From Agarophyton chilense (Eukaryota > Rhodophyta > Florideophyceae > Gracilariales > Gracilariaceae), in assembly GCA_030374765.1 (NCBI GenBank), contig JARGXX010000022.1, positions 1,364,001-1,428,000 of the forward strand: a stretch of DNA of 64,000 nt, read 5' to 3'. Within the stretch, counting starts at the first letter, position 1, and the number at the start of each line of letters is the position of its first letter. The notes beneath the pieces were generated by a model that saw only the letters and a program-made list of their open reading frames with translations, was not told where the DNA came from and ran no database searches. The translations under genes were made by a program, and so were the position numbers. Positions 1-64,000 of this stretch are shown here, piece after piece.

Positions 1-1229
1 TTTAAATTTCTCCGGGAGGCGGGCGTACTCCCGCAGGCGAACAATTCTAGAGCCAAGAACTTCTGGCTGGGAAGTTTACTTTGTGTCCCGGATGATTCTC
101 CGAAGCAATTAGTATTATTTATTATTGTATTAAAACCCTCTCTATACTTGTAAAATACTAGGATAAGTACCAAAACTATCCAGAAATGCTTGTTGGGACT
201 CTTTTGCCGCCGATTCAATGTGGCATACTTGCCTCAGCGTAGAAATGAGCATTTATGACGTACACAACAACCGGTGGTCAACTAATAGGAGCATAAAGCT
301 TTTCATTTGATTAGGCTTAACTATGGCAGGGATCGATTGTATCATTTTCCAGAACCAGGCGTATTCCCTTACACTGGAATGAGAGTAATGGAGCCGATTT
401 ATCGATTCGATATGTCCCAAGGCAAGCCGTGTGGAAAGGGAAGACTGTTTCTCTGTTCATGTTTTCCTTTGTCTACTACTATGTACCTGGTCGAAGAATG
501 TACAGCTCCCTGCCTCCAAGAAATCTGCACCTGCTTTCCAGAATTCTACGAGTCTCTGCGTGGCCGCGTCGATAGGAAGCTCAACTCTGGGTGTTTGTCA
601 GTTCTTAACTGCATGTTTTGAGCGTTACTATTTCCCTTTCACTGGTTTATGATAGGTATCAACCCGACGTGATAAATGAAGTTGTTTTGATTGACTCGAA
701 GAAAATGTTCACCTCACTGGGTGTCCATATGCGCTTAAAGCCCTAGTTACTGGTGAAAACCAAATTCATCGTTTCGTTTTTGACTAACTCCTCTGCGATG
801 GACACTTGAAAGTTGAATTTTGGCGGTATTATCGGTCTCGCTCGCCTTAAAAAGACAAAGGTAAGTCAGTCACCAGCTACATTATGTCTGCCACCTGCAC
901 GAGAAGAAAGAAAGTCAGTTTTTACGGTTTTTGGCATGTATAGATTCGATGAAAGAACTTGAAGAACTCAACATATACCCTGTACTAGAATTACACCGTG
1001 AACGACTGCCTGACATGCTACGATATTTTACCACTCTTTACTATGGCGTTCTTTGTAAGAGTATAACACCCAAAGATCAGAAAAACGTGTTTCTGAATGC
1101 TCGAACTTATGGTGAATACCCTTCCGCAGAAGGCCAAAAAGCTCCTGAAAAAGAACTTTCTTAAGTGCACAAAACGATCTGAGCTGGAATATTCAAGCCG
1201 ACTCAGTCCCTTTGAGCAACTCTAGTTTT

Positions 1230-2070
1230 ACTGGCTCCTAGTATTGAATACCATCGCTTTAATGCCCAAACTATCAAGGACGTGTATCCTGTTTCAGGCA
1301 TGGACGAGAACATCTACCAGCGCGGCACCGATATCATATTTACGGCTTGTGACGCCAATTCTGGATAGTGGTTAGTTCCCGTCAGAAAAGAAGACAACTA
1401 AAAGGCGGCCTCCGTTGCTTTTTCGGAACTTTACAGTGTCAGTTTTTAGGTGGCGTATGTTTTCCACTCATTTGGAAGTTGTTATCGTATTCCACGGTAG
1501 TCTGCACGACCATCGCACTAATGTCAGGGACATTTTAATCATGTTTCGCTATGTTTGATTTACACTCAAGCTAATAAAAAGCCAGTTGTTTTACAGATAC
1601 TGTCAATTATCTGGGTCCTATTATCTGTCCTGGAAGTATGATGATCGAAAAAGCTCTTGAAAAATCACTTCAGCTAGCGAAGATGCCCGAAACTCAAAGC
1701 GAACTTTGCTTCTTTGTAGGATCAGGGGACTTCTTTCGAAGGTTTATTCAAAACAGCGCGAACATGGCGACTTTCTTGAACGCTCATCTGCAAAAAAGGT
1801 AACCCCTAAAACTAAACCTCTTCAACTCAGCCCTGACGGATGCAGTTAGCATCCATAAGGAGGCTGTCACGTCAGCGCAAATACATCGTTGCCAAAACCT
1901 GGACTACTGTTTCCTTTGGATACAAAATTTAGTGACTACCAAGTCGGATGTGTCCTCTTTCATTCCGAGCATCATTAAAGTAACCGAACAGTACTAGAAA
2001 AGTGAAGACGGACAAGACGAAGCAAAAAGAATAGGCCAAGGCTTTCCACTCACAATTCATGAACAAACGG
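1230..2070 (+). mobile_element. Gy1 part: reverse transcriptase / RNase H remnant
   Basis: Translation on + shows a recognisable Ty3/gypsy reverse transcriptase core. The stretch TIKDVYPVSGMDENIY, followed by a DANSGYW motif, matches Gy2 (TIKDVYPIPRMDEYID and DANSGYW). Further on, a segment resembling HDHRTNVRDILIMFR matches the part after the catalytic loop. Near 1680-1790 KMPETQSEL and FFRRFIQNSANMATFLNA match the connection to RNase H (KHPKTQTELRSF and RRFVPNFADIATPLNR in Gy2). The region is clearly fossil. No functional product is expected. Confidence 0.75.
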
Positions 2071-2949
2071 TAATCAAAAACACAATCCATTTCCAACCCT
2101 AATCTATCAACACCGATACCACCAAGCCCCGCTTCGTTCGACGAATAGGTTGACAAATATGTCAAAAACCAGTAATTCAGCAATTACCACAACGCTATTA
2201 GCACACGCAATGACACCCTCCAGCCACTTGAAACCATACCACTCCACGCCATCAACACCAATCTTTCATTCACGTCCAACAAACCACAAAGCATACTAGA
2301 TCTAGAAACAGCACACTACAAATTATGGGACCTGGCCCTATAAACACATGTAGCCCCGATTGGCGCACTACCGCGAATTCAAAGCAACCCAAATCCATAT
2401 GATTACTACGGCCAGCTGAAACTCTTCGAGTTCAAGAAGAGCCCAGTTCCACCAACGATTGTCGGTGACATTACGAATGATATCTTAGTACTACTAACAG
2501 TTCTACACGAAACCCCCATGCCCCACGACTCAGACAAGAACATATTCTATCATATAAATCAGACCACCAAGAAAAACCATAGGCTCTTTATGACAGAGGC
2601 AGAAAGCACAGAACCCAAAAAAACTTGAAAAAGATAGACATCCACCTAAAAAAGCGCCATGTAGTTCGCCAGAAGATGGTAGTACCCCGCTGCCCAAACA
2701 AAACGGACGAAGACACGCCAATCGTTTTCTTTATAGCAGGAAATAAGTCTCACACAAATATGACACCAATTAGTGGCCATATATATACATCAAACCCACC
2801 ACAATCCGAAACTTCAACCGAAGGTTCAAATAACTTAATAATCTCTATCATTCTTCCCAACCCATCTCCTTCTCCAGTAAAACGACATAACGAAGCGCCG
2901 AGGACTACGGCCTCCCAAACCCCTGATACAAAAACTGTATCAATTATAT

Positions 2950-4650
2950 AGGCAACAAATACCCAGTTCGTTGAATTCTTATTAACCGTCTTTGCGAATA
3001 TGAAACGGCTCTTAGCATCCGATACAACCACACGGATACACAATGCCGTAATCCAGGACACCTACAGTTCGGAAAAAAAACTTCTCAAGCCATTTGCCTG
3101 CATGCAGTGAAACCACACACCCTCTACTACACTAAGAAACTGGACGTCAGTCACAACAACATTGAAATTAATTCAACATACGAGGTAAGGTCGGAAGTTA
3201 GTTTCAAGTTTACTCTTGAAAGCGGAGCGCTTCTCAGGCGCAAAACATAAATTCATCTCTCCATGACCCTCCATCCCAAACCCATTCTAACCCCATTGCA
3301 AATCCATTAAAAGACCCATTTCTCACAGAGTAGACTTTTGGAGCTGAAGAACAGCGACAATAACACTATTTACACCCACGCAGTCGTAAAATACCATACA
3401 CACAATAACCTAATATCTTTTAACTACCTTGTCACGAGATGTGGACTTGTATTGTTCACACTCAACCACTGATATGTCTTAGAATACGGAGGAACCCCTT
3501 TTTCGATACTCGCAAATAAAAAATAGAAAGAAAAACAAACACAAAATCAGAGCCACCATGATAAACAGTACCTCAGCCCAAACATCAGTGGGGTTTTCTA
3601 TTGAAACGTCACCATAATAAAAGCACCGAACCAGTCACCTTTTAGACTATCACCACCACCCCTCTCACAACCAAGCCCCCAGCGACAACTTTTCCCCGAC
3701 CCATCATAATAAAAACTCCCACTCCAGAATCGCGATCACTAAGAACGAACGCTACACAACCCCATTCATAAACAAATGCAAACGCACATTCAAATCATGA
3801 GAAGTAACTGGCAGTTATGCGTAAACCATGCACACCCCGAATCGCTGGCCCTTATCGCACGTCATGGACTATTATCCAGAATTTTGAAGGCATTACCACC
3901 AAATGTCTACCTCACATTTAATCGCTGTGAGCACGCAAAACGCCAACCAGCAGCACACAAAATTAAACAAAACACGTACCCAATGGGGGTCTGTGGGAGT
4001 TCAGATACCTGTGGCAATCTCTACTTAAAGTCGATACATGAAAACCAGCACATGCTTCTATTAATATGAGCGACAATCGAAATCGCAATAGCTCATTTAA
4101 TCAAGAGCAAACAATATATATCGCACAACATTGGAACAGGTTTGCATCATATTCAACACACAATAAAATAACCTTTCCCGCACCTGTTAACGGGCGCGCC
4201 AATATTCGCGTTGAGTACGAATGTACACCGCGCAGCATGTTTGCCTCCGTTCAACTGGAGCTTTTTTCCCTCTCCAACAGCTGTTGCATTTGGAATTTAG
4301 CTTAGCAAAAGAATTCCGCGTCTGCGTGATCCGGTGCCACACATGGACATTCTACAAAACCGTCGGAAACAAATTCGCATTTGGAAGCGGAATCTGTAAC
4401 GTTAACCTCACCCCAGGAGGCGAACTACAGTGGAAAAGTCACTTCACTTACGCTGGATGCCCATACGAAAGCCCCACTTGGAAACGTAACGATGAAACAA
4501 TTACGACGCCATCTGCAGCCTTAAGAATACTTCACCAACCAAATTGTCACGCACGTCCGGTATCAGGAAGACGTGTCGCTGTACCGTATTCGTTGGTACG
4601 AATAAGACATCTATTGGGATGCAGGGGAGCGAATTGAGCGCCTCCTCTGA
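2950..4650 (+). mobile_element. Gy1 part: integrase C-terminal and chromodomain remnants
   Basis: This stretch has a strong A+C bias on +. Around 3845-3880 a GPYRT segment is at the place expected for the integrase GPY/F motif. At about 4538-4650 a chromodomain remnant reads YQEDVSLYRIRWYE followed by GERIERL, matching GVLQYRTRWYGYGPEWDTPE and PIEHLPRS of Gy3. The intervening ~650 bases would be the long integrase-chromodomain linker seen in Gy2 and Gy3. The chromodomain is convincing. The integrase core upstream is only weakly visible. The part is broken. Confidence 0.55.
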
Positions 4651-4859
4651 TCAAAAGAAGTCCAGAGTCACAGCCGCGCAGAAAACCCAATTTAAGCCAC
4701 CCTGCCTAATGCGAAACTTCGAAAAAGAAACCGCCACGGAGGTACTAAGAAAAAAAACACAGAATAAAAACAGTTTGAGGTGGAGAAGTTTATCGAAAAG
4801 ATTTTGTTAAGTACTTTACTAATTGCAGAGCCAAATGGACACCAAAAACCTGGACCTCG

Positions 4860-6650
4860 GTGTTTTGTAACGCTACCCTCATTCATAGGAGTTCTCCGTC
4901 CAAGGCTTGTTTCCAGAGCATATCGCATTGCGAAGATTACCCCTAAATCTTTGTGAGAACTTAATCCCACCTCGCGGAGGAATTCGACTATCATGTTTCC
5001 ATTACTTCTAGCCGTGTGACTAGAGAGAGCCACGCAGATATCTCCACTACAATACAAGGGACCCACTGGGACATATTAAACCGGCGTTTCCGGGATATTT
5101 AAACTCAAAAGGGGTATTGACAACGTCGTCGAAGTCGACGGCATCGTCGACGTCCGCATCTTTTGTATCCTTATGCACCATTAGATCTTCCCCACTACAA
5201 ATGCAGTAATGACGTTCAGCTTCTAAGAACCCGACCGGGTGATCCCCGGAAAGTCCCTCCTCGGCGTCCTAGTATTTGCGCGCTTCTGCAGCGGTGGTCT
5301 TTCGAAAGTTCTACGAGTCGAAGTACACGAAGACACCCGCGGCCGCGGTATTTGTTCCCATTTCTGGGTTGGACCCACCACCTTCTTAGTTTCGTCCATT
5401 TTTATCGATCAGTAACTGACTCCAGTCAACATTATCGACGTAATCGAGCAGATCGGTCATTTTTTCGACATTGGCCCAGCCTCTCAAGGTGACGCGAAAA
5501 TCCAACCTTTGGATATCCACCCGCAGACGCGGTTAGATGTATCATACATTGTACTGTTAATACACGTCAGTGAGGATCAAGTCCATGAGCATATTTGCCG
5601 CTGTGCGCGACCGCCCATTCAGCGGAGACCACCATCAATGATTCTGAACGGGGATCTGTCAGAAGGCATGACCTGAGGCAGGCTAACACCGGTGGAAACC
5701 CAATATAGCATCCCCGGTACGCCTACATATGACCTAACCATCCTGCGAGAGAGGCATGCCGACTGTGCCGGTGAATCGGGGCGATGCGCTGGAGCTCTGC
5801 ACTCTGAAATGGTACACAATACCTAAACCGACAGCGCCGACGCCGTTTGTAATGGATGAACCGTTGAAGGAGGTTGTATCCATTTTATGGCGGTAGATAG
5901 CCGCAATCTGTTCGCATGATCGGTCTTTCACAGAAAGTGGGTTCCTTGTGGAGGATCGGGAGACCCCTCCAAATGAAGGTTTCCTGCGCCGCGAGGGGAC
6001 CACCGTAACCCACTTCCTAGCTATTACAGTATATAACCACATCGAAACGCAGTTCTGAAGGGATCGAGAACTGGAAGGTGCCTGTCCTTACCTTTGTCTG
6101 CACGGGAGAGGCATGTGCGGGTACGGGAATTTATCCCGTGTTGCGGCGTAACTCGTGGGCAGAGATAACCACACGGCTGCCCCAGTCCCATGAAGAGGCC
6201 ATGGTCGCTGGGAAATTTCCGGGAAGGTTTTGGATCCATCCCTGTAATCGCCGAGCAATCCATCATCGAAGACGGCAGCGGGATGGAACAACAGGGCCCG
6301 ATAAATGTGGAAGGAACTTTCGTGAATACTCAGATTCCGCTTAATCAAGAAGCAGTACGAAGGCCACCCCACGCCTGGATGAGGACTGAAACAAAACACT
6401 CTGAGAATTTTTAGGCTGCAATTGATGATTACAAAACGGACCAACACCATCAGTGGAATTTTGTCCGCTCTGAGGGAGCGGTACTGGTCGGATCTTGGTT
6501 ACAATCCTGTTCGGGGTGTAAGCCGATTGGTTGAAAATCGCACTTAGAGTATGGTTCATAGCCAATATCGGCAGAAAGACAGACGATAGCTCTAACGGCT
6601 ACTACCTCGCACGAGGTAACGTCACTGTAGAGACAGGCAGTGAATATTCT
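4860..6650 (-). mobile_element. Gy1 part: remnant of the opposite-strand (antisense) gene
   Basis: On -, opposite to the gag-pol direction of Gy1, two blocks match the antisense proteins of Gy2 and Gy3. One, near 6250-6290, reads FHPAAVFDDGLLGDY (Gy2: FHPTAVRDDELIDSY). The other, near 4880-4985, reads FLREVGLSSHKDLG and RRTPMNE (Gy3: FLREVGLRPSEILG and GGPPRAEE). The first block lies about 470 bp from the LTR start (about 500 in Gy2, 400 in Gy3). The end of the second lies about 1.88 kb from it (1.94 in Gy2, 1.83 in Gy3). The preserved spacing supports true homology. The gene is broken at many places and its function is unknown. Confidence 0.7.
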
Positions 6651-6758
6651 GAAATTCAGGAATACACAGCCGATTGTGAAGAGATCATGCAGTTAAGCTC
6701 TTTTTCCGGCACTGCTACCCCAATCCTGAGTACGTGCGTTCATCTCAGGATGAGAATA

Positions 6759-7480
6759 TGAAGCGCACCGCTCGCTGAAAGGGGTTCTGGGTACTTGCTT
6801 ATTTTCCGAAAGGTTTGGTCGCACAAGATATATATGAGCTGTGCTGGCGACAACTGAGATTAATTGGGCACGTGGAAAGCGGTAGAAGTAATGGTGGCTG
6901 GCACTGTATTAAATTAGGATTGGCTCTGTATTACATTATTGTTAGCACTGTCTTAATTAATCATATTAATTATAGGTAGCGAACGATAATGCACTTATCG
7001 CAACCGCGACTTCGCTATTATGCCCAGTAAAGGTCGCCCTACCACAGATTTGGCTCTGGACCTAATCGTCTTTGCCGACGATTCTACTCTTCCTTAAAAG
7101 AAAAGAGCGTCTCCTAAAAGTAAAATATCTACTCTGAGCATCCAAAGATTCCCAGTCTTAGAATTTATTATACAAACTGTTTCGTTTCTGCCTTGTATAA
7201 GGATCGTTCCCTGTTTTTCTGTATTATCTCTAATTCCGTGGAAACCCCTCCTTTTACTTTTCTTTCCCTTTCGCCTTTTCCCTTTACCTAAGGGTGGTCT
7301 ACATTCACTCGTTGCTCTCATCGGCATCGCTGCGCTTGCCAATACCGTGGACTGGTCTTCGTTTACAAGACTCCTACCCATAGTTTTATCGACATCCATC
7401 TTACCCCAACTAACTGCTCTAGTCGCTAAGGCCTGATATTGGTCTCATGATTGACTGTCGTTCCATCCTTGGAAGGCCTT
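6759..7480 (+). repeat. Gy1 part: 3' LTR remnant
   Basis: The start TGAAGCGCACCG matches the sense-strand LTR start of Gy3 (TGAAGAGCAACG) and follows an AGAATA tract where Gy3 has its purine tract ending GGATA. Around 7250-7330 a pyrimidine-rich run followed by a segment like TTGCTCTCATCGGC resembles the middle of the Gy3 LTR. The right end is uncertain (7.4-7.65 kb). Confidence 0.5.
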
Positions 7481-8450
7481 TCCCAGTGCAAGCGCCTTGT
7501 GCGAGGAATACTCAGAATGTCTTTGTCGTGTTCCTTATCTCTTGCCATTACACTGCAGTTGTGGCGGGCGTCACTGTCCAGGATGAGCGTATCTGTGACT
7601 TTTATATCCTTTTTAGATAAAGCAGCGTTTTTGTGCAGAATTGGAAATGGTATAGGGTTCAAGGTTGGGTACAAGGGATTTTATGGTTGGTTTTGTGAAG
7701 TTAGAGCCCGATGTTTGGTTCAGCTGTACTTGAAATGGCGTTTATCTCAGCACCGTGGGTTTTTGTTATTGTAACGTACTATCAGGCTCTGATTGTAGGA
7801 AAGTAATTAATTAAAAGGTATATGTCGAATTGAACATGTGGTCTCGCGGTAATTGGGTTGGTGCGTGTAGCTGACTTTTGGAGTACTACAGCCCACGTCG
7901 AATCATTTCGTAGTTGAAGTTGAGATTTTTTCTGCGGTGTAGATCTGATGCATGTTTTTCAGTGTTCAGTGATTCGAACACTCTGCTGAAGTGGCAAATT
8001 GAGTTAGCTTTGTTGCGTAGTATGGGAATGGAGATAAGAGGTAGAGTAGTGTGTTTCTTAAGGTATGAAATGATGAAGTGTGTGGTGTATTGCTTTTGTT
8101 GGAAATGTTTTGGTATCGGGCTGCTACCATTTTTTAGTGTACTGATTAATACTGCCTCGGATGTTTTCCCATTCCGAAAATGTTCTCCAGCGGTATGCTC
8201 TCTGCCTCCATATTCAAAAGGCTGTAGTATTCCGTCTTTTAGTTCTCAATATGGTTGAGATTCTTTTGAACAGTAGTATATGGGGTCCATTGGTCTTTGA
8301 GAACTACAAAACGTTTTAAATTGTAGACTAATACCGTGTTTATTGCGGGTAAGACTAGGTGGTTTTTCTTTGTTTCAAAAGTGTGCTTGTGTGATAATCT
8401 TGAAGGTGTTTCTAAAAGCAATCAACTAACCCTCCATCTATGAGCTGGTA
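7450..8450 (-). mobile_element. Possible Ty1/copia fragment (RNase H region)
   Basis: On - the stretch has the same A+C bias as Co2 on its coding strand. One segment (near 7.95-8.1 kb) reads LRNTLLYLLSPFPYYATKLT, which resembles the copia RNase H-connection motif (LLYL..TRPDI..AV..L). The match is by eye only and the fragment is badly broken. It could also be the distal part of Co1. No LTR was found. Confidence 0.3.
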
Positions 8451-8849
8451 CCCATTTTAAAATTTTAAAACTTTAAAAGTGTAGGAGCTACTTTTCAAAT
8501 GTAGTTACCAGGAAGTAAGTCCACCAAAGCTACGGATATATGACGTTTTTTAGCGTAAGAAGAGTCTAAAAAGCGAACAATTCGTATAATGTCCATCTTG
8601 AGTAGAAGAATAAGACGAGATACGGGGTCACTTTAGTGTAGCGAACAGCTCGGCTCAGCTGATCGACAATCTTCACCCTCTTCCTCTCGAGTCATTCCAT
8701 TTTGTTGTGAGCCAGTTGCGATACTGCGGACTTGTAATCTGGCATGGTGTTTTATCACCAAGCGATTCTTATGTGCATTAATCAAAAAACAGAAAACGAC
8801 ACGTCAGTAGACAGTTCTTCGAGGTTCTTGATGTAGATGCGCCTGTTCT

Positions 8850-9980
8850 GTATTTTTATTCCATCGCTTTCTCAAGTGAATGAAAGCCCAGTAGAGATGC
8901 AAGGCAAAAATGTCTCCTTTGTCATTTCAAGCTTCTTGTTCGTCTTCTTCTAAGACTCCTTGGAAGAAGAGTCACCTTATCGCAAGAGATCATCTAAAAA
9001 CCACCTAATATTTCTTTGAGACTACTGTATTCCATGTGAAGGTAAAGAGCCTGTCCCAATCCAGTTGATACCATGCCCAGGTCCGTGGTATTGATATCGT
9101 CTTTAATTTGGTTTCACAGTTCCCCAGATGAACAAGAACCTTACCGAGGTTTCAGCAGCTGTGGGCATGGGGAATAGTTCAGTTCAAGCTCTGGAAGAGG
9201 ACTTATGATGAAAAGCTCGCGGAGAATAGGCTCTGCTGAGTGGAGCTAAGCCCGACTGATATCAGAGCTCCAGACATCGCACCTATACATGGCAGCTAGA
9301 ACTAGAGGCAATCTGATAGACGGCGGTTGTAGATTGGTTGTTTAATACACCATCATGTTCTTCGTGCGACCACGGTGTATATCGATAGCGTGTCTAGACT
9401 TGTACTTCAGTTTTCCATCGCCAGGGGAATAAATTCCAATTACAAATCCTTCATATAAAACGATTGCCTTCGTCGGAATATCTTCTGATAGTATGATTTT
9501 GAAAGTCTTTGTATCCAACAGATTCTTGATGTCATTACTTTTCGCGGAACGCATCTTCTTCGACGACGCCCATAATTTCCGTCAAGTAAAATTCCAGGAT
9601 CATATGGGCAACTATAAAATCATTAACCTTCTCAAAGTTCGGAAAAGATTGAGTGCACCAAATCTTCAGGTTCGTAATACGCTTTGACTTGCGCAAGAGA
9701 AAACTGTTTGACAGTCCCACGCGAACGTCTTGGGCGATAATAAGTCGTTTAATTTTGTCGACACTGTTGACGGTCAGTGCATCAATCATCTCTCCAATAC
9801 GATTTTAAACGATCTTCTCTCGCAAAACAAAGACCTTATCTTTCGTCTTATATATTTTGTCAGTAGCAGGAGATGTTATGTGCTTCAGTGCGCGATCTAT
9901 ACAGAGATCAGCCATGAAATTCTTTTAATTTCTTCCTTAGACGTCCTACCGATCTTTGTCTTACTTTCCAACGTTATTTG
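8850..9980 (-). mobile_element. Co1 part: integrase C-terminus and reverse transcriptase remnant
   Basis: The segment IKNLLDTKTFKIILSEDIP with KLKYKSRHAIDIHRGRTKN matches the copia reverse transcriptase start (family form: IKNLLDRGTFKVIL and KYKARYVIGGHRD). Upstream, KIYKTKDKVFVLREKIV matches the integrase C-terminal DKVLVWREK segment. Near 8.98-9.0 kb the motif FLDDLL occupies the place of the catalytic YVDD. These matches are from knowledge of the family and not from a search. The part is fossil. Confidence 0.6.
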
Positions 9981-10148
9981 TTAGTCTGGTATCGAAGATC
10001 GAGTGTGAAATTTCGGGGACTCCCAGACAACTAAGGCAAAAGAATATAGTAGCTCAGGGACTACGGTATCCGTTACTGATTTAAGTGCGACAGAAAGAGC
10101 AATTCGGCCGTCCGCAAAGAAATCTTGTGGAACTAACTTCTGGTACGT

Positions 10149-10944
10149 CTATCGAAGAGGCCGGTAATACCTTTTGCCAATATCAAGACTCGAGTACGCT
10201 TCTTTTCCGGTTTGATAAATATCACCGTTGGGTAGTGCCGCAATGTTGATGAAAAGAGGGCCAAACGCTGTTCCTTGGTCAACCAACACCCGGATGGTTA
10301 TTCTAGTGCATATTGCTGCCCGACACTGGAGTATCTTCTGCCGGATGGTTTTAGTGGATAGATCAAGGAGAAGACACACGGAAGAGAAATGATTATCTTC
10401 GTCCATATTGTTTAGGATAGGTTTTCCAATCAAGAACACGATATTTAGAAGGATTTGTTCATTGAAGCGAACATTTCCTGCACCGAACGCGACTCTAAAG
10501 CGAGTTGGGGCGATCTGAAGTCTTTTACACGGATCGCATCTCCTTTTCAGGGCTGTCAAAAAACACAAAGCTTTTATGTAGTTTCTCGCAGACGAGCTCT
10601 CTTCATTAGTTTGAACAATTTCTTGTCAGAAGGGTATAAGAACTGCTTGTTACGCTTCAGAATTTTCAATCTTCTGAAAAAGTCTGATTCTGAAGAGCTG
10701 CGTCACCAAAAACGGGTTTATTTCTCGCTCGACATAGAGTGATTGGCCATTATTTTTCATAATTTTCCGATTCATCATCATGGCGAATAAACAATCGTTT
10801 GGTTAAACGACTGGAAACCATCTTTGTGATCAAGGACTCTTTGTACAGCACGTCCATACCCAAAAGAGCGGGTAAACTAGCTTTAACGACTTCGAATTTG
10901 AAAAATATAGGACGTGCACTAGATGGTGTTGCGAGATAAATCAC
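10149..10944 (-). mobile_element. Co1 part: protease-type segment and integrase core
   Basis: The segment LPALLGMDVLYKESLI (about 10.8-10.9 kb) resembles the PALLGLDVL segment that copia-type polyproteins carry after the protease. Downstream on the same strand, CDPCKRLQIAPTRFRV is the end of an HHCC zinc finger. MDEDNHF followed by LVDQGTAFG gives the D...D spacing expected for a DDE integrase core. The two parts lie in the order typical of copia polyproteins. The element is broken. Confidence 0.6.
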
Positions 10945-12209
10945 TACTTGTTCTATGGGATCGAAGCTTGTCTAGGTGAGATGGAATATTGATTTTGATA
11001 GACTTTTTGAAAGGGTCGGCATGGTAATCATTTATTCACGGTACACCCTTTTCAATTCCTTGATATCAACAGCAGATTTTGGGGCACTAATGACCACGTA
11101 GAAGCCATGTAGACGACAGAGAAGATGTTCTCGTAAAATGGCTGCGACAGAGACATCCATGCGTGCATAATTTTCACGCCTGCTTAGAGCCTCAGATGAA
11201 TGGTGCGATAGGAAGTTATAAACCATGATAGGCGACGAAAACGAGCCAAGTTCACTCGATGCGTTTCTGAAAATCCTCCGGAGAAAAGTTGTTTGAAGAA
11301 GTAACAGAACTACCCAAAGCACCGTTCAAGTATTTTGTACACCATTTGTAGTCGACTGCTCCAAAACCAGAGACAACCTCGATAAACCGGTCCTTATTTA
11401 GTTCGTCAAACAGACGAACATTCTTGTGGGCATGCTCGGAACCACTCTCGTCTTGTTGATCAGAGAGACCATTGAGGTTTGGGTTTTCTCCTTCAATCCG
11501 AAGAATGAGTTTTTACATAATTTATGCCGCCGAATCACCGTTTCTCAAACCTTGAAGAACCAAATCGGAAAAGGTTTCGGTAGAAAGAACATCCCGTATG
11601 AAGATGATCCTGATCATGCTCGGTATTGTGAGATGGAACAGTACCACCTGGATTTCGGTAACTTTTCTCTGGTTCACCTCTTTCTTCAGTAGTTTTTAGT
11701 TGGTAACGTCGAACCGTTGCAGATCGTTGCCTATTTCAGAACATTAGAACTCAATACACAGATTGGCGTGCTTTGTAAATCCCAACGCCAGATGTTTCAA
11801 TATTCATCAAAATTTAAGGTTACCTTCGTGAAACAAACATGCTTCAAAACATAACAGTTTGGAGTGTATTTTGTCGTACAATCACCTTTGGGGTATGCTA
11901 CTGTCTTGTCTCGGGAGCGTGGTGACGCTCAACCTTAGAAGGTAGACGTAATAAACCTCGATTGTAACAGGGCACCGTAAAAACCCGCAGGGGCAAACGG
12001 CGGGGCAACTAACATATACCGTGTAGGTGAACGATGGTAGGCGTCGACGCGCGGGAAAGCCTGTGTGGTAGTTGAGAAACGATGAACCAAAAGGTATAGT
12101 CGTGACCCAAGTGGTGCCTGTCTTTATCAGATTAAGATGGGGGAGGTGCAGTTCCCTATATGCAGTGGACTGCACTCTCCAGATCACCCGGGAGGTGCAA
12201 GTAAGGCAG

Positions 12210-12234
12210 GGTCTCTGACCTAGTGTCAGAGACC
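12210..12234. repeat. Perfect inverted repeat (10-bp arms, 5-bp loop)
   Basis: GGTCTCTGAC and GTCAGAGACC flank CTAGT. The surrounding 200 bases are more G+C-rich than their neighbours, so this may be part of an LTR or a small non-autonomous element. No function can be assigned. Confidence 0.6.
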
Positions 12235-12599
12235 TGGCCAACACTGGCTACAGTGCCAGGTGGCCCCTTAACTACTGTACTAAAATACATATAATTACAA
12301 TTATTATTACTAACTATTACTCAACCAGAAGGTACATGTCAACACTACACGTGGCTGACAACACCTAGATGGTAGCTCGCCCGGAGCTGCATTGCCGATG
12401 ATCCCTTGAATCCATCACCTATATGGTCAGTGTAGTATATCGACAACCTCAAAGGTCAAACCTTCTGCCACTATACGACATCTCTATCCTTAGAATTTTG
12501 AATTGTAAGCGCTCAAATGGAAGCACTTTCTTATCTCTCATCCTAGCGATATTATTTTCATGAAGGCATTCCTCCAATATACACACTGAACTCCCAGCT

Positions 12600-14503
12600 C
12601 CCATCGCTAATTCTTTAGCTTCCGTGACAAAACGAGAACCTTAATCCTCTGTGGATTATTCCTTTCCTTTCGGAGCATGTGATGACGCTTCTTTTCGCTT
12701 CTGGGCAGGAAGTTATACAGATCTTTTCCCATTTGAGGCTTTGTTTTCCCACAATCAAAAGATGAATCACCCCTTACCCCTCGAATTGTGCTACGCGTCT
12801 TCAAAAGCCGGGAGTGTATGCCCTTGGGATCAGTGCTGCGGGGCTTCTTCATTGCAACCGAGTTTTGGTTTTCAGCCCGCTACAACGAATCTAGGTCCGG
12901 GATTACATTCGAAGATGTACATTCTGTCATGACAACTCTTACACGAGTCGTGTTATCAGTCCTTCTCGCTTTGGGAACTGTAACAGTTTTCCCCACATGT
13001 TTCCTGGGTTTTTCAATGTCCTCATCTTCATCTATATTTCTTTTACCCGGGTTTAACCTGTTTTTAGCTGATTGGTAGAGTTTATAGCCGTTGGAGGTTC
13101 CGTTTGCTCCGAAGCAGCCATTTCATTTTTCGATTTAGAATTCTCAGCATTCGGATGGAAGCTCGTTTTTACAATGGGTGATATGTCCACAACAGTTCGT
13201 AGAAGAGCTTCATTTTCGTTACTCTCATCGTACTTCATTCGATTCATGCTTTGTTTGATTTCCTGCGTCCTTCGCATCAGATGTTTTCATATTGGTTCTG
13301 TCTGTTTTATCCTCTTCAGACATCGGCTGCTCTATTGTGATCACGTCTTTCTTTTCAGCATCGAGGGTGCCAACACGAATATCTTGTTTGAATGTGTCTT
13401 CTTGAAAATCTTTGGCCTTACTCGTTTCCGGATCATACGACGGTAATTGTTGTGTTCTCTCATAGGGCTTTGACGCTGGTGAATGATTGCGCGAGGATTC
13501 ACTTTTCTCCGCTTCATTATCAACTTCAGGAGTAGGACTCTCGAGTTGAATTGCTGATGGTTCGTCGGTTGGCTTTGAGTCAATTTCCATGGGATGTTCC
13601 CGTTGGTTGGGCTTACGATCTAGAGCTTGTCCCTTGATAGAATGTGGAGGAGAATTTGGAGCTGTTCCATGCATGCTTTCGTTTTCATTGCTCGCAGTGA
13701 CAGGCGCTGCCGTTCTAATGTGTGATTCAGTTTCATCATGCTCCGACATGTCGTGCAACGATTGCGCAGGACGTTCTTCGACGGTATTGTTCTGTTCGCC
13801 ACGACACTTATCACTGCTCTCGGTGCTTTTGGCAGGCGAAGAGCTGGATGGTTGGGGCTTGGGGTGATCGCACTTTACCAGAAATGTATTGTCGTCAGGT
13901 ATGTGCACGGGTTGCGGTTTTGGACTACTTGCAGGAGAACGTGAAGGCTCTTTCTTTCAATGAACTACTGACGAATCAGAGTCGTAGCTGTTGGTGGTAT
14001 GGTTGTGCGATTCGCTGCGTTGTTCTTTCTGTGACTGTTTGGATGGTTTCTCCGTGAGTTTGGTTTCGCTCAAGGGTGCTTCTTTCTGCTTGCCAATTGT
14101 AGTTTGTTGGTGCTGTTCGACTTTTTCACTGTTTTTCTGCTGTGGCGGAATTAAGTGAAGCAAGTGAATTTTCATTAGAATCCCGGTTTGCATTATCGAG
14201 CGCAGTTTAATTGTGTTGTTAGGGTTCGGTTTCATGGGATGGTGACGTTGCAGCTTCGAGTTGGTCAACTTTTTCAGCAGCAATAGGCGCTGGCGCCGAA
14301 TTCGTGCTGGTCTCGGGGTTTTGATGTTGCCCAGTGACGTTGTCTTCTTCTGATTGGTTGGGTTGTTTTTCAGATCTTTTGTTTGCCGCAGGGGGGGTGG
14401 CCTCCGCTGGTGAAGCTGGAGGGGCGGTTATTTTTCGTTGGGTTCGGCTATATTACGGGGATGTTGCGACAAAGATTCAGCGGTTGTCTCAGAGTCATTT
14501 TCC
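12600..14503 (-). mobile_element. Low-complexity acidic open stretch, gag-like, tentatively Co1
   Basis: On - this region encodes mostly E/S/T/P/Q/K-rich, low-complexity sequence over about 600 codons, spread over more than one frame. It includes an open run of 227 codons at 13225-13908. No zinc knuckle, transmembrane segment or enzymatic motif is visible. Its position just upstream of the copia protease and its disordered composition suggest a gag N-terminal region. A decayed host gene for a disordered nuclear protein is an alternative. Confidence 0.3.
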
Positions 14504-15190
14504 ATTGAAGGTGAGGCAAGGAAAGTTAGCGACGGATTACGATGGACTGAAACGAAACGGCGGACAGATTGCACTCAGCAGCAGCAAACTCGCGGCGTCG
14601 CAGGCGTGACGACGGACGCACAACGAGCGCCAAGCAACGAGCAGGCTCTCTGCGGCCTGTGAGGGAGGCGATGTTTGCTTGCGATTCGCAGAAAGAGAAG
14701 CGGAAAAAGGCCAAGTTTTCGTGCCGATCGACTTCAAACGAAGTTAGAATCATGGCGCTCGTCAACATGGCAAAAAATCAAGCATGATCCAAAAATCTTG
14801 AGTTTCTGCCGTTACAGAAGCGCCAGTATCCCGAGCGGGTCGCTGGGATATCGGCGCCTCTAAAGCGCCGGTCTCCCAGGAGAAGTTTGTCAGGATGTAA
14901 AAGATGATAGGAAAAATACTGCATATTCTTCCTTTATCGGATACTCCATCCAAACGTTTTGGTTCGCAAGCCACGTGCAGATACAATTTTTTGCGCCAGT
15001 TTGACCCCACATTTTCGCCATTGGAACCGCCCTTTCTCCCCGCAAACTTTTAAACGTTCCCCCTCTTTATTTCTCTCACGCGTCTCTTCTTCCACTAACT
15101 TCTACTTGCGCTCAGTTGCGATCACTTTTTCAGATGTTCCCGTAGCTCGTCCAGGAAGATATTGCTCCGCTCTCACCAAATAAACCCCCA
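14504..15190. other. No gene seen; imperfect inverted repeat
   Basis: There are only short overlapping open frames on both strands, without recognisable domains. At about 14819-14880 an imperfect palindrome (GCGCCAGTATCCC against GGGATATCGGCGC) is followed by a second GGCGC/GCGCC pair. The G+C-rich stretch 14530-14700 could be a promoter region for the + strand open frames that follow, but nothing in it proves this. Confidence 0.4.
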
Positions 15191-15239
15191 TCAAGAACCT
15201 CTCCACCAAGCGCCGCTGAATCGAACGTGGTTTTTGCAA

Positions 15240-15799
15240 AGGATAAATTTCAGCTCAACTCTGATGCAGGAAGCTTTCAGTCCCTCTAACTTGAAAGTCT
15301 GGAAATGGAGCTCGCGTTTTCCTACGACTAACTTTCGTCTCGGACGACCAATGTACTTCAGACAGTCCTCAGTGAGGTTCGGCGTAAGCTTTGTGACTCG
15401 AAGCCTGTTCCCGTTGCTCGAATGATGCTCCACATTCACACCGAAGTTCGCCGGAATATTATGCCATTGTCGCTTCTACTTAGTATTTTACCGAATGATT
15501 GTCGCAACTAGATGCGCACAATAGACTGTCTGTCTTGTAAACCTCCCCCTGATGTTCCAGATCTATTGCAAGCGATTCCTGGTGTTGCGGAGAAAACTAA
15601 ATTCGGTTGTGAAATTTCTCACACCCTGGTTGTTCCTAATGCTGCATCTCTATCAAAGGATTTGGAAAGGAACAGGAAGGAAAATTCAACGAATTTCTCG
15701 GAGAAAACGTTCGCCAGGTTGCTTCTAATGCTACGAGATGCGGATCAATCCAAACGAACGGTGGAGAAGATCTTGAGTACACTGTTACGTGAAGCTTAG
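15240..15799 (+). pseudogene. Unidentified decayed gene segment
   Basis: One + frame reads as ordinary protein between a few stops, including SEVRRKLCDSKPVPVARMML near 15.4 kb and an open run at 15512-15799 (95 codons, starting MRTIDCLSCKPPPDVPDLL). The continuation after the stop near 15799 (EAGVKRLDLWNLLEELFNSM) still looks protein-like, so the stops may be mutations or the region may contain introns. I recognise no family. It may be the upstream part of the 15819-16688 frame. Confidence 0.3.
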
Positions 15800-15818
15800 G
15801 AGGCTGGAGTGAAACGCC

Positions 15819-16688
15819 TTGATCTTTGGAATCTACTGGAGGAGCTGTTCAACAGCATGGATTTTTGGCCCTACTTACTCCTTTGATCCACCATTTGATT
15901 ATCTCGATCGGAGTTGTCCTCCACTAAATCGAAGATCTGGTAACAAATTATGTCAGGTAATGAGAGAAGAAAAAAGCGCAAGGACGCCTACGCTGTATAA
16001 GTACGACGTGAGCGGCTATAATGGTGAGATTCCTTTCAAAGAATTCGGCCACAAAAACCAACGCTTCAATCGCATTTTAGCTGTTGGAAAGCGTAGATAT
16101 CTAACGTTTATTATGTTTGGCCTCAACTATGGAGATAAAGATAAGTTGGTCGCACGCTTCATTTCGCAAATCATCCCTAATAATGCGGGGGGAAGTCTAG
16201 GCATACGACAGAGGCTTCATGAAGAGAGTGGAGTGAAACGTCGAGCGAGTTCGGGTGAACTTTCTATTTCGAGCAAATGGCTTCGTTCGAACTGCAGTAG
16301 CAGCGACAAGAAACTTCAAAGCACTCTCTTAGAGCTTGGAACATCGATGAACGAATCTAACGCAATGCAAAAGCAGCATATCATTTTGCAGCAGCAAATG
16401 CTGGAAGAAAGGGATAAACATCTTGAAAAACGCCGACGAGCTCGCGAAAGTTCCAGTGAAGCGGTGCAAAATTCTTGGCAGTCTACATTGCAGATATCGA
16501 ACCGGATAGACGAGCTGAGTAAAACAATGAGAGAGACCTACGAAAGGTATCTGAAAGCGAAGGATGCGAACAAGGATGATTGCCATGTTGAATCACTGCA
16601 CAATGTGTACTGGGCATTTAAGACTGCTCTTAATCATATGTTGCAGGAACTGCCCTTCATCAAGAACAAAGACTATAACCAGGTTTGA
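15819..16688 (+). CDS. Hypothetical protein with C-terminal coiled coil
   Basis: An open frame of 289 codons, one of the longest in the window that is not explained by a transposon pol gene. The first ~50 residues read poorly, and the true coding part may start later, near the segment YKYDVSGYNGEIPFKEFGHK. Residues ~185-250 are rich in Q, E, K and R (LQQQMLEERDKHLEKRRRAR) and probably form a coiled coil. I do not recognise the family. Harbinger transposons often carry a second, DNA-binding gene ending in such a coil, and this frame lies tail-to-tail with the H1 transposase 3.5 kb away. That makes a Harbinger accessory gene one possible identity, but no SANT/Myb motif is clear. A retained host gene is the other. 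Confidence 0.4.
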   Translation: MIFGIYWRSCSTAWIFGPTYSFDPPFDYLDRSCPPLNRRSGNKLCQVMREEKSARTPTLYKYDVSGYNGEIPFKEFGHKNQRFNRILAVGKRRYLTFIMFGLNYGDKDKLVARFISQIIPNNAGGSLGIRQRLHEESGVKRRASSGELSISSKWLRSNCSSSDKKLQSTLLELGTSMNESNAMQKQHIILQQQMLEERDKHLEKRRRARESSSEAVQNSWQSTLQISNRIDELSKTMRETYERYLKAKDANKDDCHVESLHNVYWAFKTALNHMLQELPFIKNKDYNQV

Positions 16689-17093
16689 GCTGGCACCTTC
16701 CTCAGCAAAAACGTATATCCGTGATCTTTTGCTTACTCTTCATTTCTTCCCTTTCGACGGTACCGGTTATCGCAGCGCACTTGAGACTTGTAAGTATGTC
16801 ACCCATGATTCGATTTGACCAAAACGATCGAGAACCTTTCACGGTAAGTTCCTTTCTGCTGTTTTGTGACGACTTTCGCTCCTTATAACGAAACCGGAGA
16901 CAATGAAACTCTCCCAAAAACAATGTTCCCTTCGCATGCGTCGAAATCAGGTTGTAAGAAAGTTGTTGTTCCCATTTCTGTGAGATGGGCTCCTAACGGC
17001 GAGGTATATTCTCGCACCGATGGAAAGAAGATCGTCTTGTTCAGCGTTGAGGGTATTTCAACTAGCGGTGAAGAAAACGTAGTGAGAATTTAG
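16685..17093 (+). CDS. Possible small two-exon gene with signal peptide
   Basis: The + frame from 16685 starts MSWHLPQQKRISVIFCLLF and contains a hydrophobic stretch (VIFCLLFISSLSTVPVIAA) like a secretory signal. About 50 codons in, a GTAAGT donor-like site occurs near 16843. After it, another frame ending at 17093 gives ordinary-looking protein (VVVPISVRWAPNGEVYSRT). An intron between the two would join them, but I cannot fix the acceptor. No family is recognised. The 16688 stop of the preceding frame overlaps this start. This is speculative. Confidence 0.2.
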
Positions 17094-17094
17094 A

Positions 17095-17275
17095 ACAGTG
17101 CCATATTGTTGGCTCTTTAACGACGCATTAGAAGCTTGGCTGTTGTTGGTGGATTGCTAATCTGAGACACGCCGGAGGTCAAAAAACAGTGCCATCTTGT
17201 TGAATATTGAACGACGCAGAAGATGCTTGGCTGTTGTGAGTAGGTTGCTAACCTCTGCGCTCGTTTTCTATCAGT
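17095..17275. repeat. Diverged tandem duplication, period about 91 bp
   Basis: ACAGTGCCAT followed by TTGTTG, then AACGACGCA, then GCTTGGCTGTTGT and GTTGCTAA or a close variant, occurs twice, starting at 17095 and 17186. The copies differ at many positions. No coding capacity is apparent. Confidence 0.6.
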
Positions 17276-17534
17276 TGAAAGTGGAAACAACGCGTCGATC
17301 ATCGGACATGTTTTCGATTTCATAAATGTAATTAGAGCCAGCTACAGGAAAGTATACGGAATACATCTACAGCTCTTCGGCGAGCAAAGAGCTCTGTACC
17401 TTGCCGTTCTCGTCTAATAACTCAGATGGTCTTAGGAACCGTGAACAAGAAGCGTCGCTGTGGGCGTCGCGAACAACTTTGGAAATGCACACAGAAGCGG
17501 AAAGAATTGCTGTATCGAAAGGATTTAGGAAAAT

Positions 17535-17891
17535 CTAAAGTGCTCTGATGCAATCTCCCTCATCAAACGGCTCGAAAACGACTTGAGCTTTGTCTGCTCC
17601 CAGAACGTACTGATCGCGGCCGCCTTTGTCTGGAACGTTCATGAGAGCCATGACAAGTGCATGGGTTGCGGAGGAATTATCCATGGCATGTCCACAAACC
17701 AGAAGCTTTCCGGATCCAGCAGTTGCAGAATCCTCCTCCATGGCAGAAGGGTTTCCAAATGATTCGTTGCTATAATTCCATCGCGACGTCTTGGTAGGGA
17801 GACCATTTAAAAAGAAAAATGTACGAACGAAGGAGCCATTCTCGATCAAATTGAAATTCGTACGGTTCACGAACGGAGACGTCTGTGGCAC
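17535..17891 (-). CDS. Hypothetical protein, 118 residues
   Basis: An open frame on - with protein-like composition, including GSGKLLVCGHAMDNSSATHA and ADKAQVVFEPFDEGDC near the C-terminus. There is no transmembrane segment, repeat or catalytic motif I can name. The opposite strand has only short frames here. It may be the last exon of a larger gene. Function is unknown. Confidence 0.3.
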   Translation of the reverse strand: MPQTSPFVNRTNFNLIENGSFVRTFFFLNGLPTKTSRWNYSNESFGNPSAMEEDSATAGSGKLLVCGHAMDNSSATHALVMALMNVPDKGGRDQYVLGADKAQVVFEPFDEGDCIRAL

Positions 17892-18781
17892 TGGCGTGGA
17901 CCAGAACGGTGGTCAAGTTAGGGATGGTTGTTCGCAGGAGAACCTAGCCCCTTTTCTTATAGACCCTGCGCTGGGAGGGTAGTTGGCGAGCTACGCGACA
18001 GTCGGCCTTTGTGGCTTCGCGTGAGGACTCTGACGAGGGATTGCTGCCGTTATTTTCCACCAGCAGGGTGGCAGCCGATGAGAACGGCTTATAGCGGTAA
18101 AGTGGACTGCCTATCCAGGTCCGAGGGGCCATTTTCCTTGTCAGCGCTCGAGGAAAGCATTGATTGGGGTTGGAAGAGAGGGGCATGGCAATGCTTTTGG
18201 GGTGCTTACGGGGAGCAAAGTTCTGAAGCGTCGACCGACGCGCTCCAGCGGCGCGCCATCGCGCGCGTCGACGCCGACACGCGCTACCACCAGCGAAGGC
18301 TTTTTGGTTTAAAAACACACGGCCCTGTGTTGATGCACGGAGACGAAGTCACCGCCTCCTCGCCTTGGTTTGACCGAGCGCCTTCGGGCAGCCCCATGGT
18401 TCCCCCGCCCACAAAAGTTAACAAAAAGACGCAGCTATCTGCGCAGCTTTTGATAAACATTTCATCACGCTCGTGTTGAACGCTCGCTTTCCACTGCATA
18501 CACCTTCATCTCCAAGGGCGCGCCGTCTTCCGTGCTTTCGCTTGAGCAGCTGCCCGATGCTAAGCCGTCCGACAGAGATCTTGGTCTAAAGTGGCTTGCT
18601 CTGTCACTTGCATGACTCTGGCTCGGTGCAAGCAACTTGTTAGACTGCCATTATAATGAAACCAATGTCAAGACTCATGCAGTACCCCCAGAAGCGCCGA
18701 TTCTTCCATTCCTTTCAACGTGCCGCCGAAATGTTTACCTGAACGTTTTCTTTTATTGTTCTGCTACTGGTCGCAGCGCCG
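17892..18781. other. No recognised gene
   Basis: An open frame of 183 codons on + (17928-18479) and a 124-codon frame on - overlap in a G+C-rich stretch. Neither shows recognisable domains. I take them as chance frames or relics of an unknown gene. Confidence 0.3.
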
Positions 18782-19549
18782 TTGCCCTGCGTAGAAGCAA
18801 GCGCGAAAAAACATTTTCACGGCGGTAAGGGTGGCACTGAGTGTGTTATAAGTTGCACCGACGTGTTAATTTCGCCAAAACTATGCTCCATATACAAACA
18901 CAAACCATTTCTGAGCAAAGGAAACTTTGTAAAGTGCAGTTCCATCTACAAATTGATCTACATTTCGTGGCAGCGGCAGCTTCAAATATACGAGTTGGAA
19001 AATAGGATGTGCAACATGGTGTACTGGCTGCAGACGTCAGACTTTACGAGCTCATACAACCGTATGTGGCTCGACTACACCCGCGTCAATCCCGTCGATC
19101 TGGAGGCCATCTTTGGAACCCACTCTGCATCTGCGTTCGCCCCCAATATCTTCCTTGCCGGTTCCCGTAGCGAGGGAGTTGCGCCTGTTACATCTGTAGG
19201 CCCAAGCGTTATCGGTGTTGCGCAGGGGGACCTCTTCATCCCAATCAAGGAGCGCCATGCGTTCAAATCGCTTTGTTTTGCGCCGTTTCGGACTTGGTTC
19301 AACTCTCTAACCCTCTTTGTTTCACGAAGGACTTCGTTTCCAACTTGGCATCAATCTTTTGTCATTGACTACAGACCTATCATCTCTGTTTTGCACTCAA
19401 TTCGCCTGGAAACTTGGCATCGACCTTCTATCATTGACTACAGTCATATTATCCCTGTTTCGCACTCCATTTGCCTTGAACTTGCTGCGACGCTTTCGGC
19501 ATCTCCCTTCACTGCGTACAGACTCGTGCGCGATTTTCTTACCTTGTGA
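18782..19549 (+). CDS. Unidentified 255-codon open frame with internal repeat
   Basis: A + open frame without recognisable domains. The C-terminal third contains a 69-bp tandem repeat, seen in the protein as WHQSFVIDYRPIISVLHSI then WHRPSIIDYSHIIPVSHSI. A frame kept open through diverged repeat copies could be chance, since 69 is a multiple of three and preserves whatever frame existed. It could be a decayed gene. Function is unknown. Confidence 0.2.
   Translation: MPCVEASAKKHFHGGKGGTECVISCTDVLISPKLCSIYKHKPFLSKGNFVKCSSIYKLIYISWQRQLQIYELENRMCNMVYWLQTSDFTSSYNRMWLDYTRVNPVDLEAIFGTHSASAFAPNIFLAGSRSEGVAPVTSVGPSVIGVAQGDLFIPIKERHAFKSLCFAPFRTWFNSLTLFVSRRTSFPTWHQSFVIDYRPIISVLHSIRLETWHRPSIIDYSHIIPVSHSICLELAATLSASPFTAYRLVRDFLTL
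19342..19490. repeat. 69-bp tandem repeat, about two copies
   Basis: Units begin AACTTGGCATC at 19342 and 19411. They share TCATTGACTACAG and a GCACTC core and are about 80 percent alike by eye. A shorter, more diverged unit precedes them near 19290 and a partial one follows at 19480. Confidence 0.7.
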
Positions 19550-20212
19550 CCCGTTGATGTCGTTCTTCCTTCAGAACGCTGCCTGCGCTCAGATGAGAAT
19601 TGCCACTGTCAGAATGGCTAACGCAATGGGACTTAAACGCGTATCCTTAGTTAGCACACCCTCAACAGAGTGACATGGATTTGGTTTTGTACATCTTCCA
19701 GTTTTAACCACATATTGTCTATCTCGGTGGGCTCTCTGGTTGCTTCAATTGTTGATTGTTTGCATTCAAATGATTTCTCAGGTGCGTCTCATTGTTCTTT
19801 TCGGGGAATGTGCTGGCTTTGGCCGCCTTCTGGATAACGAAACAGCGTCCGAATCTAAAAAAACTCTAATAGCACCCATAAAAACGCCACCATCACCATT
19901 ACCAAGTGGCTATCACAAAAGGTTCGAATGTTCTGTGAGTAGTTGTATGGAACACCATTACCATTGTCCGAACTTGTTTGGTACTAGCCCGACGCTTTGG
20001 CTTTTACGCGGATAAATATCTCCGAGCAATAACTACAATGGCCACAACAGTGTGCTCCCGCATCGCCCCAGCTCGCCAAGCGCAGTTCCAAAAACAAGCC
20101 CAGACAGCAAGAAACGTTTGTAAGACAAGAAAAACCTGCTAACCATATAGAAGGATGGTAATAAGGCTGCATCATATGTGAAAACTGATCTGATTTAACT
20201 AACCCATCAAAC
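19550..20212. other. No gene seen
   Basis: Short frames only, with no repeat or RNA gene recognised. It lies downstream of the H1 transposase stop, so part of it may be the H1 3' region and its terminal repeat. I could not find a matching terminal inverted repeat. Confidence 0.4.
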
Positions 20213-20607
20213 CTAAAGGTTACTCGTCGGACGCAGCAAACTTCTTTCTACTAGTACTTCAAGTAGTTCCTCCCGAATTATCTCCCTGTCTGTTTCTAGA
20301 TCTGGGGGCGCATTGGACTGAATACTTGAGTGCCAATCATCTAATTCCGTGTGTAGAGCGTTAATTTCGTGAAGATTGTAAAATTGCCTAGTTCCCGGCA
20401 TTGAATCAATGACGTAATTGTTTTGAATGATCCCAACGGCAATCATTTTGACACAGTCCTCTACGCTGTAATTGATTTCACCGTTGCGAAATATCTTCCA
20501 ACCCCCTGTCAGAATCCCAAACGCTTGCTCCGCATGAATTCGCATGGATGAACTGTAAAAGTTTAGTGCGTCTTTCAAAGCGTTAATATCTTTACCTGGA
20601 TACGGGG
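20213..20607 (-). pseudogene. H1: PIF/Harbinger transposase, C-terminal part
   Basis: The last ~130 codons of a HARBI1-like DDE transposase on -. YPGKDINALKDALNFYSSSM is followed by HAEQAFGILTGGWKIF, which contains the third catalytic acid (E of the family E-x-AFG motif), and the frame ends at 20213. The preceding part of the gene lies at 32377-33267. The codons for T-P-Y are split exactly by the Gy2 insertion, with CGGGG duplicated on both sides. The transposase would cut and paste its own element in the nucleus. This copy is dead: it is split by Gy2 and carries other lesions in its 5' part. Confidence 0.85.
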
Positions 20608-21528
20608 TGTGGAGCAAAATCCGGCGACGGGAAGTGCTCTCAAGGTGTTCGAAGCCTTGCTCCCTGGGGGAGGCAGACTCAGAGACAGAGCCCTCCGTTC
20701 CACCCGTAGTGTGGGGTGTAACTCCCACGGGGGATTCCGGCAGTACCGACGGAGGTGAGGGGTAGAAACCGTTGGGTCGGGAATGGGTAAGGGTATCCCA
20801 AAGAATGGGGGAAAATCCGGCGAAGAGGAAAACGGGGCGAGGGTCGGGCACTAACAGGCACCGGACACGAGAACCAGAAAAGGGGCGAAACAACAAAAGA
20901 AACCCAATACAGGGGCGAAAACCTGTCCTCGAAAGGAAACACAAAAAGCACGCAACAAGTAAGCAGAACCCCCACGGGGTATCGTGCACGCAGGTCGTCT
21001 GAGCGGTCCGAAGGGGGTGGTTGCACGGAACCCAAACGTGGGCACTCTCCAAGTGGAGTCGTGTCCCTACGCAGGCGTTGCTAACCAGAGCCCGTTCCGG
21101 GTTGTAAGGCCGAAACGATGGCGACGAAGAACCTCTAAAGGTATCGAAGACCAACCTTGGTTACCATTTACTCTGAGAGTCGGACTGTCAGATCTCGTCT
21201 CCCTAAGTAGGGCCCACTAACTAAACTCTACTAATTACAGTAGTGCACACTTGATCAGGGCCATACTCGTGGAGATCTCACTGTCAGGGCCCAAAAGTCC
21301 AACGTTCTAACAAATACCGAAAATCGGTGCCGAAATTAAGCCACGTGTATCACGGGGCCAATCCAACCATGGGCCATCCGAATCTTCACTTAATAGGCGA
21401 ACTCTAACCAGAAAACTGTGCCACCTCAGCACACCTTAGAGGGGATCATAGTCATAACCCTCGGAGGGTTCAATCCTCATTCTATGAGTTGCATCTTCAA
21501 GTATCCCCTAACTGGGCGTTGCTCTACA
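20608..21528 (-). repeat. Gy2 3' LTR
   Basis: 921 bp, bounded by TG...CA. The target duplication CGGGG precedes it at 20603-20607. It abuts a purine tract (on -) at 21529-21541. It matches 31474-32371 over its whole length apart from an indel near 21230-21270. Confidence 0.95.
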
Positions 21529-21541
21529 TCTCTCCCTCCTT
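21529..21541 (-). other. Gy2 polypurine tract
   Basis: On - the sequence AAGGAGGGAGAGA lies directly before the 3' LTR start TGTAGAGC. This is the expected plus-strand primer of reverse transcription and fixes the element's direction. Confidence 0.85.
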
Positions 21542-21570
21542 AAGACGAGGAAGAACATTCCGAGCCGCGG

Positions 21571-23466
21571 GTGTCTCGCTTTCCGGTCACTATATATACT
21601 TCTCTCCCAATGGGGTCCTTCACCACTTCTGAGGATCGCCACAAAACCGGCACGTCGGTACAACTTTCTTCTACTCCTCCGACTTGCGGCGATAAGCAAC
21701 TTCTCGCAACAGCAGTCTCAACCAGTCCTCTCAAGGGAATGAACTCATACGTCCTCAACCCACTCTCCGGGCCGTTGGCCTCCGCGCCGGCGGACAACGA
21801 AGCTCCCCAGCAGGGTGGATATTTCTCCGGTTTGGATGCGGCTCCGTCAGGTACCGAACCTTCCGCCTCGGCGAGCAACCGACATCCTCAGGAGGATTTG
21901 GACATTAACGCGGTGGCGTGGAACTCCGCTCATGCGATGCCCTTGGTAGCAAACTCCAGAGGTTGTATCTCAAACGAATCCTTTCGAAGGTGGAGTCCCC
22001 TTACCGATCCGGTGATATATTCCCGCGCTCCGTGGTTCCATCCGACAGCGGTTCGCGACGATGAGCTCATCGACTCCTACGTGGAGGACGGCTTATTGCC
22101 GGGTGGCCTACCTGTCGAAATTGTACGTTCTCCCGATTGGAGGCCGCGGGTAGCCATAGAGCCTCAGTATCTATACCGCGGTCGCGGGGAGTCCCTGGAC
22201 AAGGCGCGCGCAGCGATGGCGGCTCTGGCCTACCAGCGATTGGAGAGGTCACGCTTTGACCGTCTGGTTCCCCCGGAGTACGGGTTCGATGTCGCCTATT
22301 ACCGCACGTACGGTGAGGTCTCCTACGGGGATAACCTGGCAGCCTTTCCCGAAGCCGAGTTCCGCGGACCGGGTTTTCCTCTCTGAGAAGATATGCTCCA
22401 ATGGAGTCGTCCCATTCTTCGGGCTGAATTCAGGTACCTTCAACGGCAGTTTACCCAGTATGGGTTCGATCGACGCGTGCGCTTCGAGCGCCGCTCGCGC
22501 TCCCGTTTCTGGTTCCTTGTCCCGTATCCTCACGTGGAACTGGAGTGTATCCGTAACACGGCGACGGTTGGGAGATTCGTGCCCCTTCCAGCTTGGTGGA
22601 GTAAGGTCGAGGTCCCCCGAGGGTGCTTTACTGAACTGCCCCCATGCATCTACTATATCGGGTCTCGTTTGATGCACGACCCGAACTCGGGATACTGGGC
22701 CCTCGTTGCAGCCGAGTGGGCAGCCCGCGTAGCGGCGCACCTCCTCTGGGATGCTCATGACCATTTCCGTATCTGGTATATTCCTCCGATGCTACGGACC
22801 ATCATGCGTCAGATCGACCTTGTCCCAGCGTTGGGTTCGGCCAGCAGCGTGCAGGACCTGTATCCAATCTTGGACGTGATCGACAACACCCAATGGGATC
22901 GAGTTCCAGTGGAAAATCAGCCCACAGGGGAAGGATCCGCGCGAGACAAGTCTCCTGGCCGGTACGATACGGGCTCCGGTAACTGGGTCTATTACAATCC
23001 CTTCGAAGGGGTTCGCATCAGCGCGGCGCAAGCACGGGCGCTGATTGACTCGCCTCGACCGATGCCGGTGGGACACCCGACGGGGTTCAGTTATACCGAC
23101 AATTACGATTACGAGCCTCCTGTAGACCTGGACGATCCAGCGCTGGATAAAGACATGCCAGCTCCTAGTGGAGTACACCCTGTGGAGCCATCTGCACCCT
23201 TCCAACCAGTGGGAACGACCTCAGCTGTGGCGGCGAATGCATCCGGTGGCGGTCCATCTGCTCCCCCCGGGTGGGGTGTGAACACCCTTGCGCACGCGCC
23301 GGTTGCCACTCCGCAAGCGGATAGTGTGCGACAAGGCCTCGTGAACGCAGGCATTCCGATTCCCCCGGGTATGACGGATGTGAGCCAGATGTTGGCTTTC
23401 GCCTCGGCGTACCATCAGGGTCAGAATCCCAACGGTGGGGCGGGTCCCTCCTCGGGCTTTCCGTAG
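21571..23466 (+). mobile_element. Gy2 part: antisense gene, novel protein of about 630 residues
   Basis: This gene runs opposite to gag-pol. It starts 43 bp inside the 3' LTR and ends about 450 bp before the chromodomain. In this copy it has about one break. The N-terminal ~100 residues are S/T/P-rich. The middle is rich in W, Y, P and R with blocks APWFHPTAVRDDELIDSY, YRTYGEVSYGD, RPILRAEFRY and ELPPCIYYIGS. The C-terminal ~150 residues are low complexity and end in a short conserved helix-like segment (MTDVSQMLAFA). There is no signal peptide or membrane segment, so it does not look like an envelope. It has no zinc finger or nuclease motif that I recognise. Homologues lie at the same position in Gy3 and Gy1. 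Function is unknown. Confidence 0.8.
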
Positions 23467-23866
23467 TTCCGCCTTCGGGCAATTGTAGAGTCCATAGCTT
23501 GGCGACAATAGTAAACTTCTGATATTTGCATAACTTCTTTTCTTCTTCCTTCCTGGGATCTTAACTTCTACTTCATCTTCTTCCTTCTTAGGATCTTCTT
23601 CATCTTCGTCTTCATCTTCTTCCCTTTCTAGGGTCCAATCTTCTTCTTAATCTTACTCTCCACTTCGTGGGTCTTCTTTTCCATTTTTTTATCATAAACT
23701 GTCCCGATAACCGGTGCTGTGTTCCCCGGTTAACGGCGCTAGGCCGAGGGCCAGTAGACGTTCCCTCTCAATACGTGTTCTTCGGGATACTCTCCTCAAT
23801 TCCTCTTCAGAGGTCCAACATCTTCCTCACTTCGAGGTCGCATCCACACCAGTTCCCGTGGTGGCT
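23467..23866. other. Gy2: pyrimidine-rich spacer between antisense gene and chromodomain
   Basis: Roughly 23515-23660 is nearly pure CTT/TTC on + (CTTCTTTTCTTCTTCCTTCC and similar). It lies between the two convergent coding regions, where both transcripts would need to end. No coding capacity is seen. Confidence 0.6.
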
Positions 23867-23912
23867 TACCCGACTTGGGCACGATCCAGACTTGGAGGCA
23901 AGGTTACCCGAG

Positions 23913-24066
23913 CGCGTCGGTGATAGGATAAAACCTTAGACCTCGGAAGGTGCTCAATGGGTTCCACTGTATCCTCATCAGGCGAGAATCCGTACCATCG
24001 GACTTGGTAGCGGACTTCTCCCTCGGGGGTGTAGATGTGAGGCACGATGCGATCGATAACAAATTC
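23913..24066 (-). mobile_element. Gy2 part: chromodomain
   Basis: The block EFVIDRIVPHIYTPEGEVRY, then QVRWYGFSPDEDTVEPIEHL and PRS, has the chromodomain pattern: a leading hydrophobic strand, the YxVRW core and a WEP-like VEP segment before the C-terminal helix. Chromodomains direct integration of chromoviruses to marked chromatin. Here the canonical tryptophan before EP is replaced by valine, and one of the aromatic cage positions differs. It lies over 450 codons beyond the integrase GPY/F motif. Confidence 0.85.
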
Positions 24067-24681
24067 CTGCGGGTACACTTTTCCCTGTTCGGGCTTCTCT
24101 TCCATCTTGGAACGCTCTAGTTCCCTTGAGGGTGTAAACGTAGGGTTTAGACACACCCCGGTGGGTTCTTTTCCGTGTTGCGAGCGGGTCTCAGCACTTC
24201 GTCCAAACGGCGCCGAGTGGCCTGTGGGCTACATTGTAACTTCCGTCTACGGAGTCAAAACGGCCCACTTTTGGATTCTTCTTAAAGCTGAGATCTTCCC
24301 AATAACAACGGTGTTCTTAGATTCCGTGACGGTTGAGAAACCGCGACGCGGTAGCGTCTCCAATCTCAGGGGGGTAAGACTTCAACGTCATCCCGAGCTA
24401 CGGGGACGAAGGTTGCTCCCGTGCAACGCGCCGTGCGACGGAGGCGGTTTGCGCGACAGTTGGTCGTCAGAGCCTTTTGAATGGCTCGGTGCCATTCGAC
24501 GTGTGCCACACAAATGCGCGGGCGCCCCGTGTGGGGTAACTCTTCCTTGTGCGGGAAAATGTGCATATGCAGATGTGAGGGGGCGCTTTCGACACGCGCT
24601 AGCACTCTCCTGAGCTGTCCCCGACGGGTCTCACTCATTTCTTTCCCATTCCTGAGGGTTCCAGTGTCTCCATAGGAGTTC

Positions 24682-27600
24682 CTATTCCCATTCCATAACG
24701 GAGAGCCAAATTTGGTCAACGTCGTCGTCGAGATCTTCCACGTGTGGGTCTGCTGACACAGCTCGTTCCCGAGAAAGCGGGGTTTGAGTGTGCGACACCT
24801 CAGTGTCTCGTCCGCGGCGGCGGGTGATCGTCGGCTTCGTAGGCGTTCCGGGTGCGGATTTCTCCACACGACTCTCCCTAGGCGGGGTTTCGTCATCTTT
24901 TCTGACGTCGTGCTCGGCTGGGTCGGCGGTGATGTCGCTACCCATACGCTGGGGTTGTGACTTCTCTGTCGCCGGCTCGGTTGGGCTCGCCGTCTCACTC
25001 TGAGAACTAGATTCCCTGTTAGGGCGACTGGCTGACGCCGAAACATCGTCCTGCGAAGGAATTAAGTCCTCCTCCCCCTCCTTAGGCGGAGAGCCAGGAG
25101 GCTTGATTACCTCCGGTGGGGGAGTAACTCTGTAAGAGTTCGTTGACTGGGCCCTTGAGGGAGCGGACCCAGGTTCGGGAGTATCCGAAGTTTCCGGTAG
25201 GTCGGTTAAACCACGTTCCGGGTGCGGAAGTATAACGGGGCGGGGGTTCGAATCTCCGCCTGACGGGTTAGCTTCTGTTGAATCATCCCCTGTGGAGGGC
25301 GTTGGTGCCGACAACACTTCCACATTTGGGTTGGGCGCTCGTGTGATGCGGTCCCTGGAGATCCGTTCGTGGCGGTTAGCGATATCCAATACCACCGTGT
25401 CCGGGTCTACAGAAACCACACGATAGGGTCCGTCCGCAATTGGCGAAAGCTTGTGCCTACGTTCCTTTTCAGGATTGTAGTATTCCTTTCGAAGGAAGAC
25501 GAAGTCGTTGGGCTCCACCTGAGGTAGAGGTTTGCGAACCCGATTGTCAAAGTCCTTCTTGTAGGCGCGTTGAGCTTTGTCCATTGCTTTCCGGGCTATC
25601 GGCACCATCTTCGTAAGCCACTCCTTCCAGGCTTCTCGGTACAATCCCGGTGACGGGTACGTCGACAGCGTCGGTTGAGCCCCAATGGCGACCGGCGGCG
25701 GTGTCTTCGACAGTACCAGTTCGAATGGGGATAACGATGTAACCCGATGTACCTGGGTGTTGTATGCATACGTAATAGCGTCTGTGTACAAGTCCCAATT
25801 TTTGGGGTGATCCGCAATATACGATCTCAAAGCGTTGAGTATCGTGCGGTTAAACCTCTCCACCTGGCCATTCCCCTGAGGGTGATACGTAGTAACAAAT
25901 AAATTCCTTACATCAAGGATTCGACATACATACTGAAAGAACTTTGATGCGAATTGCCCTCCGTTGTCGGATAACAACTGCACTGGCGGTCCATATACGA
26001 ACACCCAATGAGTCACGAACGCTTGCGCGACGGTAGCGGCGGTGATCCGCTTCAGCGGCACAGTTCTCGTTAGCTTAGAGAATCTGTCAGAAATGACAAG
26101 CAGATACCGATGACCTCGGGGCGTCCTGATAAACTCCCCTAGGATGTCTATGGCCACGAATTGGAGTGGAGCCCGTGACGGGAACAGCGTCAACTTCTTA
26201 GAGTGCTTCCGAAGTTTGATGTCATTCTTGGCGCAATTGGCGCAGGCCCGTCTGACGGCGTAACAATCGAATGCCATTGCCGGCCAGTAAAAGTCCCTTC
26301 TCAACGTGAGGTACAGTTTTCTTCCCCTGGGGTGGGCGCCAACCTTCACATAGTGAGTGAGGTGTAATACCCTCTGTTTTAGGGTGTGCGGCACCACTAT
26401 CCTCGGGCGAGGTCCAACGGTCCTGATTAGGTAACCCTGATCGTCGTCCTCGAAAGGTAACTGAAATCCTCGGTTGAGGCGAGCCCGAATCCGTGTACAG
26501 AATGGGTCGAGCTGTTGCTCTCGTATCATCTCCTCTGGAGAGATAGGTATAAAAGAGCCGGTCGGCGAATCCAGACTCTCGTTGACGAGTATACCGTCGC
26601 AAACATCATCCGTCAGCGGTTGAGCTCCTCCCTCGAGGTCCGATACCATAAAACATGGGATGTCATCGTCCTCGTAGGGTTCCGTTTCCGCTGTGGTTCC
26701 CAAGCGGGATAGTGCATCAGCCTGACTGTTCAGCTTTCCTTTCTTGTACAGGATCTCAAAGTCGAATTCCGACAGTCGGAGACGCCAGCGCATAAGGCGG
26801 CCCGAGGGTTCGGAGATCTCCAGGAGCCAACGCAATCATGCGTGGTCCGTATGGACTTTGAAACGAGTACCCATCAGATAGGGGCGAAGTATAGCTAAGG
26901 CCCACACAACGGCTAAACATTCTTTCTCGGAGACCGAGTAGTTCCTTTCATGGACATTCAGAGAACGTGACCAGTACCCAATAGGGTGACGTTCACCATC
27001 CTCAGAGGATTGGAACAGTGCACACCCTACTTGGTTTGCACTAGCATCGGTGTCCACTTCGTAAGGGAGCCCAGGATTGGGTAGAGCCAAGATTGGCGCT
27101 GATGTTACGACATTCACCAGTGCCGTGAAGGCAGACGCTTCCGCGTCGCCAAAAGGTTCCAGTTCAACTGGTTGTCCCTTCGTCAGGAGCCTGTTGAGGG
27201 GGGTGGCAATATCCGCAAAGTTCGGGACGAATCGGCGATACACGTTACACAGACCTTAGAAAGATCGCAACTCCGTTTGAGTTTTCGGGTGTTTTGCTTC
27301 CTTCAAGGATTTCACTCGTACTTCATCGATTGAAAGCTGTCCGAGACGGATGATATGACCCAGGTACTTAACCGAATCGGTGAAAAACTCGCACTTCTTG
27401 AGTTTCAAGGTGATTCCCGCGTCGCGGAGTATCTTCATTACGTCCCTGACGTGTTCGAGGTGGTCATCCAGGTTGTTGGAGAAGACAATAATGTCGTCTA
27501 AATACACTAGACACGTCTTCCACTTGAAAGGAGCTAACAGAATGTCTATCGCCCGTTGAAACGTTGCAGGGGCATTTGTCAACCCAAAAGGCATCCTCCG

Positions 27601-29213
27601 GAATCGGAAAAGTCCTTGATGACACACGAAAGCCGTTTTGTCTCGATCTTTTTCCCTAATAGGGACTTTCCAGTAGCCCGAATTGGCGTCGAGGGTAGAG
27701 AAAACAGTAGCGCTCCCAAGGGAGTCTATGTATTCGTCCATCCGAGGGATCGGGTACACATCCTTAATGGTTACCTCGTTAAGGCGTCTGTAATCGATGC
27801 AGAAACGCCACGATCCATCCGGTTTCGGAACTAACACCACTGGTGAGGCCCAAGCGGACTGGGCAGGTTCAATTACGCCCGCTTTAAGCATCTTCTCCAC
27901 CTGAGATTTCTCCTCTTCCCGAGCTTTCGGTCCAGCCCTGTAAGGGTGTTGGGCAATAGGCCGAGTGTTCGGTAAGAAGTCGATGCGGTGTTCTGTAATC
28001 CCAATAGTTCCAAGGGACCATCCTACGTGGGGGTAAATTCACGAAGCATGTACCTCAGCTTCTCCCGATGAGATGCGGGTACATGGTTGAGATCCCATTT
28101 CTCCAATTCCTGAACAGGATCCGTCTGGTCTGCTCCTGTGATAGGGGCCGTAACGTTCTGAGGTTTAAAGTGTTCAGCGTGTGGAGCTGCAGTCGTATGC
28201 TCACCGTCTTCCGCGATTTCGGCAGTGTCCTCCCCCTCCCTAGGGTCCGCCACACCAAGGACCTCTGCGATAGAGATCTTTGTAGGTACGACCGCATGCG
28301 GGTGTGGAAGAACAGAACCCAGGATCTGGTTTTTGACCAAATGCTGCGTTGTCTTTCCAAAGTTGGCTACCAAAACCTTGAAAGGTTTATCCGGTTCCAC
28401 GGAGACAACCCCATTCGCAAGGGCGAGTTGACGCCGCGTATACAGAGACGGGTTCGGTTGTACCACATGCACACCAATTTGCTTGGTAACAACTGTGACC
28501 CAAACCTGGGTTTCTGGCGGGATAGCCACTGACTTCGCAACCTTTACCCGTGTAGACACCGGGTCCTTCTTCACAGATTTCTGCGCGACGGGGAGAGGGA
28601 CGCGTGTTCGCGCTGCTCCCTGTAAGGGTTTACGAACGATTGGGATCGTAGACCCGTCTTCGAGTTCCACAGTTCTATTCCGAGGACGGATGGCTTCCAC
28701 GAAGCGGTCGCAAAAGTCACAACCCAGTATGACTGGTGCTGAAAGTGACTTGCATACAATAAACTCTAGCTGAACGAGATAGGAGCCTAACCTCACCATG
28801 AGGGAAATTGTACCCAGTGTCCGTAGCGGGTGGTTGTTCGCATTGGCGATATCCAAACGTGGACCGCTACGAACTTGAACCCGGAGCAGCGGGGGTAACA
28901 ATTCAACATGAATTAAGTTAGGAGCGGCTCCTGTATCCAGGACAGATATTTGACGAACCATAAACTGGTTGGACAGGCCGAAGTCGGCGAATACTTTATA
29001 ATTCCGCTTGGCCATTACCATAACTCGATCCGGAATACGGAGATTACGGGACCGTATCCACGGGCGACGAAGGACACTAAAGTATCCCGAGTTAACGTCG
29101 GTGTCAGCCGTTCTCCTTGAAAGGATTGTCACAGCTGGGGAGCGAAGCTGGAGCGCCTCGGGCGTCTTCAACTCCGGCTTAGAAGACGCCCCTCCCGCAG
29201 GGGAGACTCCCAA
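24682..29213 (-). mobile_element. Gy2 part: pol (protease, RT, RNase H, integrase, linker)
   Basis: Read on -. An aspartic protease with SVLDTGAAPNLI lies near 28.9 kb. The reverse transcriptase, about 27.3-27.9 kb, has RMPFGLTNAPATFQ and YLDDIIVFS. RNase H has VDTDASANQVG near 27.05 kb and HTDHASLRWLL near 26.85 kb. The integrase has an HHCC finger (CANCAKN, near 26.25 kb), a DDE core (AIDILGEF, LLSDNGGQF, GNGQVERFN) and GPYRVV near 25.4 kb. About 230 codons of P/S/E/T-rich linker follow, to 24.7 kb. The protease-RT-RNaseH-integrase order is Ty3/gypsy. It has several breaks and is a fossil copy. Confidence 0.9.
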
Positions 29214-29215
29214 GT

Positions 29216-31246
29216 TTAGTTTTTCGAAGCGGACCCCACCGAATTCGGTGCAGCTGCCTCGAAGGGGACCGGTTGTTCCCCGTTCGCGGGTACAAGTTCT
29301 GTATCCCTGTCAGCAAGGTGAGCTCGGAGTATCCTTTGTTCCTCATAGGACCTACTCGGGACTCGAGCTTTCTCCTCAGGGGTCAGAGCCTCGTACTGAG
29401 AGATAATTCGTGAACCCTCCCGCAGGGCAAATGGGCAGTCTGGTGCTTTGTGACCGCGGAGGTAACACAAATAGCAAATCAGCTCTGCGGGGGTCGGTTG
29501 TGGACGTGAATCCACGCGACGTGGTGCTGTATCCCTCCATCCGGGGCGAGAGAACCGAGCAGCCGTATTCGCAAAAGGTAGCGATGCGGCTGGCACCCTC
29601 CGTCCTTGGGTATAGAGCGCAGGGTCTTCATCCGTAGTCGGAGCGGATGTCGACGGCAACTCAGACGTACCCATAGATTCGGGGTTACTTCCCATGAAGT
29701 GAATGTTATCATTGACCCCCACAGGGGCAGGGCCTCCTGCGAGTGACAAAGACGAGTTACCTCCATCGGCGAGGAGTGCACGTGTCGGCCGACTCTTTCG
29801 GTTCTGGCGGGCACGGAGAGTATCCCCCTCAGCCTGGGCGTACTGAACCAGTTCCAAGTAGGTCAGCTTGCGCTTCTCTTCCCGATGTCGGGCAACCAAT
29901 GCCCTTATCGAGGGGTCCAAGCCATCCACAAACATGGAGCATCTCTCGTAGGCGGGGAATACATTCCCGCATCGGTGAAACGCTTTATTCAAGCGAGTTG
30001 AATACACCGTTTCGGTTTCCATCGGCTTCTGCCGCGTATCCCTTAATGCAAGGATTGCTTCCTGAATCGCATTTCCAGTAGCGTATGACCTCAAGAGGTA
30101 CTGCACCGCTTCGGGCCAGCACGTGACTCCCCCTTCCGAGGCTCGGGATGATCCACGGACGGAGTTGAACTGGTCTTCAGCCATCCCCTTTAAGAAATAG
30201 GGTAATGCAAGATACGCTTGGGCTTCACTCATACCGAGGATGTCAGCCTCCTGGACGAACCTCGCAAGGAAATCGAGCACCAGAATTGGGTCTGTTCCTG
30301 TGAACTCCCTCTTCTGTAGGGTGATGCTCAGGCTTTTGATGTAGTCCTTGACCTTACCCGTTCCGCGGGATGTTCGATCTCCCGAAGGGTTATCCAACCG
30401 GTAATAGCGGTACGATAGCAGCTTCCGATAGAAAGAATTCGTCGGCTTCAGCTCCCTTAATCCAAGGTGTTTCCTACCCTTCTTTCGGGTACGGATTGCC
30501 CCTTGAGAGGTGTAAATAGCCTTCGACCGAGTCGCCCGGGATGACCGGCGTCCATCTTCACTATCCGAAGATTCGGAGGACGAACTCGGTGACGAGCGAT
30601 TGGGATCGGAATCCGATAAATCCTCTTGGCGGTGAACCCTCTTCTTGGACTTGCGGCGGTCCCGTTTAGCGGAGCGGTGTTCTTCGTCTTCCGAAACGTC
30701 GGGTTTAGCCTTCGAGGCTTCTGTGTCTCCGTCCATACGGATAATGGCCTCGAGGGTGTCCAGCCGAGCTCGGAAGCGTTCCGCTTGCACGCGGTGTTCC
30801 TCCACGAGGCTCCGGTACTCCTGGATAAAGACCCCAGGGGTACCAAAGCTTTCCAAAAGGGAGTTCACATCCCTCCTCAGGGTACGAAGGTCATCGGCGA
30901 CTCCCCGCACCTGGGCGTCCTCCACCTTGCAGCGGAGGGTAGTAACCTCCTGAAGGAGCTCAACGTGAGCCGCGTTGGCGATATCGATTCGAGTCTCCAG
31001 GCGCTGTAATTCAGGGTCGGCCCGACTTCGGGGTGCTGCTGAGGGGGTCTCCACCACTGGAGCTGGGCCCACAGCCACGACCTCTCGAGGACCTGAATCC
31101 ACTGAGGGTGCTCTCCGAGTGTCCGGATCGATACCGGAATCGTTCCGATCTTCAGGAATTGAGCTCCTCGACCTAGACGGGGCCGGGGGCACTGAATTCG
31201 CTTGACGGTTCGATCCAGTCCTGGAACCACGGGTAGGCGGCGACAC
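29216..31246 (-). mobile_element. Gy2 part: gag
   Basis: An open frame of 676 codons on -. It begins with a P/S/R-rich region, then a coiled-coil-like stretch (LRTLRRDVNSLLESFG), a basic and serine-rich region, the capsid-like core (FTGTDPILVLDFLARFVQEA and DQFNSVRGSSRASEG), and a C-terminal CCHC zinc knuckle CYLCYLRGHKAPDC. This is the Ty3/gypsy gag layout of assembly domain plus nucleic-acid-binding knuckle. It looks whole. Its end is adjacent to the pol start, as usual when pol is made by frameshift or read-through. Confidence 0.9.
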
Positions 31247-31453
31247 GCTGCAGACACGACACCGACGATTCGGGGTAACGATGAAATTCGATCACGAGAT
31301 TCCCGGAGAACGGATGACGTAACACAAAACAAAAATAAAAACCAATTCCACCCTTTCCAAAGGGGACCACTACAACAAATCTTCACGACAGTGCTTCCTC
31401 TTCCAAGAGATATTCCCACACGTGGATGACCAACCGAAAAGTCCGAAAACGGA

Positions 31454-31471
31454 TTCTAAGTCGGGAGACCA
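31454..31471 (-). other. Gy2 primer-binding site
   Basis: On - the 18 nt starting TGGTCTCCCGACTT lie 2 nt after the 5' LTR. TGG pairs with the CCA end of a tRNA. The same 18 nt occur in Gy3, although the two LTRs are otherwise dissimilar. I could not name the tRNA. Confidence 0.8.
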
Positions 31472-31473
31472 CT

Positions 31474-32371
31474 TGTGGAGCAAAACCCGGCGACGGGAAG
31501 TGCTCTCAAGGTGTTCGAAGCCTTGCGCCCTGGGGGAGACAGACTCAGAGACAGAGCCCTCCGTTCCACCCGTAGTGTGGGGTGTAACTCCCACGGGGGA
31601 TTCCGGTAGTACCGACGGAGGTGAGGGGTAGAAACCGTTGGGTCGGGAATGGGCATGGGTATCCCAAAGAATGGGGGAAAATCCGGCGAAGAGGAAAAAC
31701 GGGGCGAGGATCGGGCACTGACAGGCACCGGACCCGAGAACCAGAAAAGGGGCGAAACAACAAAAGAAACCCAATACAGGGGCGAAAACCTGTCCTCGAA
31801 AGGAAACACAAAAAGCACGCAACAAGTAAGCAGAACCCCCACGGGGTATCGTGCACGCAGGTCGTCTGAGCGGTCCCAAGGGGGTGGTTGCACGGAACCC
31901 AAACGTGGGCACTCTCCAAGTGGAGTCGTGTCCCTACGCAGGCGTTGCTAACCAGAGCCCGTTCTGGGTTGTAAGGCCGAAACGATAGCGACGAAGAACC
32001 TCTAAAGGTATCGAAGACCAACCTTGGTTACCATTTTCTCTGAGCTTCGGACTGTCAGATCTCGTATTCCTAAGTAGGGCCCACTAACTAAACTCTAATA
32101 ATCCATAAACGTGGAGATCCCACTGTCAGGGCCCAAAAGTCCAACGTTCTAACAAATATCCGAAAATCGGTGCCAAAATTAAGCCACGTGTATCACGGGG
32201 CCAATCCAACCATGGGCCATCCGAATCTTCCCTTCATAGGCGAACTCTAACCAGAAAACAGTGCCACCTCAGCACACCTTAGAGGGGATCATAGTCATAA
32301 CCCTCGGAGGGTTCAACCCTCATTCTATGAGTTGCATCTTCAAGTATTCCCTAACTGGGCGTTGCTCTACA
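31474..32371 (-). repeat. Gy2 5' LTR
   Basis: 898 bp, TG...CA on +, followed by the target duplication CGGGG at 32372-32376. About 28-30 substitutions separate it from the 3' LTR by eye, plus an indel of about 20 bp. Confidence 0.95.
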
Positions 32372-33267
32372 CGGGGTAATACAAAAGTTAGATAACGTAT
32401 AAGCCACATCAGACCCCGCTTAGTAGCCCAGAGGAATGCTTCCCACATCGAAGGAGCGCGCTGAAGAGGATATAGAAAAAGCCAATGCCTCGTTAGTAGA
32501 TCCCACTGCAAGAGCAGAGAAGTCAAAGAAAGCGGTAGTCAGAGTCGACCAAAGCCTGCACAGAAATCGAGTAGTATTCTTTCCTGCAGTAAAAAGAATT
32601 GGGATTCTTATCATTTGGTGGGTTTCTTATTTTCAAACAAAGCCGATTAAAAGCACCAATACAACCAGAGAGAGGATTCGGAATTCTTCGCGAGGTCTTA
32701 AACCCAAATTCTAATCGACGCAGACCCTATTCATTCTTTAATAGACCCGGAAGCAACAATACATCTAGAACTGCAGTTCTAAACTGCTTGAAGCATCTGC
32801 AGAAATGAGTCTCACTTACACCACATAGTAACATGAGGTCATGAAAACTAGCACCCGTCATAGTTCTTATTCCAATTGCTAGTTTAACGGGAATAGATAT
32901 TCTTCTTCTGTCTCTGAATATGTCGCGCTTCAGATGATTGCTTCTCTCAATTATTTTTCGTAGTGCGTTAAAAGCGGTTAGAGACGTTCGAAACGCCCTT
33001 GAAAATCAGTGTCAGATAGTATCACGATGACACTTTCAAAAAGCGCTTAATACTAGAGAATAGAGAAGGCTTTGGGGCTTGTGGCTTCACAAGCAACGAA
33101 AGTGTAAGTGCAATCGCAGTCAAAAAAGCGTGAAATCCAGTTTCCGTTTCCGTGCAAAACACATTATTCGTCGCGATACGTTGTTCCCTGAAATTGTTAA
33201 GAGAGTCTGGTTCAGACTCCGAATTTGGAGCGCTTATATCGAGGAGTACACCAGGTTCCTCGTCTTC
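32372..33267 (-). pseudogene. H1: PIF/Harbinger transposase, N-terminal and central part
   Basis: The upstream part of the transposase whose end is at 20213-20607. A possible start is the M of MEDEEPG at 33267. It includes an N-terminal helical region (ISIPVKLAIGIRTMTGASFH), then IPNPLSGCIGAFNRLCLKI, NSFYCRKEYYSISVQALVDS, ALAVGSTNEALAFSIS, and GSDVAYTLSNFCITP at the Gy2 junction. In the HARBI1 family the first catalytic Asp lies in A-[LI]-D-G. Here that place reads AFNR, so the Asp is lost. The second Asp (GSD) is kept. There is a frame change near 33.0 kb and two in-frame stops (after LLKNE and after IPLGY). The gene was inactive independently of Gy2. Confidence 0.8.
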
Positions 33268-33288
33268 CATAATAAGAAATGGAGTAAA

Positions 33289-33315
33289 AGATCTTCTCCA
33301 TCTTGGAGAAGATCT
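33289..33315. repeat. Perfect hairpin, 12-bp arms
   Basis: AGATCTTCTCCA and TGGAGAAGATCT flank TCT. It lies just upstream of the H1 transposase start and could be a regulatory or terminal structure of H1. No second copy was seen. Confidence 0.7.
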
Positions 33316-33384
33316 CCCACTCCATCTACTAGAGGTGGAGACCACACGCTGTAGCCCCTGTTTCAAGAGCTAAATAGAGCTGCT

Positions 33385-33576
33385 ATGAGCCGCCCCAGCG
33401 TACAGCCGTCGCCGGCGGGCAAAGCAGCTCGAAAGGTCCAGCAATACAACTGCCAGCAGCTGTCGATGTGTGTTTTGTTGGACAGATTCATAAATCTGGA
33501 GATTTTCGTGCATAAATTGTATGCTTTCGTGTCCAGTGGATCAGAACTCATACAAAGTAAGCACGAGGATCTGTAA
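33385..33576 (+). CDS. Short hypothetical open frame, 63 codons
   Basis: It starts MSRPSVQPSPAGKAARKVQQ and ends near SELIQSKHEDL. The composition is protein-like and it lies divergent from H1 with 120 bp between. It could be the first exon of a gene or an H1 accessory reading frame. No family is recognised. Confidence 0.2.
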   Translation: MSRPSVQPSPAGKAARKVQQYNCQQLSMCVLLDRFINLEIFVHKLYAFVSSGSELIQSKHEDL

Positions 33577-34720
33577 GAACCCCTCCCCAACGGATACGTT
33601 TCTGATTTTTTCGGGTAGGCGCGGGATACTAGCCGCCGTTTTTGTCACAGCAATTCATTCGAAGATTTCCGACCTGGGGTTGACGCGCACCCTCAGCGTT
33701 TTGTTGCGTCGACCCGCAGTCAAGGTGTAAGCATTCAGGTTGACCACGGAGCTTCGCTCGGTTCCTGGAATAAGGCATCGCCACGCCCCGCCATGTGCCA
33801 GATGTTCTGTGAAGGCGTCCATCTCATGCATTCGATTTCCCTTCAGCTCACTACGCCACCGTATTGCTCGATACCCTATTTCGGTCCCCATCATCAATCA
33901 GCTTCTTAGTTCCAACAAATGACCCAAATGCCGGGCTCTTCGGTAGTCTCTCAAGTCCTTGACCCAACCGTGAGAAGTCCTCCAGTTCAGTCGTTCCTAG
34001 CACGTTTTTTCGGCCAAAGATGTACGTCCACCACCTTACAGGGTCTACCACTGGGATTCCTTTGGTTGCCGTTTCGCAAAATGCGCGAAACTCATCGTTT
34101 ATCCCACGCCCCTCACAGATACAGAATGTGCGGTTCACTTGTCGCCAAAGACAATGGAGCGGAAGGACTTTTGAAAGGATCATCACGATGGACGTCTGAA
34201 TTTTATGGCAGGAGTGACAATGAGACCGGGAGCGCTACAGTGGAGGCCCTCAACGAATCTTCATCATATCCGGACATATTTATTGATATCGTTGAATAAG
34301 AACACCTTCATTCATTCAATAATGCGCGCAACCGCAGGATAGCAATTACTATGATTGTCGATTGAAACTTGGACAGTGAAGAAGCAGCTTGTGTGCACAG
34401 CGCTATCGCTGCTGTTCATATCTCCGCCGTAGAGAGCAGCCTTCGATTTTCGCTTCCTACACATGCATCGGGGTGCGCAATGGCTGTCGGAAATGATGAC
34501 GAAAACGCAATCCCGTCCTCGGAAATGATGCGCGTACCGAGGGCATCGAAGCTTACATCTAAAGAGTAATGACGATTCTTTTTCACCCCCCCTTCATCCG
34601 TCTTGAATGGAACGGCTCATAGGAATGGGACGTATGAGGAGCTTCAGAAGGCACCAAAATATGTTTTCGAAACTCCAAGAGCCTGTTCTGCCTTTAATAG
34701 TGATCGAGACACCTCGTAAG
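33577..34720. other. No recognised gene
   Basis: Overlapping short frames on both strands (for example 33919-34299 on + and 33851-34186 on -). The - strand segment FTEHLAHGGAWRCLIPGTER reads like protein, but no family is recognised and the frames are interrupted. Probably decayed transposon or gene sequence. Confidence 0.3.
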
Positions 34721-35316
34721 AGAATGAAGCGACCGACAAATCTCAGAACGTAAAGCGTCCGGTAAGACTTCAAGCAGAAGCAGAATCGAGACGATTAGAC
34801 ATAGCCATATTTGTGGAATTTGAACCCATCAAAGACATGGAAGATAGTAAAAGCTCTCGCATATTGTCCTTGATTAGGGATCCGCTGACTCCTTCCAAAC
34901 ATGCAATGGGCCCAAGCATTTCTTCTGCTACCGGCGAAACTCTTGAAGTTGGCTCATCTGAGGGGATTGATAGCAATGTGGTATTACCGATTCTTCACGA
35001 GCAAGTTGGATCAAAAGCAAGTGATATACGAATTGCTCTCGACTTCCTATGTTTCGGCGCACCATATGGATTTGCAGGCGATATTCTTTTTGGCGCTGGG
35101 AAAAGATCAAGAGGAGAAATATTATACTCTGATGCACACAGTCTTTCGGCAGCATCTGCTATTGCAGAAACCGCAGTGTTTATCTGGCAAAGGCCACGAA
35201 TCCGAGTTCGAGACCTGGAGGCCCGCTGGTTACTGAGATTGCTGAATTGTAGTTACACGCAAAATGAACTTTTGTTGTGCCTCAATCGACGGCCTCTCGT
35301 GCCCGTACTGCTTTGA
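34720..35316 (+). CDS. Hypothetical protein, up to about 195 codons
   Basis: A + frame open from about 34720. The first ATG in the clean part is at 34813, giving 167 codons beginning MEFEPIKDMEDSKSSRILSL and containing ALDFLCFGAPYGFAGDILFG. There is no transmembrane helix, zinc finger or coiled coil that I can defend. It ends 395 bp from the end of the H2 transposase, tail-to-tail. Two-gene Harbinger elements can have this geometry, so an accessory gene is possible. Otherwise it is an unknown host remnant. Confidence 0.3.
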   Translation, partial: ENEATDKSQNVKRPVRLQAEAESRRLDIAIFVEFEPIKDMEDSKSSRILSLIRDPLTPSKHAMGPSISSATGETLEVGSSEGIDSNVVLPILHEQVGSKASDIRIALDFLCFGAPYGFAGDILFGAGKRSRGEILYSDAHSLSAASAIAETAVFIWQRPRIRVRDLEARWLLRLLNCSYTQNELLLCLNRRPLVPVLL

Positions 35317-35710
35317 GACACTCTGCATGCTGATAAGTGGAACAGCTTGATTTTGAGTTACTATTGACGGCACCGCTGACGTACTTTTTGAATGAGGCAG
35401 CGGAGCACTGATCAGACCAAAAGGTGCGCTCTTCTTTGCCACGGCATCTGTAACCGACTGAGTGCAAGTGCCACCGTAGGTTGAGTTACAGGAACACTCT
35501 GTGTTTTCTCCGGCCAGAAAACCACTTCCCTTCTCCGGGTTTCATTTTTTTGTGCTAGGGCATGAATCATTCGCACTAAAATAACCTTCTTCTCCTCTCT
35601 TTTATGGCTTGTATCAAATCTCTTCGTAGAACTTTAAATCCAACCGCGGACGTCATATAGAATTCTCATAAACAAATCATGTAAATATCTATCTCTCCAT
35701 TTTCATCCAC
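35317..35710. other. No gene seen
   Basis: An A+T-leaning spacer between two convergent frames. No terminal inverted repeat of H2 could be matched here. Confidence 0.4.
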
Positions 35711-36543
35711 CTATAGCTCTATATCTCGCCTATGTTCTTCCCTTTCACTGCAACGTTGCTCTGCTCTCGCACATTCCAAATCATACAATTCTGTGGCAAG
35801 GTTCACAGAAAGTCCATATTCACTGGCGTCTTCATTAAAAGACCCTCCCTGGTTCATTTTAACCAATATATTGTAAAGTATCACGCAAGTCCTGCTTACA
35901 CCAAGAACCTCCCGTCTTTGCCAGAGGTAGAATTCTTTCCTCAGTACGTGGAAACAAGCTTGTATTACACCAAACGCTCGTTCTATGTCTTTTCTAAGCC
36001 GCTCATGATACTTTGAATAGTAGCCTTCCCTATCATTGGGGGGCTCATGAATAGGTCTGGCGAATAATGTCCATCGCGGGTAGATACCATCCACTAAAAA
36101 GTATGAAATACATCTCTCCTGCACTTGACAATGAAGGTTGTAGCTCTTAGAAGGTTGAATATCATATGTACCATTGAGAATAGAAACAAACAAAGGTGAA
36201 TATTCCAGAAATGTTTTGTCGTTCTTTCTTCCACATCTTCCAGCAAACCAGTGCAACACATACAGATCATGATCGCACCATGCCTCTAGAGCTATCTTTG
36301 CGAGCTTTCAATCCCTTGTCTTGGGATACTTCCCTGTAAGAGCACTTGGGCAGTTCTTCCACCGGATTTTGCTACCGTCTACACAACCATTGCAGCCCTT
36401 GAATCCATGCTCCCCGTACCTTTCCACAATCTGAATTAGTTCTTTCTTGCTTGGAAGACGATTAAAAAAGCTATCTTTGTAGAAGGAAATACTTGCCTGG
36501 CAAAAGGGACGAAAAAAAACTTACGGTGAGTCTTTGGACATTC
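35711..36543 (-). pseudogene. H2: PIF/Harbinger transposase, central and C-terminal part
   Basis: A plant-transposon-type (PF04827-like) DDE transposase on -. In order: FFNRLPSKKELIQIVERYGE, GFKGCNGCVDGSKIRWKNCP with the first catalytic Asp, ALEAWCDHDLYVLHWFAGRC, YFLVDGIYPRW with the second Asp, and HERLRKDIERAFGVIQACFH with the Glu. The triad is therefore retained. In-frame stops occur after DSP (near 36.52 kb) and after PKTRD (near 36.3 kb), plus one in the 5' part beyond the LINE. The frame continues across the LINE at 40717-41122. The distance from the first Asp to the C-terminus is normal for the family. Catalysis would be transposon excision and integration in the nucleus. The copy is inactive. 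Confidence 0.85.
36532..36543. repeat. LINE target-site duplication, left copy
   Basis: CTTTGGACATTC, identical to 40717-40728. The 12-bp perfect match brackets the LINE and interrupts the H2 frame at the codons for M-S-K. Confidence 0.9.
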
Positions 36544-39500
36544 TCTCTCTCTCTCTCTCTTTACGGGCACACTTGTCTAATTCCTACGTAGTGCAGAGCG
36601 TTCTTTGTCAAAAAAACGTTCCCTCACTAGGAAGACCAGCATTTTTTCTGGCCACTTCTTGATGATTTCGTCTACCGCTAGGCCTTGACGTTCTTGCACA
36701 GGGGGCAAACATATTCTTCTTGACATAGTTCTCGACGGGCATCTTAAGACATATTGATCTACATCATTGAGCACCCCCGGCCTACAGGTACAATAGAGCC
36801 TTTTCTTCGGTAAGTACGACCCCAATGGATGCAAGCACGGTGTGTGACCAACTACAAGTTGCGATAAAGCGACGTTTGCCTTTCGTAGAGAAACAATGTT
36901 TTCCAGTCCTTCTGGAATGTTTTCTATTAATGGGGACTTCTTTTCCTTCGTTATGACTCTTCTCTTCACATCCGCAAAATCAACTGGAACGGCGACTTGA
37001 TCTTGCATAGAAATATTCAGAGCTTCTTTTGCTAGATTATCCACCATATCATTTCGAGGGATACCACAATGGCTTGGAATCCAAACCATATCAACGGTAC
37101 AGTACTTTCCAATTTCAGAAAGGCTGATAGATACTTGCTGTAGAGAATACGATTGATGTCGGGCAACTCCTCTGAGATAATCCAATATGCTGTGAGAGTC
37201 GGTAACAATTCTTATATTTCCAATCCATCCCTCCCTAACGCGTATCAGAACAACTTGCAACGCTTTTTTCAAAGCCTTTATCTCAGTAAAAAAGGAGCAC
37301 GTTTCAACTCCTGCCGGGAACATTCCTTTTTGCGGTTCTTTATCATCGTTCCACCAAATTGCAAACGCACTCCCTCCTACTTCAGTAATTTCTAGAGTTT
37401 TCCAGCTTAGTTCGTGTCCATCTGCATCAACAAGATTTCGGTGGTTTTCAGATATAGAATAGGCCATAACGAACCCGTCGTCGTAATGAATCGAAATATC
37501 CGGTAACCTTCCGTGTTTCTTGTAAAAGTTCTGTACTGTTTTTGAGTAGTTACCACTTTTCCGTAAGTATTCTATATACCCTGTGTACCATCCCTCATTC
37601 CATTCGACAGCTGCTCGTAATGGTTTCTTGATTTCAAGCCAATTTGGGCGCCCAACAGAACCATCGCTCCATATTTCACAGTCTGCTTTCCGCAAGCTTC
37701 GTAGCATACTTAAAGCTTGCTGACGTTGAAAATCGATATTATCTTTCTTTGTGCAGCTGGTGTAGTGAAAGCAAATACTTTCGGAATTGTGAATCACGAT
37801 CGGTACAGGCAATGGTTCTCTTGGTAGCATAAGTAGCCCGCAAGTAGCCAGTTGATGTTCGGCTGCCTTTTTGAAAGTACTTCTTGATTTTCGAATGCGA
37901 GTTAACGACTCTTTCTTCACAGCCAGAGCGATCGGTGATAAACTATCCTTAAAACATCGTTTCGCTTTTTCGTAGAGTTTTGCCGCTTGAGAGACTGCAA
38001 TATTGTACAAACTTGGTTGGTCCAATAAACTTCTCAACTTCGGTATGGGTGAGGATTTCGCGCAACCGGTCTGGATTCTGGAGGCCTCGTTTCGTGCCTT
38101 TTCTACTTCCTCCGCTGCGCATATTATCGCGTTAGGGATGACAATACTGGCAGCATATCTAGCGATTGGCTCTGCGAAGCCGACCCGAAAGGTGTTCATG
38201 GTCTTCCAATCTGCTCCCCAGGTGGTGCCAGTGAGACAGCGCAATATTCGGTTCCTTGCTCTGTACTTTGCTGCTACGCGGTTGAGGTGATGGTGGAAGT
38301 TAAGTCTACAGTCCAGTACAACCCCTAGAAACCTCGCACATTCCGAAAGTTGTATCCACGAGCCCGCCAGTTTTACTTCATACTTTGTTCTTTCTTTCTT
38401 CCAATTAGAATAAGTAAACGGCACCAACGAAGTTTTCTTAGGGTTCATTTGGATATTGTTCTCTGCACAATATACTTCCAATCTTTCAACTGCTGCCTGA
38501 ATAGCATGTCGGCTAAACTCTAGTTTTCTTTGGGTCGAAGATATGGAAACATCATCCGCAAATAAGCTTACCTCAATTCGATCGTCGCCTTGCTTTACCT
38601 TGTTCGGAAGATCTGAAACGTAAGCTATCCATAATCCCGGGGAGAGGGTCCATCCTTGCGGGAGTCCTTGTGGTACGACAAACGGTCTGGTGTCCGATGT
38701 TTTCCATCTGCAGGTCCATCGTCGGTCCATGATAAACGCTCTAATCCATCTCCACAACTTTGTTGGGCATCCCATTCTTTCTAACTTCACCAGTAACTTA
38801 TGGTGTTGCACGCAATCATAAGCCTTAGAAAAGTCACAGAATAAGGCTAATGTCTGTCTTCTATGCTGCCAGCCATGTGTAATTCGTTCACATAAAGCCA
38901 CAACATGCTCCTCGGTTGTTCGCATCATTCTGAATCCCGCTTGGCATGCCGGTAGTCTTGGTTCCAGCCAGTTCATAAACAGCCTGTTAACCATTCTTTC
39001 TGCCACCCTTGCTACAACACAGGTAAGTGATATCGGCCGAAACTTACCTTTAACTCCTGGTTTGGGGATCGGGATAAGGCGTGAAAGTCTCCACTTGGCC
39101 GGTGTCTTACCTTCCTTGTAGCTCTTGTTAATTATTTCAAGAAGCCATTTCTTTCCCAATTCTGGAAGATGCTGAAGAAAGGCTATCTGTACTAGATCCG
39201 GACCTCCGGCTTTCTTAGGGTTCATTTCTTTGAGCTCCACCTCCAAATGGTGCATGTCAAATGTATTGTTCGTCCATGGTTCAGTGTCCTTTGCTTTCGT
39301 GCGGTAATCGTTTAGAGCTTTTCTGTACTCATTTCGTGATCTTGTTTCCTTCTCATGAGTTCGGGCGTTCCGAATTTCTGATTTTACAAACCACTTTGCT
39401 CGCTTTTTATCCAGCCAGCGTTCTCCAGCCGGTGGACAAAAGCTTGGATGTTCCATACTGCTCTTGTCAATTGCTTTCACTATTCTCCACAGTTTTGCAT

Positions 39501-40716
39501 CTTCGTCTTGTGGTCGTAACGATTCCATCATTTCTTTCCATGTTTCTCGTTTTAGCTTATCAATGACAACTCTTGCGTGATATTTGGCTCTTTGTAGAGC
39601 GGTTCTGTTTTCCTCACTCGGATTGGCTTGGAATTCTTTCCACCTGATTGCTCTCATTTCCACTACTTCTGCTGCCTCCGGGCTCCACCATGGTGCTTCT
39701 CGTCTTCTTTTCCCAAATGGTACTGAATGCTTTGCTGCTTCTAGAACTGCTACATAAAACATTTCATAGAGCTTATCAATACTTTCTACTTCTCTATTAT
39801 CTAGCATACAAAGCCTGTTTTCTACTTCTATGGAAAATTTTTTCCAGTCCGCTTTACGTAAGCTCCAGTGCTTCCTTTTGTCTTGAACGTACTTCTTTTT
39901 TCCCACATCTACTGTTATGAGGCATGCGTGATGATCTGTAAAAGGTTCTGGTGCTGCTTCCCATGTAGTGAGAGGTAGCCATTTTTCCGGGATGACCGCC
40001 ACATCTATGCTACTCTGTGATCGGCTTGCCGGATCTGTGTGAGTTGCAACGCCATCCATATTCAATACCTCTCGCTGCGTCTTCTGCATGTGCTCCTCAA
40101 ACTCAATTCCTGCTGCTTCGGCTCTTGAAGGGTACCATGAGCCACAAATATTACAGTCTCCGACTATCATGTCTTGGTCGTCGAGTAATGTATACCATTT
40201 TGTCATCCGGAGCTGTGGTGGTATGTACACATTGGCAATAGAGAGTAAACCTCGTGGACTCCGCACAAGAACAGTCACTCTTTCAATTCCTGTCGTAATT
40301 GAGCGTTCTGTGAGGAGATCGAGACTGAGATCGTTTCTCTGGTATGTTGTTACCCCGCCACCTCTGCCCCCATTCATACTAAAATCCCACTCTCTGTCAC
40401 ATCTGCCTACTACTGAGAAGCCTTGGATGGACGGGTTGCGATCTCCCTTGCGTAAGTGAGTTTCTTGCAGAAGAAGCAAGTCAGCTCTCCAGGTGTGCGC
40501 GAGGCTCGCTATCTCACTCCGTTTCCCCGTCCGTAGAAGGCTTCTGCAGTTCAGTTGTAGTATGCGCAACGTTCTTGTTCCAGCATTTTTTGAATTTTTC
40601 ATCTTTGGTAACCTGAAATATGCTGGTCTCCGTTGAAGACCCAACCGCAGATCCGTTTCGCTTCCCTAGAAACGAGGGAAGTCAGTCACACCACGTGAAG
40701 ACGGATCGCTTGTGAC
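36544..40716 (-). mobile_element. LINE: non-LTR retrotransposon with GA-repeat tail
   Basis: A 4,173-bp insertion between perfect 12-bp target duplications, read on -. It has about 115 bp of leader, one long open frame, a 3' untranslated part of only ~20 bp and a tail of about eight GA units (seen as CT on +, 36544-36560) instead of poly(A). There is no ORF1. Either the copy is 5'-truncated or the family has a single ORF. The enzyme order (APE-type endonuclease, RT, RNase H) is that of the I/Jockey-like and Tad-like groups. The clade could not be fixed by eye. The open frame and exact duplication suggest recent insertion. Confidence 0.92.
36577..40602 (-). CDS. LINE ORF2: endonuclease, reverse transcriptase, RNase H
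   Basis: 1341 codons from the first ATG (40602). The frame is open upstream only to a stop near 40.68 kb. The endonuclease (residues ~15-230) has QETHL (Glu47), VGDCN (Asp149, Asn151), SIDVAV and TDHH (Asp223, His224). The RT (~500-770) has FRPISLTC, FCDFSKAYDCV, PQGLPQGWTLSP and FADD (681-684). RNase H (~975-1195) has WSDGS, TEIKAL, TDSHSIL and PSHCGIPRNDMVDNLAKEA. About 90 residues are inserted between WSDGS and the next strand (GGSAFAIWW). Near residue 1270 a knuckle-like CTCRPGVLNDVDQYVLRC has Tyr where His is usual. The protein nicks target DNA and copies its RNA at the nick. All key catalytic residues are present, with no stop or frameshift. Confidence 0.93.
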   Translation of the reverse strand: MKNSKNAGTRTLRILQLNCRSLLRTGKRSEIASLAHTWRADLLLLQETHLRKGDRNPSIQGFSVVGRCDREWDFSMNGGRGGGVTTYQRNDLSLDLLTERSITTGIERVTVLVRSPRGLLSIANVYIPPQLRMTKWYTLLDDQDMIVGDCNICGSWYPSRAEAAGIEFEEHMQKTQREVLNMDGVATHTDPASRSQSSIDVAVIPEKWLPLTTWEAAPEPFTDHHACLITVDVGKKKYVQDKRKHWSLRKADWKKFSIEVENRLCMLDNREVESIDKLYEMFYVAVLEAAKHSVPFGKRRREAPWWSPEAAEVVEMRAIRWKEFQANPSEENRTALQRAKYHARVVIDKLKRETWKEMMESLRPQDEDAKLWRIVKAIDKSSMEHPSFCPPAGERWLDKKRAKWFVKSEIRNARTHEKETRSRNEYRKALNDYRTKAKDTEPWTNNTFDMHHLEVELKEMNPKKAGGPDLVQIAFLQHLPELGKKWLLEIINKSYKEGKTPAKWRLSRLIPIPKPGVKGKFRPISLTCVVARVAERMVNRLFMNWLEPRLPACQAGFRMMRTTEEHVVALCERITHGWQHRRQTLALFCDFSKAYDCVQHHKLLVKLERMGCPTKLWRWIRAFIMDRRWTCRWKTSDTRPFVVPQGLPQGWTLSPGLWIAYVSDLPNKVKQGDDRIEVSLFADDVSISSTQRKLEFSRHAIQAAVERLEVYCAENNIQMNPKKTSLVPFTYSNWKKERTKYEVKLAGSWIQLSECARFLGVVLDCRLNFHHHLNRVAAKYRARNRILRCLTGTTWGADWKTMNTFRVGFAEPIARYAASIVIPNAIICAAEEVEKARNEASRIQTGCAKSSPIPKLRSLLDQPSLYNIAVSQAAKLYEKAKRCFKDSLSPIALAVKKESLTRIRKSRSTFKKAAEHQLATCGLLMLPREPLPVPIVIHNSESICFHYTSCTKKDNIDFQRQQALSMLRSLRKADCEIWSDGSVGRPNWLEIKKPLRAAVEWNEGWYTGYIEYLRKSGNYSKTVQNFYKKHGRLPDISIHYDDGFVMAYSISENHRNLVDADGHELSWKTLEITEVGGSAFAIWWNDDKEPQKGMFPAGVETCSFFTEIKALKKALQVVLIRVREGWIGNIRIVTDSHSILDYLRGVARHQSYSLQQVSISLSEIGKYCTVDMVWIPSHCGIPRNDMVDNLAKEALNISMQDQVAVPVDFADVKRRVITKEKKSPLIENIPEGLENIVSLRKANVALSQLVVGHTPCLHPLGSYLPKKRLYCTCRPGVLNDVDQYVLRCPSRTMSRRICLPPVQERQGLAVDEIIKKWPEKMLVFLVRERFFDKERSALRRN

Positions 40717-41122
40717 CTTTGGACATTCATGACCCATCATCAACATCTTCGAACGATATCGTGGTTCTTAAAAGTCTTACGCACGTCAAAACCTTTACTT
40801 CAGATGAAATTCCAATCTTAAAGGCTACATCACGACGTTGACTCCAGATTGAAGGAAATGCGGTAGTCAGATCAGAGTGAAGTTTGTAAAACATACCTAT
40901 AGGTACTCCAGAACGACGACGAAATATTTGCAGAGGATAAATTAGACTATTGCTGAGATAGTCTTTTATCCAGAAGCTTGTGCCTCTGGAAATGTTTTTC
41001 GTTCCCATGTTTCGTCCGAAATGTTTCGTTCTTCCGGTTTTCTTAGTATTTTTCCGAACGAAGATAGATGCAGCCGCAACCGCTGCGCGGTTTCGTTGGA
41101 ATAGAAAGGCTAGGCTAGTCAT
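40717..41122 (-). pseudogene. H2: PIF/Harbinger transposase, N-terminal part
   Basis: The upstream part of the H2 transposase, separated from 35711-36543 by the LINE. It reads RTKHFGRNMGTKNISRGTSF, then FRRRSGVPIGMFYKLHSDL, DVAFKIGISSEVKVLTCVRL and FEDVDDGS, followed by an in-frame stop and M-S-K, which is exactly where the target duplication lies (40717-40728). This is the usual N-terminal helix-turn-helix region of the family, where the DDGS segment precedes the catalytic domain. The start is uncertain. The first Met of the open run is at 41122. Confidence 0.75.
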
Positions 41123-41569
41123 GGTTTGAGGAAGATGAAGGATACGTATGGTGTGGGAAAAGTACCTGAAGAACTGCGTAGTGTGTTTTGTTCTTATAAT
41201 TGCGAACCTCTGGAATGATTTGACAAAAACGAGTACGACTTTTTATTTAATACTTGGAGCTGTACGTTTTAGGACTTCACCAGTAGAGATGCTCCAAAAT
41301 TAGGGTGCTTTACTGTGGGCTACTTGTTCTTTTCAGCGCTTTTTTTTAGCGCACTGCTAGTCTTGCTCTTGGAGAACGACATCATTACCGGCTTTTGGAA
41401 GCCATCTGTGCATATGTAGAAGGCCAAAAAGTATGGGATCAAGCTTCAATTGCCAAGTCAGTAGCCTCAACGTTCTGTTATCGCTTTCAAAACAAATCAA
41501 GAATATTGACACAAGCATCATATCAACCAAAAAACCGCCAAATCTATCGTGCATGTCAAACTGCACGTG
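41123..41569. other. No gene seen
   Basis: An A+T-leaning stretch upstream of H2. It probably contains the H2 5' region and its terminal repeat, which I could not pair with a partner on the other side. Confidence 0.4.
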
Positions 41570-43279
41570 AACCTCACGTGCGGAGCCAGCTATTGAACGC
41601 TAGGTAAGAGCGCCCCGCCGTCGCAAATACAACCAAGTTAAGAGAGAGAATTGATCTCCTGTCACAGGTTATAAGACCCACGCTACACCGCCACAAAATA
41701 CGTCGCTTTTCTAATTCTGTTCTCATCGCGTTCCTTCTTTCTCTCTCGTATTCTCGTCTTCCCCATCCAATCACCAAACCCCGCAATTTAGGCTAGTTCC
41801 TCCCAACCATACTGACGAACAATGCAAAGATACAAAGCATCCGAAGTTTCATCAGGAACCCCGATCCATTCGCAAAACCCGAACTCGCACGTCCAGCACG
41901 CGCAGAGGCCAACTACATTCCTTCTGTACCTCCAGCGCAGTACGCACTTTCATTTTTCCCTGCTGTTCAACATCAATCATTTTCTCCAGAACCCCCGGTT
42001 GTATCCAACCAACTAGCACAGCCACGTATCGCTACGACGCCTGCGCGGAGCCACAGGACAAAGTTGCAGCCTCAGAGCACCCCGAACCCCAGTTCGAAGG
42101 TATATTCATCCTAGAGTTCTCACCGAATCCCTGTCACATCGAATATATCCCAAAGCGTATGCCATCCACTGCCCACCATTAGAGTCTCACCACCGTGAAC
42201 CAAACCACTCCATGCACACACGCCGGAACCTTACAAGTCAACCTGCACCGTTACCTCGCCCCGATTAGAGCAAGCTGCGTCGCACCACAATATGTACATA
42301 CAAACCTTCTCTCGGTCCGCGACACCGCCAGACAATACGGAGCAGTTCTCTTCGCCCCGTTACACGGTTATATTCTAAACTTGCGCCACTGCCGAAAACT
42401 TTTTATAGTAGCAAAAGCCCTATGATATAAACATGCGTATCGCCTCCAATCCCTACCAAAAACCCCACCACCAACTGCTATAGGCGCACGGAAGGTTTCC
42501 CCTACACATACTAACACCATCAAGCCAATAACCCTTCACCCCACACCCACCTCGGCCACTGCGCCACCCGCGCACCGGCACAAAGACAAAAACCTTTTCT
42601 CTTCAAACAAACACCCGCCCTCTCCTCACCTTCCTTCACACCACCAATCGCCTCTCCGCGACTCAACCTCGCCCATCATTCTCCCGAATACTTCCCAATC
42701 TCTCCATATAAAAAAGCATTTTACCGTTGGCACCTCGTTCTCAATCCCTCCGATGTCCGCAAACTCCAGCAAATGGCACTCAACAACACCTTTCCAGTAA
42801 CCCCCAATAGCTGCGCAACGCCCCGCTTCTCATTACATGCTCGTCATGCCCCGTGGAAAAGCAATCGCCAATCCCACACACACGGAAACAACACGAATGC
42901 CCCGTCGACTCCTACGTAAGCAGCGATACCTGCGTCCCGATCAAACCGCGTTGGCGACATGGCAACCTCCACCTCGTCACCCATCTGGACGCTAGCAGTC
43001 GCTACCTTATAGCATTCTTATCCCTGGTCAAAGAGCGGTAACGCAGAGTACACCACTAGACATTGCCTTCATCATCTCACAATAAGGTCGCGCTCCAACA
43101 GTCTATCGCACAGATCACGCCAAAGAATTCCATAACAACCAAATGAACGTCGTGTACAACAGACATGGAATCCAATACAAAACGAAGTCCCCAGATCAGC
43201 CCCAGGAGAAATCCCTAGCTCTTTTCAAGAACCGAACTCTCACCTCCGCAACTAGAGCTTCCCTCCACCACTCGTAACT

Positions 43280-43495
43280 CGACCACACATTTTGGGAGGA
43301 GGCTTTGAAAGAGCTTATCTTCAAATACAACCTAACCCTCCAAGACTCCGTCGGCAGATCACCCTTCAAACTTAGGAACAATCTTACCCCGAAACCAACA
43401 ACACAATTTGCTTTCGGTCAACTCGGCACCATCCCAAACTATCGCGACCACAACGAAAAATTAGAGGCCCGCGCCCACCCCGCCCGTTTCAAGCA
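43280..43495 (+). mobile_element. Co2 part: integrase C-terminal remnant
   Basis: FWEEALKELIFKYNLTLQDS with SPFKLRNNLTPKPTTQFAFG matches the copia pattern W-x-EA..A.Y..N, K.P.E....G.KP....L..FG. A segment LEARAHPARF follows at the place of the family LDARAEP. Fossil. Confidence 0.6.
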
Positions 43496-43899
43496 CAAGA
43501 CTTTACTGACAAACATCTTCGCCCTCAAGCTCAACACAAACCAATACCATCATTTACGAGCCTTCTATTTCAAGCCGTGCTTTCACTACCTAGATAACTT
43601 GCATCATACTTCGCACGCCGCCCAGACCATCCCAACGCACAACCCGGTTATTCCCACAGCAATCACCGTAAGAACGAAGCCCCCAAACACGCTCGCCCAG
43701 GCCCGACAATACCTTGACTCCAACAAATAGAAGAAAGCCCACGACGGCGAACTCAACACTTTTGGCAAAACTAATATCATCAAATGGATAGCAAACTCGG
43801 ATTTGCCTCCGAAAACAAAACTGATCCCGCTCAGAATGACCTACTGTTATAAGCGAAACGACGATGGAAATGTCGAATGCCACATAGCGCGAAGCACCG

Positions 43900-44420
43900 T
43901 TTGCGGAATCAAAAGAAACCCCACGTACATTTCCATTCAGACTACGTAACCACCTTTACCGTAGAACGATCCTTAATCCGCATCATTCTATGCTTGGCCT
44001 CCGCGTTTAACCTCTACATGGATCAATTCGACATTTCATTAGCCTTCTTCCACGAACAATATCACCACCACCAATCTGTTTACGTCCGCCAACTGCCAAA
44101 ATGAAACTGATACTACACACACCCCTGCTCTGCCGGCAACTAACGGGAAACTTTTACGGAACTCCATCCGCATCGCATACCTACTTCAAAAGCCTCTCCG
44201 CATTCCTCCAATCTCACAACAACAAACAGTCCACAAGTAACCAATGCTTTTTCTTCAAGCACAACTCCACAGGACCAATCTTCATTTCCATCACCGTTGA
44301 TGACTTTCTCATTGCTTCTAGATTGCCAGTCTTCATCTCACAACTCTACAACGAAATAAAGACTAAGTACCACATTCGTCGCCTTCGCAACCTCTCACTA
44401 ATCTTCAATTGATCTTTCCG
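43900..44420 (+). mobile_element. Co2 part: reverse transcriptase remnant
   Basis: DYVTTFTVERSLIRIILCLA, FNLYMDQFDISLAFFHEQ and VYVRQLP follow the copia pattern YAPV....TIR.LLA, N..LHQ.DV..AFL.G and VYM.QP. Then LLCRQLTGNFYG (LVC.L..SLYG) and ISITVDDFLIA (V..YVDD.L) follow. The family is clear. Fossil. Confidence 0.75.
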
Positions 44421-44549
44421 GCCATACAAGAACGGGGCTATCCATATATTCGAGCCACATACAATTAGAAACATCCTTCCAAAACACAAACTTCACGAGT
44501 GCAACCCAAAGTCCACTCCGTATCTTGACACGCAAACTACGATTTCAAA

Positions 44550-45210
44550 GAAACCTACCTCGATCCTGAGTGCAGTAAAATCACGTATTTTCAAACAAAC
44601 CGTCGATGAACAGCCATATATCGGGGATGCTACCTGCCACGACATCATGCACGCTCTTTCTCGTTTAAAGACAACGATGCATACTCCCTCCGAAATAAAC
44701 TGGGACCAATTACGACATCTCCTCAAATACCTACGAGAAACCCAACCCATGGTATTCTTTATAAAAACATCCCCTTAAAACCTATTCGCTCTTTCTCCAA
44801 CGCCAGTATTGCCCCTACAGCGGACCGCAAATCGTATACTGGCACTGTTCACATACAAACTACAATCCCTATCCTATGGAAGTCGCTTAAACAGCACAGA
44901 GTTGCTCTTTCTACATGCGACGGCCAGTACATGGCCTCCTCTAGAGCCGCTCAAAAAACGCTCTGGCTCCGTCGCCTTCTTTCCGATCTTGGTCAGGTGC
45001 TTAAAAGATCTACTACTGTGTACCCAGATAATAACGCCGCAATAAAAGTCGCAAAACAAACGGCGCCGACAAAACGACGCTAAAACATCGATATTCGTTT
45101 CCATTTACTGCAAAAACTTGTGTCGACAAACGGAATTTCCATCAAACACCTTCAGAGCACCAAAATACTAGCCGAAGTTATCACAAAGCCACTTCCAAGG
45201 TAAAAATTCC
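44550..45210 (+). mobile_element. Co2 part: RNase H remnant
   Basis: NWDQLRHLLKYLRET matches the copia HW..LK...RYL motif. Near 45.02-45.2 kb DNNAAIKVAKQTAPTKRR, the HL(L)QKLV segment and IKHLQSTKILAEVITKPLPR match DN..A..L......R.KHI, HF.R..V and I..V.T....AD..TK.L. Fossil. Confidence 0.65.
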
Positions 45211-45440
45211 AAGCTCTCCGCACAGCACTGTACATTGTCGCACTCTTATCTAACCTCTCCATCAGCGCGTCGGGGACTGTTAAACCACATTAGCTCCACT
45301 CTATACTAGAGCAGTAATAATTCCTCTGCCAAAAAGTACAAAAACGCCACGTGCAGAGCTAGCTGATTAACGCTGGATAAAAGCGCCTAACCGTGGCAAG
45401 TACGAACAAAGGCAGAGAGAGGATCGGCCTCCTTTCACAT

Positions 45441-45728
45441 TTCAAAAGTATAGAAGCAATTGTTTGCGAATCTGAAAGCAGAACATGCAACTCGTAAAAC
45501 AACTATTAATAATTGAAATATTTTTAATGTTGCCCAAATTTTTGTTAAGATGTTTTAATAATACTCGATTAGAAACAATTCCGTTTCTAAATAAGTGCAC
45601 AGGCCGCAAGTGAACAAAAATCTTCAGAAAACGATATGATGGATTTGTACGTGTTTGGCGCCCAAAAATGCAATCAGCCGTTAGTTGGACCAGTACTGAT
45701 GCTGAAAGTCTGATAACCCGTATTGTTA
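45441..45728. other. No gene seen
   Basis: A+T-rich DNA between the Co2 right LTR remnant and the Tc1-like element. It includes the TA target duplication at 45727-45728. Confidence 0.5.
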
Positions 45729-45752
45729 AAGTCTGTTTCAAAATCATATCCC
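45729..45752. repeat. Tc1-like element, left terminal inverted repeat
   Basis: It starts AAGTCTGTTTC, next to TA, and pairs with 47000-47023 with four mismatches in 24. Confidence 0.85.
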
Positions 45753-45880
45753 TCGCGCAAATTTTCCAAAAATCGACGTTTTGGCTACAGTAAAACTAAC
45801 AAAATCAGTGTGAAAAATCAAGTAAAAAAACTGTTTCAAAATCATAACCTTTATTGCATCCTTTTTATTCTAACGCGAGT

Positions 45881-46875
45881 TCAGTAGTTTATTTTTGCTC
45901 CTCTAGCCTGTATAACACTTATACAACGCTTTGGCATTGATTCTATAAAAGGATTGATAGCATTACAGTCAATCTTTTCCCAGCAATCTTTGATACAATT
46001 TTTCAGATCAAAAACTGTATCAAATTGCCTTCCTTGCCCATAAACCATTCGGGCCAACATTCCCCAAATGTTTTCGATAGGGTTGAGGTCAGGAGAGCGC
46101 GCAGGCCATTCCATAACCGACATATTTAGACTATTGAACCACTGTTTCATAGAATTAGATTTATGCACGGGTGCATTATCTTGCTGAAAAATGAATTCTT
46201 CTCCGTGCATACAGTATGAAAAAGGTAAAAGATAGTTTTCTAGAACCTCAGCATACTTCTCAGAGTTCATTGTAGTTTCAACAAAAGCCATATCAGTTGC
46301 TCCTTTCGTGGAGATTCCAGCCCAAACCATTACTGATGCGCCTCCTGAATGCCTAGTCACAAATTCCTTCTTTTCTTTTCGTAGATCATGCCAATAAAAT
46401 TTATAGCAATCTGGACCATCAAGGTTAAACTTTTTTTCGTCGGAAAAGATAACATTATTCCATTCCGTTTTCCAATAAGCCTTTTTAGCACACCATTCAA
46501 CTCGATTTTTCTTGTGATTATCTTTCAAAAAAAAGTTTTCCTCATTTTTGTGTACTTGAACAAATTTTGACGGTTGACTTCACGCCATATTGTAGATCTT
46601 GATAGAGGCAAATTTAGGTTTTTGACAATTTTCCCGCAAGATGAAGTGTTGCGACATAGTTCTCGCTTACTTCCGCGCTTATCGGCCGGGGGTAGTGCCG
46701 TAGGACGGCCGTTTGAACGCTTTGTTCCGTATGTAGCGGGGTTTTTGATGAAGTTGCTGATTGTTTTTGGGCTGCGCTTGAGTTTTCGGGCTATATCTGC
46801 TGTAATCATACCCTGACCTACTAATTCTATGATTTCCGGCTGTTCAGAGCGTGTCAGAGGTGCGCCACGAGCCAT
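45881..46875 (-). pseudogene. Tc1-like DD34E transposase, one frameshift
   Basis: The start is the Met of MARGAPLTRSEQPEIIELVG at 46875, just inside the right terminal region. The N-terminal paired-type helix-turn-helix reads MITADIARKLKRSPKTISNF, followed by a second helix region (SRSTIWREVNR). The catalytic domain has IFSDEKKF (Asp), FIFQQDNAPVHKS (Asp) and WPARSPDLNPIENIWGML (Glu), with 34 residues between the last two, the Tc1 DD34E signature. The frame changes by one base in a run of eight T near 46.53 kb (after RKTFF). Otherwise about 330 codons read through. It would excise and insert the element at TA. This copy is inactive, but only by that single slip. Confidence 0.9.
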
Positions 46876-46999
46876 AATTGGGCGAATGATTGTATAAAGG
46901 ATATACTTTTGAAACAGTGTTATTGACTTAGTGGTTTTTATTTGTTGTGAAATGTGCTCTACAGTACGTGAAATGCCTTTTTGGCGCAGTTTTTGTAAA

Positions 47000-47023
47000 G
47001 GGATATGTTTTTGAAACGCACTG
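47000..47023. repeat. Tc1-like element, right terminal inverted repeat
   Basis: Read inward from the right it starts CAGTGCGTTTC. CAGT is the classic Tc1-family terminus, while the left end has lost its first C. Confidence 0.85.
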
Positions 47024-47025
47024 TA

Positions 47026-48037
47026 TGTTGGAAACATTCATTTGAGTTAACTTCATGAACAACTCGCTAATTGTCAATGTGGGTGAATACAAAAAAATGC
47101 CAAACCATGATAGAACTGAAAAAATTCGCACCATGATATAGTTGAAAATTTCTAGAAAATATTTGGCCATGAAACGCCGTCCCAATCTTTGTAATTCAAA
47201 ACTGTGCCTCGTATTCGCGTCGTAGACCTAGAGGATACTGTTCAGCGTCTTTTCTTTGTGGTCCAGGGATGTCGTACTCTTTACCGGAATATTACGATGG
47301 AAGGTTTGGAATACAAAGGAGAACTGGTGGATAGTATTTTTTACGGTAGTCGGCTTACGGTTCAGAAAGAAATTGCTTGTGTGAATGAACACAACCTCTA
47401 ACTTTAGAATTATCAATTTGTGTTGAATATCAACCATTTCAGATAAAACAACAGCCAAGTTCTTCTTTTGTACGATATATATCCTAGTCATATCGGTCTC
47501 AAAAATCAGTAGATATTCAAAATTGCAAACGGTCTTGTCTACGAATTATCTACTCACACCGAGGGTACTGCACAGCCTACAGATGTCAGATTGCTTCAAG
47601 CTTTCGGTATCAAACTTAAACATGTGTTTGGTGTCACTGCTTCAAACGCAGAAAAGTGGGAGTTGGAAGTGTTCGACTTCTTCAAAGTTTTCAGGCATGC
47701 GTATGAAGCTACTTTTTTTCTGCCGAACGTCCGTTCGACATTCACTAGCAGTAGAATCGGTTCTTTGATTGCATTTATATCGCTGAATATTTCTCGTTTT
47801 CATTGAGAAACCCATTCGGCAAAAATGTTGACCGTTGTAGAACTTCAAAATATACTTTAGCAGAAAAAAAATACTCTACGTGATTTCTTTTGTATGAAGC
47901 AGATGTCACTATCACTTGGGCAGAAAGCCAATCTCCTTCGCCTCCTAATACGTACAGCTTCACGCCAAACAATTTGAGGACACAGTAGTCTCCATCGGTT
48001 TCAAAAGATCTATCATCTCAGACAAACTGAATCAGTC
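47026..48037. other. No gene seen
   Basis: Short frames on both strands (up to 87 codons), with none recognised. The sequence is A+T-leaning. Confidence 0.4.
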
Positions 48038-50500
48038 ATGTACAAATTTGTATCTCAAATATTCTATACAAGTCCTACACCACCGACTACCACATCGTTT
48101 CCATTACAACTCCTTCTTCCACGCAGTCAGGAAATCTTTCACCACCGGCACCTCCGTCTTTGCCCACCACATGGCTTCCGAACTCGGCTCACACGTTCTT
48201 TTCCGAAACAGAACGAAACATTCTCCACTCGCAAGAGCCCAACATCATCTACTACGAACCAAACAATACTTGCATCGCCTCCTTCAATGGCTTCGTATCC
48301 ACTAATAAAAGTCCTCCATCTTACTTAAGAGCTGCTTCGCAACCTCCAACCCCTTACAAATCTCCCTCTTCCCCTCAGATGACGAGTCCATCGACATCAA
48401 TCCCTCCTTTTTCTCCATGGATCGCGCCACGCCTTTGAAACTCTTCCAGCAGTTTTTTGACAAAATCCTCAACCCCCTCTGCTCCACCAGTCTAAATGGG
48501 GTTTTCTTCCGCGACGTAGAAGGTGGCATCCATCATGGCCATTCAAATATCGCAGCCTATAGCGCAGACATCCCGGAAACAGGAGACCTCATCGCAGCCC
48601 TTTAAAACAAAATACGAATGAGGCCATACCACAAATGTCTTGTTCTTCGATTTGAACTCAACTCCTACACCCCCACCTCATATCTCGAACAGGCTACCAC
48701 AAAACTCAAACAAGTTCCTGGCACAATCATTTGTTCCAAGCTTCCGAATAAGGCCTCCTCTCCAGCCAAGAACGTGTCGCTACGATGCCCAGAAATAAAG
48801 CCACACAACTCCTCCATTCCACGTCCTTCTTCTCCTACGTCTCCTTCCTCGACTCGTATCCCCTCCTCAACGTATCTCCACTTCTCACCCCCTACTCTCT
48901 TTTCTTCTACGAACCACTCCTCGACATCCACCTGACTATCTCAAAACTCAGCAAGCCCAACACCAAAAAAGACTCCATTTCGAAAAAATCTTCTCTAACT
49001 TCGGCTCCTTTCTCTCCTCCTGGTCCATCAACTCCATTAGCACCTTTCTCCTCAACCACGCCAACACTGTCCTCGTAGACATCGAACACCACTTCTCCGC
49101 TTCGGTCCTTTTAAGACGACTTATCAACTGCCCAAAAGGGTCAATCACTGAACGGCTTCTTCAATCCCGATGGTATGAAGAGAATTATAAATTCAAAGGA
49201 TTACAGAGCACTGGACAAGTTACTCCACTTTTTCAGAGCCCTTTTGGACCAATTCTCCGATGAAGTTGACACGGCAAACGTCATTTCTATCTTCACTTCC
49301 AATTCACACCTCGTCCACAAAGTCCTCCACTGTTAAAACTTCTCAAAATGGAAAAAGACCCACATTTGCTCCTTTGGAGACACTCATCAATAAATTAACA
49401 TCGAACGCCCTCTACATCCTCGGCTCCTGCCAAGCCTCAAACTTCCTCACACTCAAGATCCATTTCAACATCAAACTCCTCCCTTTCCCCTGCCCTTGGC
49501 ATAACTTGCACGAGCCGAAATGGCGACGCGATCCTCCTCGACGAAGTCATCACGGCCGGCAAATATCTTCGCTCCCCTCCTCAATTCACAATATCCTCCC
49601 TCTTACACATATTTTTCTCATCCATTCTCTCCTTCATCAAAAAACTCTCTCGAGATGCCCTCCGCACTCCTCGTAACCTATACCTCGAGACCCTCGGCCT
49701 TTTCTCATTTTCATATTATCTTCACAATCTGCGGTTCAAAGTCATTAACTCAGTTATCATTAGCCAAGGTTTCAACTTTTCTTTACGTAATTACGAATCT
49801 TAATTCAATTTCACCCTTTCATCATACCCACGCACCTCTCTTCTCCATGGAATCATCGCAACAACCTCTTTGGACCCCTCCAAGTATCCCAATTTCTCCA
49901 ATACCTTGGTCTTCTGTACTTCTCCCAAATACTGGAACTTCAAAAAAACTTGGATCTGCAATCTTCTAACATTTCTCCGCTTCAACTACAAACAAAACGA
50001 CTCAAAAGACAATTAGTATGTCTTGATACCTTTTTTTCGAGATTATCAAGTCAATCGATCTCGTAGACCGCACCCTCAACTGCGTATCTCTTCGGTGGGC
50101 CACATATAATGAATATGCTCGCACTCTTAAACCGAAGTACACCAAATCGTTCAGCGACTTATCCCCACGTTTTCGTCTCGTCCCCTTCTCTTCAAGCCAA
50201 GCTTCGATTCACGTCGTCCTCCAAAACATTTCCGCCTAGCCCTTCTTCGCTTCCCTCCGTTCTCTATTTCATCAATTCTAAGTTAACAGGTTGTACAGAG
50301 ACCCACGTGCACGTCGATACGTTTTACCACAAAGCAAACACTCTTTACATTATCAGAAATAACGCTCAGCATCTTTTCAAATGCATTAAAACTATATTCT
50401 GCCCAGTCTCCTTCAGTACCCAAACATCCACCTACCCCCTCTGCTCCTCTTTATATTTTTGCATGATCCTCTCCCTCATGAACAGTACTTAGCACAAGAT
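48038..50500 (+). other. C-rich, G-poor stretch with broken open frames, unidentified
   Basis: On + this 2.4-kb stretch is strongly C/T/A-biased with few G. It contains many short to medium frames (for example 48417-48605, 48618-48935, 49520-49969, 50109-50492). One frame reads LNGVFFRDVEGGIHHGHSNI, and another IKSIDLVDRTLNC then RWATYNEYARTLKPKY, both protein-like. I could not assign RT, integrase, capsid or transposase motifs. It is probably the decayed coding strand of an unknown mobile element, because the same bias marks Co2 and Gy1. Confidence 0.35.
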
Positions 50501-51780
50501 CCGGGCCACATCCTATTACAGCCGATTACATACCATTCGGGCTGAAACTTCTAAGGTAGCAGTCTGCAACGCATACAAAATGGTCCCTAAAATCGTTCAT
50601 GAAAAACTTACAACGGACTACTAAATACATCATTTTCCTCGATGGCATCCAAAGGGCAATCGTCGCCATCAGCATCAAATAGCCAAAATCATACCTCTCA
50701 GTTCTTCACAATTAACCTACTTGTGCTCCGGTTCCTCTCTCTTCATCTCCTTCACCTTCCGCCTCACCGTCTCTTAAATACCTTCCACAGCCAGCAGAAG
50801 GTACTTTGAAACAAATTGGTGAACAGTATCTAACGGTTGTCATCTCTTCCCACATTAAAATCCATCGCTTTCATCACGAATGTAATCCACTTATCCTGGC
50901 GCCCAAAATGCACAAAACTGCCATTCACATACTTATATCCCCCCCCCCTACCGCATTTGGAGAGCACTGCTGCACGTCACACCCCAGAAAATCACTCAGC
51001 CCTTCCAAACTTGCACTGTTCCGGAAATCCACTTCATCAGACCCACCCTCATACTTTTCAAAAGACACATGATACCAAAAGAAACATATCTCTTTCACTT
51101 TCTTTATTCTCCGTATCGACAACACTCCATTTGAGCCCATACCCCTAGGTAGTTGCTTCTGATGCGCCTCCTGCATCGGCAACACATACCTCCTCTGCAT
51201 TTTTTTATTTCTCCTTGACTAGGACCCTCAGCAATCAAAACATACTACATCCCTGAAAAGAGGCTTTTCCCTCGCATTCTGCTTTCATATGCCTACTGTA
51301 GCATTCTGGATGCACCTGAGTTCGACCGTTCGAAATACTACGAAGTCGCGATACGACATTCATAACCTATTGCTTGAGCTATACTCGATAACAGAAGTTA
51401 TGAGAAGAATTACTTCATGGAAAGATTTTTACAGGAGAAATCTACTATAGAAGTACTGTATTTAGTGTACACTGTAAGGTGAAATTATCAAACATTTTAT
51501 TTGGTAATATTTAGATAATTGTGTAGTGGCACGCCACGTGTGTGCATTACTGTACAGTACTTGCTTGGTCTCTTGGCAAAGTAAAGGGCGCAAGGCCAAG
51601 GTGTGGACGGCTGAAGGCCAACCAACAACCAACTTAACACAATCTTGTGTGTCCTACAAATTGTAAAGTGGTTAACCACAAAGAGGCACCTATAGTGTCA
51701 GTTCTTAACCGTTCTGAGCTTTAGCTCTTGTTCCGAGGATAACCTCTACTGTTGCGCATTTACCGCCCTTTTCCTACAGT
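50501..51780. other. No gene seen; possible repeat-derived stretch
   Basis: No domain was found. Around 51480-51730 a segment with CACGCCACGTGTGTGC and a following pyrimidine-rich part could be an LTR or leader of the element whose gag-like frame starts at 52468. I found no second copy in the window. Confidence 0.3.
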
Positions 51781-51784
51781 TGTC

Positions 51785-51786
<2 letters not shown>

Positions 51787-51820
<34 letters not shown>
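51787..51820. repeat. (TG)17 microsatellite
   Basis: 34 bp of uninterrupted TG. It creates an artificial Cys-Val run in overlapping open frames. Confidence 0.95.
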
Positions 51821-51823
<3 letters not shown>

Positions 51824-52467
51824 TATTTCTTTGTTGTTTTCTCTATTTTTTATGGTTATTTGTGTTATCACAATGGTTGTCGAGCCGATCTCGTATGCAT
51901 TACGTACCGCCGTACCTGGACATCCGCCTCGTGAATATACGTATTATCCCCATAGTTCAGGCACACCTGATTGCTTTCCGCACACTCTTTTCTTACCTAA
52001 GAACTGTCACTCGCAAAGCGACACCCGCTCTTCGCGTTTATTTCTGTGGATACCCACTGCACCGAGACCTATACAGTCTTCGATAGAATTCCACATAAAT
52101 TTGTCTCCCGACATAGAAAGAAATGAATTATCGGTCGCTTGGACCAGAAATATCGTGTTTACACGTTCGAATGATCCTGGTTGGATTCCCGTGATTTGTA
52201 TTGAGATCAGTGAACTAAAGCTTGAACCGTCATCACGGAATCTACATTGTCAGAAGACATTTGGAACCGGATCAAACCGTTTGCCACGTTCTTCTGTCAA
52301 CCCAGATATTAGTTGTGAATCTTCCCTCTTTTTTGTTCTATTTGCTAGAAGTTTCTATCATTGTCGACATTTGTTGTATCGATCGCAATATATATTGTTT
52401 TCATTGAGAAATTGTCTTTACATCGTTCGCATTTTGTTATGTGAAATGTCAGTGACAAATTGCCGCC

Positions 52468-53020
52468 ATGCAGACAAAAAGGAGACCGGATTCGGATAGA
52501 ATGGAGTCTGCGGCACCCCGCTTAGCCACCTCTACAGAGGCTGGCAACCGCCTGTATTGTCAGGCGAAGAAGAAGTCGAAATCGACAGGAGGCGCAGCTG
52601 CACCTTCGTATGTTCCGACGACGATCGCTCTCGAGGCTACTACCTCACCTAAACGTGATATCATGGAAGGTGCAGCCCTGCGAGCTGAATTACAGCAACT
52701 CCTTGCGGAATCTGTGACGCAAAAGTTTCATCTGGAGGAGATGGAAGGTCAAGGTAAATTTTTAAAATCGTCATTAGAGACGTGAAGAAGAGAGCACACG
52801 GTTCTAGAGAATCGAAATCTAGACGCGAATCGGATGGCCGAGACTGTTCGGACAATCCGAGAGGATCTAAATTAATTGCTAAAAGAGCAATTAATTGCCA
52901 CAGGGGCCTTACCAGCTATACCAGTTACGGTTGAGGAGGTCCTCTCACGTGTAAACCCTCGTTTAGAGCGATTGGAGACTGTGGTAAATGCACCGTTGCA
53001 AATTCCGCACCCGGAAGTGT
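52468..53020 (+). mobile_element. Gag-like fragment of another element, cut by Gy3
   Basis: It starts MQTKRRPDSDRMESAAPRLA after GCCGCC, a favourable start context. A basic region (QAKKKSKS) is followed by coiled-coil-like sequence (LRAELQQLLAESVTQKFHLE, then RNLDANRMAETVRTIREDLN). The layout of a disordered basic head and then a coil with an LR..LN.LL segment recalls the gag N-termini of Gy2 and Gy3 (LRTLRRDVNSLLE, IRVLRSDVNTLLE). It is probably the start of a related element continuing beyond Gy3. A host coiled-coil gene is the alternative. It has a few breaks. Confidence 0.4.
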
Positions 53021-53028
53021 AGGACAAC

Positions 53029-53914
53029 TGTAGGACAATGCCCCCAAGGGGGAAAACCTACGAAGACGTCCGGATCTTCCTCTCACGAGGTAACCGGCGC
53101 GGTAGAGCCCTCCCAGGGATCGGCGCGCAATGCCGGGTGTAAGCCGGAGCCGAACCGTCGCGACGGGCGCAGGGAAGCTGAAAGAAGCCGAGAATATCCG
53201 CCGAAGCGGTGCTTGCGTATCCTCTGAGGAGGCAAAACCCACAAGAGTGACCAGCACGACAGGTGTCAGTGCGAGCCGCAAGAGCGGGAATTGCCCAATG
53301 AAGGGGAGGAAAAGGGAAGGAAAAGGGAAGGAAAAGGGAAGGAAAATGGGAACGGAGGCAGGAGGGCGAGGTTGACCACGAGTCGCAAGAGGGGACTCGG
53401 GAATAGCCGGCACTGCCGGGTGTAGCAAACCGTATACACGGGCGGAACCACGAAAGTGGGAATAGATACCCAACACACGAAGGCTGCTTGAACGTCCAAG
53501 GGGGTTGGGAAGCCGTGCACCACGGGAAATCCCTCCGTAAGGATTTGTATATCCGCGCAGGCGGTTCGACCCAGAGCCAAGATCTGGAAGACCAAGATCA
53601 CCCTTGTTGGGGAGACTTTACTGGACCGGCGGCCGCTAGGCCGGCGGCCTAAGTACTGTAGTCACCGTAGAATAGAATAAATAAAGTCTATCCTAAATAG
53701 CTAAATGTCCGTCTAACAAAGGGGCCAATCTGGCGGCCACGTGTCGCGCGGGCGCTGCGGCCACGTGTATGGCACCCGGTCCCGCCGGTGCATCACCGGC
53801 GTTCCGGCCATCGCCGTGAAAACGGATTACTCCTACTCATAACGAGGTTGCACGCCGGAGGCTTCGGAAAAAACTTAAGTTCGCATAAACCTCCCTGGAG
53901 GACGTTGCTCTTCA
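53029..53914 (-). repeat. Gy3 3' LTR
   Basis: 886 bp, starting TGTAGGACAATG and ending GCTCTTCA on +. It is preceded by ACAAC (53024-53028), the candidate target duplication. The partner lies outside the window. It contains an 11-bp repeat GGAAAAGGGAA (three full copies here, two in the 5' LTR). Confidence 0.9.
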
Positions 53915-53927
53915 TATCCCCCCCCCC
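53915..53927 (-). other. Gy3 polypurine tract
   Basis: On - a run of G's ending GATA directly precedes the LTR start TGAAGAGC. This fixes the direction of the element. Confidence 0.8.
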
Positions 53928-53963
53928 TTAAGACAGGGCGAACACCTCGAAGAGGAAGTCGGC

Positions 53964-55739
53964 ATGGCAGCTCTTCATGATAAGAGCGCGTTCGACACCG
54001 GGTCTCCGGAAACCAACACACCTTCACCAAGGATCCCACGCAAGCTCTTCGCATCCGATTCCAACCACAGCAGACCAACACTCACCATGTCCAACGCCGA
54101 CCGTCATAACACATCCGCGACTCCCGCCCTTAGCGGTTCCACCGGCTTCCGGTCCGCGCCCCACCCTGGGGATGTTACCAACCTCGCGTACGAAGACCGC
54201 CGTATTGGCACCCGCTTTCGCGGACAGGCGGACCCACCGCAGTGGCCGACCTACGACGCCCTTGTGGGTGCAAATCCGAGAACTCGGCATGGCTCCGCGA
54301 TGTTGCGGTATGCGCCTTGGTGTCACCCATTGGCTGTCCGCGACGAGGATTTGATCCACTCCTACACCGATAATTCGGAGATGCTCCTGGGCGACCTGCC
54401 CGGTGTAGTGACCATGTCCTGGGATTGGCGTAATCGTATCGCCATCCCGGCACACCACATACTCCGCCGACGCGGTGAGTCCTCTGCGGAGGCTCAGGCC
54501 GCGCTTGTGCGGATCGCTTATCTCAGGCACCATCGGGCGCCTTTCGAGTTCCCGATACCGCCAGAGGTCGAATTCGACGTCCACCTTTACCGCACTCGCG
54601 GGGAAATGTCGTACTGTGACCGTCTTAACAGATTGGAAACCCTCGCTTGGAGGGGCACACCGATCGCTCGGCGAGAAGCCCTTTGCTGGGTACGACCGAT
54701 TCTTCGGGCAGAGTTCCGCTACCAACCGCGGCAGTCGCGCTCGAACTTCCTTCAGAACTTCATCCGCGATGAGCGGCGTTGGCGGGCCCGGACCGGGTAT
54801 TTCGTACCGTACCAGAACACGGAGATTGAGCGCATCGCGCCTGCTCACCGACGTGGTCGGTACGTCAGTCTCCCAGACCGGTGGTCCTCCTCGGAGGCGT
54901 ACTGGGCTTGCTTCATTGAGCTGCCCCCAGTCTTCACCTATGTAGGGTCGTCGTTCTTGAGCGATCCCCAGTCGGGGTGGTGGTCCGTCGTGGTAAGCGA
55001 ATGGGCCGTCCGCACTGCGGCTTTTATCTTCGCTGAGGCGTACGACCAATACCGATTGTGGTACGTGCCACCGCGTGTGCGGGCTGCGATCCGCCGTTTG
55101 GACATGCGCATCCCCCTAGGGGGCGAGGCGAACGAAGAAGAGATGCTGGGCCTCCTCGACTTTGTGGAGGGGGTCCAGTGAGATGAGGTCCCGCTGGAGA
55201 ACTCCCAACGCATTCAACCGCGTCGCGGGTCTGGCTCCGGATTAGGGAAGAATACCGCGCTAGCGGGGGATTTCATCTACTTCGACCCCTGGGAGTACCA
55301 CGAGATCAGCTGCGAGAAAGCGGAAGCCAACCGGCATGCGCCGCGTGGAGTCCCGGCCAACCACCCGCGAGGGTATGTCGACTCGAGCGACTATTACCGC
55401 GGCTATGCCGATGGTGACCCGATGGTCGACAACGAACCGGAGGATTCGGGTTACGCTCCGACGGAGGATGACGAGTCCGGCGAGGCCGGTGAGGAGTCCG
55501 TTGAATACGGTGGTGCAGCTCCATCCGGGGCTGCTGATGCCGTGCGAACGGATTCCTATCCGACTCCATCAGTGGCGGGCCCGCCCGCAACTGCCGCTGG
55601 CGCGGAGCGGGGCGAGGTCATCGCGCGCTTCCTTCGGGAGGTGGGGCTTCGCCCTTCCGAGATCTTGGGTGATGTGGCCGCCATGCGGGATGCCTTAGCC
55701 AACCGCCTGGGCGGGGGTCCACCTCGTGCGGAGGAATGA
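53964..55739 (+). mobile_element. Gy3 part: antisense gene, novel protein of about 590 residues
   Basis: Opposite to gag-pol, it starts 50 bp inside the 3' LTR and has about one or two breaks in this copy. The N-terminal ~110 residues are S/T/P-rich. The core carries APWCHPLAVRDEDLIHSY, WDWRNRIAIPAHHILRRRGE, YRTRGEMSYCDRL, RPILRAEFRYQPRQ and ELPPVFTYVGS. It then has EWAVRTAA and YRLWYVPPRVRAAIRRLDM. The tail is acidic and G/E/A-rich and ends in FLREVGLRPSEILGDVAAMR and GGGPPRAEE. In the 66-residue block from CFIELPP to RRLDM, 31 positions are identical to Gy2. There is no signal peptide, membrane helix or known enzymatic motif. Function is unknown. Confidence 0.82.
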
Positions 55740-56072
55740 CCAGAGCTTCCGGTAGAATGTATGGCGGCGCCACTAGGGCGCCCTTGCCAGTAGTGAGAAA
55801 TAAAAAGAAGAGGGTCGCCTTTCCGACGCCCTTTCCCAAGTCCGCTTCTTTCTTTCCGGGGTACCGGCCTTCTACCGGGGTTCCGGCGTTGCAGGGAACC
55901 AGCCTAGCTGGGAGTTCCGTGTTTAACGGTGGGCGCTTCGCGCGCAGACCAGGTAACTGGCACGACCACCAACGACGTTGGGATAGCGTGAGCGGTTGCT
56001 TCCTTCCCCGCATTGGGGCATGGACGGAGATGGCGCGTGGCGCCATCAGCCATTCCATTCCTTGTTACCGGT
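55740..56072. other. Gy3: spacer between convergent antisense gene and chromodomain
   Basis: 330 bp without coding features I can support. Both transcripts would have to terminate in or across it. Confidence 0.5.
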
Positions 56073-56089
56073 TTATCCCTCTTGGGCGT

Positions 56090-56300
56090 TTACCAGCGTG
56101 GCTTGGAGTGCGGTCCCCGCAAGGCGGTGGTATGGCATTACCGCGGAGCGCGGGAGGTGCTCGATGGGCTCCGGGGTGTCCCACTCCGGCCCGTATCCGT
56201 ACCAGCGGGTCCGGTACTGGAGCACCCCGTGCTCATCGTAGCTATCTCTGACGATTCGGTCGAGGGCGTACTCCTGCACGTAAACTTGCCAGCCTTGCCG
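56090..56300 (-). mobile_element. Gy3 part: chromodomain
   Basis: VYVQEYALDRIVRDSYDEHG, VLQYRTRWYGYGPEWDTPEP and IEHLPRS form a chromodomain pattern. It is closely similar to that of Gy2 and nearer to the canonical W..PEPIEHL form. It sits at the C-terminal end of the pol reading direction. Confidence 0.87.
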
Positions 56301-59300
56301 GGTGGTGGTGACCCGAGCCTCAGCGCCGCGTGGTGCTGGGCTCGTCGTCGCCTGTTCCGGGTCACCCGGTTTGTCATTCCGCTCTGCGGTTGTTGCCGGG
56401 TTGCTGGGGCTGCCGTACTGCTTCGCGGAAGTTGCCGGCGCGGCCAGGTTGTGTTTCCGCTGGGCGGTAGGGGCTTCCCTGAAGTCCGCTCTTACCGCGA
56501 ATTTGCGGGGGTCCTTCCGTCTTGGTGACGGTTCGCCGGAGGCCTCCGCTTGATTTGCGGCATGCGGCGTTCCCATTGGTGGGCAGTTTCCGCCGTGCGG
56601 TGCGCCGTGGGCGGTGAGTGGTTCACCGTCCCGGCGATCCGCCTCCGCGGGGTGGCTGTCAGCCAATGACCGGGATGAAGGGTGCCCATTGGTCCGATCT
56701 CCCGCCCGGTTCACGTGACCTTGAGGACGGGTGGTCGGACCGTCGCGGACGGTTGGCTCCGATTGTTCGGCAAGGGAGGCGGTTTTCGACTTGTCGTCGC
56801 GCCCCTTTTCCCCCATGGGGTTCGTACCGTTCTCAACGGAGTGGCTCGCTAGACCTGCTTGCGCAGCGCCCGCCGGAGTACCGGTATCGACCGAAACGCT
56901 CGGTGTGCGACCGCGAATGTGCGGGGAGCCCTCAGTTGCTTCCACGCGATGCAGAGCGTCCGTAGGGTCTCGCTTCCCGGCTTCGGGTCTTCGAGCGCCT
57001 TGGTCCCCCTTGCGAAGTTGCGTGGCGGTCGGGTTGACCGCCGCGTCCCGCGGGAGCGGATTGGCGTCCGGCGACGATGCCGGTTGCCCGCTCGCGGGCC
57101 TTGCCCGGGGTGTCCGGTTAAACTTCCGTTGCAACGGCGATGCTTCCGCTATTGAGCGGGTCCCCTCCCTTTCCTTAGACGGAGCGACGGGTGATTGTGG
57201 GCTAACCGCATGGCGGGTATAAATACCGCTGCGCGGCGCCCGTAAGGAAAGCTGCCCGCGAGGGCCAGGTGTTTCCGGCATTGCCGGTGGTTCCGATAAA
57301 GTCGGTTTATCGGAGAGACCCCGTGAGGGGTGCGGTACCACGGCGGGGCGTGGTGCCACCGTTGTACCCGTGGTATCCGAGGCCGTTTCGACGGGGGCTG
57401 ATGCGTTTTTCGCCTGCGGCGGTGGGGCGGCTACGATGCTGTCTTGTGAAAGACGTTTGTGGTCGCCGTTCTTGTCCACCACAACGGTGCCGGGGAGGGA
57501 GGCCACGACCCGGAACGGACCTTGAGGGACAGGCGAGAGCTTGTGACGCTTGTCGGTCCGGGGGTTGTAGTACTACCGGCGAACGAACACGCAGATTCCC
57601 GCCTTGGGCGGTGCCGGTAGTGGTCCGCGTAAGCGGTTATCAAAATCCCTCTTGTAGGCGGCCTGGGCACGTTCCACGGACTTCCGGGCGACCGGTACGA
57701 GCTTGGTAAGCTAGTTCTTCCACTTGAGGCGGTATTGACCCACGGATGGGAAAGATTTGACCCTGTGTTGGGGTTCGACCGCCACTGGTGGGGGTGTCCT
57801 GGAGAGCACAAGCTCGAAGGGAGTCAGACCGGTTGTCCAGTGAACCTGCTTGTTGTAGGCATAGGTGATAGCATCAGAATAAATGTCCCACGTCATTGGG
57901 TGATCGGATACGTAGGAGCGTAGCGACGCGAGTAGGGTGCGGTTGAAGCGTTCCACCTGCCCGTTTGTTTGCGGGTGGCAGGTGGTAGTAAACAGGTTCT
58001 TGACGTCGAGGATGCGGCAGACGTCCTGAAAGAACTTAGAGGCGAACTGCTTACCGTTATTGGATAGAACCTCTATCGGAGGGCCATAAACGAACGCCCA
58101 GTGCGTAACGAAGGCGTTCGCAACCGTGAAAGTGGTGATCTTCCGTAAAGATACGGTGCGCACCAGCTTCGAAAAGCGGTCAGTGATAACCAAGAGGAAC
58201 TTGTTTCCCTTGTGCGTCTTGAGTAGAGGCCCGAGAATGTCGATTGCGACAAACTCGAGGGGCGCCCTTGCGGGGAAAATCTGCATCCGTTTGGAGTGCT
58301 TCCGGAGTTTCACCCGGTTCTTTGCGCATTGGGTGCAGAACTGCACCGTAGAGTAGCAATCAACCGCCATAGCGGGCCAATAAAAGTCCCTTCGCAGGGT
58401 TAGATAAAGTTATCTCCCACCGGAGTGTCCCCCGAGGGTCGGGTAGTGTGAGAGGTGGAGCACCCTAGTTTGCAGGGTGTGGGGGACCACGACCTGGGAT
58501 CGGTGGTCCACCGTCCGGACGAGGTAACCGATGTCGTTTACCTCGAACGGGAGGTCCTCTCCACCGTTTAGGCGGGCCCGTATGCGCGTGCAGAACGGGT
58601 CGCCGAACTGTTCTCGGATCATCTCCTCGGTGGAGATGGGTACAAAGGTCCCGGGTACGGGTGTTTCATTCTCGCGCGCTGCGAGTAGCTCATCCATTTC
58701 CATGGTGTCTTCCCCAGTTTCGGGCAAATCCGACTCCGTCGGTGTTTCCCCTTCCAAGGTAAAGCACGGGATCTCGTCGACCTCCGGGTCGGCAAGTGCT
58801 TCACCTGTCGTAGGTAATCGAGAGAGGGCGTCTGCTTGGGTGTTCTGGACACCTTTTTTGTAGACGACCTCGAAGTCGAATTCCGCTAAGCGGAGGCGCC
58901 ACCGCATTAAGCGGCCAGAAGGATCTGCGATGTTCAGCAGCCACCTCAACGAGGCATGGTCCGTGTGCACGGTGAAATGAACGCCCATGAGGTATGGGCG
59001 CAGAGTGGATAGCGCCCAGACCACTGCGAGGCACTCCTTCTCGGAGACCGAGTAGTTGCGCTCGTGGACGTTCAGCGTGCGGGACCAATAGCCAATTGGT
59101 TTGCGTTCCCCCTCGGGGGTGGTTTGGAACAGTGCGCAGCCCATCTGGTGGTCGCTGGCGTCGGTGTCGATGGAGTAGGGAAGCCCAGGTTTGGGCAAGG
59201 ATAGGATGGGAGCTGTCGTAACTGCCTTAATCAAGGAGCGAAAAGATTCCGACTGATCGGTGGTAAATGGCGCAAGCTTCGGTGGCTGGCCCTTTCGCAG

Positions 59301-61316
59301 TAGCGCGTTTAGCGGAGCGGCGATATCCGAGAAACTCGGTATAAACCGTCGATGGACGTTGACCAGACCTAAAAAGGATCGGAGCTCCGTTTGAGTACGG
59401 GGCTTCTTTGCCTCACAGAGGGACTTGATACGAACTTGTTCGATCATTAACCGTCCTGGACGGATGACGTGCCCGAGATACCTCACCGTGTCGGTGAAGA
59501 ACTCGCACCTCCTCAACTTGAGGGTTATTCCTGCGTCTCGCAGTACGGTCATCACGTCCCGCACGTGGGTCAGGTGATCGTCCAGGTTTCTGGAAAAGAC
59601 AATGATGTCGTCCAAGTAGACGAGGCACGTGCGCCACTTGAAACGCGACATCAGTATGTCTATTGCCCTTTGAAAGGTGGCCGGTGCATTGGTTAAACCA
59701 AACGGCATCCGCTTGAAGCGGTAGGAACCCGAGTGGCAAACAAACGCGGTTTTGTCTCGGTCCTCTTCCCGGACTGGGACTTGCCAGTAGCCCCAGCTAG
59801 CATCCAGAGCCGTAAACACGGTAGCGTCTCGGAGCGAGTCTATACACTCGTCCATGCGCGGAATCGGGTACGTGTCCGTCACGGTGACGGCATTGAGGCG
59901 GCGGTAGTCAACGCAAAACCGCCACGTGCCGTCAGCCTTGAGGGCCAGCACCACCGGTGAAGCCCAAGGAGATTGGGCGGGCTCGATGACTCCAGAACGG
60001 AGCATCTTGTCCACCTGAAATTCTTCCTCCTCCCGAGCTTTCGGTCCCGCCCTGTAAGGGGGTTGTGCAACCGGACTTGCGTCCGGTAGCAAGTCTATCC
60101 GATGTTCGGTTGTATTGATCTCACCCAGTGAGCCGTCCCACATTGTGGTAAACTCGCGTAGCATTCCGCGTAAGCGGTCCCGGTGTGAGACCGGTACATG
60201 ACTCAGGTCCAGGTCCTCGATGGCCTTGATCGGGTCTATCTTATCGTAGCTCGTAGGCTGTGCCCTTATGTCAGGTGTGGGAACCGACGAGGTCGGAAAT
60301 GCATCCGTCTTGACGGTTTTATCGAGCGCCAACTGCTGTGCCTCCCCGGAGGTTTCTGCACCGGATATCGGGAGACCATCCTTGGTAGAGGGAGTTATTC
60401 CGAGTACTTCGGCAGCCGTCACCTTTGTAGGGAGCATCGCGAGCGGGTGCGGCGTCACAGACCCAATGACTTGGTTCTTTGCCAGCGTCTGGGGAGCCTT
60501 TCCAAGATTAGCAACCAACATCCTGAATGGGGAATTCGGCGTGACTTGCACGATTCTGTTCGCAACGGTTAACTGAAATTTCTCGTACAACGAGGGCAAG
60601 GGTTGAACAACCCGAAGACCGTGTTGACGGGAATTGACTGAAACCATTACCTGGCTCTCCGGGGGTATGGTGACTGACGAGGCAACGCGTAGCTTCGTAG
60701 AATCCCGGTTCGCCGGTGTGGGTTCCTGCGCAGCAGGTAGAGGAACATGTTTCCTCGATGCCCGCTTCAGCGGTTGACGAACAATGGGGACGGTCGATCC
60801 GTCCTCAAGTTCCACCTGCTTAAGGCGTGGGCGGATGGCGTCGACAAACCTGTCGCAGTACTCACATCCCAGTATAACTGGCGCAGCCAGCGAGCGGCAC
60901 ACAATAAAAGATAGTTTAACCACCATCCGCCCTAGCCTGACGACCAGCTCGATCACACCAACCGTTTTCAACGGGTTTTTATTGGCGTCTGAGACGTTGG
61001 GTACCGTTTCAGAACGGATGAGTGACCGCAATGGCGTGGGTAAAACCGATTCCACAATAAAGTTCGGCCCAGCACCTGTATCCAGGACAGTGAGATATCT
61101 CACCATAAACGGCGTGTGCAGACCAAGGTCAGCGTAAACCTTGTAGTTACGCTTGGCCATTACCAAGACTCTATCCGGGATCCGGTTATTTCTAATCCGT
61201 ATCCACGGTCGACGCAAAACACCGAGGTGTTTAGAGTCCGCGTCTGCGGTGTCCTTCCTTGTCAGGATTTTCACCGGGGAGCGAGGCATCGGCGCCTCGG
61301 GCGTCGTCAGCCTCAA
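56300..61316 (-). mobile_element. Gy3 part: pol (protease, RT, RNase H, integrase, linker)
   Basis: On -. The protease has TVLDTGAGPNF near 61.06 kb. The RT has RMPFGLTNAPATFQ and YLDDIIVFS near 59.6-59.7 kb. RNase H has SIDTDASDHQMG near 59.15 kb and HTDHASLRWLL near 58.95 kb. The integrase has a zinc finger FCTQCAKNRVK near 58.3 kb, AIDILGPLL, EVLSNNGKQFA, TNGQVERFN, and GPFRVV near 57.52 kb. Then about 400 codons of P/S/T/R-rich linker run to the chromodomain. The second integrase catalytic motif reads SNNG where SDNG is usual. Few breaks overall. Confidence 0.9.
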
Positions 61317-61351
61317 CTCTGAGGACGCCTCTCCCGAAGGGGAGACTCCCT

Positions 61352-63472
61352 CTATTCTTTTCCCTGTACAGGGTCCTGGTCGGGCGAAGGCCCGACTTCC
61401 TCGGCAACGAGTGCATGATTCCGTTGCACGGTAGCTACCGCAGGAGCGGGTTGAGATCCACCAGCGTGGTTTGGCGCTGGTGCGGCGCGTGCCGGCTGAG
61501 CCGGTTTGTACCGAGAATTCGGAGTGTGAGCCAATGCGTTGGGGAAGTCCGTCTTCGCGCGGAGATATGACGTGAGTGGCACGGAGCCCCTCTCCTGCGG
61601 GGAGAGGGCTTCGTAATTATCCACCACTCGCGCCATATCGCGTAGCGATAAAAGGCATTGCGGGGAGGTGTGCCCGCGCTCGTAGCACAAGTGGCACACC
61701 AACGTCACTTCCGCGTTTCGAGGTACGGAATTCCGAGCATCGTTGTATCTTCCGGGTTCCCGGTTTCCAACCCATCCAGGGCGCTGACTTCGTGTCATTC
61801 CGTTCGAGTACGGCATACGGGGGGCTGGAGTGCGGCGGTCATTAAGATAAAAGACCTGCCCGTTCTCCGTGTCCTTTGCGGTTGAGTCAACCGAGCCATC
61901 CGTCGTAGACGGTAATTCCGTTGTCGGAATAGATAAACCATCGTGATGGATGACATTCATATTGTCATAACCCTGTTTGGGGATGCCATCCGTCGCAAAT
62001 GACGGTGAAAAAGAGTCCGACTCAAGCAGCAATGCCTTAGCGGCCTTCGACCGGGTTCCCGGATTGCGTATACGTAGTGCATCTCCCTCTGCGCGGGCAA
62101 ACTGTACGAGTTCAAGGTAGGTCACCTTCGGCTCTTGTTCCCTGTAACGGGCGACAAGAGTCTTGATGGCTGGATCCAAGCCATCAATGAACATCGTACA
62201 GCGTTTCCCAGCGGGGTATACATTACCACAACGGTGGAAAGCCTTATTCAGGCGTACCGAGTAATCGGTCTCGAGCTCGCCGGAGCGTTGTCGAGTGTCT
62301 CGCAAAGCGAGTATCGCCGCTTGTATCGCGGAGTTGGTTGCGTAGGAACGCAGGAGGTACTACACGGCCTCGGGCCAGCAGGTCACACCTCCTTCGGAGG
62401 CTCGCGACGAGCCCCGAACCGACAAAAACTGATCTTCAGCGACACCCCGTAGAAAGTAGGGTAGCGCCACGCAGGCTTGTCCTTCCTTCATTCCGAGTAT
62501 ATCGGCTTCCACTACAAAGCGGTGTAGGAAATCCAAGACCAGAATTGGATCATCCCCAGTAAACGACTGGTTTCGAAGTGAAAGCTGCATCCGCTTGATG
62601 CAGTCTTTCACTTTACCCGTGTCACGCGGTGTCCGACCTAAAGAGGAATCTTCAAGCCGGTAATACCGGTAGGACAGGAGTCTCCTGTACAGAGGGTTGG
62701 TGGGCTTCAAGGGTTTGAGGCCCGGATGTCGCCGACCCTTGGGGCGCGACCGGATGGCCCGGTAGGTGGCAGAGGACCGCTTTGAGCGGGAATAGCGCCC
62801 ATAACGATCCTGTGGGTCATCGCTCACCGACGAATCGGAACTCTCCGAGTCACTCGGTTTACCGTCCGACTCAGATGATGAGTGGGACAGGTGTCCGTGC
62901 TTACGGTTAGAATCCCGGTTCTTCCGGCTCTTCCGGTTCCGTGACTGGGTCTCTCGATGAGAGACAACCAGTCTAGCCGCGTTCGCGAGAGAGGTTAACG
63001 TCCTGTGGACCGACTCAAGTCGGCTCCGGAGACGCTCGAAGCGATTCTCCATACCTTCTGCGAAGGAAGACGGAGCGCCAAAACACTCAAGTAGTGTATT
63101 GACGTCTGACCGCAATACGCGGATATCCTCGCCTAACTCACTTGGAGGGGGGTTAGCGAGGCTTCCTCGTAAAGAGGTGAACTCCCTCGAGAGGATATTG
63201 TGAGCAGCCCGCAGGAAGCGGAGCTGCTCTTCCAAGCGTACAATCCGCGCTTGGTCGACCAACCGCGGAGGCGGAGAAACCACCGTTGCGACGGTCGCTA
63301 ACCCGGAATGGGGCTGCGGGTCTTCAGTGCCGGTGACCGGTATCTCCCGGGAATCCCGTGTTGGAGCCAGGGCCTGTGGAACATCAGTGCCCCTGGCATC
63401 ACCGCTTTGGCGGGAACGGCTGCGTGTTGCAGGAGGCTCCATGCTAGGCGGTTTCCTTGGCATTGGCCACAC
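61352..63472 (-). mobile_element. Gy3 part: gag
   Basis: On -. It begins MWPMPRKPPSMEPPATRSRS, followed by a coil region (IRVLRSDVNTLLECFGAP), a basic S/R-rich region (SRNRKSRKNRDSNRKHGH), a capsid-like core (FTGDDPILVLDFLHRFVVEA, DQFLSVRGSSRASEG) and a CCHC knuckle CHLCYERGHTSPQC. It is colinear with Gy2 gag and has about one break. Confidence 0.88.
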
Positions 63473-63565
63473 CGTCTCGACGGAAGAATAGAAAGCAAAC
63501 AGGTGAGACCAGAGAAACCCCGTTAAATGGAAAACAACCTCAGAGAGGACACAAGCGGTCTTGAC

Positions 63566-63583
63566 TTCTAAGTCGGGAGACCA
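63566..63583 (-). other. Gy3 primer-binding site
   Basis: The same 18 nt as in Gy2 (starting TGGTCTCCCGACTT on -), 3 nt from the 5' LTR. Confidence 0.8.
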
Positions 63584-63586
63584 ATT

Positions 63587-64000
63587 TGTAGGACAATGCC
63601 CCCAAGGGGGAAAACCTACGAAGACGTCCGGATCTTCCTCTCACGAGGTAACCGGCGCGGTAGAGCCCTCCCAGGGATCGGCGCGCAATGCCTGGTGTAA
63701 GCCGGAGCCGAACGGTCGCGACGGGCGCAGGGAAGCTGAAAGAAGCCGAGAATATCCGCCGAAGCGGTGCTTGCGTATCCTCTGAGGAGGCAAAACCCAC
63801 AAGAGTGACCAGCACGACAGGTGTCAATGCGAGCCGCAAGAGCGGGAATTGCCCAATGAAGGGGAGGAAAAGGGAAGGAAAAGGGAAGGAAAATGGGAAC
63901 GGAGGCAGGAGGGCGAGGTTGACCACGAGTCGCAAGAGGGGACTCGGGAATCGCCGGCACTGCCGGGTGTAGCAAACCGTATACACGGGCGGAACCATGT
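63587..64000 (-). repeat. Gy3 5' LTR, cut by window end
   Basis: The first 414 bp match 53029-53450 with about six substitutions and one fewer 11-bp repeat unit. Confidence 0.9.

Follow-up and report, generated by a model that had tools for sequence, protein, structure and literature searches.

Chromodomain-bearing Ty3/gypsy retrotransposons of the red alga Agarophyton chilense carry, opposite to gag-pol and between the chromodomain and the 3' LTR, an antisense gene that is both real and under selection. It likely plays an accessory role within the element, and we hold with considerable confidence the combined reading that covers both points, namely that the antisense frame is a real accessory gene of a red-algal lineage of such elements. 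The layout is not new, since antisense extra ORFs are known in plants and in Botrytis; the protein family and the host group do appear to be new, as far as our searches reach. The analysis concerns a 64,000-nucleotide stretch of the A. chilense genome (the window), in which a first-pass annotation had described the gene in two elements, Gy2 and Gy3, and in a relic, Gy1. Homologous frames in this position and orientation are present in all three, and a fourth family, Gy4, can now be added.

LTRs, gag, RT and integrase follow the Ty3 order in the window elements (Table 1). The two LTRs of Gy2 (20608-21528 and 31474-32371) are 94.15% identical, with 27 mismatches and 3 gap openings; Gy3 starts at 53029 and its 5' LTR extends past the end of the window. 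Calculated from the coordinates, the distance from the inner LTR edge to the end of the antisense ORF is 1.94 kb in Gy2 and 1.83 kb in Gy3, as had been claimed. The frames of the two window copies and their homology were likewise borne out, but neither copy is intact, as in-frame stops split that of Gy2 at 22384-22386 into 280 and 359 codons and that of Gy3 at 55179-55181 into 430 and 185 codons.

Table 1. Features of the antisense genes and their elements in the window.
Feature	Position	Strand	Remarks
Gy1 pol relic	248..1966	+	
Gy1 integrase scrap	4184..4294	+	tblastn E 0.003
Gy1 chromodomain scrap	4525..4716	+	tblastn E 7e-4
Gy1 antisense gene relic	4878..6366	-	frameshifted
Gy2 chromodomain Ty3/gypsy element	20608..32371	-	LTR pair and direct repeat
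CGGGG direct repeat flanking Gy2	20603-20607, 32372-32376		read from sequence
Gy2 3' LTR	20608..21528	-	directly upstream of antisense gene
Gy2 polypurine tract	21529..21541	-	purine-rich on gag-pol strand, read from sequence
Gy2 antisense gene	frame 21544..23466	+	first ATG 21610
AGTAAA (variant signal)	23510..23515	+	43 nt past Gy2 antisense stop codon
Gy2 chromodomain	23869..24081	-	beside 3' end of antisense ORF; Pfam PF00385 E 3.2e-8
Gy2 integrase stretch	24682..26835	-	rve, Integrase_H2C2
Gy2 reverse transcriptase stretch	27256..28038	-	RVT_1 E 4.7e-41
Gy2 protease-bearing stretch	28023..29309	-	gag-asp_proteas E 0.021, below cut-off; 53% identical to Gy3
Gy2 gag	29216..31291	-	CCHC knuckle read in translation; no Pfam match
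Gy3 3' LTR	53029..53914	-	inner edge read from sequence
Gy3 antisense gene	frame 53889..55739	+	first ATG 53964
AATAAA	55799..55804	+	59 nt past Gy3 antisense stop codon
Gy3 chromodomain	56148..56267	-	Pfam E 0.0041, below cut-off; 52% identical to Gy2 chromodomain stretch
Gy3 pol (RT, RNase H, integrase)	57711..61616	-	in-frame stop in window copy
Gy3 gag	61352..63640	-	similarity to Gy2 gag; no accepted Pfam match; in-frame stop in window copy

A profile of 18 homologues matches the Gy1 relic on the minus strand at 6253-5594 (E 9.1e-44) and again at 5613-5080 (E 7.9e-27), and since pol, the integrase scrap, the chromodomain scrap and the antisense gene follow one another in order, the layout holds in Gy1 too. 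The antisense frame of Gy4 (L039, L040 and L063) shows tblastn identities of 33-36% to its Gy2 and Gy3 counterparts and 39-40% identity over the core, and RT identity between Gy4 and Gy2 is 64%; gag-pol and a chromodomain (E 6.9e-9) adjoin this frame on the opposite strand. The window also holds a LINE-type element (36577-40665, minus strand), whose 1362-aa open frame has an RT match together with weaker endonuclease and RNase H matches.

Throughout the genome (79.8 Mb, 135 contigs), diagnostic 30-mers with at most 3 mismatches marked 242 Gy2-type and 236 Gy3-type places, and reversed control 30-mer patterns marked none. Elsewhere in the genome, other copies have an uninterrupted frame of 640 aa (Gy2 type) or of up to 679 aa (Gy3 type). 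Among the best-scoring matches listed, a hand count gave 54 stop-free and 23 stop-bearing matches of 77 for the Gy2 type, to which these were assigned by frame lengths and places, and 71 stop-free and 27 stop-bearing matches of 98 for the Gy3 type, with both counts covering the matched stretch alone, which is shorter than the whole antisense frame. On reference columns, 7 of 32 Gy2 copies and 6 of 29 Gy3 copies are full length, gapless and stop-free. Some Gy3-type antisense genes are evenly spaced, with those at 3138139, 3147336 and 3156533 on C68 recurring every 9197 bases and those at 295835 and 305084 on C77 lying 9249 bases apart, which suggests tandem elements with common LTRs.

The antisense frame is under purifying selection. 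Thirty-three columns are invariant among 7 antisense protein sequences, and this conservation, together with the selection in the antisense frame, places the frame beyond chance. Over the antisense core (NG86, 296-300 codons), dN/dS was 0.275 for Gy2-Gy3, 0.261 for Gy2-Gy4 and 0.260 for Gy3-Gy4, whereas the gag-pol-strand frame lying codon on codon with it gave 1.16, 1.14 and 1.40, respectively; such between-family ratios are rough, as dS is saturated (2.0-2.6). The check proposed at the outset, which called for a dN/dS well under 1 in the antisense but not in the opposite frames, thus gave the expected outcome for the codon-on-codon frame, with a within-family signal that is clear only in Gy3. 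Differences between the Gy2 and Gy3 cores number 131, 95 and 197 at codon positions 1, 2 and 3. Among the Gy3 core variants common to at least 3 of 29 copies, 15 are synonymous, 6 nonsynonymous and 1 a stop when read in the antisense frame, and the same variants read in the sense frame are 4 synonymous and 18 nonsynonymous. The signal is weak for Gy2, where shared core variants (at least 3 of 32 copies) are 8 synonymous and 7 nonsynonymous in antisense and 6 and 9 in sense. Over the whole antisense frame, the shared-variant ratio (0.53 in Gy2, 0.52 in Gy3) is only about 0.5, so the constraint lies mainly in the core, and constraint is weaker on variants confined to a single copy (0.51-0.67), as would be expected once an element has inserted. 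The cores of Gy2 and Gy3 are 45% identical over 300 codons versus 76% for RT, in agreement with the three-quarters previously estimated for the latter; the corresponding dN/dS of RT is 0.06. Gag (47% identity) and the protease stretch (53%) have diverged about as much as the antisense core. The low dN/dS in the antisense frame supports the original proposal that an antisense accessory gene has been retained during the divergence of the elements.

Protein searches (5.8 billion proteins, about 8000 candidates scored in each) gave named relatives in Gracilariopsis chorda and A. chilense, all relatives being without Pfam domains, and the homologues beyond this genome are known as proteins alone. 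In a midpoint-rooted tree of 14 proteins, in which 5 of 11 inner branches are weak, Gy3 grouped with G. chorda 03215 and P0006 (support 100/100), Gy2 with P0014 and P0017 (100/99), and Gy4 with P0008, P0009, P0022 and P0023 (100/99). If inheritance has been vertical, the Gy2-Gy3 split would be older than the split between Gracilaria and Gracilariopsis.

The encoded protein appears to be soluble and poor in lysine; its core, some 310 residues long, is predicted to be mostly helical, and its tail is acidic. The first-pass annotation had not recognised it, which accords with the lack of an accepted Pfam domain in 18 members scanned to E 0.5 (two stray families, E 0.15-0.16; a separate scan of the Gy2 head gave a stray DUF3905 match, E 0.11) and of PDB sequence relatives up to E 1. 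At E 0.5, the Pfam matches of the 18 members also included no bZIP and, as a sequence-level test, no PF04195 (TRP28), and Rfam gave no match at gathering scores within the window. AlphaFold models of two proteins share a disordered head and a similar helix order, compared by order without superposition. In P0003, the mostly helical core spans residues 120-430 or so, with ten-residue pLDDT means mostly of 75-94 and a dip to 49; in P0014, it spans about 80-450 with lower means (41-92), and a short C-terminal helix pair is added. These are the best of five models each, the rest having mean pLDDT values of 45-53 (P0003) and 51-57 (P0014). VIA-align comparison of the predicted whole-protein models with solved structures returned no credible match, a result that does not in itself show a new fold. 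None of 14 proteins has a transmembrane segment (highest 19-residue hydropathy mean, 1.45), and an env-like identity was rejected on this ground and on the antisense orientation; a gag identity was rejected as well, and a gag with a CCHC knuckle is encoded on the sense strand. Net charge is -3 to -22 for the C-terminal tail in members with a tail and ranges from -10 to +12 for the core, and given this variation of the core, nucleic-acid binding is not evident. A simple nuclear-localisation-like motif occurs in 1 of 14 proteins tested (P0008), and no DNA-binding domain was found in the antisense proteins. Unlike the gag and pol proteins of the same elements, the antisense proteins contain 0-3.1% lysine and about 7-14% arginine. 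K/(K+R) ranges from 0.00 to 0.26 across 18 antisense rows, including two fragments from window copies, versus 0.22-0.51 in 11 gag/pol stretches, although the ranges touch, as P0008 (0.22) and P0023 (0.26) come up to the bottom of the gag range. The Asn AAY and Glu GAR codons are used alike in three antisense and eight sense frames, so the scarcity of lysine is not a simple avoidance of A-rich codons; AGR arginine codons are somewhat low in the antisense genes.

Several features bear upon the expression of the gene. In both Gy2 and Gy3, the first antisense ATG stands 50-80 nt from the LTR edge, which points to a likely promoter in or beside the 3' LTR, from which the antisense gene would be transcribed as its own mRNA. 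A TATA-like stretch, CTATATATAC (window 21590-21599, plus strand), ends 10 bases ahead of the first ATG of the Gy2 antisense gene; none was noted by eye near the Gy3 start. Downstream, AATAAA, a poly(A)-type signal, lies 58-59 nt past the antisense stop in 26 of 29 Gy3 copies, window copy included, and 52 nt past it in all 3 Gy4 copies, for which the chance of an occurrence in a shuffled 150-nt stretch is about 0.014 and 0.012, respectively, with copies within a family not being independent owing to their common descent. In Gy2, AATAAA is absent within 150 nt of the stop in all 32 copies, and AGTAAA is found at 43 nt in 31 of these. The product would presumably number about 600-680 residues and be soluble; a disordered head would lead into the arginine-rich, lysine-poor, helical core, and an acidic Pro/Ala/Gly-rich tail would be followed by the short terminal helix pair.

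As for what such a protein might do, the most likely single mechanism, albeit one that we would put at somewhat under an even chance, is that of a trans-acting nuclear factor, which would bind nucleic acid or chromatin and regulate how its own element family is transcribed, silenced or integrated, by analogy with what has been suggested for the antisense genes of plants. The protein might instead be a component of the particle or of the pre-integration complex, i.e. an additional structural protein or a chaperone provided in trans, rather than a gene regulator. We consider this unlikely, though worth serious attention: a soluble, helical, arginine-rich protein encoded at hundreds of places and diverging at much the same rate as gag and the protease stretch would suit such a function, but the sense strand already provides a gag with a CCHC knuckle, and expression from the opposite strand would presumably uncouple the protein from gag-pol stoichiometry. 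Somewhat less likely again is a protein that counters host defence, whether silencing or protein turnover, in which case a scarcity of lysine would make it hard to ubiquitinate. The low K/(K+R) relative to gag and pol and the even use of AAY and GAR codons both agree with this, yet the touching K/(K+R) ranges and the somewhat low AGR codons count against it, and lysine could also be scarce because of GC-rich codon choice or arginine-based nucleic-acid binding.

Two further explanations concern the gene itself and its source rather than its function. Were an antisense RNA or a sense-strand frame the conserved entity, the antisense ORF would be a by-product, and antisense RNA could indeed pair with genomic RNA as dsRNA. 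In many Gy3 copies, the gag-pol strand is itself open for 411 codons across the antisense gene (e.g. L013:1618-2850, minus strand), a length that few codon shuffles reach (P 0.011). However, the Gy2 counterpart of this sense frame has 180 codons; read in this frame, dN/dS exceeds 1 and the shared Gy3 variants are nonsynonymous in 18 of 22 cases, and substitutions favour the antisense third position, which corresponds to its own codon position 1. Over a 130-codon block, the second sense frame shows 40% identity with 2-6 stops per sequence and the third 16-23% identity with 1-4 stops. Sense-strand coding was accordingly rejected as the cause of the conservation, as the 411-codon frame is without a selection signal, and the by-product explanation as a whole is very improbable. 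Recent capture of a host or viral gene by a single element, with subsequent amplification, is also improbable, though less extremely so. Captured genes are known in LTR elements generally (PMC7264820), but the antisense gene occupies the same place in four families, and any capture must be old if vertical inheritance puts the Gy2-Gy3 split before that of Gracilaria and Gracilariopsis. No clearly non-element relative was present among the roughly 8000 candidates scored per protein search, and a viral source was rejected because none of 13 pattern matches in IMG/VR was a relative.

The layout had been likened to that of HBZ, an antisense gene in the 3' part of HTLV-1 whose product bears an acidic segment. 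The algal protein resembles HBZ in its antisense orientation, its location towards the 3' end of an LTR element and its acidic segment, but it has no bZIP or other accepted Pfam domain and belongs to a retrotransposon. HBZ is not the best model, however, as nearer precedents exist in the antisense extra ORFs of the plant elements Grande, RIRE2 and Retand and of Boty from Botrytis. The plant aORF-3R of Grande, RIRE2, Retand and PvRetro13 are placed in antisense between pol and the 3' LTR, occur in most copies and are in some cases conserved between species (PMC7264820, PMC11963269). The algal gene is alike in being antisense to gag-pol, between pol and the 3' LTR (in Gy1-Gy4), present at many genomic places, and conserved at the protein level between element families and species. 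For Grande, antisense transcription and nuclear localisation are reported, and for Retand, described as a non-chromovirus, a TRP28 (PF04195) domain in the antisense ORFs of 97% of clusters, with DNA binding proposed (PMC11963269); unlike Retand, the algal elements have a chromodomain, and the scan for PF04195 in their protein gave no match. The antisense extra gene brtn of Botrytis Boty/BcGypsy1 (PMC7264820, PMC8365987) is comparable, by description, as an antisense gene of a gypsy-type element outside plants. Accessory proteins are also mentioned in algal DNA transposons (PMC12477816), and a term search of PMC12502185 gave no occurrence of LTR, gypsy or retrotransposon. Our search of the open literature, outside which most subscription papers fall, returned nothing on antisense genes carried by retrotransposons of red algae.

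Within the literature covered here, antisense accessory genes of LTR retrotransposons have so far been described in flowering plants and one fungal genus. A conserved red-algal case without sequence relation to TRP28 suggests that the arrangement either arose repeatedly or is very old, and that an antisense gene is useful to such elements. In its fullest form, the nuclear-factor proposal would have red-algal Ty3 elements expressing in antisense, since before the Gracilaria-Gracilariopsis split, a protein of new fold whose scarcity of lysine has been selected for and which works in trans upon the host nucleus, e.g. in anti-silencing or self-regulation. We regard this full combination as unlikely, but if true, it would constitute a further independent origin of an antisense LTR-element regulator beside those of plants, a fungus and retroviruses. 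With hundreds of places in one 80 Mb genome, a clear signature of selection and a modelled core, this large family makes such proposals directly testable. The family also indicates that some red-algal proteins annotated as hypothetical are homologues of a retrotransposon protein.
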